DNA of 64,000 nt from Melastoma dodecandrum (lineage: Eukaryota > Streptophyta > Magnoliopsida > Myrtales > Melastomataceae): positions 699,501 to 763,500 of the forward strand of contig JARUPY010000602.1 of the NCBI GenBank assembly GCA_029817715.1. Reading direction: 5' to 3'. Of this stretch, positions 1 to 64,000 are shown one piece after another. How positions within the stretch are numbered: position 1 is the stretch's first letter; each line of letters starts with the position of its first letter. A program made the translations under genes and the position numbers. A model generated the notes under the pieces. The model worked only from the letters and a program-made list of their open reading frames with translations, was not told the DNA's origin and ran no database searches.

Positions 1-1177
1 ATTGCTCGCGTCTTGTTAAGTTATGGAAGGCTGGCCCTTTCGTTTGATACATGATGTTGTGGAGTCAATTGTTAACTCCTAAGAGGCAGGTCAGAGTCAA
101 TATGTCCTCTTTTTCCACCTCTCTCTCTCTCTCGCTCTCTCCCTCTGTTATGGTGAGAAAAGTCCGAAACTACAAAGTCGGGGATGTAAAGAAGTTTCAA
201 GATCGGATTTGCTTTTTACTTCCTTTCACATTTTTCCTCCTCCTTTCTCTTTGTTTGCACGTGCTTCGGGCATCTCTTGTTCACACTTCATTCAACGACC
301 AGTGCGACCGTTTCCGCAGGTTGTCTGTCTCGACGTGTTCCTGACTCTCACCCAATGAATGTTTCAAAATCTTCATCTACGTCTACCGCATATGCTTCAA
401 ATACCCCGGCTCGGAATACGAGATGCATCAAGCCGACGATCCTGTTTCTTGAAGCTAGTTATGGGGGTGGGACGGCGACGGGCTAGTTTTGGGCCGATCC
501 CGGCCGACGTATCGGGTAAAAACGACATTACGAGAAAAGGTCATACTCGTGCATGGTGAAGCTTTTGGCTGCTGCGGATATTAAACATAGCTGGAGAAAA
601 TGCGGCTAATCGACTTTCAGGCGGGACGAGGGCGAGGTGACCTCCAAATAATTAAAAGGGCGGTCAGGATGGGAGTGGTATTCAATTTTGCCTTCTCTTC
701 TATTATATTTAATACACAATCCTTCTATTATTATTATAATGTCCATTGCCGTCGCTTTTAAACAAACAGAACTCAATTTTGATTTGGATAGGTGCGGGAC
801 TCAGGATGTCAGATTAATCGAGTCTCCTTGTGGTCGCTCTTCCTTCGGAAAAATATGCGATCGGGAGAGATACGTTTTTATCACAAAAAATTGTGGTCTC
901 ATTGCTTTGTTTACAACAAACATGCCTTACGTTTTTATCACAAAAATTGAGGGGACTTGTCCGAAAACAGTAGGATGTGATACTTATCTGCCTTTTTGGA
1001 TCATTCCCTGATCCAACCCATATTCCAAATTTTACACCACGTCTCGGGCTACATTAATCAACCAATCAATCAAATTAATCCATAGTGCTTCCCCCCACCC
1101 CCCAACCAACTTTTCCACGTGTCCACTTGCCACTTGCATTATCATTACAACTTCACCTCGGCTCGGCTCAGCTCAGC
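1..1177. other. Intergenic, no gene recognised
   Basis: Low-complexity CT tracts lie near 118-150. A 22-bp stretch centred on the words ACGTTTTTATCACAAAAA is repeated at about 871 and 928. A GCTCG/GCTCA pentamer array at about 1157-1182 runs into the stop codon of the neighbouring ERF gene. The short open frames here match no family I know. Confidence 0.5.
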
Positions 1178-1972
1178 TCAGCTTCCTTCGTTCACTACAA
1201 CCACAGCCTTCAGCTCGGCATGAGATTGCGATGCGGCCAGCGTTGTTACCTTCATCCTCCTCTTCGGAGAATCGCTGGCGGTCGTTGATGTTGAGGAGGA
1301 GCACGAGGAGTAACACGATGATGACGGCTCGGGCGACGACCGTTTCGCCGTCACTCTCACTGGCTCGGGCTCGCCCGAGTTAATCCTCAGCGGGAAATTA
1401 AGCAGGGCACGGGAGCCGCGCATCCTGTAGGCGGCCCTGTCGTAAGCCAACGCGGCGTCCTCCGCGGTCTCGTATGTCCCGAGCCAAACCCGAGCCCCGT
1501 TCTTGGCCGGGTCTCGAATCTCTGCGGCGAACTTGCCCCACGGCCGTTGCCTCACTCCCCTGTAGTGCTTCCCCTTGGAGGGGACCACCGCGGGCACGGC
1601 CTCTGGCAACGGGGTGGTGGGGCTCCCTGCAGGACAACTACCCTCCGAGAAGAAATTCTCAGGCTCCAACTTGACAGGCGTTGCCCCCGTCTGTTGGCCG
1701 AATGGGACCCACCCTGTCATCAGGGCATCGCGTAGGACTCCATACACGACCATATCATCCGCGTCGTCCTCCCTCAGCGGAAGCTCACCCCAGTTCTCGG
1801 TCAGGCAAGAGTAGAGCCTTCCGAAGCTAGAGCTGCGGCAGAAGGTCGGGACTCCGAACACGCCAGGGATCCTCACAGAGTCAAGGAGCTGACTCGCGGG
1901 GTCATCAAGCAGCTGCCTCCTTATGGACTCAAGCAGGGCGAAATCCGACTCCTGGAAACTCTCGACCGACAT
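1178..1972 (-). CDS. AP2/ERF transcription factor, ERF group IX (ERF1/ERF2-like)
   Basis: Intronless gene for a 264-residue nuclear transcription factor. One AP2/ERF domain spans residues about 136-194 ([19 protein letters not shown], then the [19 protein letters not shown] helix). Ala and Asp at the two class-defining positions (A150, D154) mark an ERF rather than a DREB protein, so GCC-box binding is expected. The N-terminus ([19 protein letters not shown]) is the conserved start of group IX members such as AtERF1/AtERF2, which act in ethylene, jasmonate and pathogen responses. A Ser-rich stretch (about 210-232) and a basic segment follow the domain. The frame is open up to 2197, but I chose the Met at 1972 because it gives the family N-terminus and a TATA box lies about 70 bp upstream. 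Assignment to a particular member is not possible. Confidence 0.93.
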
Positions 1973-2042
1973 ACTCGCAGGGAGATCTCGAGCCCTTTCT
2001 TTCTTTTCGGAATTGGGAGTTGGGGAAGGAACCTTGTGGCGA

Positions 2043-2050
2043 TATATATA
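2043..2050 (-). promoter_or_regulatory. TATA box of the ERF gene
   Basis: TATATATA read on the minus strand, about 70 bp upstream of the chosen start codon. This gives a short 5' leader and supports that start over the upstream in-frame Met at 2197. Confidence 0.6.
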
Positions 2051-2199
2051 GCGGGGAGGGGAAGATGATGCATGAACCGGGGCAACATGGTAATAGCCAA
2101 GGGGATATTTTGTTTTTGTCCTGAAATAATAATAATCCCGACATAATCCTAAATGTTTTCTTGTTAGAATTATAAGATGACTTTTCCACATCCACATGA

Positions 2200-5100
2200 T
2201 TGACCAAAACCTCCCTCCCTTCCCTTCCCTCTCCGCCTCTGCTTCCGTGAAAGTTCCTCCCCTCTAAAAAGACCTTTTGAACCCAAGTGGGAGGAGGTCG
2301 AGTAAAGGTGAGTGACGACACCAAACACCCACGTTTTTATTAAAAACCACCCAAATCTCTGATTAATAAAAATATAATTATTAATGAAAATATACTAAAT
2401 ATATTAAATCTTGTGTAATAATGGAGGAATAGTGAGCGAGTAGTTAAACTGGGAGATGACGTCATGTGCCTTACCAAGTTGTTTGTCTTGTTGTTGGTCA
2501 CTCCCGTCCAATGTCTTATCTCCAACTGTACGAACTGTGTTCAGAGTGAGCCCCCCACCACCCCCCTTCTCTCTCCCAACTTGGCCAACTTGTGGGATAC
2601 GGCAGAAAACCAAAAATTTGGATGGCCAAGGTTGCTCGGATTTTAACACACTGAAAAATCTTAAGACAATTAAAACTTAGACGAAACTTTGTTGTTCAGA
2701 TAGGCTTAGGGGCAAGGGTAGGGGATCAAAATTCACCCAATCCAGATAATAGCCGGAGGGAACATTGGGGTCGCGGGCACGAACAAAAAGTAAGGAGAAG
2801 GACGAGATTGGAGAACGGAACAAGCCAAACACAGACAGAGAGTGAAAATGACATCTTCTATCGGATACACATCGATATCAGATGCATCCCCCCTGGACTA
2901 AATAGAAAAAAACCATGTGTGACTTTTCTTTTCATCCATTTTCCTGGGGGGAGGTCGATACCGCCGATACGAGGAGGATGATTCGAGATCGGGGTGTGTA
3001 TAAAAACATTCGATACTTTGTAATAATTGAAAGAAGAAATTTATTATTACTACTACCCAAGTTTGGGAGGTGGGTGGGTGGGTTGGGTTGTGTTGCGTTG
3101 GCCCCAAGTGAAATCAATATAATATTTAGATACGATCTTATCCTTCTCTTCTTCTCTCGTTATTATACATTTAAACAATAAATAATTATGATGAATGTCA
3201 GTGTTCGCTTCGCGGAGGAGTAACGAGTTTTTAAAATGTCGGGGTCAAACTATCGATTTTGATCGACTGGTCGAACTTTTAGAATAGTCTTTGAACTCGA
3301 CAATGCTTACAACTCCCGGTCCTATAGAAAAGAATCCTCTCACCAAAGGAGAAAATACAGCATTCGAAACGGACATCTCCAAGTGAAAGTTCAGTGCCCC
3401 GCCTGGGACGTCCGGTCGTGAAATTTGAAAAATAGTGTTTATATGACTTGATATGTAATGTTGACTAGCTAGCAACCCCGAAACCAAATAAACCCTAAAA
3501 GGAGGAGATAACTCCGCCGAAGAAGAAAGAGGAAGGAAGAAAAAAAACTCATTGGACCCGAGTGATCAATGAATCGACTTAAATGCCGACTCGGAAAATT
3601 CAAACACGTGCGACGTTTTTTTTTCCTTTCCTTCTTCTAATAAAATATGATGGAATTGGGATTTTGTGGGTGGTTCCCATTCCCAATAATTCAAAGGAGA
3701 AAAGGACGTGCAAATAGTTCTCCTTTGAAGCAAAGCGAGGAGGATGTAAGAAGAAAGAAAATAAACCCAAAAAAGTAAACGAGGTGGGGGCCCAACCCGG
3801 CCAAACAGTTTATCCACACGTGATCGAATCGGGATGTTTCTTACCGCCTTCATTTTTATAGTGCGATCTGCTTTTTAAAATATATTACGTAATATGAACA
3901 AGACAAACATCGTTCGGTCCCAGCACACCACACCACCCGGGTTACATATAATAAGATAATTCATATAACTATTATAATTAAATTTTGACTCGACTGGTCT
4001 AGCAGTGGGCCCACCACAGAAGTCCGGTAAAGGCCCAGTTCACAACTTCCGGCCCAAAACAATTCACACTTGATTGATATTGGGTAGTAGGTATTTTATT
4101 CGGTTAGTATTTTCTTTACTTTATCTAGTATGCTGTGTATTCTCTCACCGACGTGTTTTGAAAGTTAAAACTAGAGCGAGAATGCACAACGACGAAAAAT
4201 GAAGAAGGCCCTGCGAAGAGGAATTAGGATTGAAAATGTGCAGGTAATCACAATTTCGCAGAAGACTTTGCATCGCTGCAACAACCAAGTCGGAATCAAC
4301 ATGAATGATTCTTTTCCGGAAGAACTCTCTCATTCCATAATAAGGAGTATAGTTCCTCCTAGGAAGAGTAGTTGTTTGAATCAAGACCGCTCTAATTCCA
4401 TGTTACAAATCATATATCAGACTTTTCTCCTAGTTAATAGAATAATTTTAAAGCTTTTGGTATGATTTGGGATTAACCTCAACACGATCCCCTTAATCTT
4501 ACATCGGATTTGAGTCCGATAACGTAAGAAACTTATTTAATTTTTTTTATCCACAAAAATCTCCGCATAATGATAGTTGTTTCTTTATTCAAATTCGAGT
4601 TAATTTGAATTTGATCTAACAAGACTTTTCGTCTTGTTTCGATCTTGTAGCGCCTGGCTAGTGGGATCGAAAGGATGCGCATAGAGGCATTTAGAGCCAA
4701 GATTGGTAGAGATGTCGTCGTGCTAGAAGCGCGGTTGGACGTCAGTATAAAAGAGCTAACAAAACAGATGGAATTTGCCAAACACGAGTTTAGTTCAAAA
4801 CTAGAAAGCCTCGAATTAGCTTTGACGATGCGGTTTAATAACAAATGAATCATCGAAAAATAATTCTGGCAGTAAAGTCCATTCTCCGTAATAGATACTT
4901 ACATTCGCAATAAGTCTACCGTTTCCTCTATACTGAATATTTTTGAATAAACACTATTCAAAAATTGCACATTGTACAACGATTTTTTTATACATTATTA
5001 AAAATAGACAATTTTGTTGTACATTTATACAAAACTTGGAGGAAAATTTCTACATTGACGACCGCTTCCGAGGGCACGTACTCTTCATTTGACGTGTCGT

Positions 5101-5200
5101 GTGAATATTTACAAAGCTTACTTTCCAAGCAGAAACATTTGATGAGACAACAAGCGATAAGCCACGATTTTGAGTAAGGCAGCCTGTAATAGGGGCAGAA
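2200..5200. other. Intergenic, no convincing gene
   Basis: AT-rich sequence with pyrimidine-rich and poly-A tracts. No family is recognised. The only stretch with some protein-like character is the small coiled-coil-like frame at 4675-4848, listed separately. Confidence 0.5.
4675..4848 (+). CDS. Small coiled-coil-like open frame, doubtful
   Basis: A 57-codon frame whose product is rich in Leu, Glu and Lys with heptad-like spacing (for example VLEARLDVSIKEL and SSKLESLELAL). The frame is open upstream to about 4651, where CTTGTAG could be a splice acceptor, so it might be the last exon of something. It faintly recalls mitochondrial DUF1640/FMP32 coiled-coil proteins, but I cannot align it with confidence. 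No neighbouring exon was found. It could be a gene fragment or chance. Confidence 0.2.
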   Translation: MRIEAFRAKIGRDVVVLEARLDVSIKELTKQMEFAKHEFSSKLESLELALTMRFNNK

Positions 5201-5214
5201 TAAACTAACATTGG

Positions 5215-6752
5215 GTTGAACAGGGAGGATCGGTTGTTTCCTTGAATCCAGCACAAATAGCCTTCAAGACACCAGTTCTCTGTAATTTTCCTTGGATGGA
5301 GAGAAGACAAAAAGAAGAAGCATGAAAACAAGTTTTCAAGATTATGCTCGTCCATTGTTTCCCTTCTGACAACATTTTCTTTCACTGCGTTGATCGATGT
5401 TCAGTCTGACAGCCAGCACCAAAGGGTATACCTCGATACTGAGCGGTATACCTCGATGAACATCCCTCAATCTCTGGGACCAAGAGAAATGACTGGACGA
5501 AAAAACAATGGAAGCACCTGAAGTTCCTGTTCTGCTTTGAAGAGTGGATTCTCGACATCAGCTTCGAGCAACCAACCCGGCAATCCGATCTTGTCTTCAC
5601 TCACCGATTCCTTTAATAAGAGGAATGCCCGGATTGTAGTATTCCACACAGGTTTCATCATATGAGGAAGTTTAGCAGCACATACGAATTCGAATCCGCT
5701 GGCTTAGATGAGTGGCTCTTGGCTCACTTCCTTGAGAAGGGCTTATTTATTGTAACTAAGAAATGAGAATTGTTGACCCATATGATCTCGGAATCACCCA
5801 TGCATTGCTTGATTTTGTCGAGAGGCAAAATCTGGTTTAGAAAAAGTGCCTGATGAGGAAGAGAAACATAGTAGACTAACAGAAAATATTCTAACCATGC
5901 TGGAATTCCAAGAAAAGGATGTTACCAGGAGATTTGATCACACCCTCTGCACAATCCTTGCTGTACTTCTTCTCCTTCATGGAGCACCTGATTTGGAAAT
6001 CAGTGACAGTCCCACCAAACCCAAAAGCGATTGCTCTCATTAGCAACACAATGAACACAAAGCTGTCTCAGGTTCTCAAACACCACATCCTTCCCGTCGT
6101 AGTCTACTCCAAAGTCCTGCTCTGGATCAGGTGCGCAGTATCTCCCGTGGTTTATGCACTGGGACTTGCATTGATTACTGAGCTTGAAAGCCTCGGGGCA
6201 GTACCAGGTAATGTAATGCGGAGTGAACCGTGGGTAACTCCCCTTCTCGAGGGCCTGTGCGTGGCCTCTAAAATTGTTGACAAAGTCCATCTGATCATCA
6301 CATCGAATTCCGCACTCATCTTCCCTACTTATCCAGAGCTCGTACTCCACCCTTTCATCAGGGTAGGGGTTCGATTCCCTCCAGTCTAACTTGATGAGAA
6401 TCTCATCGCCTTTCTGCAAAGCTTGCTTCAAGCTTTCACCAAAAGAGTGACCAATGAGTGCGGATGGCACTTCAATCTTCTCTATGTATCCGTCCATGCC
6501 AGTACTCTCATCGGGTGAATCCATGGTTATGAGAGGCCCCTCTACGTTACCCACCACTATAACTGCAGCAGCTCCTGCTTGGTGACCATTCCACACCTTC
6601 AACGCGAAATAGCATTTCTCGTTATGTAAACCGAAGGCTGAGGGAGATCCACAAGCTGAAGGGCAAGGTTGAGTCCTTCGCAAAGCTGAGGGGTCTCGAC
6701 ATTGAAGTCCATCCTCACTACACCGTCTGATCCGATCCCGATCGTCAGACAA
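5215..6752 (-). pseudogene. Vacuolar sorting receptor (VSR/BP-80) pseudogene
   Basis: Minus-strand remnant of a vacuolar sorting receptor, the type-I membrane cargo receptor that sorts proteins from Golgi/TGN to the vacuole. The longest piece (6000 to about 6620) carries the PA-domain end ([30 protein letters not shown]) and the central luminal region (YPDERVEYELW, FTPHYITWYCPEAFKLSNQC, CINHGRYCAPDPEQDF). Near 6006 a 2-base deletion after WVWWD breaks the frame; the match resumes in another frame ([17 protein letters not shown], about 5945-6005). Further pieces follow: EADVENPLFKAEQELQ (about 5500-5560), TAQYRG, then after a GT-AG intron LQRTGVLKAICAGFKETTD (about 5220-5290). The N-terminus, EGF repeats, transmembrane segment and tail are not found. 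Retained intron-like gaps show a genomic duplicate, not a processed copy. Confidence 0.88.
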
Positions 6753-6759
6753 GCCTATG

Positions 6760-7518
6760 GAACTGAAATGATCGGAACACCAACCACAGCCAGAAAATAA
6801 GGGTCTTCGGGTCCCCTCCGTGGACCCTTTTGTGATTCACTCAAGCAAATATTACGTACCAAACTTTCTTACATGATTCGGCATCCTGTCCCAATCCCAG
6901 GAAGAACTGTAATAAGAAGCCGCGCCTAGAACCGGCGGAACCGAACCGAACCCGCTTGTCCCCCTGGTTTTCTTTTTGTCCCTCGATCTTACCCAGATTC
7001 TACGATCGATATTTAATTGCTGGGTTTCGCGATAGACTGCACATTTTAACGGCTTCTCTCGATTTCACCTTGCTTGTGAACATCAAGCTGCCACCACCAC
7101 ACGTTTTCCAGTCCCCACAGAAACAAAAAAATCGGGGTTGTATGCATTGCCCGCCACGTGATTATGGCTTAATGCGCAGATATTTGGATTAGGAAGATTA
7201 CAAAACTGCTGAGACTATTTTCTCCTCTACACAATTGAGCATTTTGTCATTTCCCGGTCGTTTTGAACTAATTATCATTACATCTGTCTTACAGCGCCTT
7301 ACGTCTTACATCTTTCTTGGGTGATTTCGATTGGACGATGGGTTCAAGATCAAGCTGGTTTTTTGTTTCTGACAAACTAAGAGGGAAGCAGTTCTAGCGT
7401 TGTTTGGATTAGATGTAATCTGTTATGCCTATATATTTATTAATCTAGCCTGAAGAGTGGGCGGCAGAGTTGTTCGGATTGTGCGGTTCACAGAGTGTTT
7501 TTTTGTTTTTTGACGTTC
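6760..7518. other. Spacer and probable NUDT8-like promoter/5' leader
   Basis: No coding similarity is seen. It lies between the divergently placed VSR remnant and the Nudix gene and presumably holds the latter's promoter and 5' leader. No clear TATA box was picked out. Confidence 0.4.
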
Positions 7519-9330
7519 ATGGAGTTCAAGTCTGCTGTTGATGTCCCCAGGGGAGTGCTAATCGGCTCCACCTCTTCCATCCATTGCGGTGATACAATCC
7601 GCCTCGGGTTATACCGGAGTAAGAACAGGGGTAGCCTTTTTTCTGTCGTTAATTTTAGATCAGTCTATCAGTTCTTGGGAGTTCTGAAGTTTTCCTTGTT
7701 CAGGAGTTTCTCCGGGCTCTGCTGCTTGTTCGGTGACTTCCCAGTGTATGGTTCTTCGACCAGACAGATCAAGGACCAGTCCGGTTGTCGTAGCTGAAAT
7801 TTCGACAGTTCCTAGTTTATATCATGTTAATGGGACAAATGGGGTGAACCCGAGGCTTCATTCGAGAGATTCAAGAGTGCTCGATTCGTTTGACGATGAG
7901 TACGGAGGGGTGGTTGTGAATCCGGACAGATTGCCAGCTGAACCGGATGCTTTCGTTCCCCTGCTTCGTGACTCCCTGTCACACTGGAAGATTCAGGTAA
8001 CTATCGTGTCTTATTGTGTAATGGCCTTGAGCAGTGCAGTATGTTTTTGCCGGTTCTTTTTAGAGTATGGAAATTATGGACTATTTCCACACCACGATTC
8101 TGGCATGTCTGTAGGGGAAGAAGGGAGTTTGGCTAAAGTTGCCCTTGGAATTGTCAGAACTAGTCCCCATTGCAGTAAAGGTAATAATCTTCACCTCTAC
8201 TGACGTAACCGCTAGTGATGTTCTGGGTTGCATTTGGTTCAAATCTCTGGTGATCACAGGAAGGATTTCAGTATCACCACGCTGAAAGAGAACATGTAAT
8301 GTTGACCTGTTGGCTACCTGAAGGACCTTGTATGCTTCCTGCTAATGCTTCTCATCTTGTTGGCGTGGGCGGCTTCGTTGTGAATGACAAGAACGAGGCG
8401 AGGCAGAAAATTTTGATCTCTTGAGCTGATCGAACCATATTCTCCTAAATTCTAAGACTCCATCTAATAATTAGTTGTTGTCCTTGCCATCAAATTATGA
8501 CAGGTTCTTGTTGTGCAAGAGAGGTACTGTCCTCCGGCATTCACGAGGCTGTGGAAGCTACCGACCGGATTCATTCAGGAGGTACATGCTTCCATCCTTG
8601 AATATATGTTCAATGCTGAAATATTGCCTAGAAATTCTCGATTGAAAAAAACTTAAATGGTGGCAGTCCGAGGAGATTTTTGACGGAGTTGTAAGAGAAG
8701 TCAAAGAGGAAACCGGTGTAAGAACCTACGTACCGCTTGATTGATACAGATTCATCGTGAGTTTTTTATTAAAGCAATTTGTTCCTTTCTGGGTACGCAG
8801 GTGGAAACAGAGTTTGTTGAAGTGATCGCCTTCAGGTGAAACCTACGACCTGGTCTCATCGTTCCTATCGTCACTGTTGTAAACTCCCCTAATCATATGC
8901 CTTTGTCTTTCCAGGCACGCACACCACATCGCCTTCGAGAAGTCGGACCTGTTCTTCATCTGCATGTTAAGGCCTCTCTCAACGCAGATCTTTGTCGATG
9001 ATTGCGAAATCCATGCTGCAAGGGTAACGTTTCTGTTATCCTTTGGCCCCATACCCCATATTCTCGGTTTGTCTATCAAATGACTGACCCTTAACATTTT
9101 ACTCCCCGAGCCAGTGGATGCCATTGGCCGAGTTTGTTGAGCAACCGCTGACAAAAGGAGACGGGATGTTCAAGAAGGTCATCGACATATGCCTAGCACG
9201 GCTCGGCAGGCGATACTGCGGGCTGTTCCCGCATCAGGTTGCATCCAAGTTCGAAGGGAAGGAGTCGACTCTTTATTTCAACGTCCTACAGGCAGAAGAT
9301 GATTACAACTGCGGAACTGGGGGAAGCTGA
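7519..9330 (+). CDS. NUDT8: Nudix hydrolase, NUDT8-like
   Basis: Split gene for a Nudix hydrolase, an enzyme cleaving nucleoside-diphosphate derivatives. Inferred exons: 7519-7630, 7704-7996, 8115-8180, 8260-8397, 8504-8581, 8667-8717, 8801-8835, 8915-9023, 9115-9330 (365 residues). The Nudix box is complete across two exon junctions: G225-x5-E231-x7-R239-E240-V-K-E243-E244-T-G-V. The plant NUDT8-type N-terminal region (FDDEYGGVVVNPDRLP, WLKLPLELSELVPIAVKEG, FQYHHAEREHVMLTCWLPEG) and C-terminal HAHHIAFEKSDLFFICMLRP also fit. Two oddities: the first 60 codons need a 73-base intron (7631-7703) or a later start at 7748, and the intron at 8398-8503 begins with GC instead of GT. The physiological substrate of this subgroup is not clear from sequence. 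Confidence 0.87.
8398..8503 (+). other. GC-AG intron of the NUDT8-like gene
   Basis: Exon ends AACGAG and the intron starts GCGAGG and ends ATGACAG before GTTCTTGTTGTG. Protein continuity (VVNDKNE joined to VLVVQERY) fixes both borders, and no in-frame GT donor exists nearby. GC-AG introns are a known minor class in plants. Confidence 0.75.
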
Positions 9331-10458
9331 AATGGTCTTAGCGAAGGATTATGCAGAGGCTAACCCTTTGTTGGATTTCAACCGCAGAGAGACGATAAGT
9401 CGCTGTATATAAGCTTTAGGCATTAGCCAGTTTGTTTTGTAAATCCAGCTGTGGAACCCCTCAATGTTCTTAAATCATGTTATTTGCAAATCATCTGATC
9501 ATATTGATGCCAGTTGCTGCTGTCAACACCCCCCCCCCCAGTTGACAGGAGAAGGAAACTTTTTAGCTTTTTCTCGTGATCAGTGCAACCCAAAAAAGGG
9601 ATCAACTTTACAGTCAAGTCAAACGGATCAAATTGAGTGACCGGAATGATAATTTGTGGCTTACATGAAAAACAAACAAGATGGTGTGGGGATTTTTCAT
9701 TGGCCATCAAAGGAGAAGGGTTATTAGTTAAAACTCCCTTTCATTTGATTTGATTGAATCCAAGAAAAAGACTGCATCTTGACCTATGTTGCCGTTCCTT
9801 TCCTTAGACCCAGTTCTTGTTTCCTGCTCTGGAAGTTAAAAAGGAAGTAAAAAAGGGGTCAACAGTTGTTGATTCCTGAACCACCCCCCCCCCCCCCCCT
9901 CTGAAATCCCGTGCCCTGTTCTGCGTCCCCCGTGTTCGGACAACTCTTGAATTGAAGCCTATCCCCGTGGAGAAGTGTCGGATCCGCTGAATTCTCTTCA
10001 CCGGTTTCAGTTTTGGCCTGCTTGTGAGTGTTCTCGTAGTCGTACCCACGTCTTGTTTCGTTGTTCAGGATTCGCTCTGGCTTGTCTTTTAGGGTTCTGC
10101 GCATCTCTTTCTTGAACAATCTCCATCTGTCTTTTTAGTTGAGGAACTTTTCGGTTGATTAATGGGCCCGAAAGTTTCTGTGTCGAAGTGGGTCGGGACC
10201 TGGCTTTAGTCAGTTCTATGTTTCCTTCTTGCACCGAATTCTTTCTCCATTGAAGCCTGCAAGTCTGCCACTGGTGTGTTTGGGTGGGGGAAAGCTTGTG
10301 GGCATTTTCTCTTTGCGGGCGGCTGTAGTTTCCGCTTCTACGAAACTAAGTTAGCTGTAACCCAATTCTTGTTTTCGGGTTCTGTTCAGCAGCTCGGGAA
10401 AAAAAAAGTTCCCGGAGGGGGTAAGGCAGTTTCCAATTACATTGACGGTACGGGTGAG
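9331..10458. other. Spacer, NUDT8-like 3' end and DeSI-like promoter/leader
   Basis: No gene seen. Runs of C at about 9530-9539 and 9883-9899 are homopolymers prone to assembly error. The last few hundred bases before 10459 are open in the DeSI frame but have no ATG and probably represent promoter and 5' untranslated sequence. Confidence 0.4.
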
Positions 10459-13400
10459 ATGCGGCTGTTTCGGCAGAGTTTGTCATCTAGCTCTGCGAAG
10501 AGGGTAACAGAGAACAAGGTTCAGTTGCATCTCAATGTGTATGATCTCACCCCGATAAACAACTACCTGTATTGGTTCGGCCTCGGGATATTTCATTCTG
10601 GAATAGAAGGTATGATAGTAAGTTTTTGTTGGTGCTTCTTCAAGCAAATTTTTTTGGCCTGGATTGGATAATGATCATAAAATCACTGGGATGCGGGAAA
10701 ATGCCTGGAAGTTTGTGCTACTTGATGAGGATTTTATTGTAAGGAGAAAATTTTCTGCTAGTACGTGATGATTGCTCGGTGTTCTCTGTCGGGGTTGAAA
10801 AATGTAGGATATCTTCGTTCTTCTGAAATGAAACCTTGAAAAGATTATTGGATTTTTGTTATTGTATAGCGGAAAATGAGTTCTCATCATGCTGGTTTTG
10901 TATCACTATCCAACCACGTAATAATCCTCGATAACCAGCACCCCTCGCCCATAATTTTCCTGACATAGTCTTACCGTTATCCTTGTCGAATAGTATTTAT
11001 ATTCTTATGTCAAGCTTTTTTAGCCTTTTGAAATGCACTAATCCCCTGGGACATTGTCTTGCCTTCCAAATCTTGTAGCTCATGGTCTAGAATATGGTTT
11101 TGGTGCTCATGAATGCTCAACAAGCGGGTTATTTGAGGTCAACCCTAGAAGCTGCCCTGGATTTATCTTCAGAAGATCCGTGCCCTTGGGCACTACCACC
11201 TTGTCAGGTTCGGAATTTCGCCTATTCATGGAGGACTTAGCTGGTAAATATCATGGGAATACGTATCACTTGATCTCGAAGAACTGCAACCATTTCACCA
11301 ACGAAGTAAGCATGCAGTTAACTGGGAAACCGATACCTGGCTGGGTGAACAGGCTTGCTCGATTAGGTGAGACGAATAAAGTTTCCATGAGAATGCATAT
11401 AATGTCTTGACTATTGATGGAGTCATTATGTTCTTCGCGGAATGCAACTCTGCCCTATTGCAAGTCAATGGTTGTCTTCGTTGGCCCTCTTTTTCTGGAA
11501 ATCTACTGCTCCATTTTGGTTTGTACGTGCTTAGTATTCAGAAAACGGTAGTTCCTTGGAGTGCAAACAAATTCTTGGGAACAAATAGTTTTTCCATTCG
11601 TTTCCTACGTCTTGGATGCTCGAGTCCTGATATTTATGAGGAAAAATGTAATTGATCCTTTTGTTTTTATAAATTTATCTGAGGAAGCGTGATGAAGTCA
11701 GCTTATTGAATTTGAGCCATAGCACCGCCATAGATAGTCGTCTGATAATGCACCAATGTCATCTTTAAGAATCCATATCAGGAAAGACTAAAATCGAGCC
11801 ATTTAAAAAATATGTAGGATCTAAGCGCCCAATGATAAAATGGATGGGATGGAACCACGATTGGTTTAAAAGCGTTCCGAGTTCTTGAACAAATTCCTCC
11901 TCTTGGCATAAGATTAAGAAGTATGCCTCCCGATACAGGATTTGCTTCTGTTGTTAAATGCCCGGCCAGAACCACACGTGCAAGTTTCTATGCATGCGGC
12001 TTGTCGGGAATTGTTCCGCTTAGCTTCAGCGTTGTCTTATGCAAGATGTTTGTACGCGCGCCTTCCGGCCTAGCACGCGCGCAGCGGTTCGGACGACCCG
12101 AGGATCCGGGCCCGCTCCCCTAGAGTCTTCCGGTCGGCGTCGCGACTCGAGCGTCGAACGCTGCGGAAAAGACCAGGGTGGTCCCTCCTTCGATTCCTGA
12201 CCGGGTCTGCCCAGACTCTTCGCCGATCGTCTCCATGCTCCTTAAGAGGCGACTGGCGAAAAGAAACGCATGGTCCGAGGAGGAAGCTTCAGGAGGTTCT
12301 AGGAGCGGCTCGTGTCGCCATCACCCATCCAAAATGACTTCGTAAAAAAAAGGGTTGTTAATTATACGGAGTCGCCACCGACTTAGTTTTAAAGCTTGGT
12401 TTAAGTCGGAAAACCAGAGTAGGGTTCGGGGATCCCTAATTACTAACTCTTACACTGAACATGCGAAAAGGGTGGCGTTTGCTCCAAAAGTTTGCTTTTG
12501 GTTAACGGGTGTTGGACCCGATCCGGGCATGACTCCGGACTCATGTCAATGTTTTACGGGCGTTGGACCCGATTCGGGCCTTTTGGGCCCGAATTCATGT
12601 GTGTTGGTTTAGCAAACAACATGCGACGATAAAATCCTAAAAGCCTAATAGCATGTACCGCAACCACAGATCAAGTATTTAGATGAAAGGGAACGAGGAA
12701 GGGTGGTGATCGTGAGCCTTGGGCCCACGACCCGTTACATGTGGAAATAACAAAAGATCAGGAGGCCCGCACCTCCCCCATGTACCTGAGATGACGGTTG
12801 TGGCCGCTTTATTATCTTGTCATCGCGATTTTCATACACGCGGAAAGATCCACGCGGTTTGATACACGCGCCTTCATGTAGCCGCTTTCTGAGGGGGGTT
12901 GGTTGGCAATCATCCGTCCCTGCAGCCGAGGAGTTCGATTTTGTCGGACTCGAAGAGTGCCGCAACCCGACGAAATCAAAGTGAGGTTGTAGCTCCGTCT
13001 CCGTAGGTCAATGGCCGAAATGGACGCTGCGTCAACGGGGGTCCAGTAGCCGAGGTCGGGGAGACGCCGACGGAGAGGGTTGAAGGGGTAGTGACGTTTG
13101 GGAAGTGAGTTCGCCGCTGTTAAATCCGGAGACGTCGGGGGGCTGGACGGTCGTTGCTGGACCTGAGGGAGGCCCCAGGGGAAGGTGGCTGAGATGGAAG
13201 GCCGCTTTGGGGCAGGAGCGTCACGGTGGCGGGATGGTCTCGCCGCCGGTTGCTGGATCTGCGGGCATCTACAGGAGATGGGTTTGCCGTCGGTTCGAGA
13301 GAACACCGGGAGGACGGATTGTCGTTGCTGTCGGTCTTGAAAACGTTCAGGGACTGTGAGACCAAGAAGACTTGAAAACGCCACTGCTTAACTTGTTAGC

Positions 13401-16400
13401 GCCCAAGAGAGGTGGTTTCTTCGCTGCCGCCGGATCTGAGGTGGCGGGAAGACATAGATCCGTTGCCGCCGAGTCTGGGGTGGTCTGGGAAGACTGATTC
13501 AGGCATGTCATCGTGGAAGGCGTGGTGGCCACTGCAGGTCCTGAGTTTCACCGCTGCTGGGCGTTGGGGAACGCCGAGGATGACGGGTCACCGTTTCTGG
13601 TTCGGAGAACGCCGAGGAGGACGCGGTTGTCGCTGTTTGGTCGCATCTCGACCTATCTTGGGAGAGTCTTCAGATTTTGTTGATTGCTTCGGAGACCTTG
13701 GCTGGTGGATGGCGTAGACGCAGTAGAGAGGATCAGGGACTTGTGTTTCCCTCGTCCCCTCCTCCCATTCTCTGAAGGTGAGTTCTCTTTGTATGTAGGT
13801 GGTGTCCTTCTGTCTCCTCTTTCTGTCGGTTTGTTATATTCTCGGTGATGATGATGTCTATCTCCGTCTGTCTGAGTCCCCCCTCTTTTTTTATTTTTTT
13901 TTTGTAAAATGTCTATCCGTCTTTCTCAGTATCTTCTTGCTGCCGTTTCAGTCGCTTATTTTTTAATTCAATGTCTTCTTTCTAACGGCATGTCTTTTCT
14001 TTTTCTGCTTCCTCCTACAAATGTTTCCTAGTTTTGGGGCAAGTCTCATCCCCACCATGACATAATGACGTGCTGTCCGTCCAACCATCGACAATCCTTT
14101 CAATATTCAAATCATCATCATGTATGATTTCTTTAGTAGTAGTAAGCTTAAGTTCCTTGTATAGCTGAACTTTTGGCTTCTGTCGCATACCCCAGTGCTG
14201 GTCTTTTGTTGTCCGAACGGAATCGCCCTTGTGACGCCATGCCGACAAATGACATTTGTGGACACCAACAACTGAGAACTCTTCGTCGTTGTTGGATTCC
14301 TGATCCAGGTTCTGCGAAATATGCGGGGAAAGAGCTAAAAAATGTTTCTGTGGTCGGGGACAGCAGATTCATGGAGGAATGGCATGATGAACGAGGCATC
14401 GCCAACGCTAATATGAGCTTGTCCGAGAGAGGCGCCGGATGCTAGATAAACCAATCTTCAACATCGGGGAAAGCTTGCAGATTCTTTAGTGTACCCTCAG
14501 ATTATATTGAAAAAATGCTAGTGTAAAGGAAAATGCCACGACGTAGTCCAGTCTTTCAAACTATTGGATCCTTTGCTAGGCCCTGAAGGAGGGAATATCC
14601 CCTCAAGAGAAAGTTCAGAAGAATCGGGCGGGTAGACCACGCTTGAGTCCTTCCATGCTTTGCATTCAATTCATAAGATTTCTGCAATTTATTGGATTTG
14701 ATCTTGTCCTGAAAGAGATCTCGGTTTGTTGACGGACTTGTCTCCTCTTCTGCTCATGGACATTCACTGCAGAGACCAATGTACTAGAAAAGAGCCACCC
14801 ACCATGCAAGAGAGACTAGATTAGCAATCCACAACATGAACTTGACTTAAACACATTCCTTTGCTTCCCCACCATGAGAATTTGCCAGTTTACATTGAAA
14901 AGAATTCGGGAAATGGACAAAAGACTGTTAAGAATGATCACAGGACTTCCCTTGGCTGTGTATTGCCGGGATAGTTGTTCTGATTCGTTTCCATCCGCTC
15001 CATCAGTTTTGTTCGGATCTTGAAGGAGTGGGCTGTCAGTTCTACCATACTTTGTCCTGTAAGATGATGAAATTTCACACCAGAAAGGCAGGCATAACTC
15101 GCGATTTGGGGTTCTACAGTTTGCCCCTCCTTGTGAGAGAATTTTTTTTTGAAAAATTTTCGCACAAGGATGTCATAGATACCCCAAATCGTGAATTCGA
15201 GGTACTCTTGATCGACCTGCACTTTGGTCACTTTGGAATTATAAGAAGAAAATTGTTGGTCATAAATGAGACCACGTGAACTACGGGGATAATCAAACTT
15301 GTATTGCATTAATGTGTGACATGTTTTATTTTGATAAAACATAAAGAGATTGTTTCTGAGTAAGTTTGGTAAAGGACTTCTTGACTTCTCTCATGGTTCA
15401 CTCTTATTTCGGAAAGCCGTCTTGATTGGATTTCAAAATTCCTTTGACTTGGATGCTCATGTGCCGATCAAATGAATTATTGTCTGATTGGAATGTGGTT
15501 CTGCCATAAGACTACAAAAAATGAGTTTAAGGATTTCATCAAAAGTTGTAGAGATTTCACCGTCCGAGCAAATTCTCCATTTTTTCAGATAGTGGGCCAG
15601 TCGAGGCGTTCCGTCAGGATTGGCAAATGGCTCATGTGTTTCTTCGAGGATGTTTTTTCTTATTTTTTTTGGAATAACACCTTTGCTCTTGCGACCATCT
15701 ATGTTGGCCCTGGTGTTTTAGTTTTACTCTTTTGTTTTGCGCTTTTCTCTTGAAGACTTCAGTCTTTGCGCTGATTTTGCTTTTTCTTTGTCAACGTGCA
15801 GGATATGCCCCACATTTGTTGAAAATGTTTTCTAGGATTTTGTGGGAACTTATTGAGCTGATGGAGATATTTTGTCCTTAGGAGCAACTCGACTGGCTCA
15901 CAAATCTATTAATGGTACCTCTTTGCTCGGACCTTGAGGAAGTGTCATCTCTACATTTCGCCACCTCTGACTTTACAAGTTTTTTGGGCAACTTTGATGC
16001 GAGGTGATCTGTAGACTCTGTGAGAGTGGTGAACACAGAAACTTTGGTTCTGAGGCAAACAATAATTGACGTGTTTGGGGTAGAGAAATAAAGAGAAGGT
16101 TTGATATCATCCCGGTTTGAGCATCTTTCGTCAAAGGATTCTTCGTCCGTCCAGACGCTTTTATAGGAAATTCTCACGGTGTTTGCACTTGTCTCTCAAG
16201 GGTAAGTGTTTGGGGATAGGCTTGCCTTCTCCACTCTCGCTCAGAAACATTTTATTAAAGATAATTTTGAATTATATGCAAATGAGCACACGAATGTTTA
16301 AGAAATTAATAGGTTTAGATACTCAAACCTCTGTGGTGCTCTTGTGCGAACTTCAAGGGGTGCACTTTCATGCCCCAGTCATGTTCTTTGAGATTAGAAT

Positions 16401-19400
16401 CAAACGGCCTCCACCCGACCACCCTCGCCGTTGCCCAGGAGTTTGTACCGTACTGTGTGGATGTCCATGTGCCTACACAGTTGACAACGGACAAAGACGA
16501 AGTTAGTTTATGTACTTCGACTCTTGTTTAGGGAGATAATAATGAAATAAAGTATCCGCTGGGGAGATGAGATGGATATGTCCGTCTCGATGATAGTTCT
16601 GGAAAAATATGCTTGTATCCTTGTTGAGGAATGCGACGTATGTAATCAACTCCAGCTTGAATGAAGGCAGGACTCCAGCTGGGGAAATGGAGATATGACT
16701 CCATCTGGGGAATTATGAAAAATTTTGTTAGAGAGCAGTGTAGATGATACTCCCTTTTGGTAGAATCATCTTTGGTTATGACAAAGGTAATCTCGAAGTT
16801 TTGGTTCGAAATTTTCCACCCAACCACCCGCGCCTTTGTCTGTAATGCAGGATGTTCATGTGCCTACACTCGCCAAAGGGCGGATAACAAGTAAGCTCGT
16901 GTAACTTGTTTATCTTAAAACGAAGTTTGCTCATGTAACTTCATTTATATAAAAGGCAAAGTAGAGTTTTTGATACTTCCCTTTTTGTGTTTCGTCATTG
17001 CATCTTCGTCCGGAGGAATCAAAGGATTGACGAAGTAGTTACTCTTGTCTGACGTCTGTTGTGTAAGGAAGTTCATGTACCTATCAAACAGATGACGAGA
17101 AACAAGTTAGTTCGTGCGACTTGTTTCTATTAGAGTGAGAATGAAGTTTGCTCGTGTAACTTCATTTGTAAGAAAGGTGAAGTAGAGTTTTGGTACTTCC
17201 CTTTGTGTTTCGTCGTTATGTCTTCATTCGAGGGAGATGAAGGTTTGACGAAATTGCTGCAAGACTTTGGCTTGAAGCTTTGCCGCCCTGCCACCCTCGC
17301 CTTTGCCATAGGAGTTTTGTACCATTCGTGTGAGGAGCTCTTGTACCTGCCCACGAGACAAAGGATGTAAACAAAATAAGCTCATGTAATTTCGCTTAGT
17401 TTGATGAAGAGAGTAAAGACTGTGTGATTCTCCCTTTTCATGTGTATTGTAAGTGTTCATTGCCCCAGTTCTTTGGGGATATAAAGAAGTTCGTTGACGA
17501 AGATTGTTCTGAAGCTTTGGTTTGAAGCTTTATTGTTTGTCTTCATTGTCTGCCTAGGGCGCTCATGTAGTCTTGTTGATGACATTTGTTTTGAAGCTTT
17601 GGTTTTCACTGTTTGCCTGGGACGCTCATGTATCCCTTTCATGTAATTTGTGGTGTTGTTGATGACATGTTGCTCCAAAGCTTTGGTCCGAAATATGTTG
17701 ATTGTCTGTCTAGGATGTTCATGTACTTCTCCTTTTCATGTGATTCGTTCGTTTGTCAACGGGGAATTAATCTTGCCCCAGGATAGCTTGGAGGTGATGC
17801 CCCAGGATTGCTCGGAGATATGTCTATGATCACTCAGAGATTTGCCCCTGGATCGGTCGGGGATTTGTCCCGGATCGCTTGTAGATTTGTCTATGATTAC
17901 TTGGAGATTTGCCCCAGGATTGTTCGAAGATCTGTCCCATGATCGTTTGGAGATTTGCCCCGGATTGTTCACGTAGTGTCGTCTTCATTGTTTTGCCAAC
18001 GAAGGCTGTTTTGAAACTTTGGCTCGAAACTTTTCCACCTTACCACCTTCGCCTTCGTCGTCTGTCTAGGATGTTCATGTACCTATAAGACAAGCCAAAG
18101 GGAAAAACAAGTGAGCTCATGTAACTTGTTCTGCAGAGAAGGTATTAGTTGATGAACGAATACTCCCTTTCATGTAGATTGTCGTTTTGTTGACAACGAA
18201 TGATATTTTGACGCTTTGGCTCAAAATTGTTTCCAGGCTTTGGCTCGAAACTTTACCACCCTGCCACCCACGCCTTCGTCAACATGCGACAAGGGCTAAA
18301 ATAAGTGAGCTCATGAAACTTTTTTTTTTTTTGCAAGGAAGAATTGATCAAGGAATGGATACTCCCTTTCATGTATTGTAATATCAAAGAGTGTCTACGT
18401 TGAATGTTTGTGACGGTTCTCTTCGATAAGATGATTGACTTCGGTTGAATGCCCCGGATGTGCAAAGTTGATGGCTTTTTGTGGTGCGCGTGGGCGATGA
18501 CCACAGCTGTGGTGGGCGGGCTAGGGGATTGGCTGCTCATGTGGTGGGCCGAGATGCTTGTTTCTCGTCAATGCGTGAGGCGGTGACTGACCTTCTCCTC
18601 TTTTCTTTGGTGACAGTTGGTGGTTGACTACTGTCGGGATGACCACTTGGGTGCCGTAAGGAATTCAAAGGAAATTACCCCAGTCGAAGTATGCGTCGCC
18701 GTTTGGTAGACATCATGCTCTTTGGTGTTGGTAAGCTGTTGTGTGAGCTCCAGACGAGTCATCTTGTACTGGTTCACTGCCGATCGAAGAATATGGTCCA
18801 TGTTCATATTTTTGTCGTTGGGATGCTGTGGATCCGACATTCGTCAAGTTCTTGTTGTCGGAGAAACGATGAGGTTGAATGAAGTGTTCATATTTGGGGG
18901 TTGAATGCTCGCAGCTATCCTGATCTCGCGATGCCGTTGTGAATGATGGGGTTTGCCCCTTGTGCTGGATTATGTTATGGAGTTATAAGCTGGGAAATTG
19001 CCCCTGTTTGGAATGATGTTTCCATTGGTGCCGAGGTTGTGCCGACTGATGATGTAGTGAGATTGCATCTGTTTCTTTGGAGCGATTGTTGGATCAGCAG
19101 GGCGTGATGTTCCCAATGTATCTGATTGTAGCATGTCCATGAATGGCTCTATGGGCTTGTCATTAGCTCTGATGTTGACTGTGGTTGGCTGATGAGATGT
19201 AACCTCCTTGGGGTTTTCATGTTGTCGTAGATTTGGCTTTGGACTTGGCTATCGTTGAGGAATCCTTGGTCTTCATGTCGTTGGATATACGGTTCTGGAC
19301 CTTGGTAGCCGTCAAGCATCTTTGGTCTCATGTTGTTGCATGTACTATGGTAGCCGTCGAGTAATTTGTGATTTTCATGTCTTGCCCCAATTTCTTTTCG

Positions 19401-22400
19401 AAGAGCCATGTTGGAGAATTAAACTTTATAAAGAAAGTAGAGAAAAGGTTTAGATTAGTATCATGCAACAGTGTAATTGATGCATGATAAATTTGTGATG
19501 TAGTTTAATCGCACTCATGTATGCATAAAAGTATGCATTATGTAATTGTAATTGTAAATGAGAAGTCATGATGCAATGGAGCAATTTCTGTGAATGACAT
19601 GATAATGTAACTACTGCAATCGAACATACACTCATGTAGTCATGCGAATACATGAATACAGTAAGCAATAAAATAGGTAGCGAATGTATGAATGCAGTAA
19701 GCAATAAAATAGGTAGGGATAGGAGAAATGAAGGTTGTTGAAGCCCATTGTAATAAACTCCATCAAACTGCAAAACGAGAAGTGTTAGTTTTATAGTCAT
19801 AGCAGACAAAGCGTACCTGACACCTGTCCCTGCACAAGTAGCAGTCACTCAGTAACAGACAAATGCACGTGCGGCGTCTGGTACCTGTAGTGAGCAAACA
19901 ATGCTAGACTCTCGGATGAAGGCTTCTAAACCTCCCTCGGACTGAGGGAAGCGGGGCCCCGGCCAAAAACCATACCGCAAATAGCAGCAAGCCGAGCCTT
20001 GCGGTGACCCCCTAAAAATCCTAGCCCCGGGTTCGGGCACACCTAGATATGCCTAGGAAAGCAGTAAACAAACACAACCATGAGAGCATACAAAGGGCAC
20101 CGAGCCAAGCAATTACACACGCAAACAAGAACTCTTCTCCGCATGTGGATTAAAAATGTAAGAGCGTTCGAAAGGAATCCACATGTCATTTCCCCAGCGG
20201 AGTCGCCATCCGGGATGTACGCGCGCCTTCCGGCCTAGCACGCGCGCAGCGGTTCGGACGACCCGAGGATCCGGGCCCGCTCCCCTAGAGTCTTCCGGTC
20301 GGCGTCGCGACTCGAGCGTCGAACGCTGCGGAAAAGACCAGGGTGGTCCCTCCTTCGATTCCTGACCGGGTCTGCCCAGACTCTTCGCCGATCGTCTCCA
20401 TGCTCCTTAAGAGGCGACGGGCGAAAAGAAGCGCATGGTCCGAGGAGGAAGCTTCAGGAGGTTCTAGGAGCGGCTCGTGTCGCCATCACCCATCCAAAAT
20501 GACTTCGTAAAAAAAAGGGTTGTTAATTATACGGAGTCGCCACCGACTTAGTTTTAAAGCTTGGTTTAAGTCGGAAAACCAGAGTAGGGTTCGGGGATCC
20601 CTAATTACTAACTCTTACACTGAACATGCGAAAAGGGTGGCGTTTGCTCCAAAAGTTTGCTTTTGGTTAACGGGTGTTGGATCCGATCCGGGCATGACTC
20701 TGAACTCATGTTAATGTTTTACGGGCATTGGACCCGATTCGGGCCTTTTGGGCCCGAATTCATGTGTGTTAGTTTAGCAAACAACATGCGACGATAAAAT
20801 CCTAAAAGCCTAATAGCATGTACCGCAACCACAGATCAAGTATTTAGATCAAAGGGAACGAGGAAGGGTGGTGATCGTGAGCCTTGGGCCCACGACCCGT
20901 TACATGTGGAAATAACAAAAGATCAGGAGGCCCGCACCTCCCCCATGTACCTGAGATGACGGTTGTGGCCGCTTTATTATCTTGTCATCGCGATTTTCAT
21001 ACACGCGGAAAGATCCACGCGGTTTGATACACGCGCCTTCATGTAGCCGCTTTCTGAGGGGGTTGGTTGGCAATCATCCATCCCTGCAGCCGAGGAGTTC
21101 GATTTTGTCGGACTCGAAGAGTGCCGCAACCTGACGAAATCAAAGTGAGGCTGTAGCTCCGTCTCCGTAGGTCAATGGCCGAAATGGACGCTGCGTCAAC
21201 GGGGGTCCAGTAGCCGAGGTCGGGGAGACGCCGACGGAGAGGGTTGAAGGGGTAGTGACGTTTGGGAAGTGAGTTCGCCGCTGTTAAATCCGGAGACGTC
21301 GGGGGGCTGGACGGTTGTTGCTGGACCTGAGGGAGGCCCCAGGGGAAGGTGGCTGAGATGGGAGGCCGCTTTGGGGCAGGAGTGTCACGGTGGCGGGATG
21401 GTCTCGCCGCCGGTTGCTGGATCTGCGGGCATCTACAGGAGACGGGTTTGCCGTCTGTTCGAGAGAACACCGGGAGGACGGATTGTCGTTGCTGTCGGTC
21501 TTGAAAACGTTCAGGGACTGTGAGACCAAGAAGACTTGAAAACGCCACTGCTTAACTTGTTAGCGCCCAAGAGAGGTGGTTTCTTCGCTGCCGCCGGATC
21601 TGAGGTGGCGGGAAGACATAGATCCGTTGCCGCCGAGTCTGGGGTGGTCGGGGAAGACTGATTCAGGCATGTCATCGTGGAAGGCGTGGTGGCCACTGCA
21701 GGTCCTGAGTTTCACCGCTGCTGGACGTTGGGGAACGCCGAGGATGACGGGTCACCGTTTCTGGTTCGGAGAACGCCGAGGAGGACGCGGTTGTCGCTGT
21801 TTGGTCGCATCTCGACCTATCTTGGGAGAGTCTTCAGATTTTGTTGATTGCTTCGGAGACCTTGGCTGGTGGATGGCGTAGACGCAGTAGAGAGGATCAG
21901 GGACTTGTGTTTCCCTCGTCCCCTCCTCCCATTCTCTGAAGGTGAGTTCTCTTTGTATGTAGGTGGTGTCCTTCTGTCTCCTCATTCTGTCGGTTTGTTA
22001 TATTCTCGGTGATGATGATGTCTATCTCCGTCTGTCTGAGTCCCCCCTCTTTTTTTATTTTTTTTTTGTAAAATGTCTATCCGTCTTTCTCAGTATCTTC
22101 TTGCTGCCGTTTCAGTCGCTTATTTTTTAATTCAATGTCTTCTTTCTAACGGCATGTCTTTTCTTTTTCTGCTTCCTCCTACAAATGTTTCCTAGTTTTG
22201 GGGCAAGTCTCATCCCCACCATGACATAATGACGTGCTGTCCGTCCAACCATCGACAATCCTTTCAATATTCAAATCATCATCATGTATGATTTCTTTAG
22301 TAGTAGTAAGCTTAAGTTCCTTGTATAGCTGAACTTTTGGCTTCTGTCGCATACCCCAGTGCTGGTCTTTTGTTGTCCGAACGGAATCGCCCTTGTGACG

Positions 22401-23630
22401 CCATGCCGACAAATGACATTTGTGGACACCAACAACTGAGAACTCTTCGTCGTTGTTGGATTCCTGATCCAGGTTCTGCGAAATATGCGGGGAAAGAGCT
22501 AAAAAATGTTTCTGTGGTCGGGGACAGCAGATTCATGGAGGAATGGCATGATGAACGAGGCATCGCCAACGCTAATATGAGCTTGTCCGAGAGAGGCGCC
22601 GGATGCTAGATAAACCAATCTTCAACATCGGGGAAAGCTTGCAGATTCTTTAGTGTACCCTCAGATTATATTGAAAAAATGCTAGTGTAAAGGAAAATGC
22701 CACGACGTAGTCCAGTCTTTCAAACTATTGGATCCTTTGCTAGGCCCTGAAGGAGGGAATATCCCCTCAAGAGAAAGTTCAGAAGAATCGGGCGGGTAGA
22801 CCACGCTTGAGTCCTTCCATGCTTTGCATTCAATTCATAAGATTTCTGCAATTTATTGGATTTGATCTTGTCCTGAAAGAGATCTCGGTTTGTTGACGGA
22901 CTTGTCTCCTCTTCTGCTCATGGACATTCACTGCAGAGACCAATGTACTAGAAAAGAGCCACCCACCATGCAAGAGAGACTAGATTAGCAATCCACAACA
23001 TGAACTTGACTTAAACACATTCCTTTGCTTCCCCACCATGAGAATTTGCCAGTTTACATTGAAAAGAATTCGGGAAATGGACAAAAGACTGTTAAGAATG
23101 ATCACAGGACTTCCCTTGGCTGTGTATTGCCGGGATAGTTGTTCTGATTCGTTTCCATCCGCTCCATCAGTTTTGTTCGGATCTTGAAGGAGTGGGCTGT
23201 CAGTTCTACCATACTTTGTCCTGTAAGATGATGAAATTTCACACCAGAAAGGCAGGCATAACTCGCGATTTGGGGATCTACAATGTTTCTGCAGGTTCTA
23301 TGTTCAATTGCGTACTTCCAAGCAGTATTCAGGTTTCTGCATTAACAAATCGGCCTGATAATCCAGAAATCTGTGGTAAGTCAGCCATATTCTGAAATGT
23401 CAGTGTTCATTAACTTAAGATATCTTTTGCCGATTCTCAGTCAGAGATCTGATCTTATTTTCACTGTTATATAGCATTATCTCTCACAGTTTTGCAATAT
23501 GTCTTGAGCAGGTGATGACTCCGACTCAACCATATCGACATTGACCGCGGACAGCGAATTGGACGAAGTAGACCATCACCTGTTGACTGGCCCCAGCTTA
23601 AACGTGGTCTATGTGAAAGAAAACTGGTGA
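10459..23630 (+). CDS. DeSI-like (PPPDE) cysteine isopeptidase, split by an intronic retroelement
   Basis: Exons 10459-10609, 11079-11366, 23295-23375 and 23512-23630 join into 212 residues. The product is a PPPDE-superfamily protein like Arabidopsis DeSI-like proteins, papain-fold thiol peptidases predicted to remove ubiquitin or SUMO. The catalytic pair is present: His46 in GLGIFHSGIE and Cys120 in LISKNCNHF; other family blocks are LHLNVYDLTP, EYGFGAHE, CPGFIFRRSVPLGTT and GKPIPGWVNRLARLG. The first Met (MRLFRQSLSSSS) matches the family start. Length is normal. All four exons and their splice sites are intact, but intron 2 is about 11.9 kb because an LTR element (12051-23282) sits within it, leaving 12 bp between the element and exon 3. 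Whether the full transcript is still made cannot be told from sequence. Confidence 0.9.
12046..12050. repeat. Target-site duplication, left copy (ATGTT)
   Basis: ATGTT directly precedes the TG end of the left LTR and is repeated directly after the CA end of the right LTR. This proves that the two LTRs bound a single insertion. Confidence 0.95.
12051..15118 (-). repeat. Left LTR (3' LTR in element sense)
   Basis: 3068 bp, beginning TGTACGCGCG and ending GTTCTACA on the plus strand. It is GC-rich in its left 1.8 kb and AT-rich on the right. Its open frames (for example 12812-13384 minus and 14173-14445 plus) recur in the other LTR but match no known protein. Confidence 0.95.
15120..15132 (-). 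promoter_or_regulatory. Polypurine tract of the LTR element
   Basis: Minus-strand AAGGAGGGGCAAA abuts the left LTR; plus-strand DNA synthesis would be primed here. It supports minus orientation. Confidence 0.75.
16395..18310. repeat. Degenerate internal repeats of the LTR element
   Basis: At least five diverged copies of a unit of roughly 100 bp or more share blocks such as CCACCCTCGCC, TGTTCATGTACCT and AGCTCATGTAACTTG. Spacing is irregular. Variable tandem arrays inside the untranslated interior are a known feature of Tat/Ogre-type elements. Confidence 0.65.
20192..20208 (-). promoter_or_regulatory. tRNA-Arg primer-binding site of the LTR element
   Basis: The plus strand reads CCCCAGCGGAGTCGCCA, the 3' end of a plant tRNA-Arg acceptor arm plus CCA, so the minus strand is its complement. 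It lies 7 bp inside the right LTR, the expected primer-binding position for a minus-strand element. Confidence 0.82.
20216..23282 (-). repeat. Right LTR (5' LTR in element sense)
   Basis: 3067 bp, a near-identical direct copy of 12051-15118 at an offset of 8164-8165 bp. It ends GATCTACA and is followed by ATGTT. One G is missing from the run at about 21060 relative to the left copy, which shortens the 190-codon minus-strand frame there to 169 codons. Confidence 0.95.
23283..23287. repeat. Target-site duplication, right copy (ATGTT)
   Basis: Right copy of the ATGTT duplication. Only 7 bp (TCTGCAG) separate it from DeSI-like exon 3. Confidence 0.95.
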
Positions 23631-24377
23631 AATCTTCGATAGTTAATCGTCGTGCTCTTCTGCTGTCTGCTATTATTCCACCAGTCACTGTTGTGAAGGA
23701 AGATTGCTTCCTCTGTAGTGCTGCCCTCGAATTGTGATTGCTCTGGAAGGAAACCGTAGACTGCTGATTGCGTCAATTACGTTTCTGTCGCCGAAACTGG
23801 CCCTCATGTTCTCTGTCTGCAGTAACTCTGTAAGTAGAAACATTGCATGGTGGAGGGCTCTTATTTCCCTATAGTCCAGTCCATTGCTGTACGTACCAAA
23901 ACTTGGCAAGCAAAGAGAAATATGGTTTTTATATAATCATCCATCCACTGAATTAGGACAGTAAAGCCATGTGCTTCAACATTTGGGTGGCCATTGATTC
24001 ATTGACCTTTGCCTTGGGTTTTAGCCCCTCTTTTTAATTGGTTAAAAGAATTCACCGGCTTCTCACGTCTCCCTATGGGAATGGCAAGGCCTGGAAGGTC
24101 TTAAACTTGGACATGGTCCTTTTCCTCAAGTAAAGCCAATTTTATTAGACTTGACTTCTATTGTGATCTTTTTTTTTTAAATGTAGTTCTACCATAATTG
24201 ACTTCAATGTCCACCTTTCTTGATGATATAAAGCTTCCCCGTTTCTTCCCTCACATCCCCTTCCTCTTTTTACCTGCATTTCTTGTCTCAGTACCACCAA
24301 ATCCTCTAAACGTCCAGTCCCGGTTTCAAACGAGTCGAATACAAGAGCACATCCATAAGCGATCTTGAGGACGAAGG
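23631..24377. other. DeSI-like 3' UTR and promoter of the GUB_WAK gene
   Basis: No coding match. A TATA-like GATATAAAG lies at about 24224-24232, some 150 bp before the next start codon. Confidence 0.4.
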
Positions 24378-25521
24378 ATGGCGGCAGCTCATGTTTTCTT
24401 CGTCGCGATAGTCTGCTCATCTGCAGTCTACATCTCTAATGCAACCAGGTGCGGCCATGGGGGTCCAGAAGTCCAGTCACCTTTCCATTTGATAAACAAA
24501 CAGCCTTGTCATGATGCCCTCGGCTCCGGTTATGCAATGAAGTGTGCTGAGGGAAATTCCACCACCGTGATCAGCTTCCCGTCCTACGGATATCTTATGG
24601 TGAAGTCAATCGACTATGAAACAAAAAGGATTGACCTGATCGACCCTAAGAGTTGCATCCACGAAGTCTTCCTTGGCCTCGACCTTGCAAACACGCCATT
24701 CCAACACTTCTATCTTCTCAAGAACTACACCTACCTCAACTGCTCCTCCTCGCCGTCGTCGCCTGTTGATCAGGTCCTACAATCCTATGACGAAATCCCG
24801 TGTATGAGCGGGGCAGACCACAAGGTGTACACGGTGGATGTTTCAATGGAGGTGCCATCCAATTGCAGGGCAATCAAGACAGTCGCGATCCCTTTTGGTT
24901 ATAGCCCTTACATATCAGACAACACCTTTGGGCTTGCATTGACTTGGGATTCCCCTCCCTGTGATGGATGCAACAAACAAATTGCAGATCATCATCGTCA
25001 TCATCAAGGTAAGAAATTTGTCATATGCCACTTGCTTGTCTCAGGGATATTAAGATTTGACTTTAGTATTGTATGTCAGGTGGGCAAAAGAATAGGCATG
25101 TAGGAATCGTTCATAAATCAAAAGGGGGGGGGGGGGGGCTTTCGAATAAAATAAAGTTGAAAATCTAGACTGGCCATTGATTGGAATTAGAATCAGAAGG
25201 CATTGCATCTGCAGAATGTTGATGATGTTGACTATAAATAAAAAAAAAAATGCCCCCAAATCAATCAACACCCCTTAATTTGAGGCATGTTCTGCTGAGG
25301 CAATTCCAATTACCATAAATAAAGCAACAAGGGACGAATGATCTAACATTATTATATGTTGTTGTTCTTCCCCTTTCAATAATGCAGTTCTGGGGTGGAG
25401 CATTGTCCTTCTGTGTGTATGCTTAGCCACGGCAGGCCTAGCTGCTGTGAAAATGTATGCATCATATGTTAAGAAACAGGGAGATAACAACGCCAAGGAG
25501 AATGAAAAATTGCTGAACTGA
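24378..25521 (+). CDS. GUB_WAK ectodomain membrane protein (ATL20/21- or LRK10L-like, no RING or kinase)
   Basis: Two exons, 24378-25008 and 25388-25521, joined in phase, give 254 residues. Residues 1 to about 22 form a signal peptide. The ectodomain has the cysteine pattern of the galacturonan-binding GUB_WAK_bind region (RCGHGG-EVQSPFHL, GYAMKC, VKSIDYETKRIDLIDPKSC), then a WAK-associated-like part (SNCRAIKTVAIPFGY, LTWDSPPCDGCNKQ). Exon 2 encodes one transmembrane helix (GWSIVLLCVCLATAGLAAV) and a short Lys/Glu-rich tail ending KLLN. Family members usually continue into a RING-H2 (ATL20-22) or kinase (LRK10L) domain; none follows here. It may be a receptor-like co-protein at the plasma membrane or cell wall, or a truncated relative. 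The ligand is unknown. Confidence 0.8.
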
Positions 25522-27006
25522 AACACAGTGAAGGTAATGCTGCAATCCCAGGAAGCAAGAGGCAGTCATATGCATCAACATCATCTCATATAAGAAGTCG
25601 AGCATCAATCTGTAGTAATATTCTTTATTTTGCCCCCTCTCCCATGAAGATTTTTTGTTTTAGCACAAGGTAGTTTTCAGCTCACAACTCCTACTTTTTT
25701 CTTTCAATACAATGTAAAACAACTGGCTTCCACTCTTTTAAGAATTCTGTTTAACATTTACTCCACACAAACACATGCAATCACATTGTTGTATTGTCCA
25801 GGATCGGCCATTCATTAATCTACTCCAAAATCCATGAATACGAAGGTATTGCAGCAGCGGGCGGCCGACTCTGCTGCCTTCCTTTGTCGCCCAGATACAT
25901 CAAACAAAAAACAATTCACCCAAATAGCGCCAGAATAACAAATGTTAATCATCTAGCTGAGCCACGAAGGAGTAAACCAAACAAATTAATAAGTAAATAA
26001 AATCCATTGACTAACTCTAACACGGAATTCAGAGTCGGAAGAATGAATCCAAACTCAGCTTGACTGAGCAGCATCCCCTTCACTAGCCGAATCCCCGTTG
26101 CTGCGGGCGTTCCCTAGAAGAGTTATCGGGTTTCTCCAAGTTCCGGCACAGACGGCGACCGGGGAAGCAGAGAACTCCATCCCCAGCTACTGGCAGAGGT
26201 CCAAGTGTCTCTTCTTGGCTCGCATCCACGGCCATCCGCGCCGGACGGGATCAGAATTTGGGGTTTGGATAATAGAATTCAGGAGTTCTTCTGTACGGAC
26301 ACTGCAAGTCGCTTTCAATTTTTTCCCCATAAGGGAGGGACATCGAAATCGAATCCACGTTCGAAAGAAAGAGGCCGAAGCCCACCAATGTACAAGGCCT
26401 GTAAGCCCATACTCCTCCAACGAGGCCCACTATTCCAGTAACCCAAAAATAATGCTTATGGGCCTTTGTGGCCCAATCATTACACCCGTGAGTTTTGGGC
26501 CGTAGCCCAAGTAAAAGCCGGAGCCCATATCCAATTAGAGGCCCGCACATAAGAAATTGTCCTGACCTTACTATTTCCGGAACCCTAAAAGCCTAAGTTG
26601 TTATTGCAAGACCACAACAACTTAGGCTCGGGTCAGCACAAGTTAATAAGGACAACCTTAGACAGAAAACTTGGTTGAATTCTTTTGCATTCCCACCACT
26701 AGTTTGTCTTTGGGAAAAACAGCAAGAGGTTCATCAAAATCGCCCAAGCAAGAAGAGAGTCAAACTCATGATAAAACAAGACTCTGGTACGTCATAAACA
26801 TTTGACTACAACACATCAACCAGCCTAACATCTAAAGTTAAAACCAGAGCCTTCTATGTACGGTTTCACATCCGACTTCTTCTTGTTTCTTTTAATGAAC
26901 CACTAATCAACCTACCAAACAGATCTTCATAATATATAGACTAAAACTAGTTTAGCAGTTAGGTCCAAATGTCCCAGATTGGGCGGCCTAAGGGACGGCG
27001 CTGAGG
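25522..27006. other. Intergenic with a GGCCCA-rich stretch
   Basis: No recognised gene. Between about 26390 and 26545 there are several GGCCCA/TGGGCC motifs, and AACCCTAA occurs near 26582; both are typical of promoters of growth-related genes. A minus-strand transcript starting near 26370 is possible, but the frames there (such as 50 codons read leftwards from about 26245) match nothing I know. Confidence 0.4.
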
Positions 27007-28404
27007 TTAACGTTGATTGGACGACAAAGGAAGCCCGACACGCTCGCACGAGGGGCACATGGTGAGGGTGGTTGGCGGAGTCATCTGCATGTAGAACTGA
27101 GGGGAGAGCTTCAGTGCCCTCAGCTCCTGGACTTCCTTCTGCAATCTCCTGTTCTCGTTCGTGAGTTTCTCACAGCACCTCCGGAGGAACTCACAGTCGA
27201 CCTCTGTCTGCTTCAGCTTTGTCCTAAAACGAAACATCCGCATCTCAGGGTCCAGAAATTACACTATAAGGATTCCAGAACTAAGTCTCCAACCAACATG
27301 AATTGTTCCAGATCCAGAGGAAGCTGTAAAAGGAGCAGAGGATGTTTCACTAACCTCGCCCTCCTGTTCTGAAACCACACCTCCACTTGTCTCGTTTGGA
27401 GACCCAGCTGCTTGGCCAAAGCAACCTTCTGCTTCTGCGCCATATAAACAGGCAGGCACACCCGAAGTCAATACAAGATCCATAGAAATTTAGCCCAGAA
27501 CAGAACACCGGGGTAAATTACACTTTCGCTTACAGGGTTAAGAGTGCAATGCTTTCTAAAAGTCTCCTCCAAGATGGCGGCTTGATCCTTTGACAACCTA
27601 AGCTTCTTCCTTGACCCATCGCCCCCACCATCATCCTCATCACTTATGCCCTGCGAACAATCCCTCTCGATCTCATGTTCCTCGCCATTCATCATCGCAT
27701 CCCTCTCCCCGCGCTTATTCCCGCTGATGCTCGACACGGTGCTGTTGGGCGACGAGATGCCTGGCTCATCCTCCCCGTCTTCATCCGTGCAAGGGCTTCT
27801 GTTCACATCGATCCCCTTAAGCGACGGATAAGGTTCGCCACGAGCCGACTCGGAGTTCCTCTCTGCAGGGTCAAAGGAAGGATCCACTGTCAGGCAACAT
27901 CCACAGGTTCGATTTGTACGAGGAGAAGAAAAATCAAAACATCGTTCTAAGAACCAGCACTAAGGGAAGCCAACACCTCGAAACCACTTAACGCGCGGAC
28001 AAAAAAATCTCAAATCCTCGTCATTACCACGTCCCGAGACCTCAGGCCACAGACAGAGAAGCAAGAGGATGCGACCGATAGCAACATCAGCTAGATCCGG
28101 AAACACATGCAATCTGCAGGAGAAACGGAGTATCCATACCTAAAGGAGGGAAGCCCTCGTTTTGGCGGGACCCGCGGTGGGTGAACAGCCCAAGAGAAGC
28201 AGCAGAGCCGCTGGGTGGACCAAACGGACGGCCGAGGTGGTGTGCAGGCAACCCCTGCTGCTGCAAACGGCCGTTGTCGTGGTGGTTGGGATGACGACGA
28301 CGATCGCCGTCACAAAGACCAACTCGACCGTCACGGCCGCTGACGAGAGCTGGGAAGCACAGGCTCAGGCTCAAACCCAAATCATCCTCCTCCATCCGCA
28401 TCAT
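27007..28404 (-). CDS. HD-ZIP class II homeodomain-leucine zipper transcription factor (HAT1/HAT4-like)
   Basis: Four minus-strand exons: 28140-28404, 27534-27862, 27355-27434 and 27007-27223, 296 residues. A nuclear transcription factor of the type that mediates shade-avoidance and auxin responses. The N-terminus has an EAR-type repression motif (DLGLSLSL). The middle has the class-II block GIDVNRSP and [12 protein letters not shown]. The homeodomain (about residues 172-228) runs from [18 protein letters not shown] to [14 protein letters not shown] and is followed by the zipper ([18 protein letters not shown]). The redox-sensitive CPSCE motif follows near the end. The C-terminus ([12 protein letters not shown]) is shorter than in HAT4, which continues about 30 residues. 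Intron positions are typical. Two in-frame acceptors, 27 bases apart, are possible for exon 2. Confidence 0.93.
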
Positions 28405-28551
28405 CCCCAGAGAAAGGAAAAAGACAGACCTCTATCTCACGGAAGGGAGGGACACCAAGAACAGCAAAAACCAGAAAGATTTGAACTTGATGGGAATTTT
28501 CTACGTCTTGGGGTAAATAATGGTTTCGAGGGAAGGGAAAGGGGAGGACGA

Positions 28552-28558
28552 TTATATA
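28552..28558 (-). promoter_or_regulatory. TATA box of the HD-ZIP II gene
   Basis: Minus-strand TATATAA about 150 bp upstream of the start codon, inside a purine/pyrimidine-rich promoter-like region. Confidence 0.6.
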
Positions 28559-28559
28559 G

Positions 28560-31500
28560 GTGGAAGAGGAGGAGGACACGGGGGTTGTCCGAAGAGCAAT
28601 GATGAGTTTAGGACAGAGGAAAGAAGAGAGTGGGAGAGGAGAGGAGAGGAAAGGAGGGTCGTGCGTGAGTAGTGTTTTTTTGGCAAAAAGTCATGCCTGA
28701 CTCTGTTCTGCACTGTTCCCTTTTCCCTTTCCTTTCCCTTTTTCAATTTATCATCCTAAGAGCCGAATCGAGGAAGAAGAAGAAAACAAAGGAACGAGCA
28801 AAGAAAGGAGTTAAGCCTCTTTTTGACGTTTTGCTTTTTCCCGGTTTGGCTGGGTTGAATAGGGTCCGAGTTTGACCACTGTTAGTAGTTTGGAAAAAGA
28901 GGCAAAGTTAAAACAGGGTTCGGTAAAATAGATTTATTCCGAGATGGTATATGTCAAGCAGAAGTTTTCTACGTTTGTGATATTGACTTATAAAAATGTA
29001 AGTTCGGTCATCAACAAAATTTAATATGAATAAAGTAAAATACAAAGTATAACCCAGTTGGTTATAAACGTAGTTGATTGCTATTTTGATTCGATTGTGT
29101 TTTATTAGAATGATGAACGGTATTAAAAAGTGGCTCAAATAAAAAAAAAAAAAAAAGAATGAGGGGCTTTGAAATTTCAATCCAAATCTATTTGGAATTT
29201 CCCAAAGTCCAGGCTTTGGTCAGTCGTGTCCCCTTGCCATGCAACATTGTTTCTAACCCCGACACACGACATTGAATTGACTTTGGTTGTAAGAAAAAGG
29301 GGAAAAAAAAATAGGCAGAAGAAGCCAACACCACCCAGCATTTTTTTTAGGTGGGAAACAAAATAAAAATAATGTATTTGAAATTGGAAAAGGGGATATC
29401 CCAATTGCAATAATTACTGCCGCATGGTTTTCTTTTTTCATGTATATTTTTTTTAAAATTCCCAAGAAGAGGGGGTTGCTTTTTTTTGCTTTTTGGGGTG
29501 GGTTGAGATATCATTGAAGACTGATGGGATTTCTTTCTCAATAGAAAGAAGTAATAATGAGGTGTCTATCGATGATGATGAAGGAGGAGACAAGAGGACA
29601 ACCATCTCGCCGATGTTTTGTCCGTAAATTAGATGGCAAACGGACGGCTGAGATCAGCTTTATCTTCCCCACAACCTTTGCTTCCATTTATTTTGGATAG
29701 GACCACAGCCAATGTGAGTGACTAAACAAAATAAATCCTCCTCTGTCCCCCTCCCAGCTATGTTTATACAGTCGGATGAAAAAGGAACGACACGAAGAAC
29801 ACACAAGATAAGCCTTGAATATCAGTGAAAACCACCCTTCCTCCTCCCCCTTCGAGCTCGCACCCAACATGTGTGAATGCGTTCGTTTGTCCGAGTTATA
29901 TTATTTTAATTTGAGACGATAGATTTTACTAAGAAGGAAAAGAATATTCAACGCTGATATCAACAGGAGGTAATAATATCTAAATAATATTATTATTAGG
30001 GAGTGGGTGGGTGGGATTTTCTATACTTTTTATTATTATTATTATTATTTACGAGATCGTAGCGTGAAATGATTAGCCGGTGGTTAATAGAAAGAATTAG
30101 ATTGGGGGGGGTAGAGGCCGCCCTCGTGTCTCTCGCTGGTTGTCTCCCACACGCACGCATTTTAAAAAAAAATTAAAAAAAAAACGGGCTAACAGATAAC
30201 GAACTCTGATCAGCCATGATCTCCACTTAAGCCAAGGGAGGAGGAGGACAAAGTATTGATCTAAAAGTAGAATGGAGATGAGATCCCCACCCCCAAAAGG
30301 TTAGGTTTAAATTGGAATAGAATAAAGAAAAAGGAGGACACGACAAGAAATGGTAATGGGGCCACCATGCATGCATGATTATGGGGAGGGGGTGCAAAGG
30401 GTTGCCCCCCCACCACCCCTCTTCTCATTCATTCATTGCCCCCCCACCTCCTCCTCCTCCTCAAGTACCCACGTGTGACCAGGTGTCTTCATTATCATAT
30501 ACTTACAATTATTTTGATAAGCAAACACGAGGTACGGACATCTAAGAGAAAGCGTTAATGTAACCGCTGTGCCTTTGTGTGATCACATGGGCACATCGAT
30601 GCCAGTTGCCCCAGTTGATTAGGTTGTTTGATATTCCCGATGGAGTTAGAGAGAGTGGTGGCTTGGGCATGTCACGTGAACCATCCCCTCCCCCCCTTTT
30701 ATTAAAAATAAAAACGCAAAATATTTATTTATAGCCTCAACTTTGAACCAATCTATTTTGTCATTAGTTTAGTTTGTTATATAATTTTGTCACCAACTTT
30801 TGTTTTTATTTTCATTTTGGCCAATCACGAATTTCTTCTAGCGAAAGCCAAACAAGACTTTAATAGACAATTTTCATTTATCGACTAAAAAGAAAAAAAA
30901 AATTAAAAATAGAAAATAATATTGAAACCTTTTATTTGTTTTTTTATTATAAAATTTTGATGAACAAATCAAGTGAATTGGAAGTCGAAGTTAACGATAG
31001 TTGCTGATGTTGTCAAAAAATATGAAAAATCGATTAATGTCGGATGATGTTCTATTAGGGGGCGACTATTACGGATAAAGTGGATTATGAGACGAATGAA
31101 TGAGATGTCGAAACTCCACTATTATAGGACACATGTTAGACTATATTAAGACCCTGTTTGGCTTTCGCTAAAAGAAATTCATGATTGGCCAAAATCAAAA
31201 TAAAAACAAAAGTTAATGATAAAATTATATAACAAACTAAGTTAATGACAAAATAGAAAGTTCGTTCAGGTCATAATAGTATATTTTGCATAATAAAAAA
31301 GAAGGAAGGAAGAAGAAAGAAATCTAACCCCGAAGACACGCGCGACAACAGCCTCCAAAATCCAGAAATGTTTCGACAGGGGGTCAAAAGTATCTCAAAC
31401 CCCCTCGCCCACTGTCTGTCCGAGAATGAATGTCTTCTTTTAAAAAAAAAAACAAATTGGAGAATTAAACATCGGTCGTTGTCGTCGGCCCCACTAATTA

Positions 31501-33576
31501 AACAGCTGCAGATGTTATCCTTTATCGGGTCAGCCACCCTCCCCTCCCCCATGAAAGACGATGAAGAAGAAGATGGCCATCGATGAGGGCTGCCGAAAGT
31601 ATCCGACTGGTAAATGTCGCGATATTTAATTAAGCTAGCAAGTAAAAAAGAGCACGTGTCGGTAAACCTTTTCGGCTGTAAAGTCTCGTCTGTCCTTCTG
31701 CCGCGGAGCAATTATGTTTCCCCGAGGGAGCCCACTGTGATGATGATAATATACTTCCTCCACCAAAATTAATATGAAATATTAATAATATCAGGAACAT
31801 AAAATCTTATTAACGAATCCTGATTGTGATCTTGCTTCTCCAAGTTTGTTGTGGGAAAAATTTCACTGCCATGACTCTAGAGATCAGGCTTGAGTTTCCG
31901 ATGGGCCGACGACAAGCACAAGCTTTCTCCCCCACATCACTCGGCCCCTTGGTTGGCTTGTGCTTTGAGCAAAACAACATGAAGACGGTTTTCCTCGGGA
32001 AACTTAGAAAAATGTACATTCCATTCCATGTCTGCCACCAACAGATAATAGACCATCTGATCCAATGCATAGATAAGAAGCTACATCTTACCTAATCTGG
32101 ACATCCAGCACCAACTTTACAATATTTTAGCAGTTGGAACTGCCTCTAAATATTCCAAAGAAAGAAACAAAAAAGGAAGAAGAAGGATGAAGGGATGCCC
32201 TTCAAGCATCGCCCGCTACTCCTAAGAAGCAAACGGCGCGTCGCATCATGAATCTACATGGCACGGCCCTACAACCAATGCCGACACGATCCAGACAAAA
32301 AAAATATATATAACATTAAGTCTACCACATGTGCAAAGAAGGAATTTAATTTACATTTCTATATTACTTCTGTCACGACTTGCGAAAGAGCTAATCAACA
32401 AAAATGTCCCCATTAACCCATTCTGATTCAAACGATCCTTTGGGAAACCGGTTCCGAACCTTTATCAGTGCACTTTGTGTGGCTCATCATCTCCGAAACC
32501 TCCATGCAGAAGAGTACCTCTTCTCCTCATCTCTGCAAATCAAGTCACCAAGTAAAGTTCATGTTCAAGGATGTTTGATCCAAAGGGGAATCAAAAGTGC
32601 ATGGGATGGAATCTAACAAACTTGAGCAGTACTGTGTTTTAGTGTACATCAAAGAGGATCTCAGTATCATGTCCCCGGATAATGAAATAGAAGGATCATG
32701 CATCCATACTAACAAAAATTGTTAAGAAGGCTATACATTGTGAATCCTTGAACTCCCACTCAATCTTTCTTATGATAGCTAAACTTCTCCATAGGTTGCC
32801 AAGGGTTATGGAACAGCTAATGGTAGTGATAGGTGTTCACTCAAATAGATGAGCTAGAAACTTCTATTCAAAGAAAGGTCATTTTCACTGCTACATATTG
32901 CAGCCCGGAAAATAATCAGAATTCTTCGTTTAGGAAAATGGAGCTTCCTCTAACTAAGATATGAAAGAACAATCTCACAATTACACATGCCTCTGACATC
33001 TAATACAACCTCATGATCCACATCAACAGCTCCTGACACATATCAGGATGTTTTCGCGAATTTGGAAACAAAAAGGGAAAGAAACCAAAAAGAACAATGT
33101 CTAAAGCTTCTTTTCAGTAAAGGATAAAGTGCATAAAAGGAGCATTGGACAGAGGCTAAGGTTTCCCCCTCCTGTAAGACTTGCCCCGGAGACTATACAG
33201 GAAGATACAGTTTAAACCATTACATCATGGAAAATCATCTGATCAGCTTCCACTGCAGAGGGAATAGCATATCCAACGAAATAGGAATCATCGGAAGGAG
33301 ATAATTGCACAATCCAACAACTGGATTTTAGGCAGAAACGTACATCCGTTATTGGGCAGACCCAAAAATAGAATCACACCTTTCGAAACATGGGAAGGAA
33401 ACCACATAATAGCTCCGACAAACCATATGTTTAAGCGAAAGTATCTATGTTTAAGAGGAGCTATCCGTTATATCCCGTCCTTACGCGAAGCAACCAACCA
33501 AAAAACATCTTCACAGAAAAGCCAAAGGCAGACTGTATCCCAAATCAACCAACACACGCAGCAGGATTATTGATGA
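28560..33576. other. Long intergenic region
   Basis: AT-rich spacer with microsatellites (for example TTA units at about 30030-30050, several G, C and A runs). It contains the foldback element at 30716-31289. The region 31800-33580 shows no protein similarity; part of it next to 33577 may be 3' UTR of the DUF1639 gene. Confidence 0.45.
30716..31289. mobile_element. Foldback/MITE-like element with long inverted arms
   Basis: The left arm (about 30716-30855) and right arm (about 31153-31289) are inverted copies of each other. Matching blocks, left to right in the right arm, are GTTTGGCTTTCGCTA, GATTGGCCAAAAT, AATAAAAACAAAAGTT, AAAATTATATAACAAACTAA, AATGACAAAATAGA and ATATTTTGC. The roughly 300-bp centre is AT-rich and non-coding. 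Identity is high but broken by small differences. No clear target duplication is seen, though AATAAAA occurs at both flanks. The long arms suggest a Mutator-like MITE or foldback element. Confidence 0.82.
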
Positions 33577-34384
33577 TCAACCTCGGAGAAAAGGACATAC
33601 CTTTGCCGGTGCCTCTGCCACACGATACGCATCCACAGTCATGCCCACCAGCCACAATCCCGGAAACACGGACTGCAAAACATCACAACATAAACCCAGT
33701 TGATCATCAACAAATATTCATCCAAAGCCAGAATATGCCGAAATCCGATCGCAAAGCTCCATTAAAGGGGTCGATAATTACATCAAGCTGCTTCTGCTCC
33801 GTCTTGTTCCGCTTCTTGGGTCTCCTCGAGGGCCTACACCCGGTCATGATGAAAACATCCTCCTCAATCTCCTCCTTCGTGAGGGCAATCCACAGCCTCC
33901 TCCTCTTCTTCCCTTCCTCCTTCTCCTCCTTCTTATGCTCCCCTCCATCCCCATTCCTCCTCGACCGATTCCCCGCCCCACCCTCCTGTTCCCCGTTCCT
34001 AGCCCCCACCGCTGCAACAGCCGTCGGCACAACCCCCCTCCGCGGCCTCAGGTTCCAGGGCTTCCGCCCGTCCTCCCCTTCCACCGTCCCATCGCCATCC
34101 AAATCCTCCTTCTTCGGATTGGGGTCCCCTTCCACGCGTCCGACCCCGTTGCTCCTATTCGGCGAAGCGGGAGCACGAGGGGGGTGGGGATCGCGTCGGA
34201 CGCGGCCGGAGCCATTGGATGATGGCCACTTGAGGAAGGAAGGGAGGGAGAAGTTGTGAAGGGGTTGCTGATGCTGGTGCTGGTGCTGGTGTTGCTGATG
34301 CTGATGCTGTCGCTGCTGTTGCGGCGGTTGTTGTTGTGGTTGGTGATGGTGGTGGTGGGCGGGTTTCACTGGGGCAGTCGACAT
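33577..34384 (-). CDS. DUF1639 family protein with His/Gln-rich N-terminus
   Basis: Exon 1 (33782-34384, 201 codons) begins MSTAPVKPAHHHHH and carries a long His/Gln tract encoded by a CAN-type microsatellite. Conserved DUF1639 blocks follow: LPSFLKWPSSNGSGRVRR, GRKPWNLRPRR, and at the exon end RLWIALTKEEIEEDVFIMTG then RPSRRPKKRNK. A GT-AG intron leads to exon 2 (SVFPGLWLVGMTVDAYRVAE), completing the domain. The 3' end is uncertain: reading on from 33601 gives a stop at 33577-33579 (232 residues), while a donor at 33600 (AAAG|GTATGT) would splice to another exon I could not find. The function of the plant-specific family is unknown; it is rich in basic residues and probably nuclear (inference). 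Confidence 0.87.
34270..34350. repeat. Imperfect CTG/TTG trinucleotide repeat in coding sequence
   Basis: GCTGATGCTG-type repeats encode the Gln/His tract of the DUF1639 protein on the minus strand. A (GA)n run follows at about 34417-34441 in its 5' leader. Confidence 0.8.
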
Positions 34385-35638
34385 GGGTTAACACAAAGCT
34401 CGAGTCTTTGTGTGGAGAGAGAGAGAGAGAGAGAGAGAGAGGGATGAGAAAAGAGGCCAACAGAGAGAGGTACGAGGAGGAAAGAATGCGAGAGGCGTTC
34501 CTTCCCTTCCCTTCCCTTTGCGGGAAGTAAAGGTTCTGACGTCACGTGTCGCGTGAACATAACATCACACAAAATCGAGTTTACTTTATTATTATTATTA
34601 TTATTGCAATCGAATCCGAAAAGAAAATACAATTATTCTTGACGAACTTGATCCTCTGGTTATCACCGAATAAAAAATAAGGTTAATATATTTGGTTTCC
34701 CCCTCGTTGATGAAATATTTGTGTTTGTACAGTTTTAAAAATAAACATTCATTTATAAATTTTGGGAAGAAATATCCTGAAATTAGTCTTGCATGATGGC
34801 CCTCCCCTCCACTTCGAAGCCGTGTATGAACCCGTTAATTAATTGAGGTCGTAGTAATCGGTGTGGACAATGCTATTTCCGACGACGAGTCCTTGCTAAT
34901 GTCAGTTTCATTTGGTTGGATAATTACAATTAAATTTCTTTCTTTGTCCCAGGATCTCAACCTTGAGCAGGACCAGCTTAAACTATAATAGGGTGAACAA
35001 GTCAAAGAAGCATTAACATTGACTCGAGAAAATAGCTATTCGAGTTTTCTTTTTTTAACTTCTTACGTTTGATTTTTCCTGATTTAGAATAATTTTTTTT
35101 TTTTTGGATATAAAGACGAATTGATGTCTGTTTTAGTCATTGATCATGGATACAATTTTCATGACATGTTCTCGATCCCAACAATGTTTGTTGTTGAACA
35201 TTCATTCCCCCTTGCTGTCTGTTTTAGATATAAAGGCAGCAAGGTTGTGTTACTTGTACATGCTTACTGATTTTTTATTGTTCAATCCTTGTTGCAATCT
35301 ATCGTGGTGTCGCGAGCGGGTGCCATCGATCTTGCTGCGCCGTTAGTAGCCTCACTTCCACCCTTGTTGTCGCATGTAGTCCCGGCTATCCTCAATGCTG
35401 CGCCTACCCCTGGCTTCCCTTCGAAAACTGCCAATGCATGTCTCAACAACAACCTCTCTAGCTTTGCCTTGCCGAACGGAACGTTGGTGCCAAATCCCGA
35501 GCCGCAGACTTGACTCGAAGCAAATCATGACAGGGCGAACCTTCTTGCCACGATGACACCGGAGATGATGCTGGAGGTATATATGTTGTTTACACATAAA
35601 AACTTGGTCCTATAAAAATGACTCACGTATGTAAAAAT

Positions 35639-36214
35639 TGATCATTGGTAACTGACGCAAGGATAAAAGTCACGAGTTAACACACCGCTTGATTCTAGGA
35701 GATGTGAAGGGACGCGCCGTTTGGGATAAAAAGAATACCAGTGGAACCATGTCGAGGTTAAGATGAAGTAATCATAATGATGGTTGATTCGATGGTCTTA
35801 GACATCGAATTGAGAAGGAACAAAACTATTCGGACAACGCGGTGCAGTTAAGCTCGAAGGCCTTAGGAGTCAAGTCGAGAAGAGACATCGTCGCTAAAGT
35901 GTAACAGAGCTCGAAGACCTTGGAGATCAAATCGAGAAAGAGCAATGCTACCAGGACAGAACAATAGGGTCAAGATAAAGGATTCTATTGAGACATGATC
36001 ACTAACAAATAACTACTGTCTCCCAGTTATTCAGGCGATTTTCTTGCATTATCCACGATCATTTGTAGTCCTTCCCATGAAATCTCGCCAATTACTCTTA
36101 TCTTATTATAAATAGGTTTCATTGTAAGATACGGACAATAAATCTCACAGTTAGGTTTTGTTTTACCATTTTCTTTCTTCCACTGCACTTCCTTCTGTGA
36201 ATTGTTGATGATCA
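35639..36214 (+). mobile_element. Possible solo LTR
   Basis: A 576-bp segment with short inverted ends (TGATCAT ... ATGATCA). Inside it, three diverged repeats of an AGCTCGAAG-CCTTGGAG-TCAA-TCGAGAA unit lie at 35790-35950, and an LTR-like promoter and end follow: TTATTATAAATAGG at about 36105, AATAAA at 36138, then a T/C-rich tail. No target duplication is seen, so borders and identity are tentative. Confidence 0.4.
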
Positions 36215-39020
36215 AACAACGATGGATGTGAATAGCTTATGCTGTATAAGGTATATTTTAAACTTGAGACCTCCTTAAACGAATCTAAGCTCCAAACACT
36301 TGGACCAATCCCAATAACATAAGTAACAAAATCGGTGTTTCAAACATCGATTTAGATATATTAGTCAAAAAATTTTGAAACTAAAAACTATATTTCGTAA
36401 AATAGCTTACGGACCAATTTTGATTTTTAAAGAATATATCTCGATGTTACTTTTCTCACACGAACGCTTGCAAACAAAAGCAAGCCCGATCAGGAGTGGT
36501 GTCGAGAACATCTCGAGCATGAGTTCTGTTCCTATGAGAAGAAGGTTCCATGCCATAGACTATTATAGTTCTTAAGTTAAGTATCGGTTGTCCTTTTAGT
36601 TGACCGAATCATATTATCTGATGTCGGCAAAACATCATTGTATTTCTTTGACTAAGTGATTGGATCTATGGTTCTGTTGTTCCCGGCTTGAAGTTGGTGT
36701 TAACAAAATCAAGAGAAAAGCTTTTTGAAAAATATGGGGGCATTAGCGGACAACAAAAATGGGGTTTGGATTATCGATTGGGCTGCTCATGCTAGTTCAA
36801 AGGCCTGCCTGTTGGGGTGAAGTCAGTGCTTTAATGCTGACTGAATGGATAGAAGCTGTGATGAAGTGGAATGTCCTGATACTCGATGGGCCCTTTAGCA
36901 TAGCCGAAGTCCATTCATAATGTTTCTTCCGGTCCAAAACTTTGCAGCATCATCTTGAGCAAGTGATTTGTATGTTTTCACTTGCCCGATCATTTCCCCA
37001 TGAATTGAATTTTTCTCTCTACTTATGGTTTGATGCAAGGACGACGCCTACTCAAGTTGCAAGCCATGCCCAGAATCTGGCAATCCAATGTTTCGAGGAG
37101 AAAGCGGCGTTCAAGATTGTTCGATATCGTGGCAAATGATGAAGTTAGTATCATCAGAAACAACTCTTTTTTGCTTTACTTACAACGAGACTTCTTTCCC
37201 TGTTCCTTCTCGCTGTCGTTTTGCTGTCTAACTTTGTCAGCAGTCGGGGGACACCTCCATGGTATCCCTGGAGTTCTTCTCAGTCGACGTGCAACAGCCC
37301 GTCATGAGTTCACTACTCTTACGACATCTGTGTTGAAAAGGGGTTGTTCCAATGTATCGACCTGACCGGAAAGTAGTCGTTCTGGCTGCTGACTATGCAA
37401 ACCCTTGTCGTATCCAAGCCGGGATCACACAGATGACTTCTAAAACTTCCCTCATTCCATAGCAAACGAAATTTGGGTAAAGAGATAATTAGTGACGCCA
37501 TTAGACGATCTGTATGAGATGCCAAAGCGTAGGTTTTTAGAGGGGGTTTTGGGATAAGATGCTCTGGCCTAGGGGGGGGGCTCTTTTCCTTGCAAACAAT
37601 GATTGATGTCCCTAGCTTATGGCAAACAAAAAGTGTAATTACACAACGTGGGTCTGTTTCTAGCGATCGCCCCTCCCATTTTTCTCACCATCCCACTTGA
37701 ACAGAAGAAAGGGAGGGAGTGGGTCCAATAATAGGGACGGTAACATATGTTGCAATGGCACGCGACACGTCGCCTTTGATCTAATGAATGCTATTACTTC
37801 ATCTAAATATTATCATAAGAAAAGGTGCAGTTACGGGTAAATTCATTTCACCCCGACCCACCTCTCCAATTTACAAAAAGTCGAAATAAAAGGGTGTCGT
37901 CCGGACATTGTAAAGCCAAGAAAAAAAGAACACATGATTTGCATGGAAAAGAAAAGATGCGTGTTACTTTGAAGTTCAGGACAAAGATTGCTAGCGCTAA
38001 CGAGTACTAGCAGCAGCAGCAAAAAAAAAAAAAAAAAAAAACCTCAGGACTGACTCCGAGATGACGTCATCTCGATATCTGTCCGACTCTCTCTCGTTCG
38101 GGGAGAGAAGGGGGATGATTCGAGGAGGAGGAGGAGGAGGACACACAATAATTGTGCGTCAGCAAGTTCTGCACCAGCGAATTGACGTCCGCCCCGACAA
38201 TCACATCGCACCTAACATTATTAGCATTAGTTGCCGTTTTGGCATCGTTCTCAGTTTTCGGATCACAAATCGATGCTGCAAAAGGACTTAATGGAAGACA
38301 AAACAGAACTGTCTATCGTGTAATAATTAAGGATTTCTCAATTATTACATTCAACGTAGGCTTCATCTCGAGATTTCATTGTTCAAATAGTCATGAGTCC
38401 GTCTATGGGTAGAATGAGTTTTACTTATTACTATCACATCGGGGGAATAAAAGAGGGGGTGCCGCTGCATGCGTTTAGAAGAAAGGGATTAAAGAGGACA
38501 GAAGGTTAAACAACGTGTGCATGATTGAGCTTTTGTCCCGTTTAAGGAACGTGGACCGGAACGAGTGAAAGAGAATATCCATCATCACGTAACTCGGACG
38601 TTGAACACGTGAAGGCAAGTGGTCGCTCTCCTCGACATTCATGAGACCCAAACTTAGGTTTTTAGCTTACCACCTCGTCAAAATAATTTTTTTAGATGAA
38701 AAAAGTTGGACAAGGGTCGAAAAAAGAAATGGACGAAATAAATAAAATCGGGACGAATGCTGGGGATGTGATGGTGCCCTCCCTCTAGTGGCATCCTAAT
38801 TTCATCATTAAAGATGAGGATAACAGTCGAGGTGGGTGATGCCAAAAATCATATCGCATTTTTAAACAGTGTTGTTGTAATGAATAATAATAGTACGGTG
38901 ACAAATGATGAAAGAGATGGGGGGTGGGGGGGAGGGGGAGGAATGGTCCCATCCCTTCTTTTAATTTTCCCAACTCCTAGACTCAACCTTTGTACCCACA
39001 ACATGTCCTGACTTTGGTGG

Positions 39021-39026
39021 TATAAG
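39021..39026 (+). promoter_or_regulatory. TATA box of the DREB-like gene
   Basis: TATAAG about 150 bp before the start codon of the intronless DREB-like gene. Confidence 0.45.
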
Positions 39027-39175
39027 ACCAACAAGTAGCAACACCGCCACCACCACCACCACAAGAAGCCCTCACTTCTCTCATCCCCTTCTCCACATTG
39101 CCTACATTGTTTTTTCTCTTGTTTGCGATGGGGTAGTAATATATCCTGGGAAACTAGTTGTTTGGTTTTCATGCG

Positions 39176-39766
39176 ATGGAAGCCCCACCCGGGTGCGACG
39201 GGGAGAGCGATGCTCGAAAAACTTACGAGGCCACGGACCGGAAGGCTCGGCCTGATGACGATGGAGGAAAGAGTTACAGGGGAGTGAGGCGACGCCAGTG
39301 GGGAAGATGGGTGTCGGAGATCCGCGAACCGAGGAAGAAGTCGAGGATATGGCTCGGGACCTACGAGACGGCGGAAATGGCCGCCAGGGCACACGACGCG
39401 GCTGCCCTAGCCATCAAGGGGAGGTCCGCCCACCTAAACTTCCCCGAACTGGCGGACTTCCTTCCCAGGCCATCGAGCAACTCCCCAAAGGATGTGCAGA
39501 AGGCGGCTGCCCTGGCGGCGTCCATCGAGCACCCGGCGAAGGACGACGCAGCCCTCGAGTCGTGCTCCGGGGAGGCCCAGGGGTTGTCGTCGAATTCCGC
39601 AGGGGACGAGGACGACACTTTCCTCGACCTTCCGGATATCCTGTCGGCCGCGTCCTGCTGCCTGTCTTTGACCTGGCAGATTCCTCTGGAGGTAGGGGAG
39701 GAGGCGGGAGGAGGATTCAGGCATAGTGACGACGACCCCTTCTCGTGGCCACTGTTGGCATCCTAG
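39176..39766 (+). CDS. AP2/ERF transcription factor, DREB A-4 (TINY-like) type
   Basis: Intronless, 196 residues. One AP2 domain at about 34-91 ([20 protein letters not shown], then [20 protein letters not shown] and [18 protein letters not shown]). Val46 and Glu51 at the class positions mark a DREB, which binds DRE/CRT sites in stress-response promoters. The segment after the domain ([12 protein letters not shown]) is the signature of the A-4/TINY group. The acidic tail contains FLDLPDIL and ends SWPLLAS, likely activation sequence. I chose the ATG at 39176; another ATG 5 bases upstream is out of frame and could act as a weak overlapping upstream start. Confidence 0.92.
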
Positions 39767-41227
39767 GAAATAATCAAATCACCTCTTGAACAAAACAATC
39801 AAACAAATAAAACATCCCTCAATAATCAAGGGAATAAAATTGGGTTCTGGGGGAGTGAAAATGTGCATATTCCATGTTTGTCTTTGTTTCTCTAAATTCT
39901 CTATTGTTTTAAATTCGTGCTTTGTAAACAGGAACCGAATGGACATGTTCATAAAGTTGTGGAGCACTATAAGTCGTGTGTGCTTTTTGGGTTTTGTTTA
40001 ATCTTTTACATCAACACCATCAGACCAATGTCAAAATTACCCATTTCTAAATTGTAATTAAACAAACAAACAAGTGTCAATTTGAATCCCACATCTCATC
40101 TTAACATGAATCTCCAAAAGGCAGCACATCAGTTAAAAGCCTAAACCCAGCAAGCAAATGGAGCTATCTAATCTAAATTAACATTATCCTTGTCTTGCAC
40201 TTGCCATGCCATCCACCAATTATTGTCCGGCATTTCTATTAATTTATTGGTTTCTAGGGGGAGGGCATTAGGACAAAGACAAGAATGAATTCTGGATATC
40301 CCTCAAATCTTTGGAGTCTCCTTTTCCCCTTGGATTTATATATTTATAGATAAAAAAAACCAAGATTTATGTTAATCCGAGCAGTCATTTTTCATGGGAG
40401 ACAAAAGTGCAGCAGCAGGTACGATTTATTCTTGAGGTCGCGTCGTTGGTCCTTCGTGCGTACCGTTATTTAAGTAAAATCACTATATAATTAATAATAA
40501 TAGTAAATAATATTTAGGGAAAGGAAACAAAAATAGAAATGAACGTGACATGAATGAGGAGGGACCGTTTCTTGAGAGGCCAGAGGAGTTGGGTTAACAT
40601 TATCTCTTTGGACACAGCGTTCTTTCGTTGTCTTTCCTTTGTTTTTGCTTTTCTGAGGTGGAAAAATTGCATTGGCTAGTTTGGAGAGCGATTTTTGTCG
40701 GTTATTTATTTCCCCTTATCACACTTGTACGGGAGTGGGGGTTGGCGTTACCCGGTTTGGGTTTGAGTTGAGTTTTTTTTTTTTGAGTGGAGTTGAGTTC
40801 GTCTTACAACTCTTGTTTAACTCGTGTTGTTTCCGAGGTAAAGAAAAGACAAACAATTGTCCCACCTCAAAATTCAGATCCGTACCTTTTGTTTTTGTTA
40901 TATAGCTATGGCCCAATTAATGGGCTGATTTCATAGGCCCATTAAATTAAGCCCAATAGAAAGATAAGGGGATAAAAAAAAAAGGAACTCCATCCATCCT
41001 CTTGAGGCCGCCGTTATCTGACGCTTGCTAACTGTGACTGTTTACTTGTGACGTCATTAGGGGAGATGAAATATTATAATCTCATAAGGAGCCCGTATTA
41101 TGTCCCATCGCCACGTGTCATTTTTCGCGCACGTTGCCCCGATTTATTTCCGTCTCCCTCTCTCCTATTTCAAATCATCTCGCTCTTCCTTCCTCTCTCT
41201 CGAAACCCTACCACCGCCACGAGTACG
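39767..41227. other. Spacer and promoter of the SMPD4-like gene
   Basis: No gene in the first kilobase. GGCCCA motifs at 40910-40915 and 40936-40941 lie about 300 bp upstream of the SMPD4-like start and are typical of housekeeping promoters. Confidence 0.5.
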
Positions 41228-44200
41228 ATGCACAACCGCCTCGGCCATATCTCCCTCCAAACCGCCGATGAGTACGACCGCCTCTTCTCCGCCATCCACT
41301 GCTCATCCTCCCCCGAACAAATCGCCTCCGCCTGCTCCCTCATCTCCTCCCTCATCCTCCGTCCCAACTCCTGCCCCGATCACTCCTCCCGCCTCTTCTT
41401 CTCCCTCGCCTTCCCTACTCTCATCCAGCGCCTCTTCTCCTTCCACGTCCCCTCCCCTCCCCCTCAGCAATCCTCTGCGAAATCGAATGACTAGCTAGAC
41501 GCTGTGATCGAGTCGAACGATGCTAAGCTCGCTTCCCTTGTCTTCCGGCTGTTGTCCCCTGACGGGGTCATCATTAACTCCATCTCCATCGTAGACCGTC
41601 AATCACTTGTGAAGTTCGTGTTCCCTGCCGAGCGGCTGCCAGAGTGGACGCAGCTGCTCATCTCTGGGGAGTGCGACCCCGAGGTCGTGCAGGCATTGTG
41701 CCCTTTCTTCAGAGGTAGCATACTGAAGGAGGTACACTATGATTGCGATTACTCGGTTAAGGGAACAGGGAATTATAAATATCAAGTTCAAGTCAATGTC
41801 TTCGACTACTACATATTTTGGTTTGCATATTACCCCATGTGCAAGTCGAATCATGAGAACTCCGAAGGGGTTATCACGACGAGGAAGAGCAGGAAGTTTA
41901 GGTTGGAAGATTGGACGAGCTCGATCCCTAGTTTTACCACGATTAGCAGTTCCGCGGGCACTGTCAGATGGAGCGAGCAGAAGATGGAGTGTGATTTATA
42001 CATGCGGCTTTTGTATGCTTATTTAAGGAGTTACGTTCCGGTTTATGATGTCGATTTGGAAGTCTTCCGGCCTTACAGGTGTTCTTTGTTGCACTATGAC
42101 AAGGAGCACGATGAGTTTATCATGAAGCGGGCCGAGTTTCTGGTGAATTTGTTCGTGAATTACTGGTTGGTTGATAATGACTTCTCACCCATATCGAGAA
42201 GTGTTACTAGCTCTTTGGGCATGAAGAAATTCATAACCTCTTTGAAGGACAAGCTGCCAGCCGGGGGTTTGGGTGAGATGGTGAAGTTGTTGGTGAAGTA
42301 CTTGAATTTGAGTGTCTGGAACCGTCTAGAAGCATATGAGAGCATGGATTCGGCAAAAATGCTTAGGAGTGTCGGTGTGTCTGTGTTATGGAATACATAT
42401 ATACAAAGGCCATTGTATAGATACTTGTTGCGGACTTTGTTGTTTTGTCCAGTTGGGGTGTCTCTGAGGAATGTGTCAGAAGTTGTTGCAGTTTGGGCTT
42501 GCTATTTGGAGCCTTGGTCTGTTGGTCCTGAGGATTTTGCCGAGCTTGATGCCATTATTGATGGTGAGAAGAAGGGAAGGGAGGGAATGAGGCAGAAAAA
42601 GTGTGGGTATTCGTCTGGGTGGCAAGAGTATGTTTTGTCAAATTACCTCTACTACAGCTCGTTGGTAATGCACTTCATCGGATTTGCACTTAAGTTTCTG
42701 CACATGGATGCAGAGCTGATTGTTCAAATGGTTTTGAAGGTACATGTTCTTTCATTCTACATTTCTCTTTTGGTATCTTCTGTATGCTATTGCACTTGTA
42801 ACATATTCTGAGAAGATGCTATGCTTTCCCTGTGAGGAAATATTTAGAATAAGGGAGCAGAATCCGTCCTTATTACTTACTATTACTAAGTAATACTTAG
42901 TTGACGAAGCACAAAGTATGTAGAGGGAGGCCATTGATGCCATTCCTTAATGCAGGTGTTGTTCATATTGACATCTTCGCCAGAGCTGCTTGATCTCGTC
43001 AAGAAGGTTGATGCTTTATATCATCAAAAAGAAATAGGATTTAAGAAGTTCAACCTTCCTGCTTTGAATAGATATATTCCTTCTATTCGTGGACAGCTGC
43101 AGGTAAGGGATCACCTTAGAATTTGTGTGATCAACTTCTTTTACTAATTTGAGTTTGAAAATCACCTCTTTTTAGCCGGGTAGTAGACGATTTATTAGAT
43201 TGAGATTGACTGACTATTTAATATATATATCTTCTAGCGTGTGGGTTGCCATCTTTGGAAATAAACAAATGCATATTTATGTTTTATCTGTGACTGCTTG
43301 AATTCAGTGAGTTGATCGAAATGGCAAGAGGAAATCCTAGTTGGCTCTGCGTTGTCTAATTTTTGCAGACTTCGCATCTTAAATCAGACTTGTAACTGCT
43401 CAAGAATTATGCCATATGTGGGTGCTTGTGGAAATTGTTCATATCTTATCTCTCTTCTACCTACAGCCAACACCTTAGAGAAAAACATGAATTCAGTTCT
43501 CCCTACGTGATTACACGCTGTGGATGTTGTAGAGGCACCAGTATCTGCTCATTCATTTACCGGGATGTTATCGTCACTCATATAGTTAGTTCCTGAAATC
43601 ATTTTTCAATGGAACTATTTTTATTGAATTTTGATTCTGAATTTGGTATTTTGACTTTTTGTTGTGTTATTTTAATAATTGTCTGCTTATTTCTTGTCCA
43701 TTTGTGCTGATCATGTTAGGACTGGGAGGATGGGTTGGGCGAGACTGATTCTGATGGGTAGTTTTTGCTCGAAAAATTGAACAAAGATTTGCGCCTCTTC
43801 AGCAATGGCTGTGATGGTGGACCTCATCTCTTTCAGGTCTGCCTAGTATAGTTGTTTTCACATTTAGCTTACTTTGTTCACAATCACAAACTGTCTCAGA
43901 CTCTTATGTAATGATCTGTCTGTGCAGTCGTTATTGATTCGTGCTGAAGCTGAGTTGGGGGCCATTCCCGTGAATGCTCTGGCTAACCTTCATCTCGTGG
44001 ATGTGCTAAGGGATCAAGTTGACCGATTATTTGGTGGAGAAATTTCGAAGGGCCCATCTGCTTTAGCGGGAGTGCAGGAGCCCTGCCAGTTGAGGGATGG
44101 AATATTTAAACCCAGAAGAGTCGGCCATAATGCTTTACACGGAGTGAAATTCGAGGGAGATTGGATGAGGCGTCCTGTCTCGGAAGATGAAGTAGCCTGG

Positions 44201-44419
44201 CTTGTGAAATTACTAGTCCAGTTGTCGAGTTGGTTTAACAAAACGGCCGGGTCTAATTGGCCAGGTCTAATCCTATCGACAGCCTCCTCCACTTCCCTCC
44301 CTCCCTCCTTTACTCTCACTCGATTCCCCGCTTCTTCATTCATCATGGACGTTTCTCCCTGTCCAGGACTTGCAGGAATTCAATTTCCGTGGTCCGGGTC
44401 AACGGTGGGCAGGACATGA
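41228..44419 (+). pseudogene. SMPD4-like (neutral sphingomyelinase 3-type) gene with two in-frame stops
   Basis: Recognisable exons: 41228-42739, 42956-43102, 43720-43836 and 43928 to about 44265. The product resembles the plant homologue of sphingomyelin phosphodiesterase 4, a large endoplasmic-reticulum/nuclear-envelope protein. Matching blocks are VDRQSLVKFVFPAERLPEW, VFDYYIFWFAYYPMC, LYMRLLYAYLRSYVPVYD, NTYIQRPLYRYLLRTLLFCP, WQEYVLSNYLYYSSLVMHF, GIFKPRRVGHNALHGVKF and RRPVSEDEVAWLVKLL. Two TAG codons interrupt the frame: 41492-41494, where the family has Trp, and 43759-43761 in exon 3. The C-terminal membrane region beyond about 44265 is not recognisable. Everything else, including splice sites, is intact, so inactivation is recent, or the stops are sequence errors or a variant allele. 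Confidence 0.82.
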
Positions 44420-47400
44420 AAATATTCGCATTCTCTCAAAAGAATCTGTTTCGGCTGGCGACATGGCAAGCATTCCTTGTCCAATTCCACATTTGCCGCG
44501 GTTGAAGTTTTGAAGTTATTGCCCCTAAATCAGAGTGGGAGAATCGCCTGCGGACGATCATTTCCGACCCCTGCTTGGCTGCTAGAGCATCCAGTCCAGC
44601 CGTTTGAATTTCGTCATTCGCGTCCCTTATTCTACTTCAGGGGGCGTTGGTTATGAAGGTGTCTACAGTGAAACGAAACAGAGCAGAATCCGGGATTAAG
44701 CGCAAACTTTAACGGAAATCAAATCGCAGGAATATTTTGTCTACAGTGCGTTCCACACTTCCTTCAGGTGGTTGTCCATGCTGGACCGACTTTTCGGGCA
44801 TGATTGGCTCCATTCGGACAATCACTCAACTTGCTACAATTCGCTGTAATGAGGAAAAAAAAAAACTGCTACTGATATTTCTTGGAGGCCGAAGGAGATC
44901 TTTACTTTAAAGACCCAAGTATTGTTATCATCATGTAATAAAGTATCTTATTTTATTATTTATATCATTTTGTTTCAGAATACAAGAATAAAAGTTAGGC
45001 ATAATCACGGCCACCACCACCATCATGCCTCGCCCATCAATGAGCACTAATATCCAAATAAAAAGAAAAGGGTGGGAGTACAATTATTAAACGCTATATG
45101 TGTCCCGGTGGGGAGGGGGAAATTACATCGAGCCTCCAAAATTATCAAACTTCCCATATCGAAAACTCGCACATCGACCACGAGGGTCGGCGTTTGTTCG
45201 TCTACTTATAACTCGATGAAGGAAGGAAAGAGATAGCGATCATCTTATCTCCCGTAACGTGCTGATAAGAAGACCCGACACACCGAAAACAACAAATGAC
45301 TTAACCGACCAAACATCATCGGATTAAGACACTGATCGTGTCCATGTTAGAACATCAACAAACTCTGGCTAGTGTAGAATTATTAAGCCGTCGAAGAAGA
45401 CCGGGCGGCCACGTGACTCGATGATTTAACTAATCTAATCTATGCATGAAACCCTAGAAGAGTATTTATTATATGAGAGGAGTCCGGTGGATTTCATGCC
45501 AGACCACAAACAATATTTTGTCTTGAAGGGAGGGGGGGGGGGGGGGTCCAAAAGTGAAGCAATTATTGGCGATTTGACGAGTTAGAAATTCGTCCTCAAC
45601 CGTGGTTCGTGGCTTGTGGGGGCCGTCTATTGGCGCAGCCCCTTCTCTTCACCTACCTTTCCGTCGAATTATTGTATGGAGTTTTAGGATGTCATTGGCA
45701 CACGTTTTTCCGCAGTGCATCCCCCCCAAACCCAAAAAAGAAAAAGTAAGATCAAATATATGTATGAAAATGTCAATGATGTTATTAACGAGTTCAAATA
45801 AAGCTTCCTCAGAGTAGCATTACTATATACACCTGATTGATGTAGAAGTTACATTTAATTATTTCGAAAACGGTGACTAAATCTTAATAGAAAATGGGAA
45901 AGGAATGTTTTTCCACCGTGGTGGACATTTTAACGTGATTAGCAGCCTTCTTTCTTGCAATGTTAATTTTAGTTCACAGGTATCTTGAATGAGAATGAAC
46001 TTAAATAAAATCAGGTAACTGTACGGGAATATCGAGTTCTCGCCTCTTTTCACCTACCACATCTCGTTGTCATTGTTTATTGGATGTTGAGTGTTGTACG
46101 AACCCATCCCGGAGAAGGATGTGGGTACTACTTTACTCACGAACAACGGATTATAATTCATTCAAGCGAAGGACATGGGTTTTTACTTGAGAAACATGCC
46201 ATGAAATTAAGAAGATAGTTGAGATACGATGTAAAAGAAACTGGAGGTAACTCAACACGAGAATCACTCCAAGATATTATTGAGATTTTTTGGTGTTTGT
46301 GCACGTGTTTTCTCAAGAGTGAATTATGCAAGCATACACGTGGCTTTTGTAAGTATTTTCTCAAATTAAACACCGTACATTTTTGCTTTTTTTATACGAC
46401 GACCATATCTCGAATTAAATTCCGAATTCTGTGTCTGTTTGTTAAATATTCTTGACGTGTTAGTTAGTAAACATATATATGATTGTTAGCATAAAACCGT
46501 CGATAATGCTAGACGTTCTCGATGATGTAGAGAACCGTGCCGATAATTAGCTGTAGTTGAACTCGCGAAGTGAAATAATTGCAATCTTCCACCGTTTTCA
46601 ACTACGAGATTTATAGTAGGCTGCAACCTCGCTGGCTAGAATTTGATTAATATCGATCCTTGAAGATTCGAACAATGATATCTGCAAGTGCTCATGTACT
46701 AGCAGGGGAGGAGGGGGCGAGATAAAATGGTAAATCGCGATCAAACCCAAGAACGACTGCTGCAATGGCCACGCTGTCGGTGACCGTAGACAGGAGTTAA
46801 GCATCGGCGAGTGATCAGCATATACGGGCACGTTCTCATCGGGCCTACCACAGTCCGTACCGCTCCCTTAGGACGAAAAATGGCAGAACATCGGACCGCG
46901 CGAGGAAATGAAGAACCGAACGAACGGCGAAACAATGTCACGAATTCGTGAAAAAAAAAACCTTTTCAACATGTGCTGGTCACAACCGTTGTTCAAATAT
47001 AGGAAGACACGGGCGAGAAACATCAGTCAGGGGCGACCCAGAGAGGTCCACAATCAGACAGGCAATTAATGTATTCATGTTGAAGCACACGACGAAGTTC
47101 GGCTCCTTCCACGTTCCAGAGGGCAGGAAACACAGGCAAGGCTTCTATACAAGTTCTGTCCGGATGTCAGTCTGTAATAATGAAGGCGACGTTGTCCGGA
47201 AACGACAATTCTTCTTTCCACGAAATAGTGACTTGGCGTGTACAATAGACGGCGACAGCGGTATTCTATCTATCGATTCAAAAATTTTACTCCCGTCCAT
47301 TTCGCTATTTACGGTTTTACTTAATTATATTCGAACGTACCAATTCAAAGATCGAAAGTCCGATCTAATCGAGGACATACAACATGTCGTGGTTCACGTG

Positions 47401-49989
47401 AATCGCCAACCTTTCCGCTCTGGGTATAAATATTTTGGTACAGGTTGTGATCCCAGCGGTTCCTCAACCGACGCCAAAAAACAATAATTAAGATATCGAC
47501 ATGGGATATCAGTCGGTGATTAGCCAAGATAAGAGGGACACACTTGTATTGACCTAATCCCATGGTTCATTACTATTAATAATGAAGGGGGTTTAGTATA
47601 GTATGTACATCGATACAGCACAGATTGGTTTGTTTAGGTTATCACCTTTATCCCCCTAGTTGACCGGCAGCTCTCAGGAAAAGAAAAAACAGACTACAAT
47701 TTCAGAATTTGCACGTATAATATTGATCTGATCTCAAGGAAAGCATCTCTAGATTTCTGACTAAACCCAACCCTGAAATGCGAAATGCAGAGATGGGATT
47801 CAGTCAGATCACCTAAAAAAATCGTACTTGGTTGATTAATTATGAATCAGGTTTGGGTTTTTTTAACTTTTTTTTTAATAGAATTCCTTTCTTGGGTGGT
47901 TTACCTTCTTTCCCCTTTTATTTATTACATTCCGGGGGGTTGAAATGTACGAATAAATCTGGAGCACACATTTTAGGGATTGGAATTATTGAATTGGAGG
48001 ATAAAGAAGGCCCTACACGTTTCTTTCTTTTGTACCATCCCTTTTTTTATTAGGGTTAAACTCCATGTTGTTGTCGTTCTTGTTACTTTTACAAGTGCTA
48101 AATAACTGTTCCAGAGATATAGAGAGGAGATCTTAGTCCTACCAAAATAAAAGGAACTTTTTTATTTGATTTGATTCACGGACATGTTCTCTAAATTCAT
48201 TTGAATAGTGTCATATTGTTCTTTTATTTCGAAATGTCACTACAGAATTAAACATAATCTTTTTCTTAATTCCTCATCCTTCTTCTTCCCGGCCATCGTT
48301 CTACGATTCACTGAAAATCTCGAACCTGCAAAAAAATCTTGATGCTATTTATTGTTGTTGTTTTTTCACTGCCCCGTGAATGGATCCGGTGAGAAGTAAT
48401 TATTGGCATCCCGATTCACGCATACCTTTTTGGGACACGAATCTTTCCTGCCCACTTTTCTCCTTTTACTTTAAAAAAATGGTCCATGTCTTGTCTTTGT
48501 CATTTTATTTTCATCTGCTGGTTAGATCTGGAAGTTCCTCCACCTAAAACTCGACTACAATGAAATCCCATTTCCCACGTGAGACTCTCGAGATTTTCTT
48601 CACTCAGGAGTGCATTAATATATAACTACGGATTAGGTAAGCCAAAAGCTACTACCAACTATAGAAAACAGAAAAAAAAAATCAAATCCAGACATGCAAT
48701 GAAGAAAGATGCCCGAGAGGGAGAGAGAGGGTCCACTTATTTATTTATTTATATGTTTATGTATTAGGTTTGATTTGTGGAAAGACATACAAGTTTGTAT
48801 TAGGGTTTTGTCAAAATCGAGATGCACATGCAACAAGGGGAGTCTCTCTTATCTTATTCCATTTATTTAAGACGTATTCTCATGAGTCAGTGGGGGAATT
48901 CATTATAAGTAATGACTAGTTGTGGGGGTGGGGGGGGAAATGTCTGTCCTCTTGTCTGTTTAGTTGTATCTTAAACAATTTTAAATGCACATTGGGGTCA
49001 ATAGAATTCTGATGAAAACACTACACATTCAGACACACACACACTAATTTTGACAATCTCGACAGTCCCTACTAATTACGTTTCCCATTTCCCTGTTCAA
49101 AACTCTCGTCCCCCCCCCCCCCCCCCGGACGATATTTGCTTGTCATCAATCTCATCATCGAGAAGTTTCTATGGTTTCTCTGTAGAAGTGATTCCCATGC
49201 TTGGCTCATGAGTTTCACCACAAGGGTTGGGCATATTCTAACATGCCCGGCTCATTCGAGGAATGTTCGACCCGAGCTTTCGGTCTTTTCTCCGTCATCC
49301 GAAACGGCATTGCCGCAAACTTGGACTTTCGGCCACGACGTTTGGTTATCCTGGTGACCATCTATGGTGGATAGACAACACGGGCCTCACGTACGTATGT
49401 GTCCATTCAATATACGTGCAGGAAAGCGTAACTAGACTTACTATCATCAAAGGGACAACAAATAGAAACGGCAGTTCTTGGTGCTGCCCGGGGGTGGTGT
49501 GTTAATTACTATTATTCTTATTTTCCTACATCATGGTTTACAAATTACAAACAACACATGGGTGTATTTCTTGTAGTCCTTTGTCATATTAATTCGTTTC
49601 CTCATTGTCATCATCATCATCGTCTTCTTCTGTTTTTTATTGCACTTCCCTTTCTTTCTTTTTCCTATGAAACACAAAATAAGAATCGCCATCAACCGGT
49701 AGTTGGCTGTTCTTCTTCATTCTTCATTAATCTCCACCTCCTTTAAAAATCTCCCCGCTTTTTTCCTCCCCTTGGAAGGGTAGATGGGATTTGGCTCTAT
49801 CCCTTTGCCTTTTAACCTCAGTGCTTGTCTCCCTCTTCATTTCATACTCTTAGTTTCATCAATATAATTTTTTTTAAAAGGAAAACAAAAAGACGAGCAA
49901 AACCCGCATTACAAATTGCCAACGCCTTGATTTAAATTCCCTCGTCACGCCCTAAAATTTCCCATTCGCTTGCACCCTCAATCACCTGA

Positions 49990-50020
<31 letters not shown>

Positions 50021-50120
50021 TTCGGACATTCTTTCGGGAGGAAGACGGTTGTCTTGTCCTAAAGAGGCCGTGTGAGGAGGACAACTTCGGTTTTTCCGGT
50101 TGTCGGGGAGTTTAGTGCAT
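44420..50120. other. Long intergenic region, no gene recognised
   Basis: AT-rich, with G or C homopolymers at about 45531-45546 and 49111-49127 and GA repeats at 49991-50020 just before the MYB gene. The largest frame, 46948-47487 plus (179 codons), has no recognisable motif. It is probably chance, though codon use could be tested. Confidence 0.4.
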
Positions 50121-50946
50121 ATGGCGCCGAAGAAAGAGAGCGGCGGAACCGGAAATAAGACGGTGGTGATGCACCGGGGAGCATGGACGGCCGAGGAAGA
50201 CAGGAAGCTCTCCGAGTTTATAGAAGTGCACGGCCCCAGGCGGTGGAAGAACATCGCCACCAAAGCAGGTAAACAAAATGAAACACGATAATGACGATCG
50301 AACTCACCAGTTGTCAACATTCTCTTTTCCTTGTGAATTCTGGAGGTGCTTAATTCCTAATTGTTAAAATAAATAGGTCTGAATAGATGCGGGAAGAGTT
50401 GCCGGCTCCGATGGTTGAACTACCTGAGACCGAACATCAAGAGAGGCAACATCTCGGGCGAGGAGGAGGATTTGATACTTAGACTCCACAAGTTGCTTGG
50501 AAACAGGTAAAATGTGGGAAGAACCGACAGGGACCATCGGAGAGTTTTTCTTCTTCTCCCGACAAACTCCTGGTGACAGGCAGCGGTCGTCGTTGTGTTG
50601 CGGTTTCAGGTGGTCGTTGATTGCAGGGAGGCTTCCCGGGAGGACCGATAACGAGATCAAGAATCACTGGAATTCTCATTTGAGCAAGAAAATAAATGCA
50701 AAGGAGAAGACAAAGGACCCTCCCCAGCCGCCGCCGCTGCCGCCTGCTCAGGATATAGCTCAGCCACCGAGGGAGGGGTTCCCTGAGGCCACCCTCCGGG
50801 AAGTAGACTGCAGGGCTACAGGAGACGAGAAGCCGGGCCCCGAATTCGACATGAACGATTTCTTCTACTTCTCGGCCGAGGAGTCGTATAGCCTGGATTG
50901 GGTCAACAAGTTCCTAGAACTTGACGATAATCAATTAAACCATTAA
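50121..50946 (+). CDS. R2R3-MYB transcription factor with bHLH-binding motif
   Basis: Three exons, 50121-50268, 50377-50506 and 50610-50946, 204 residues, with the classic R2R3-MYB intron positions. R2 occupies about 19-68 (W22, W42, W62) and R3 about 71-119 (I75, W94, W113). The bHLH-interaction signature [DE]Lx2[RK]x3Lx6Lx3R is perfect at residues 81-100, so it should pair with R/B-type bHLH partners. Such MYBs control flavonoid/proanthocyanidin pathways or epidermal cell fate (WER/GL1, TT2 and MYB5 groups). The tail is Pro-rich, then acidic ([11 protein letters not shown], then [13 protein letters not shown]), probably activating. It is short, close to the WER/GL1 size. The subgroup cannot be fixed by eye. 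Confidence 0.92.
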
Positions 50947-51900
50947 CATATTGTTTTCATGTCGCGACGGACGCCTCCAAACTCTTCTTTTGAACCGCTG
51001 GAACATACGCTAATCAACTAATTATCGCGTTCCACACCCTTAATTTCTTTCATTCACTTCTATCTTCTTCCCGTGTAAGAAAAATACACGACTTTACACA
51101 AGACGACGTACGACCCGAAACGTAGATAATAGACACAGGTTTTTGTGGGGGGGTTGCTCTCGATGGGACAAAGCTCTCTCATCATAAAACCACTGAAAGT
51201 GAAATGAGCTCGTCCCATCGCCTTCGAAATCATTTTAGTCCTATCAATAATAATATTAAATTTTTCCCAAAAAAAGGTGTCAGCTGAGACGAGCATTTAC
51301 ATCGATGGTTAAATTAATTTAAGCTTCGTTCTTACATTGACTTTGAAGGATCAAATCTTCTAAGGACCAAACAGTAATAATGTGGATAACAACAGAGCCT
51401 CTCGTTTACATAAAGACCAAAGCTGGAGCCCAAGGAATTCACTGCAGGCTCCCCATTTGATTACAGTAATAATGTGGATAACATATGATGTCTCGGATAC
51501 ATGGTAGGGACTGATCACTTTGGATGGCTCTCAACTGAACTTCTTCGTCCTTTGGAATACCAGTGAGATTTGCTTCTTGTCTTACATCAGAGCTGACGAG
51601 GTAAAAGCACCACAACTAACTTTCAGAGGGCGGCTAACACTTTACGAGCTGATGCTTAAGCAGTTGGGAATATTCCCCACGTGTCACTGAAATATGGGCG
51701 TAGCCATGTAAATGCCGCGATTAGTCGGTTTGAACAAGTAAGATGCTTAGTACTATCGACGTTAAAACTAGCTGAGATTGAATCGGATGAAGAAGACATG
51801 GCAGGACAATTCAGTCCGAAGCCAGGTGACTCGTTTCGGTCCTTACAAGAGAAAGAAGGATTCGTAAGTCGATTTCTCATGCCTATGGTAAGACGGCATC
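50947..51900. other. Spacer downstream of the MYB gene
   Basis: No gene recognised. A 20-bp word (ACAGTAATAATGTGGATAAC) occurs twice near 51369 and 51463. The part from about 51656 may contain decayed 3' sequence of the GT47 remnant. Confidence 0.4.
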
Positions 51901-51929
51901 GTAAATGCATCGACGATTGTTGCCCTCGT

Positions 51930-53538
51930 CACATGTATTTAAGGCAAGGACACTGGCTCCATGGTAAGGATCCAGAGCGGAGAACTTTTCGCTTACCAAT
52001 TGTGACCAATGTTGCCATCAACTGTCGTTCTTCATGCTCGTCAACTGGGTGGTACCCTCCATAGGGTTCGTTGTCCCGTTTCTTTGCTGGACTGGAGATG
52101 ATAGTGGTTTCCGGCAACAAAGATTCCTTCAGACAGGTCTGCATTGCATAGTGCTTTAATTGTGTTTGTTCTTAATTCCTCGTGTTCGTTCACGGGGTAT
52201 GGCCCCTAAGCAAAATGCACAAAAGAAACGAGGTTAGAGGATATGCAGCTGAATTAGCCCACCAGGAAGCGAAAATTTTGCGGCCACTGGTGCCCAATCA
52301 TGGCAGGCAACCAGAAAGTGGTCCAACCCGTGTGTCCTGTTCCAGAGAGGGTACTTGGAATCAATCCAATTCACGTAGTCTTTCAAGAATATGGAGAGTG
52401 GTCCCATGTTGTGCGAGCCTGGAACGTAAAGTGCCATCTCTAGCTGGCGTGCACTGTAAGGAAGATAAAACAAGTGAGCCTTTTCGGGGTCCTTCGTGAC
52501 AAACCGCTTGCTCGCCTCCAAATGTTTCATGTACCATCCCCTGAAGCATAGATCCCTTGGAGATGGGGCTGATGACAGATGGGCCTTTGGCCATCGCCGT
52601 AAACATAAACTTGCAGCATCATTTCCATCAACTCGTAGCTCCTGCGGTTGAGTAAACTATGTTAATCTAGTCATCCTTTCCAATTTCTTTTTCCAAATGA
52701 GAACTGGAAACTCAACCCGCCTGCAGTAAATCATCTCCTTTGACAGCTTTCGATTAATCACAAGTTCTCCAGTTACAACCAAGGGCTTCAGGTCGATAAG
52801 TACAGTCATCCTACCTTTTGAAGACCGTGACATTCCTAAATAATGGGGCATACAGATCTGGATCGTCGGTAACCACTGTAAAATTGCCTCATTTTGGGGC
52901 AAAGACCACAGGTGCCGCTGAGAAGTTCAATATCAAATGCTAATGAGAGTGATTACATAATCGCTTCAGTAACAACACCGATGCTAGAGAATCTATTTCT
53001 GGGAAACCGAAGTAGGATGATGCAATGACCGTGGTACCTGCAAAATGCTGTCTCTTCTTGAAAGGGGTGGAGGAGGAGGAGGAGGAGGAGGAGGATGCCC
53101 GATCTTTGTTTCTTTTTCAGTAGAGTCACGTTTTTTCGAAATTCTGCCCAGCTGTTCTTGTAAACAGCTGGTGTCTCTTCCACTACGGTTGACAACTGAG
53201 CCAAGTCAGCCAAGGCATTCATCGAAGCAATGGTGGCAACTCGAACAAGATTAGACCCATCAAGTCTTGCCTAGTTAACGTTCCCGGTTTCAACGGACAG
53301 CCGTAGAGTCATTTGCATGCTCAAGCATGCGTACAGTTCCATTCGAATCTTCCCACAGAGAACCTGGGAAGTACCGGATATCTTGAGTATGCAGAAAAAT
53401 GATGTTTGGAAGGAAGATCCCTGCCACAGTCACGATGGCTCCCGCCACGACAATCCTTCTCCAGTCAATTCTTTTGCCAGCACAAGTCACGAATAGCGCT
53501 CTCACTAAGATGAGAGCTATTTGCAGGAGCCTATTCAT
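51930..53538 (-). pseudogene. GT47 exostosin-like glycosyltransferase pseudogene
   Basis: Minus-strand remnant of a plant exostosin-domain (GT47, At5g03795-like) Golgi glycosyltransferase. The N-terminal piece (53290-53538) has a membrane-anchor-like segment (RIVVAGAIVTVAGIFLPNI). The catalytic domain appears from about 52620: YELMEMMLQVYVYGDGQRP, PHLQGIYAS, then a one-base deletion near 52541 shifts the frame into MKHLEASKRFVTKDPEKAHL, LYVPGSHN and FLVACHDWAP (52250-52530). Further on, CNADLSEGIFVAG and LPETTIISSPAK (about 52090-52150) sit in different frames with a short deletion between them. The C-terminal half of the domain is not recognisable. Several independent breaks argue for a true pseudogene. 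A GGA microsatellite (53069-53095) lies inside it. Confidence 0.82.
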
Positions 53539-54452
53539 CCACCCGACGGAGATGTATCCTCACCCCTGCCAGTAAAATCCCGCTGTCATCTTCGGACATA
53601 TCATTGCAGCCTGAACGGTGGGACTTCATACCGAAAAAGACCCTTCATCTTATGGAGTTAGCACTGAAGATTGAGAAAGCAGGCAACTGCCAATTATGTC
53701 AATATCATCAACTTCATCGCATAATCTTCGCCAAATTGGGCAGGGTGTAGGCAGGGCTGATCATTATTTTTGTACAATCTGCCTCTTAATATGCATAGCA
53801 TTGGACCAACCTGTACACACTAATCCAAATCAAGAATCCCCATAACCATAAATATTACACCAAAGAAAGAAAAGATCAAACGGAAAACTAACACCAAATC
53901 AAGCCAAACTCAAGCTTAATATAGATTGAACAGCCGAACCTACAGGCTCTCTTTAAAAATTAGTCAGTATTCTCGTTTTTTTACGCAGCAATGACAAAAA
54001 CCATCGGACAAGAAGCCCATCAGAAAGCGGATTGAAACGCTATGGCATCGCCGTTCTTCTTCACCCCTTTCCATTGAATTGGTGGAGATGTTGGGTGTTT
54101 TGTTGGTGCTGCGTTAGTGGCAAAACTACATCGGATAGTAATTCTGGATCGTGATTGAAATCATCTCCCTGGTGGTTTGGCCACTTGGTCCGTAGTTTTC
54201 GGAGCGACTCGTGTTTGCTCCTTCGAAACTTAGGTGTGCTGGATGCACTTTTCTTCGTATCTGTATAGTTTTCGTTTTGTTCGGTCGCCCTTCGCTTTCA
54301 GGATACACGGACTGATATCACCATGTCTATTTTGATCTGGACTCTGCGAGATGAAGTGATACCATTTCTTAATTATGACATTCTTAACCAAGATCGCTGA
54401 AGATCATCGGACCTGGATTTTGGTCTTTGTCATAATGAAATGTTAACCTTAT

Positions 54453-54458
54453 GGCCCA
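54453..54458 (+). promoter_or_regulatory. GGCCCA (site II-type) promoter element
   Basis: GGCCCA about 190 bp before the RPL15 start, followed by AGCCCAATAA. Such TCP-bound site II motifs are typical of plant ribosomal protein genes. Confidence 0.55.
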
Positions 54459-54612
54459 ACAAGAAAGCCCAATAACTACAGGCTTAGAAAATCCCGTCAG
54501 GAAAGCCTGAGATAGATAATCCGATGGATGGAGCCCATTAGCTAGACGGACGGTCAGGATCTAATCTCGGAATCAAATGGGTTGTCTTTAAAAGGGGTTT
54601 GCAAGAACGAAC

Positions 54613-54620
54613 AAACCCTA
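54613..54620 (+). promoter_or_regulatory. Telo-box in the RPL15 leader
   Basis: AAACCCTA 23 bp before the ATG. Telo-boxes near the transcription start of plant translation genes coordinate their expression with growth. Confidence 0.7.
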
Positions 54621-54642
54621 GCCGCCCGACTGCGAGTTTCCA

Positions 54643-56118
<1,476 letters not shown>

Positions 56119-56207
56119 TCCTTCCTTGTTTTTCCTTGCCCCATTTTACTTTATGGGAGGGTCTCGAACTGCAGTTAGTAATTCTGGAGATGAACTAAGA
56201 GATTGTT

Positions 56208-56290
56208 TTGGTTGCTGGGTGACTTTTTGTTATTCAGTATGCTTTGTTTTGGTTGGTGGGTGACTTTTTGTTATTCAGTATGCTTTATTC
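56208..56290. repeat. Tandem duplication in the RPL15 3' UTR
   Basis: A unit of about 42 bp (GGTTG-TGGGTGACTTTTTG, then TTATTCAGTATGCTTT) is present twice in tandem shortly after the stop codon. Confidence 0.75.
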
Positions 56291-56747
56291 GGAGTTATTT
56301 TCAGTTCCTGTTTGCTTTGTTTTCGAATACATATGCTGGCGTGTTGGAAATTACTGGGAGACGTAATTGTTGTTAAGGCGAGTTAATGCTTGCGGGTTTT
56401 TTTTTTATGTGTGAATTCCTGAAATTAAAAAGCGTAATTTTTAATTTCTTTTTTTAGAAGTTAAACGTATTTCTGTAATTCTTCACATCTACACTCTCTT
56501 ACATGGAACCCGACATCTCCCAATCCAATCTAATCTTTGTCCGAAGAACAAGTGAAGACGAGCGATACCGTCCCTATCACTCCCCGCAGATTCAATCTTG
56601 TCCGATGAATCACCCAATTCCATATCCACCACAATAAAGATTCAAGCTTGTCCACCGTTGAAATCGATTATCATTCCGGGATTCGGTTATGAAGGGGAAA
56701 CCAAGGAAAGGGGAGGAGGACTTTCTGCGTTCCGGCGGACGCTGAAG

Positions 56748-58595
56748 ATGGCCCTAAGGAGGAAGCTTTCTCCTGGGATGTTGCGCAAGTTTGTGGGATT
56801 TTCACGTGGGTTGTTCGAATCCCTTCGACCTTGTGCTGGGTCGTTGCATTCGAGAGGTATCGCCACTCTTACTCACGGGATCCATGTTTTTCATTGCCCG
56901 GTAAGTGATGCCATATCTTCAGTGCTAAAGGATTCTAGAATTCGATTTTTGCGTGACAATGAAGCGTTGTCTTCTATTTGATGGTCTTGAGGCGGTGAGA
57001 TTTGAAAAGGAGGAATTTTGTTTTATGTTTGATGCTGAACTGTAGAAGCATATGAGGTTACCGGGTTGCTCTGTAAGGGCGGTTCTGGGTAATTCTTGGA
57101 CTGATTATTGAGTTTTCTGAATTGTGGTGGTTGGCTGGATTCTGCGGCAGGATTCAGTTGGGATTGTTGCAAAGCTGTCGGATTGTATAGCTTCTAGGGG
57201 AGGGAACATACTCGTAGCAGATGTATTTGTCCCTAAAAATGCCAACGTGTTTTACTCTAGAAGGTAACTCGATCGATGCTCTTTAGTTCTTCTGGTCTTG
57301 GAATCTTATGTCAGCCAATTCATGAATTTGTACTCAATCATCTATTCATCTAAAATGCTTGGTGATCTCTGTTAACTGGATATATGCTCTGAGAAAGGTT
57401 ATTTGTTCTTTCTGGAAATTGCAGTGAATTCATTTTTGACCAAGTGAAATGGCCAAGGTCGTCAATGGAGGATGATTTTCTTAAGATATCTAACAGATTC
57501 AACGCAATGAGATCCGTTGTTCGGGTACCTCTATTAGACCCAAAATACAAGATTGCGATTCTCGCTTCAAGACAGGTATCCACCCTGATGGCATCTCAGT
57601 AGCTTTGATAGGCATTTCCCATTGTGATGCCTGGCTAGTGAACTCAGTTGGTCAATGTGTAGGAGCATTGCCTGGTTGATTTGTTACACGGTTGGCAGGA
57701 TGGGAGGCTTCCTGTTGAAGTAACCTGTGTTATAAGGTTGAATTTGTGGTTTTGATTGACTACAAGCTCATTCCTGTGCATAGTCTGTCTGCATCACACT
57801 AATTGCTGTTGTCGTATTTTTGTTGACAGCAATCACGACAGAGGTCCGAACACTCACGTAATACGATTTCTGGAGAGACACGGTATTCCATATCATTATT
57901 TGCACACAACAAGGGATAATAAGAGAGAAGAAGAGATATTGGATTTGATTAAGGACACTGATTTTATTGTGCTTGCAAGGTATATGCAGGTAATTGGGTA
58001 CGACTTTGCATCAATCTTTATGGCATGTGTATTTGTTAATGCCTAAATGAGTTGCAAATTGTTCTTTTCATTCCATTGTAGATATTGTCTGGGAACTTTT
58101 TGAGAAGCTACGGGAAAGATATAATCAACATCCACCACGGTCTTCTGCCATCTTTCAGGGGTGGGCATCCATCAAAGCAGGTTACTTTTCTGCTGCTGAA
58201 GAGACTATCTGTGTGGCCGATTCCACCTTTGTTACAACATATGTCCAACCTCTTTATATTGACACAATTTTTTTGAAGGCTTTCGATTCGGGCGTCAAAT
58301 TGATTGGCGCAACATGTCACTTTGTTACTGAAGAGCTAGATGCTGGCCCAATAATAGAGCAAATGGTATGCTTGAAATTTGTATTCTTTTAGACCGATCT
58401 TATTACATGGACCTTTTCAATATATCTTTTTGTGTTTCTCCTTTGTAGGTGGAGAGGGTTTCACACCGAGATAGCCTACAAAGCTTTGTGCAGAAGTCGG
58501 AGAGCCTCGAGAAACAATGCCTCTCAAAGGCGATTAAGTCATATTGTGAGCTGAGAGTTTTGCCTTATGAGACAAACAAAACCGTAGTTTTTTGA
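56748..58595 (+). CDS. PURU: Formyltetrahydrofolate deformylase (PurU), probably mitochondrial
   Basis: Eight exons: 56748-56900, 57151-57263, 57425-57575, 57663-57736, 57830-57989, 58082-58180, 58279-58365 and 58449-58595, 327 residues. The enzyme hydrolyses 10-formyl-THF to THF and formate; in plant mitochondria this keeps the one-carbon pool from inhibiting photorespiratory glycine decarboxylase. Residues 1 to about 40 are Arg/Ser-rich, Leu-rich and without acids, like a mitochondrial presequence ([15 protein letters not shown]). An ACT domain follows ([33 protein letters not shown]), then the formyl-transferase fold with the catalytic Asn165 (CVISNHDR), His235 ([11 protein letters not shown]) and Asp271 (EELDAGPII). 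The C-terminus ends YETNKTVVF. Length and all motifs are normal. Confidence 0.95.
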
Positions 58596-58926
58596 TCAGC
58601 CCGGACACAACTAATAGAGGTCTTCAGTACCTCATGTACTTTTCTCACTAAAGAATGCTGTCCACGGCAATTATTCTGGTGATGCGTAAAGCTCTGGCCA
58701 AGCCTTTTTTTTTTTGTTGCCTGTTGGATTTCCCGACTCTCTTCCGATTAATCCGGAATCGACTAGGGTGGGTTACGGTGAGTGAGTGTTCTAACCGGTA
58801 GGAAACTTGGCTACGGTAAGTAAGTCTTCTAAGCACCAAGTTAACGTAAATGAATTGCTCTATCCATTTCTGCTACACACAATCATTCCACAGTACTCTC
58901 TGAAACGGTCTATCTGCTTTGTAGCT

Positions 58927-59296
58927 CTATATGCTCATGCTGCTACTTAGAGTTGGATTCCCCATCGAGCAATGGCGAAGAAGATTCCGAACAGCGTCCA
59001 CCCACCTCTGCTTGTGCGACTTGTGCTTACACTTCAACTCCAGGAAGCCCTTGCCTGTTCTGAGTCCTAAGTAGACTTCTTCTGCGGCATCTCTTTCTTT
59101 CCTGCAGGGCCATGTGGAGATCTCATCACAAACACCAAAAACCAGAAACCACGCCTGCAAACACACGGACCGATCGGATTGTGATCCAAGCCAAAGGAGA
59201 TAAGAACATATGGGATATGTAAAATACCTCACATTTGGTGTTCTTCGTGAAAGCTCCTCCCACATGCTTGCTCTTGAGTTTCAGTTTGACCCGACA
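58927..59296 (-). pseudogene. 3' fragment of a VAN3-binding protein (PH_2 domain) gene
   Basis: Two minus-strand exon pieces of the plant pleckstrin-homology-like (PH_2) region of VAN3-binding/FORKED-type proteins, which link ARF-GAP traffic to vein patterning. Piece 1 (about 59228-59296) reads VKLKLKSKHVGGAFTKNTKC and ends at a GT donor. Piece 2 (58927-59154) follows a TGCAG acceptor: FGVCDEISTWPCRKERDAAE, VYLGLRTGKGFLELKCK, HKQRWVDAVRNLL and a stop. The frame upstream of piece 1 hits a stop without a visible acceptor, and the DUF828 and earlier PH exons are absent before the TIP gene begins. Hence a truncated gene remnant. The phase-0 junction and the intact last exon show it was a genomic copy. 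Confidence 0.8.
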
Positions 59297-59749
59297 GTTG
59301 CAGAGATTTTAGTGCAGCTGGATTTCATTTCCGGGAGAATTTGCTTAGTTAGAAAAATCTGGGTGAGGTGGAACCACTCATACGCCTGGTTGCCTTTGCT
59401 GATGTAGACTGAAACATATTTCCGATGATAACCACTCGTACGCCTGGTTGCCTTTCTGGCCGGCCTTTAGCTTTGTCCAAAAGTTTGAGGTTGATTTGCT
59501 TTTGTTTTGATAACTTGGGGGGAAACCCTTTCTGTTTGTTTCGTCACGCGGTAGAGACCAAATGTGTTAAGATAGAAAGGGCAAGGTTATGATGATAAAA
59601 CGATGATTGTCGAAGGGTTCTTGAATCATTGAAGATGACATCAAACTAGATTAAGCCCACCATTGTCTTGTCCTTTACAAGTACAGAGGTTCACCCACAC
59701 ACACACCCACAGAGCTGGAGTTTAAGCCCATGTTGTCGTTCTTCGAGTT

Positions 59750-60673
59750 CAGGCATAGTCCTGATTTGGGACCGGGGCATATGACCCAATGAAGACGTCC
59801 CCGTAGACAAGCCCCGCGAGCGCCCCCCCCCACAAGCGGTCCGGCCCAATAAATCCATATCTCCGAGTAGTCCCCGCTCACCACTGCCGGCCCGAATGAC
59901 CTTGCTGGGTTCATCGATCCGCCGCTGAAAGGCCCAGCCGCCAGGATGTTGGCCCCGACGATGAACCCGATCGCGATGGGCGCGATTGTCCCGATCGATC
60001 CCTTCTTGGGGTCGGCCGCCGTGGCGTAAACCGTGTACACGAGCGCGAATGTTATCACGATCTCCATCACGAACCCTGCCACCTCGCTCACCCCGGATGC
60101 CACCCCATGAGTCGGCACACTCTGTGATCTTGCACAGCATAAGGTACATGAGAAGTAGCAACTGCATTTCGGACATATCAAATATTGCCTGAGGGATAGT
60201 ACCGCAGCGCCAGTGACACATTTGAGTAGCAGGCAGGCGACGATGGAACCAAGGCACTGGGCGATCCAGTAGAAAATGCCGGTGAGGATGGTGATGTTAC
60301 CGCCGACAGCCAGCCCGAGAGTGACGGCGGGGTTCAGGTGGCCTCCGGAGATGTTGGCAGCAACGGACACACCCACAAACAGGGCAAACGCATGGGCGAC
60401 AGCCACTGCAACCAGGCCAGCAGGGTCCAGGGCCGCATCAGATGTAAGCTTACCTGATAAAAAAAGACAAACCCAAAACGGAAACAACGTATGTAATGAA
60501 ATCAAATGAAGGCCGAAAGGATGGACGCATCATGGCATAATATTACCATAAGCAATTGCAGATCCAACCCCAGCAAAAACAAATATCAGGGTGGCGATGA
60601 ACTCGGACAGGTAAGACTTTAAAGATGAGAAGCTGAAGGAATCACCCAAGCTCCCAAATCCCACCTTCACCAT
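59750..60673 (-). CDS. Tonoplast intrinsic protein (TIP2-type aquaporin), frameshifted near the C-terminus
   Basis: Minus-strand exons 60547-60673, 60203-60453 and 59750-60121. A six-helix vacuolar-membrane aquaporin moving water and, in TIP2 proteins, ammonia. Start [20 protein letters not shown], then [11 protein letters not shown]. Both pore motifs are present (Asn83-Pro84-Ala85 in [12 protein letters not shown]; Asn197-Pro198-Ala199 in [12 protein letters not shown]), with selectivity-filter His63 and Arg200. Intron 2 (60122-60202) is 81 bases, in phase and free of stops. In the last helix a run of nine G (59823-59831 as C) holds one G more than the family reading needs. As written, translation leaves the frame after GPLVGG and ends at 59675; in the other frame the normal tail ([14 protein letters not shown], ending QDYA) follows, with its stop at 59750-59752. 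Confidence 0.9.
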
Positions 60674-60757
60674 CTTCCTCAAATGTGATTATTGAGGGTG
60701 GTGTCTGTCAGTCACTGCTGCTGATTTTGATGATCAAACCTGGTGTCTAATCACACT

Positions 60758-60765
60758 TATTTATA
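60758..60765 (-). promoter_or_regulatory. TATA box of the TIP gene
   Basis: Minus-strand TATAAATA 85-90 bp upstream of the start codon. Confidence 0.65.
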
Positions 60766-62400
60766 CACCAACTCTGTGAAGCTTGGGCACCAGTGTGATT
60801 TAGTAGTAATGAGTGGTGGTGATGGTTGGGGGGTTTGTTTCTTTGGGTACAGAAGACGGGCACAAACCGGCACCGCCCGAGGGGGACCCAGCGACCGTCG
60901 CTCTGGTGTGGCTCGACCCGGGTTCTCGCCGACCAAACCGCCTTGGTCAGTATTATAATCCAATGGATAATGATTGGTGGGATTAAGGATGTAAGGACAA
61001 GGATTGCGTGGAGTAATTTATATTCATGAAGGCGGGGACAAATCCATTGCAAGCAAAAGAACAAAACAAAAACCATGTCTGAAGCAGGGTGACGACGATG
61101 GTATATGGTCACTCACTTCACTAATAATTAGTTTTTTCTTTTTTTATCGACGAAAATCAACTAAATCGTTACTTTCATGAAATATGACATTAACTTTTAT
61201 AATTCATTAAATAATATTCTTAATTTCAAATTCAATTTACAAGCAACTCGGTGAATCTAACGTTGAATTTCTAATACTAATTTAAATAATTATTCGAAAA
61301 ATTTTAAATGTTATTTCGTGAAATTTGGTAGTTACTAAACGTGTCTTCCTCTTGCTTGTGGTGTGACCAGGCTTCCCATGATCGAACTCCTTTGCGATTA
61401 CTCTTTCTCTTTTGATTGAATGTTCGGATTCTCTTGAACAAATTCTTATATTTTCTTCCTATAACGATGGAAAATATATATCATCTCTTGATTTCTCGAG
61501 AAAAATTCATATATGTTCTTGTTTCGACATTATCGAAGCTTCATTTTTACGGGTTTTGAAGGTGTAGATAACCGATTGACAGCCGAAAATGATATTTTAC
61601 TAATCAAGGATCGAGAACGACATCCGTTATATCTATCTAAGGTCATTCAACGTAGTCGTCTCGATTTTGCTTGCAGCACACTTATCAAAATGCGAAGAGG
61701 AATTTAAGTGTTTTATACCATCGGGGAAGTTCATCTGGCACAGATTTTTCGGCTCGTGTAAGAGAAGCAGAATACATTAAAGACTTTTGAAGTTAGGTAG
61801 TATGGAGTTAATAAGAAAGTATTATGAATCGGAAGCAACTTAAATTAATCCACAAAAGTAATTGACGGGCCAACTTTAGGCCCACATCACGTGGGCTTGG
61901 GCCCATTCTGGTCCTAAACAGCAAACCACGTTAATGTTTGATGGTTTGGGCCCCCACAGAAATAAATAGAAAATTGACAGAAACCCGACACATCGCAATA
62001 TAAAAGCAAAAAAAGACATGACATAAAATAAAATAATCCATGAATTTTATTTATTAGTTTTTGGTTAATTACTAACTAATCACTGATTGCAAGAGTCATG
62101 AATTATTAGTTTTTGGCCACGCTTTTTGTACTTACCTAAGAAGCCCTCTCATCCGACGAGAATGAATTAATATTTGCTGAAGACTCTGCAATTCACGCCA
62201 GGACACGCGTCCACCACATGGACCGTCCGATCCCAGGAATTCGCATATCTTCCTTTAAAAAAATATATATTACATTTCTTTTCTTTTCTTTTTAAAAAAC
62301 CAACTATAAAATCACACGTCAGCGTAAATAAAGGATAATGAAAAGATAACGATGCTATAAATATATAAAAATTAATAATAATAATAATAATTACAACAAA
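60766..62400. other. Intergenic, with GGCCCA/G-box cluster
   Basis: No gene recognised. At 61867-61955 several GGCCCA/TGGGCC motifs surround a CACGTGGG G-box, a likely promoter for the transcript suspected at 62.4 kb. Confidence 0.45.
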
Positions 62401-64000
62401 CGAGGCGCAATCTTTTGTGTGTGTGAATTTGAAGCGACCCTTTTCTTTTTTCCGTTTTTGTATCGACGCGACCGGCGACGCGAAGCTCTCCGTCCCTCGT
62501 CCTCGATCGCCGTCGATTCGCCGGAACCCTAACTTCCTTCGCGTGAGATTTCGCAGCTTAGAGTTCAGTCCTTTATCCCACTCCGATTTCAGTCCACTTT
62601 GTCTCCCGGATCTCGGATTGTCGCTTTGGTTTTTACTTTTTTTTTTATATTGAGGTTTGTCAGGGGGGAAGAGAAATTGAGAAAGAGATAGATGAGTTGA
62701 GGAACTTGGCTTCGCCGAATGGAGGGTGGTTGCGCCTCTTTACTACTTAGTTGTTCCGGTGAGTTCTTCCCTTATTCCTTCACTGTGTTCGTTACTTCAG
62801 TTCGGGGAATTGTTCCCTTGATGACCTTGCCCCCCGGGAACTTGTTTTGGTTGAGAAATGGAAAGTCGGAGAGTTTTAGGTGTTGGCGTTTGATTTCATA
62901 CAGGGTAGGGAGTAGGGGATAGGGTGGTTTGTGCCGGCCGTGGCTGAGGACCTTTACGGTTGTTGACGAGTAGAGGACGATTGCCTGGGGTCATTAGTTT
63001 TGCAGGCTTCTTTGAGGAGATCCGGACAGCTGTGGCCAATTGTTTAGGGTCGTGTTTTTGTGGGCTTAGAACTGTCTGGCTTAAAAATTCTCTCTCTCTC
63101 GGTTACTGTTGGAACCTTGAGCTTGTCATAACCAGAACGCCATGTGACTGAGTTGTGGATGTTACTCGCTTCCAATAAGGAAGGTGCTTATGGCGGTCAA
63201 AGCGATTGAAGCTTGTTCAGCGTATTGATGATGAGGAACTGGGTTTATGGAATCCATTGTTGCATCTTGTGGAAGGATTATAGCCGTGGATGGGGGTATA
63301 AGATCCCTTTTCTCTGAATATAAATAGCAGTTCCAATTTTGCTTCCACTTCTATCAGAGTTTTAGTGTATTACATGTTAGAGTTACAATGTATAGGAATT
63401 TTTGCGGGCAAGCAATGTCAGGAAATGATATCAACCTATCAGTGCAAATAAACTCTCTTTCATTGACTTACCAGAAAAAAGAAAAAAAAAATCTTTGACT
63501 AGCTTGGAAAGGCCTGATTAGATGCCCCAGCATCCTTCATAAATGCGAGTTTATGGTTGGAGTATTGTGGAGTCTTGGTATTTAAATTTATAAGGGGGAT
63601 GAGATAGCAGCCTGCCCAGGTGACACATCGTTTTTGTCAAAATATGATATTTGTGGTAGTGTATATGAATGGCTGGAAGGATGTCTCGAATTTCCTGTTG
63701 GAAATATTAAGTGATCTTTTCTTTTGGAACATTTTCACGTGCAGTATAGCATGTATGGTGTACTCGCACCTTTGCATTCTGGACAAAACAATGAACATAG
63801 AACTAATCTGGTTGGTTATTTTAAGTTATACTCATAAAAAATTGTAGTGTCTTAAATATTGATATTAATGATAGATATGGATAGGAATGGGATCCATTAC
63901 TGTGAATTTTTTTCCATGATGACAGAATAAAGAAAAAAACCAATTGCTTCTCGTTTCCTTGGTTGAAAGGTGATATCTCTCTTTCATTTATTTTAGAGGC
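62401..64000 (+). other. Possible 5' leader and first exon of a gene leaving the window
   Basis: C/T-rich leader-like sequence with CGGAACCCTAACTTCC at about 62521 follows a promoter-like GGCCCA cluster. An ATG at 62719 opens MEGGCASLLLSCS and is followed at 62759-62764 by a good donor (CCG|GTGAGT). No downstream exon is seen before 64000, so the intron or a non-coding leader would extend beyond the window. The product is unknown. Confidence 0.3.

Follow-up and report, generated by a model that had tools for sequence, protein, structure and literature searches.

The window, a 64,000-nucleotide stretch of Melastoma dodecandrum DNA, carries on its plus strand a DeSI-like (PPPDE) gene whose four coding exons give a 212-aa open frame when joined. 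Coding exon 1 (10459..10609), placed by the joined frame and by homologues, contains the conserved His of GIFHSG, while coding exon 2 (11079..11366) contains the Cys of NCNHF and has its acceptor set by homologues reading ...GIEAHGLEYGFG. The joined frame also defines coding exon 3 (23295..23375), which agrees with the Melastoma candidum protein P0001, and coding exon 4 (23512..23630), which ends with the stop codon TGA at 23628-23630. The gene product matched the Pfam family PF05903 with an E value of 6.1e-48 (162.9 bits, against a cut-off of 29.2). The conserved His and Cys, which we take to be catalytic, are H46 and C116 in the numbering of a 208-aa draft of the product. Both were invariant in nine of nine aligned sequences. 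The exons and the His/Cys pair are intact, as the initial annotation of this DNA had stated.

A homologue search with the 208-aa draft, not the final 212-aa frame, gave 1,924 proteins at E <= 0.001 and listed 120 of them. The top two among the matches listed were M. candidum proteins, P0001 and P0002. Identity to the draft was 96% in the search and 98% in the alignment for P0001, and 88% and 89%, respectively, for P0002; the next match was 72% identical. In the 212-aa frame the join falls exactly at 11366/23295, a junction over which homologues match. A whole-genome duplication has been placed at Ks 0.256-0.280 in the available text of PMC9911893, the M. candidum genome paper, and P0002 may be a duplicate from that event. 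The full-length gene model of P0001 is no evidence for splicing of the allele that carries the insertion described below, because M. candidum may lack that insertion.

Intron 2 now runs from its donor at 11367 to 23294, a length of 11,928 nt on the plus strand. These coordinates had been given earlier for a retroelement of about 11.2 kb; they describe the whole intron, and the element itself occupies 12051..23282 (11,232 bp, minus strand), as delimited by its repeats and termini. Self-comparison returned one long direct repeat, 12051-15118 and 20216-23282, with 99.28% identity between its copies. Given the minus-strand orientation of the element, the left copy (12051..15118, 3,068 bp) is its 3' long terminal repeat (LTR) and the right copy (20216..23282, 3,067 bp) its 5' LTR. 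The LTRs start with TGTA and finish with TACA (TG...CA type), and the termini read ATGTT|TGTACGCG and GATCTACA|ATGTT, so that the target-site duplication (TSD) ATGTT lies at 12046..12050 and 23283..23287 on the plus strand. By our own arithmetic, chance would place the same 5 bp at both of two fixed junctions about once in 1,000 cases. Besides the TSD, the TG...CA ends and the repeats stop exactly at those junctions. A 5-bp TSD accompanies 93.4% of the plant elements surveyed in PMC6317226, as given in the part of that survey available. With two long direct repeats that have TG...CA ends, together with a 5-bp TSD, the element is an LTR retrotransposon, and the LTR pair, the TSD and the matching termini uphold the earlier view that it arrived in a single insertion.

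Joining the flanks gave a deduced empty site of ...GCAAGATGTTTCTGCAG|GTTC, the same sequence that the initial annotation had proposed, and a pre-insertion intron 2 of 691 nt (11367-12050 plus 23288-23294). The element ends at 23282 and exon 3 starts at 23295, which leaves the gap of 12 nt reported previously. What remains of the native 3' splice site, TCTGCAG, lies at 23288..23294 on the plus strand.

Two stretches on the minus strand mark the direction of the element: a polypurine-like stretch, AAGGAGGGG, adjoining the 3' LTR (15124..15132), and a primer-binding-site-like stretch, TGGCGACTCCGCTGGGG, 7 nt inside the 5' LTR (20192..20208). Since both lie on the minus strand, they support the antisense orientation relative to the gene that had been assigned before. 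ARAGORN found no tRNA genes in the whole window, and Rfam at its gathering threshold gave no match within 8000-26000.

The element overlaps 32 stop-to-stop frames with 90 or more codons; among those lying wholly within the internal region, the longest has 133 aa on the strand of the gene and 132 aa on that of the element. A Pfam scan of 10 of these 32 frames (nine minus, one plus) gave nothing above the curated cut-offs, and neither a reverse transcriptase or integrase domain nor the additional RNase H domain that marks Tat/Ogre elements was found among the 10 frames scanned. Three sub-threshold matches were read as chance: DUF3360 (E 0.0011, 18.2 bits, cut-off 26.2), Phage_TAC_16 (E 0.0057, 17 bits, cut-off 27) and PINIT (E 0.11, 13.3 bits, cut-off 27). 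A protein search with the 190-aa frame in the LTR (12812-13384, minus) returned 275 candidates, none of them at E <= 0.001. The element is best read as non-autonomous, because decayed gag-pol in so young an element should still leave long frames. It has the long internal region without recognized gag-pol that characterizes LARD elements, as judged from the 10 of 32 frames scanned. Degenerate tandem repeats are present at 13548-13623 (within the LTR), 17773-17970 and 19644-19716.

With Retand as a yardstick (PMC11963269, available in part), the element resembles LARD-type non-autonomous elements in being large, in having no recognized gag-pol and a 5-bp TSD, and in carrying some tandem repeats within its internal region. 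Its LTRs of 3.07 kb, however, compare with 315-1,194 bp in the Retand clusters surveyed there, and its repeats lie in the middle of the internal region and near the 5' LTR, not clearly beside the 3' LTR. Nor does it have a coding domain that would allow assignment to a lineage.

Over 3,067 sites, the two LTRs differ by 15 transitions, six transversions and a gap of one base, which gives a K2P distance of 0.0069. At a substitution rate of 1.3e-8 per site per year, this distance corresponds to an insertion age of 0.26 million years. For M. candidum and M. dodecandrum, the available text of PMC9911893 reports a Ks peak at 0.023 and a divergence 4.6 million years ago; it also notes that the genus Melastoma had earlier been put at 1-2 million years. 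Provided that substitutions accumulate in LTRs no more slowly than at silent sites, the insertion postdates the split of these two species; its age would be about 0.3 of that of the split, or 1.4 million years if the split is put at 4.6 million (our own arithmetic). Because the LTR divergence of 0.0069 is below the silent divergence of 0.023, a single species or population is probably the only carrier of the insertion.

How does an insertion so close to exon 3 change the signals by which that exon is recognized? In plants, branch points usually lie 18-40 nt upstream of the acceptor and follow the consensus YURAY; the first downstream AG is taken, and AGs less than 12 nt from the branch point are disfavored, with AGs as close as 4 nt used to some extent in mammals (PMC3017782, in the text available). 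The deduced empty site has CTTAT at -19 (12036..12040, plus strand), an AG at -14 and then TCTGCAG, and under these rules CTTAT could have served as the native branch point. It now lies 11.2 kb away, in agreement with the earlier claim that the native branch region was displaced. The accompanying claim, that exon 3 now depends on LTR sequence for its branch region, is right in its logic, as the last 12 nt alone are native. Within the LTR edge, we found a candidate substitute, ATAAC (23258..23262, plus strand), whose branch A at 23261 lies at -34, and there is no AG between it and exon 3's own.

The initial annotation had left two outcomes, a working branch point in the LTR or the loss of exons 3 and 4. 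The presence of ATAAC at -34 with an AG-free path narrows this choice and does not settle it, and the sequence does not demonstrate a likely splicing defect. Each candidate is one mismatch from YURAY, CTTAT at the R and ATAAC at the first Y. Strict YTRAY occurs in neither allele, TRAY in the occupied allele only, YTNAY in the empty allele only and TNAY in both, and each allele has five T at -15..-4. Neither allele therefore looks clearly better, and since CTTAT and ATAAC are each one base off YURAY, the acceptor is not clearly worse after the insertion than before it.

To see how telling such a motif test is, we took 60-mers of the element and of the window outside it and set each in front of the 12 nt that were retained. 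The combination of TRAY and a clear path was present in 388 of 1596 plus-strand and 288 of 1596 minus-strand 60-mers from the element, and in 1856 and 1959 of 7506 host 60-mers on the plus and minus strands, respectively, so that random window sequence passes in 18-26% of cases. With TNAY and a clear path, the counts rose to 631 and 626 of 1596 for the element and to 3327 and 3348 of 7506 for the host (plus and minus in each case). For comparison, we placed eight other acceptors by eye, two in the DeSI-like gene and six in a neighboring gene; three of the eight passed TRAY and four passed TNAY. That neighboring gene is NUDIX-like, a name that comes from reading its sequence. Since about a quarter of random 60-mers pass and yet just three of eight hand-placed acceptors do, the branch-motif test is weak and discriminates poorly.

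ATAAC is thus compatible with splicing and about as good as CTTAT; its presence is no proof of use and needs no special cause. Because the two motifs are of about equal quality, we rejected a clear splicing defect as something to be read from sequence alone. We likewise rejected a special design of the LTR edge, as random window sequence passes TRAY in 18-26% of cases. A related idea, which we hold to be the least probable of those considered here, is that the outer LTR edge, read antisense, acts as a portable helper of 3' splice sites through a branch motif about 21 bp from its end and an AG-free run. If this were true, antisense insertions near any acceptor would leave the host exon readable, and the element would have a built-in tolerance within introns.

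On balance, we lean toward the view that transcripts are mostly spliced correctly across exons 2 and 3 despite the insertion. A recent and apparently non-autonomous LTR retrotransposon inserted antisense in intron 2, 12 bp before exon 3. Under this explanation, U2AF and U2 would adopt ATAAC, or another adenosine of the LTR, as a substitute branch point; scanning would meet the unchanged TCTGCAG as the first AG; and exons 2 and 3 would still be joined in most transcripts. What cost remained would stem from a long and probably methylated intron, in the form of some read-through, intronic 3' ends or cryptic exons; a close paralogue, of the kind present in M. candidum, might cushion it if the source plant also has one. 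In Arabidopsis, Pol II reads through heterochromatic transposable elements, and the IBM2/EDM2/AIPP1 pathway suppresses cryptic 3' ends and premature termination inside them (PMC10241880, in the text available). By analogy, protection of the same kind may operate at intron 2 of the DeSI-like gene. Counting against tolerance is the YTNAY form of the motif, which the empty site passes and the occupied site fails.

A serious rival to tolerance is premature 3' ends inside the 11.9-kb intron. Alternatively, then, exons 3 and 4 may be lost in part or in full, with transcripts that end or stay unspliced in the long intron and encode a protein of 160 residues; we regard this as possible, although distinctly less probable than correct splicing. 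The frame past exon 2 reads ETNKVSMRMHIMS-stop, that is, ...RLARLG plus 13 residues, which supports in form the earlier statement that without exon 3 the protein would end shortly after RLARLG. This shorter product would retain nearly all of the PPPDE domain, with a PF05903 match that covers profile positions 3-143 of 151, as well as the conserved His and Cys, and would lose the C-terminal tail and an NC-LP-SIQ segment whose N, C, L, P, S, I and Q are invariant in nine aligned sequences. Candidate signals for premature ends lie in the element, whose sense strand (the gene's) carries AATAAA at 16087, 16546, 19667, 19703 and 19752. For TGTAA the count is 27 there and eight on the opposite strand, and the two strands are about equal in ATTAAA, AATAAT and AATGAA. 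Hexamer counts this small are no evidence of use, however, and AATAAA is found nine times on the other strand against these five. In Arabidopsis epigenetic mutants, premature polyadenylation does occur within intronic transposable elements, although such ends arise once heterochromatic marks or the protective pathway have been lost (PMC10241880, in the text available). The plausible substitute branch point at ATAAC also argues against a loss of exons 3 and 4.

It had been claimed that the element's own polyadenylation signals, being antisense, would spare the host transcript. This holds for those signals but was overstated, considering the five AATAAA on the sense strand, and it was too strong also in view of 11 further acceptor-like sites there that are comparable to exon 3's. 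These sites came from a scan of intron 2 that applied the branch rule and then also asked for at least five T at -15..-4. On the sense strand, 33 sites passed the branch rule and 12 of them, exon 3's included, also had the T content; exon 3 is therefore not singled out. One of the 12 is at the edge of the left LTR, where the ATAAC repeated by the two LTRs occurs a second time (15094..15098, plus strand) and, with the next base G, forms an acceptor-like site ending at 15119. Splicing of exon 2 to an acceptor within the element, such as 15119, would give chimeric transcripts. We consider such cryptic exons improbable, however, given that the same rule found 32 and nine sites on the antisense strand, which leaves the sense counts near background. 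Still more doubtful is silencing of the gene via small RNAs, in which transcripts started in the left LTR would run antisense into exons 2 and 1: the element does point from its 3' LTR (12051-15118) toward these exons, but a scan of the right LTR showed no TATA[AT]A on its minus strand.

Tolerated or not, this kind of event is well known, and the element is an ordinary intronic transposable element. Literature searches, judged by title, found no report of a plant acceptor with an LTR element immediately before it. The tight spacing is what makes the locus a good test case: at a plant acceptor, a young insertion has put known sequence in place of all that lay beyond -12, a clean natural experiment. 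Insertion-free related plants should exist, and both branch-point substitution and tolerance of a long intron would be measurable at one locus.

Intronic retrotransposons are tolerated elsewhere in plants, as with COPIA-R7 at RPP7 in Arabidopsis, which depends on IBM2/EDM2/AIPP1, and retrotransposons in the introns of maize waxy are accompanied by altered splicing. The waxy elements, likewise of the LTR type, are spliced out together with the plant introns that contain them, in part aberrantly, although they belong to other families and their splicing was measured. In the Arabidopsis IBM2/EDM2/AIPP1 cases, an LTR element lies in an intron of a working gene, and a long heterochromatic intron has to be transcribed and removed (PMC10241880, in the text available); the present gene would face the same demand. 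The present case differs in that the element lies 12 bp from the acceptor, and therefore the branch region was replaced too. In this last respect, it resembles intron 7 of Arabidopsis RPT5b, where a natural change shortly upstream of the acceptor also alters a candidate branch point and one of two partly redundant genes is affected; there, in the text available of PMC3017782, a single base makes a competing branch point, with a reported 25% mis-splicing, whereas the change at the DeSI-like gene is an 11-kb insertion that replaces the region.

When we aligned the left LTR (12051-15118) of the antisense element in the DeSI-like gene with the right LTR (20216-23282), we found that 20 of the 21 substitutions separating them lay within the first 1,770 bp, at left-LTR positions 12254-13820. 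The last falls at 15112 and is preceded by 1,291 bp free of substitutions, a run that would have a probability of 0.00019 if substitutions were spread uniformly. CpG density declines from 72 per kb in the substitution-bearing part to 32 per kb in the substitution-free part, and this drop may be the cause of the clustering. However, the first 200 bp of the LTR, with a CpG density of 140 per kb, likewise contain no differences between the two copies. Gene conversion is a possible alternative source of the uneven differences.

The isolated difference, T at 15112 versus A at 23276 in the right LTR, lies at -19 relative to the exon 3 acceptor, and the A at 23276 creates no obvious branch motif. Separately, the left LTR edge plus a G forms an acceptor-like site at 15119, which carries the ATAAC motif also present in the LTR edge ahead of exon 3.

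Alignment with P0001, the closest Melastoma candidum homologue, showed that the final residues differ, with LNVELCK in that gene model versus LNVVYVKENW in the window's frame; perhaps the model splices at a GT in exon 4.

The surroundings of the DeSI-like gene look gene-rich, judging by five neighboring frames read by eye from the sequence: AP2/ERF factor-like (1178-2197), vacuolar sorting receptor-like (partial, 6000-6752), NUDIX hydrolase-like (8000-9400), WAK-type galacturonan-binding protein-like (24378-25103) and TIP aquaporin-like (59675-60505). Beyond the gene, self-comparison of the window revealed a 103-bp inverted repeat (arms 30752-30854 and 31155-31257, 92% identical, spaced 300 bp apart), and this structure (30752-31257) resembles a small inverted-repeat transposon.
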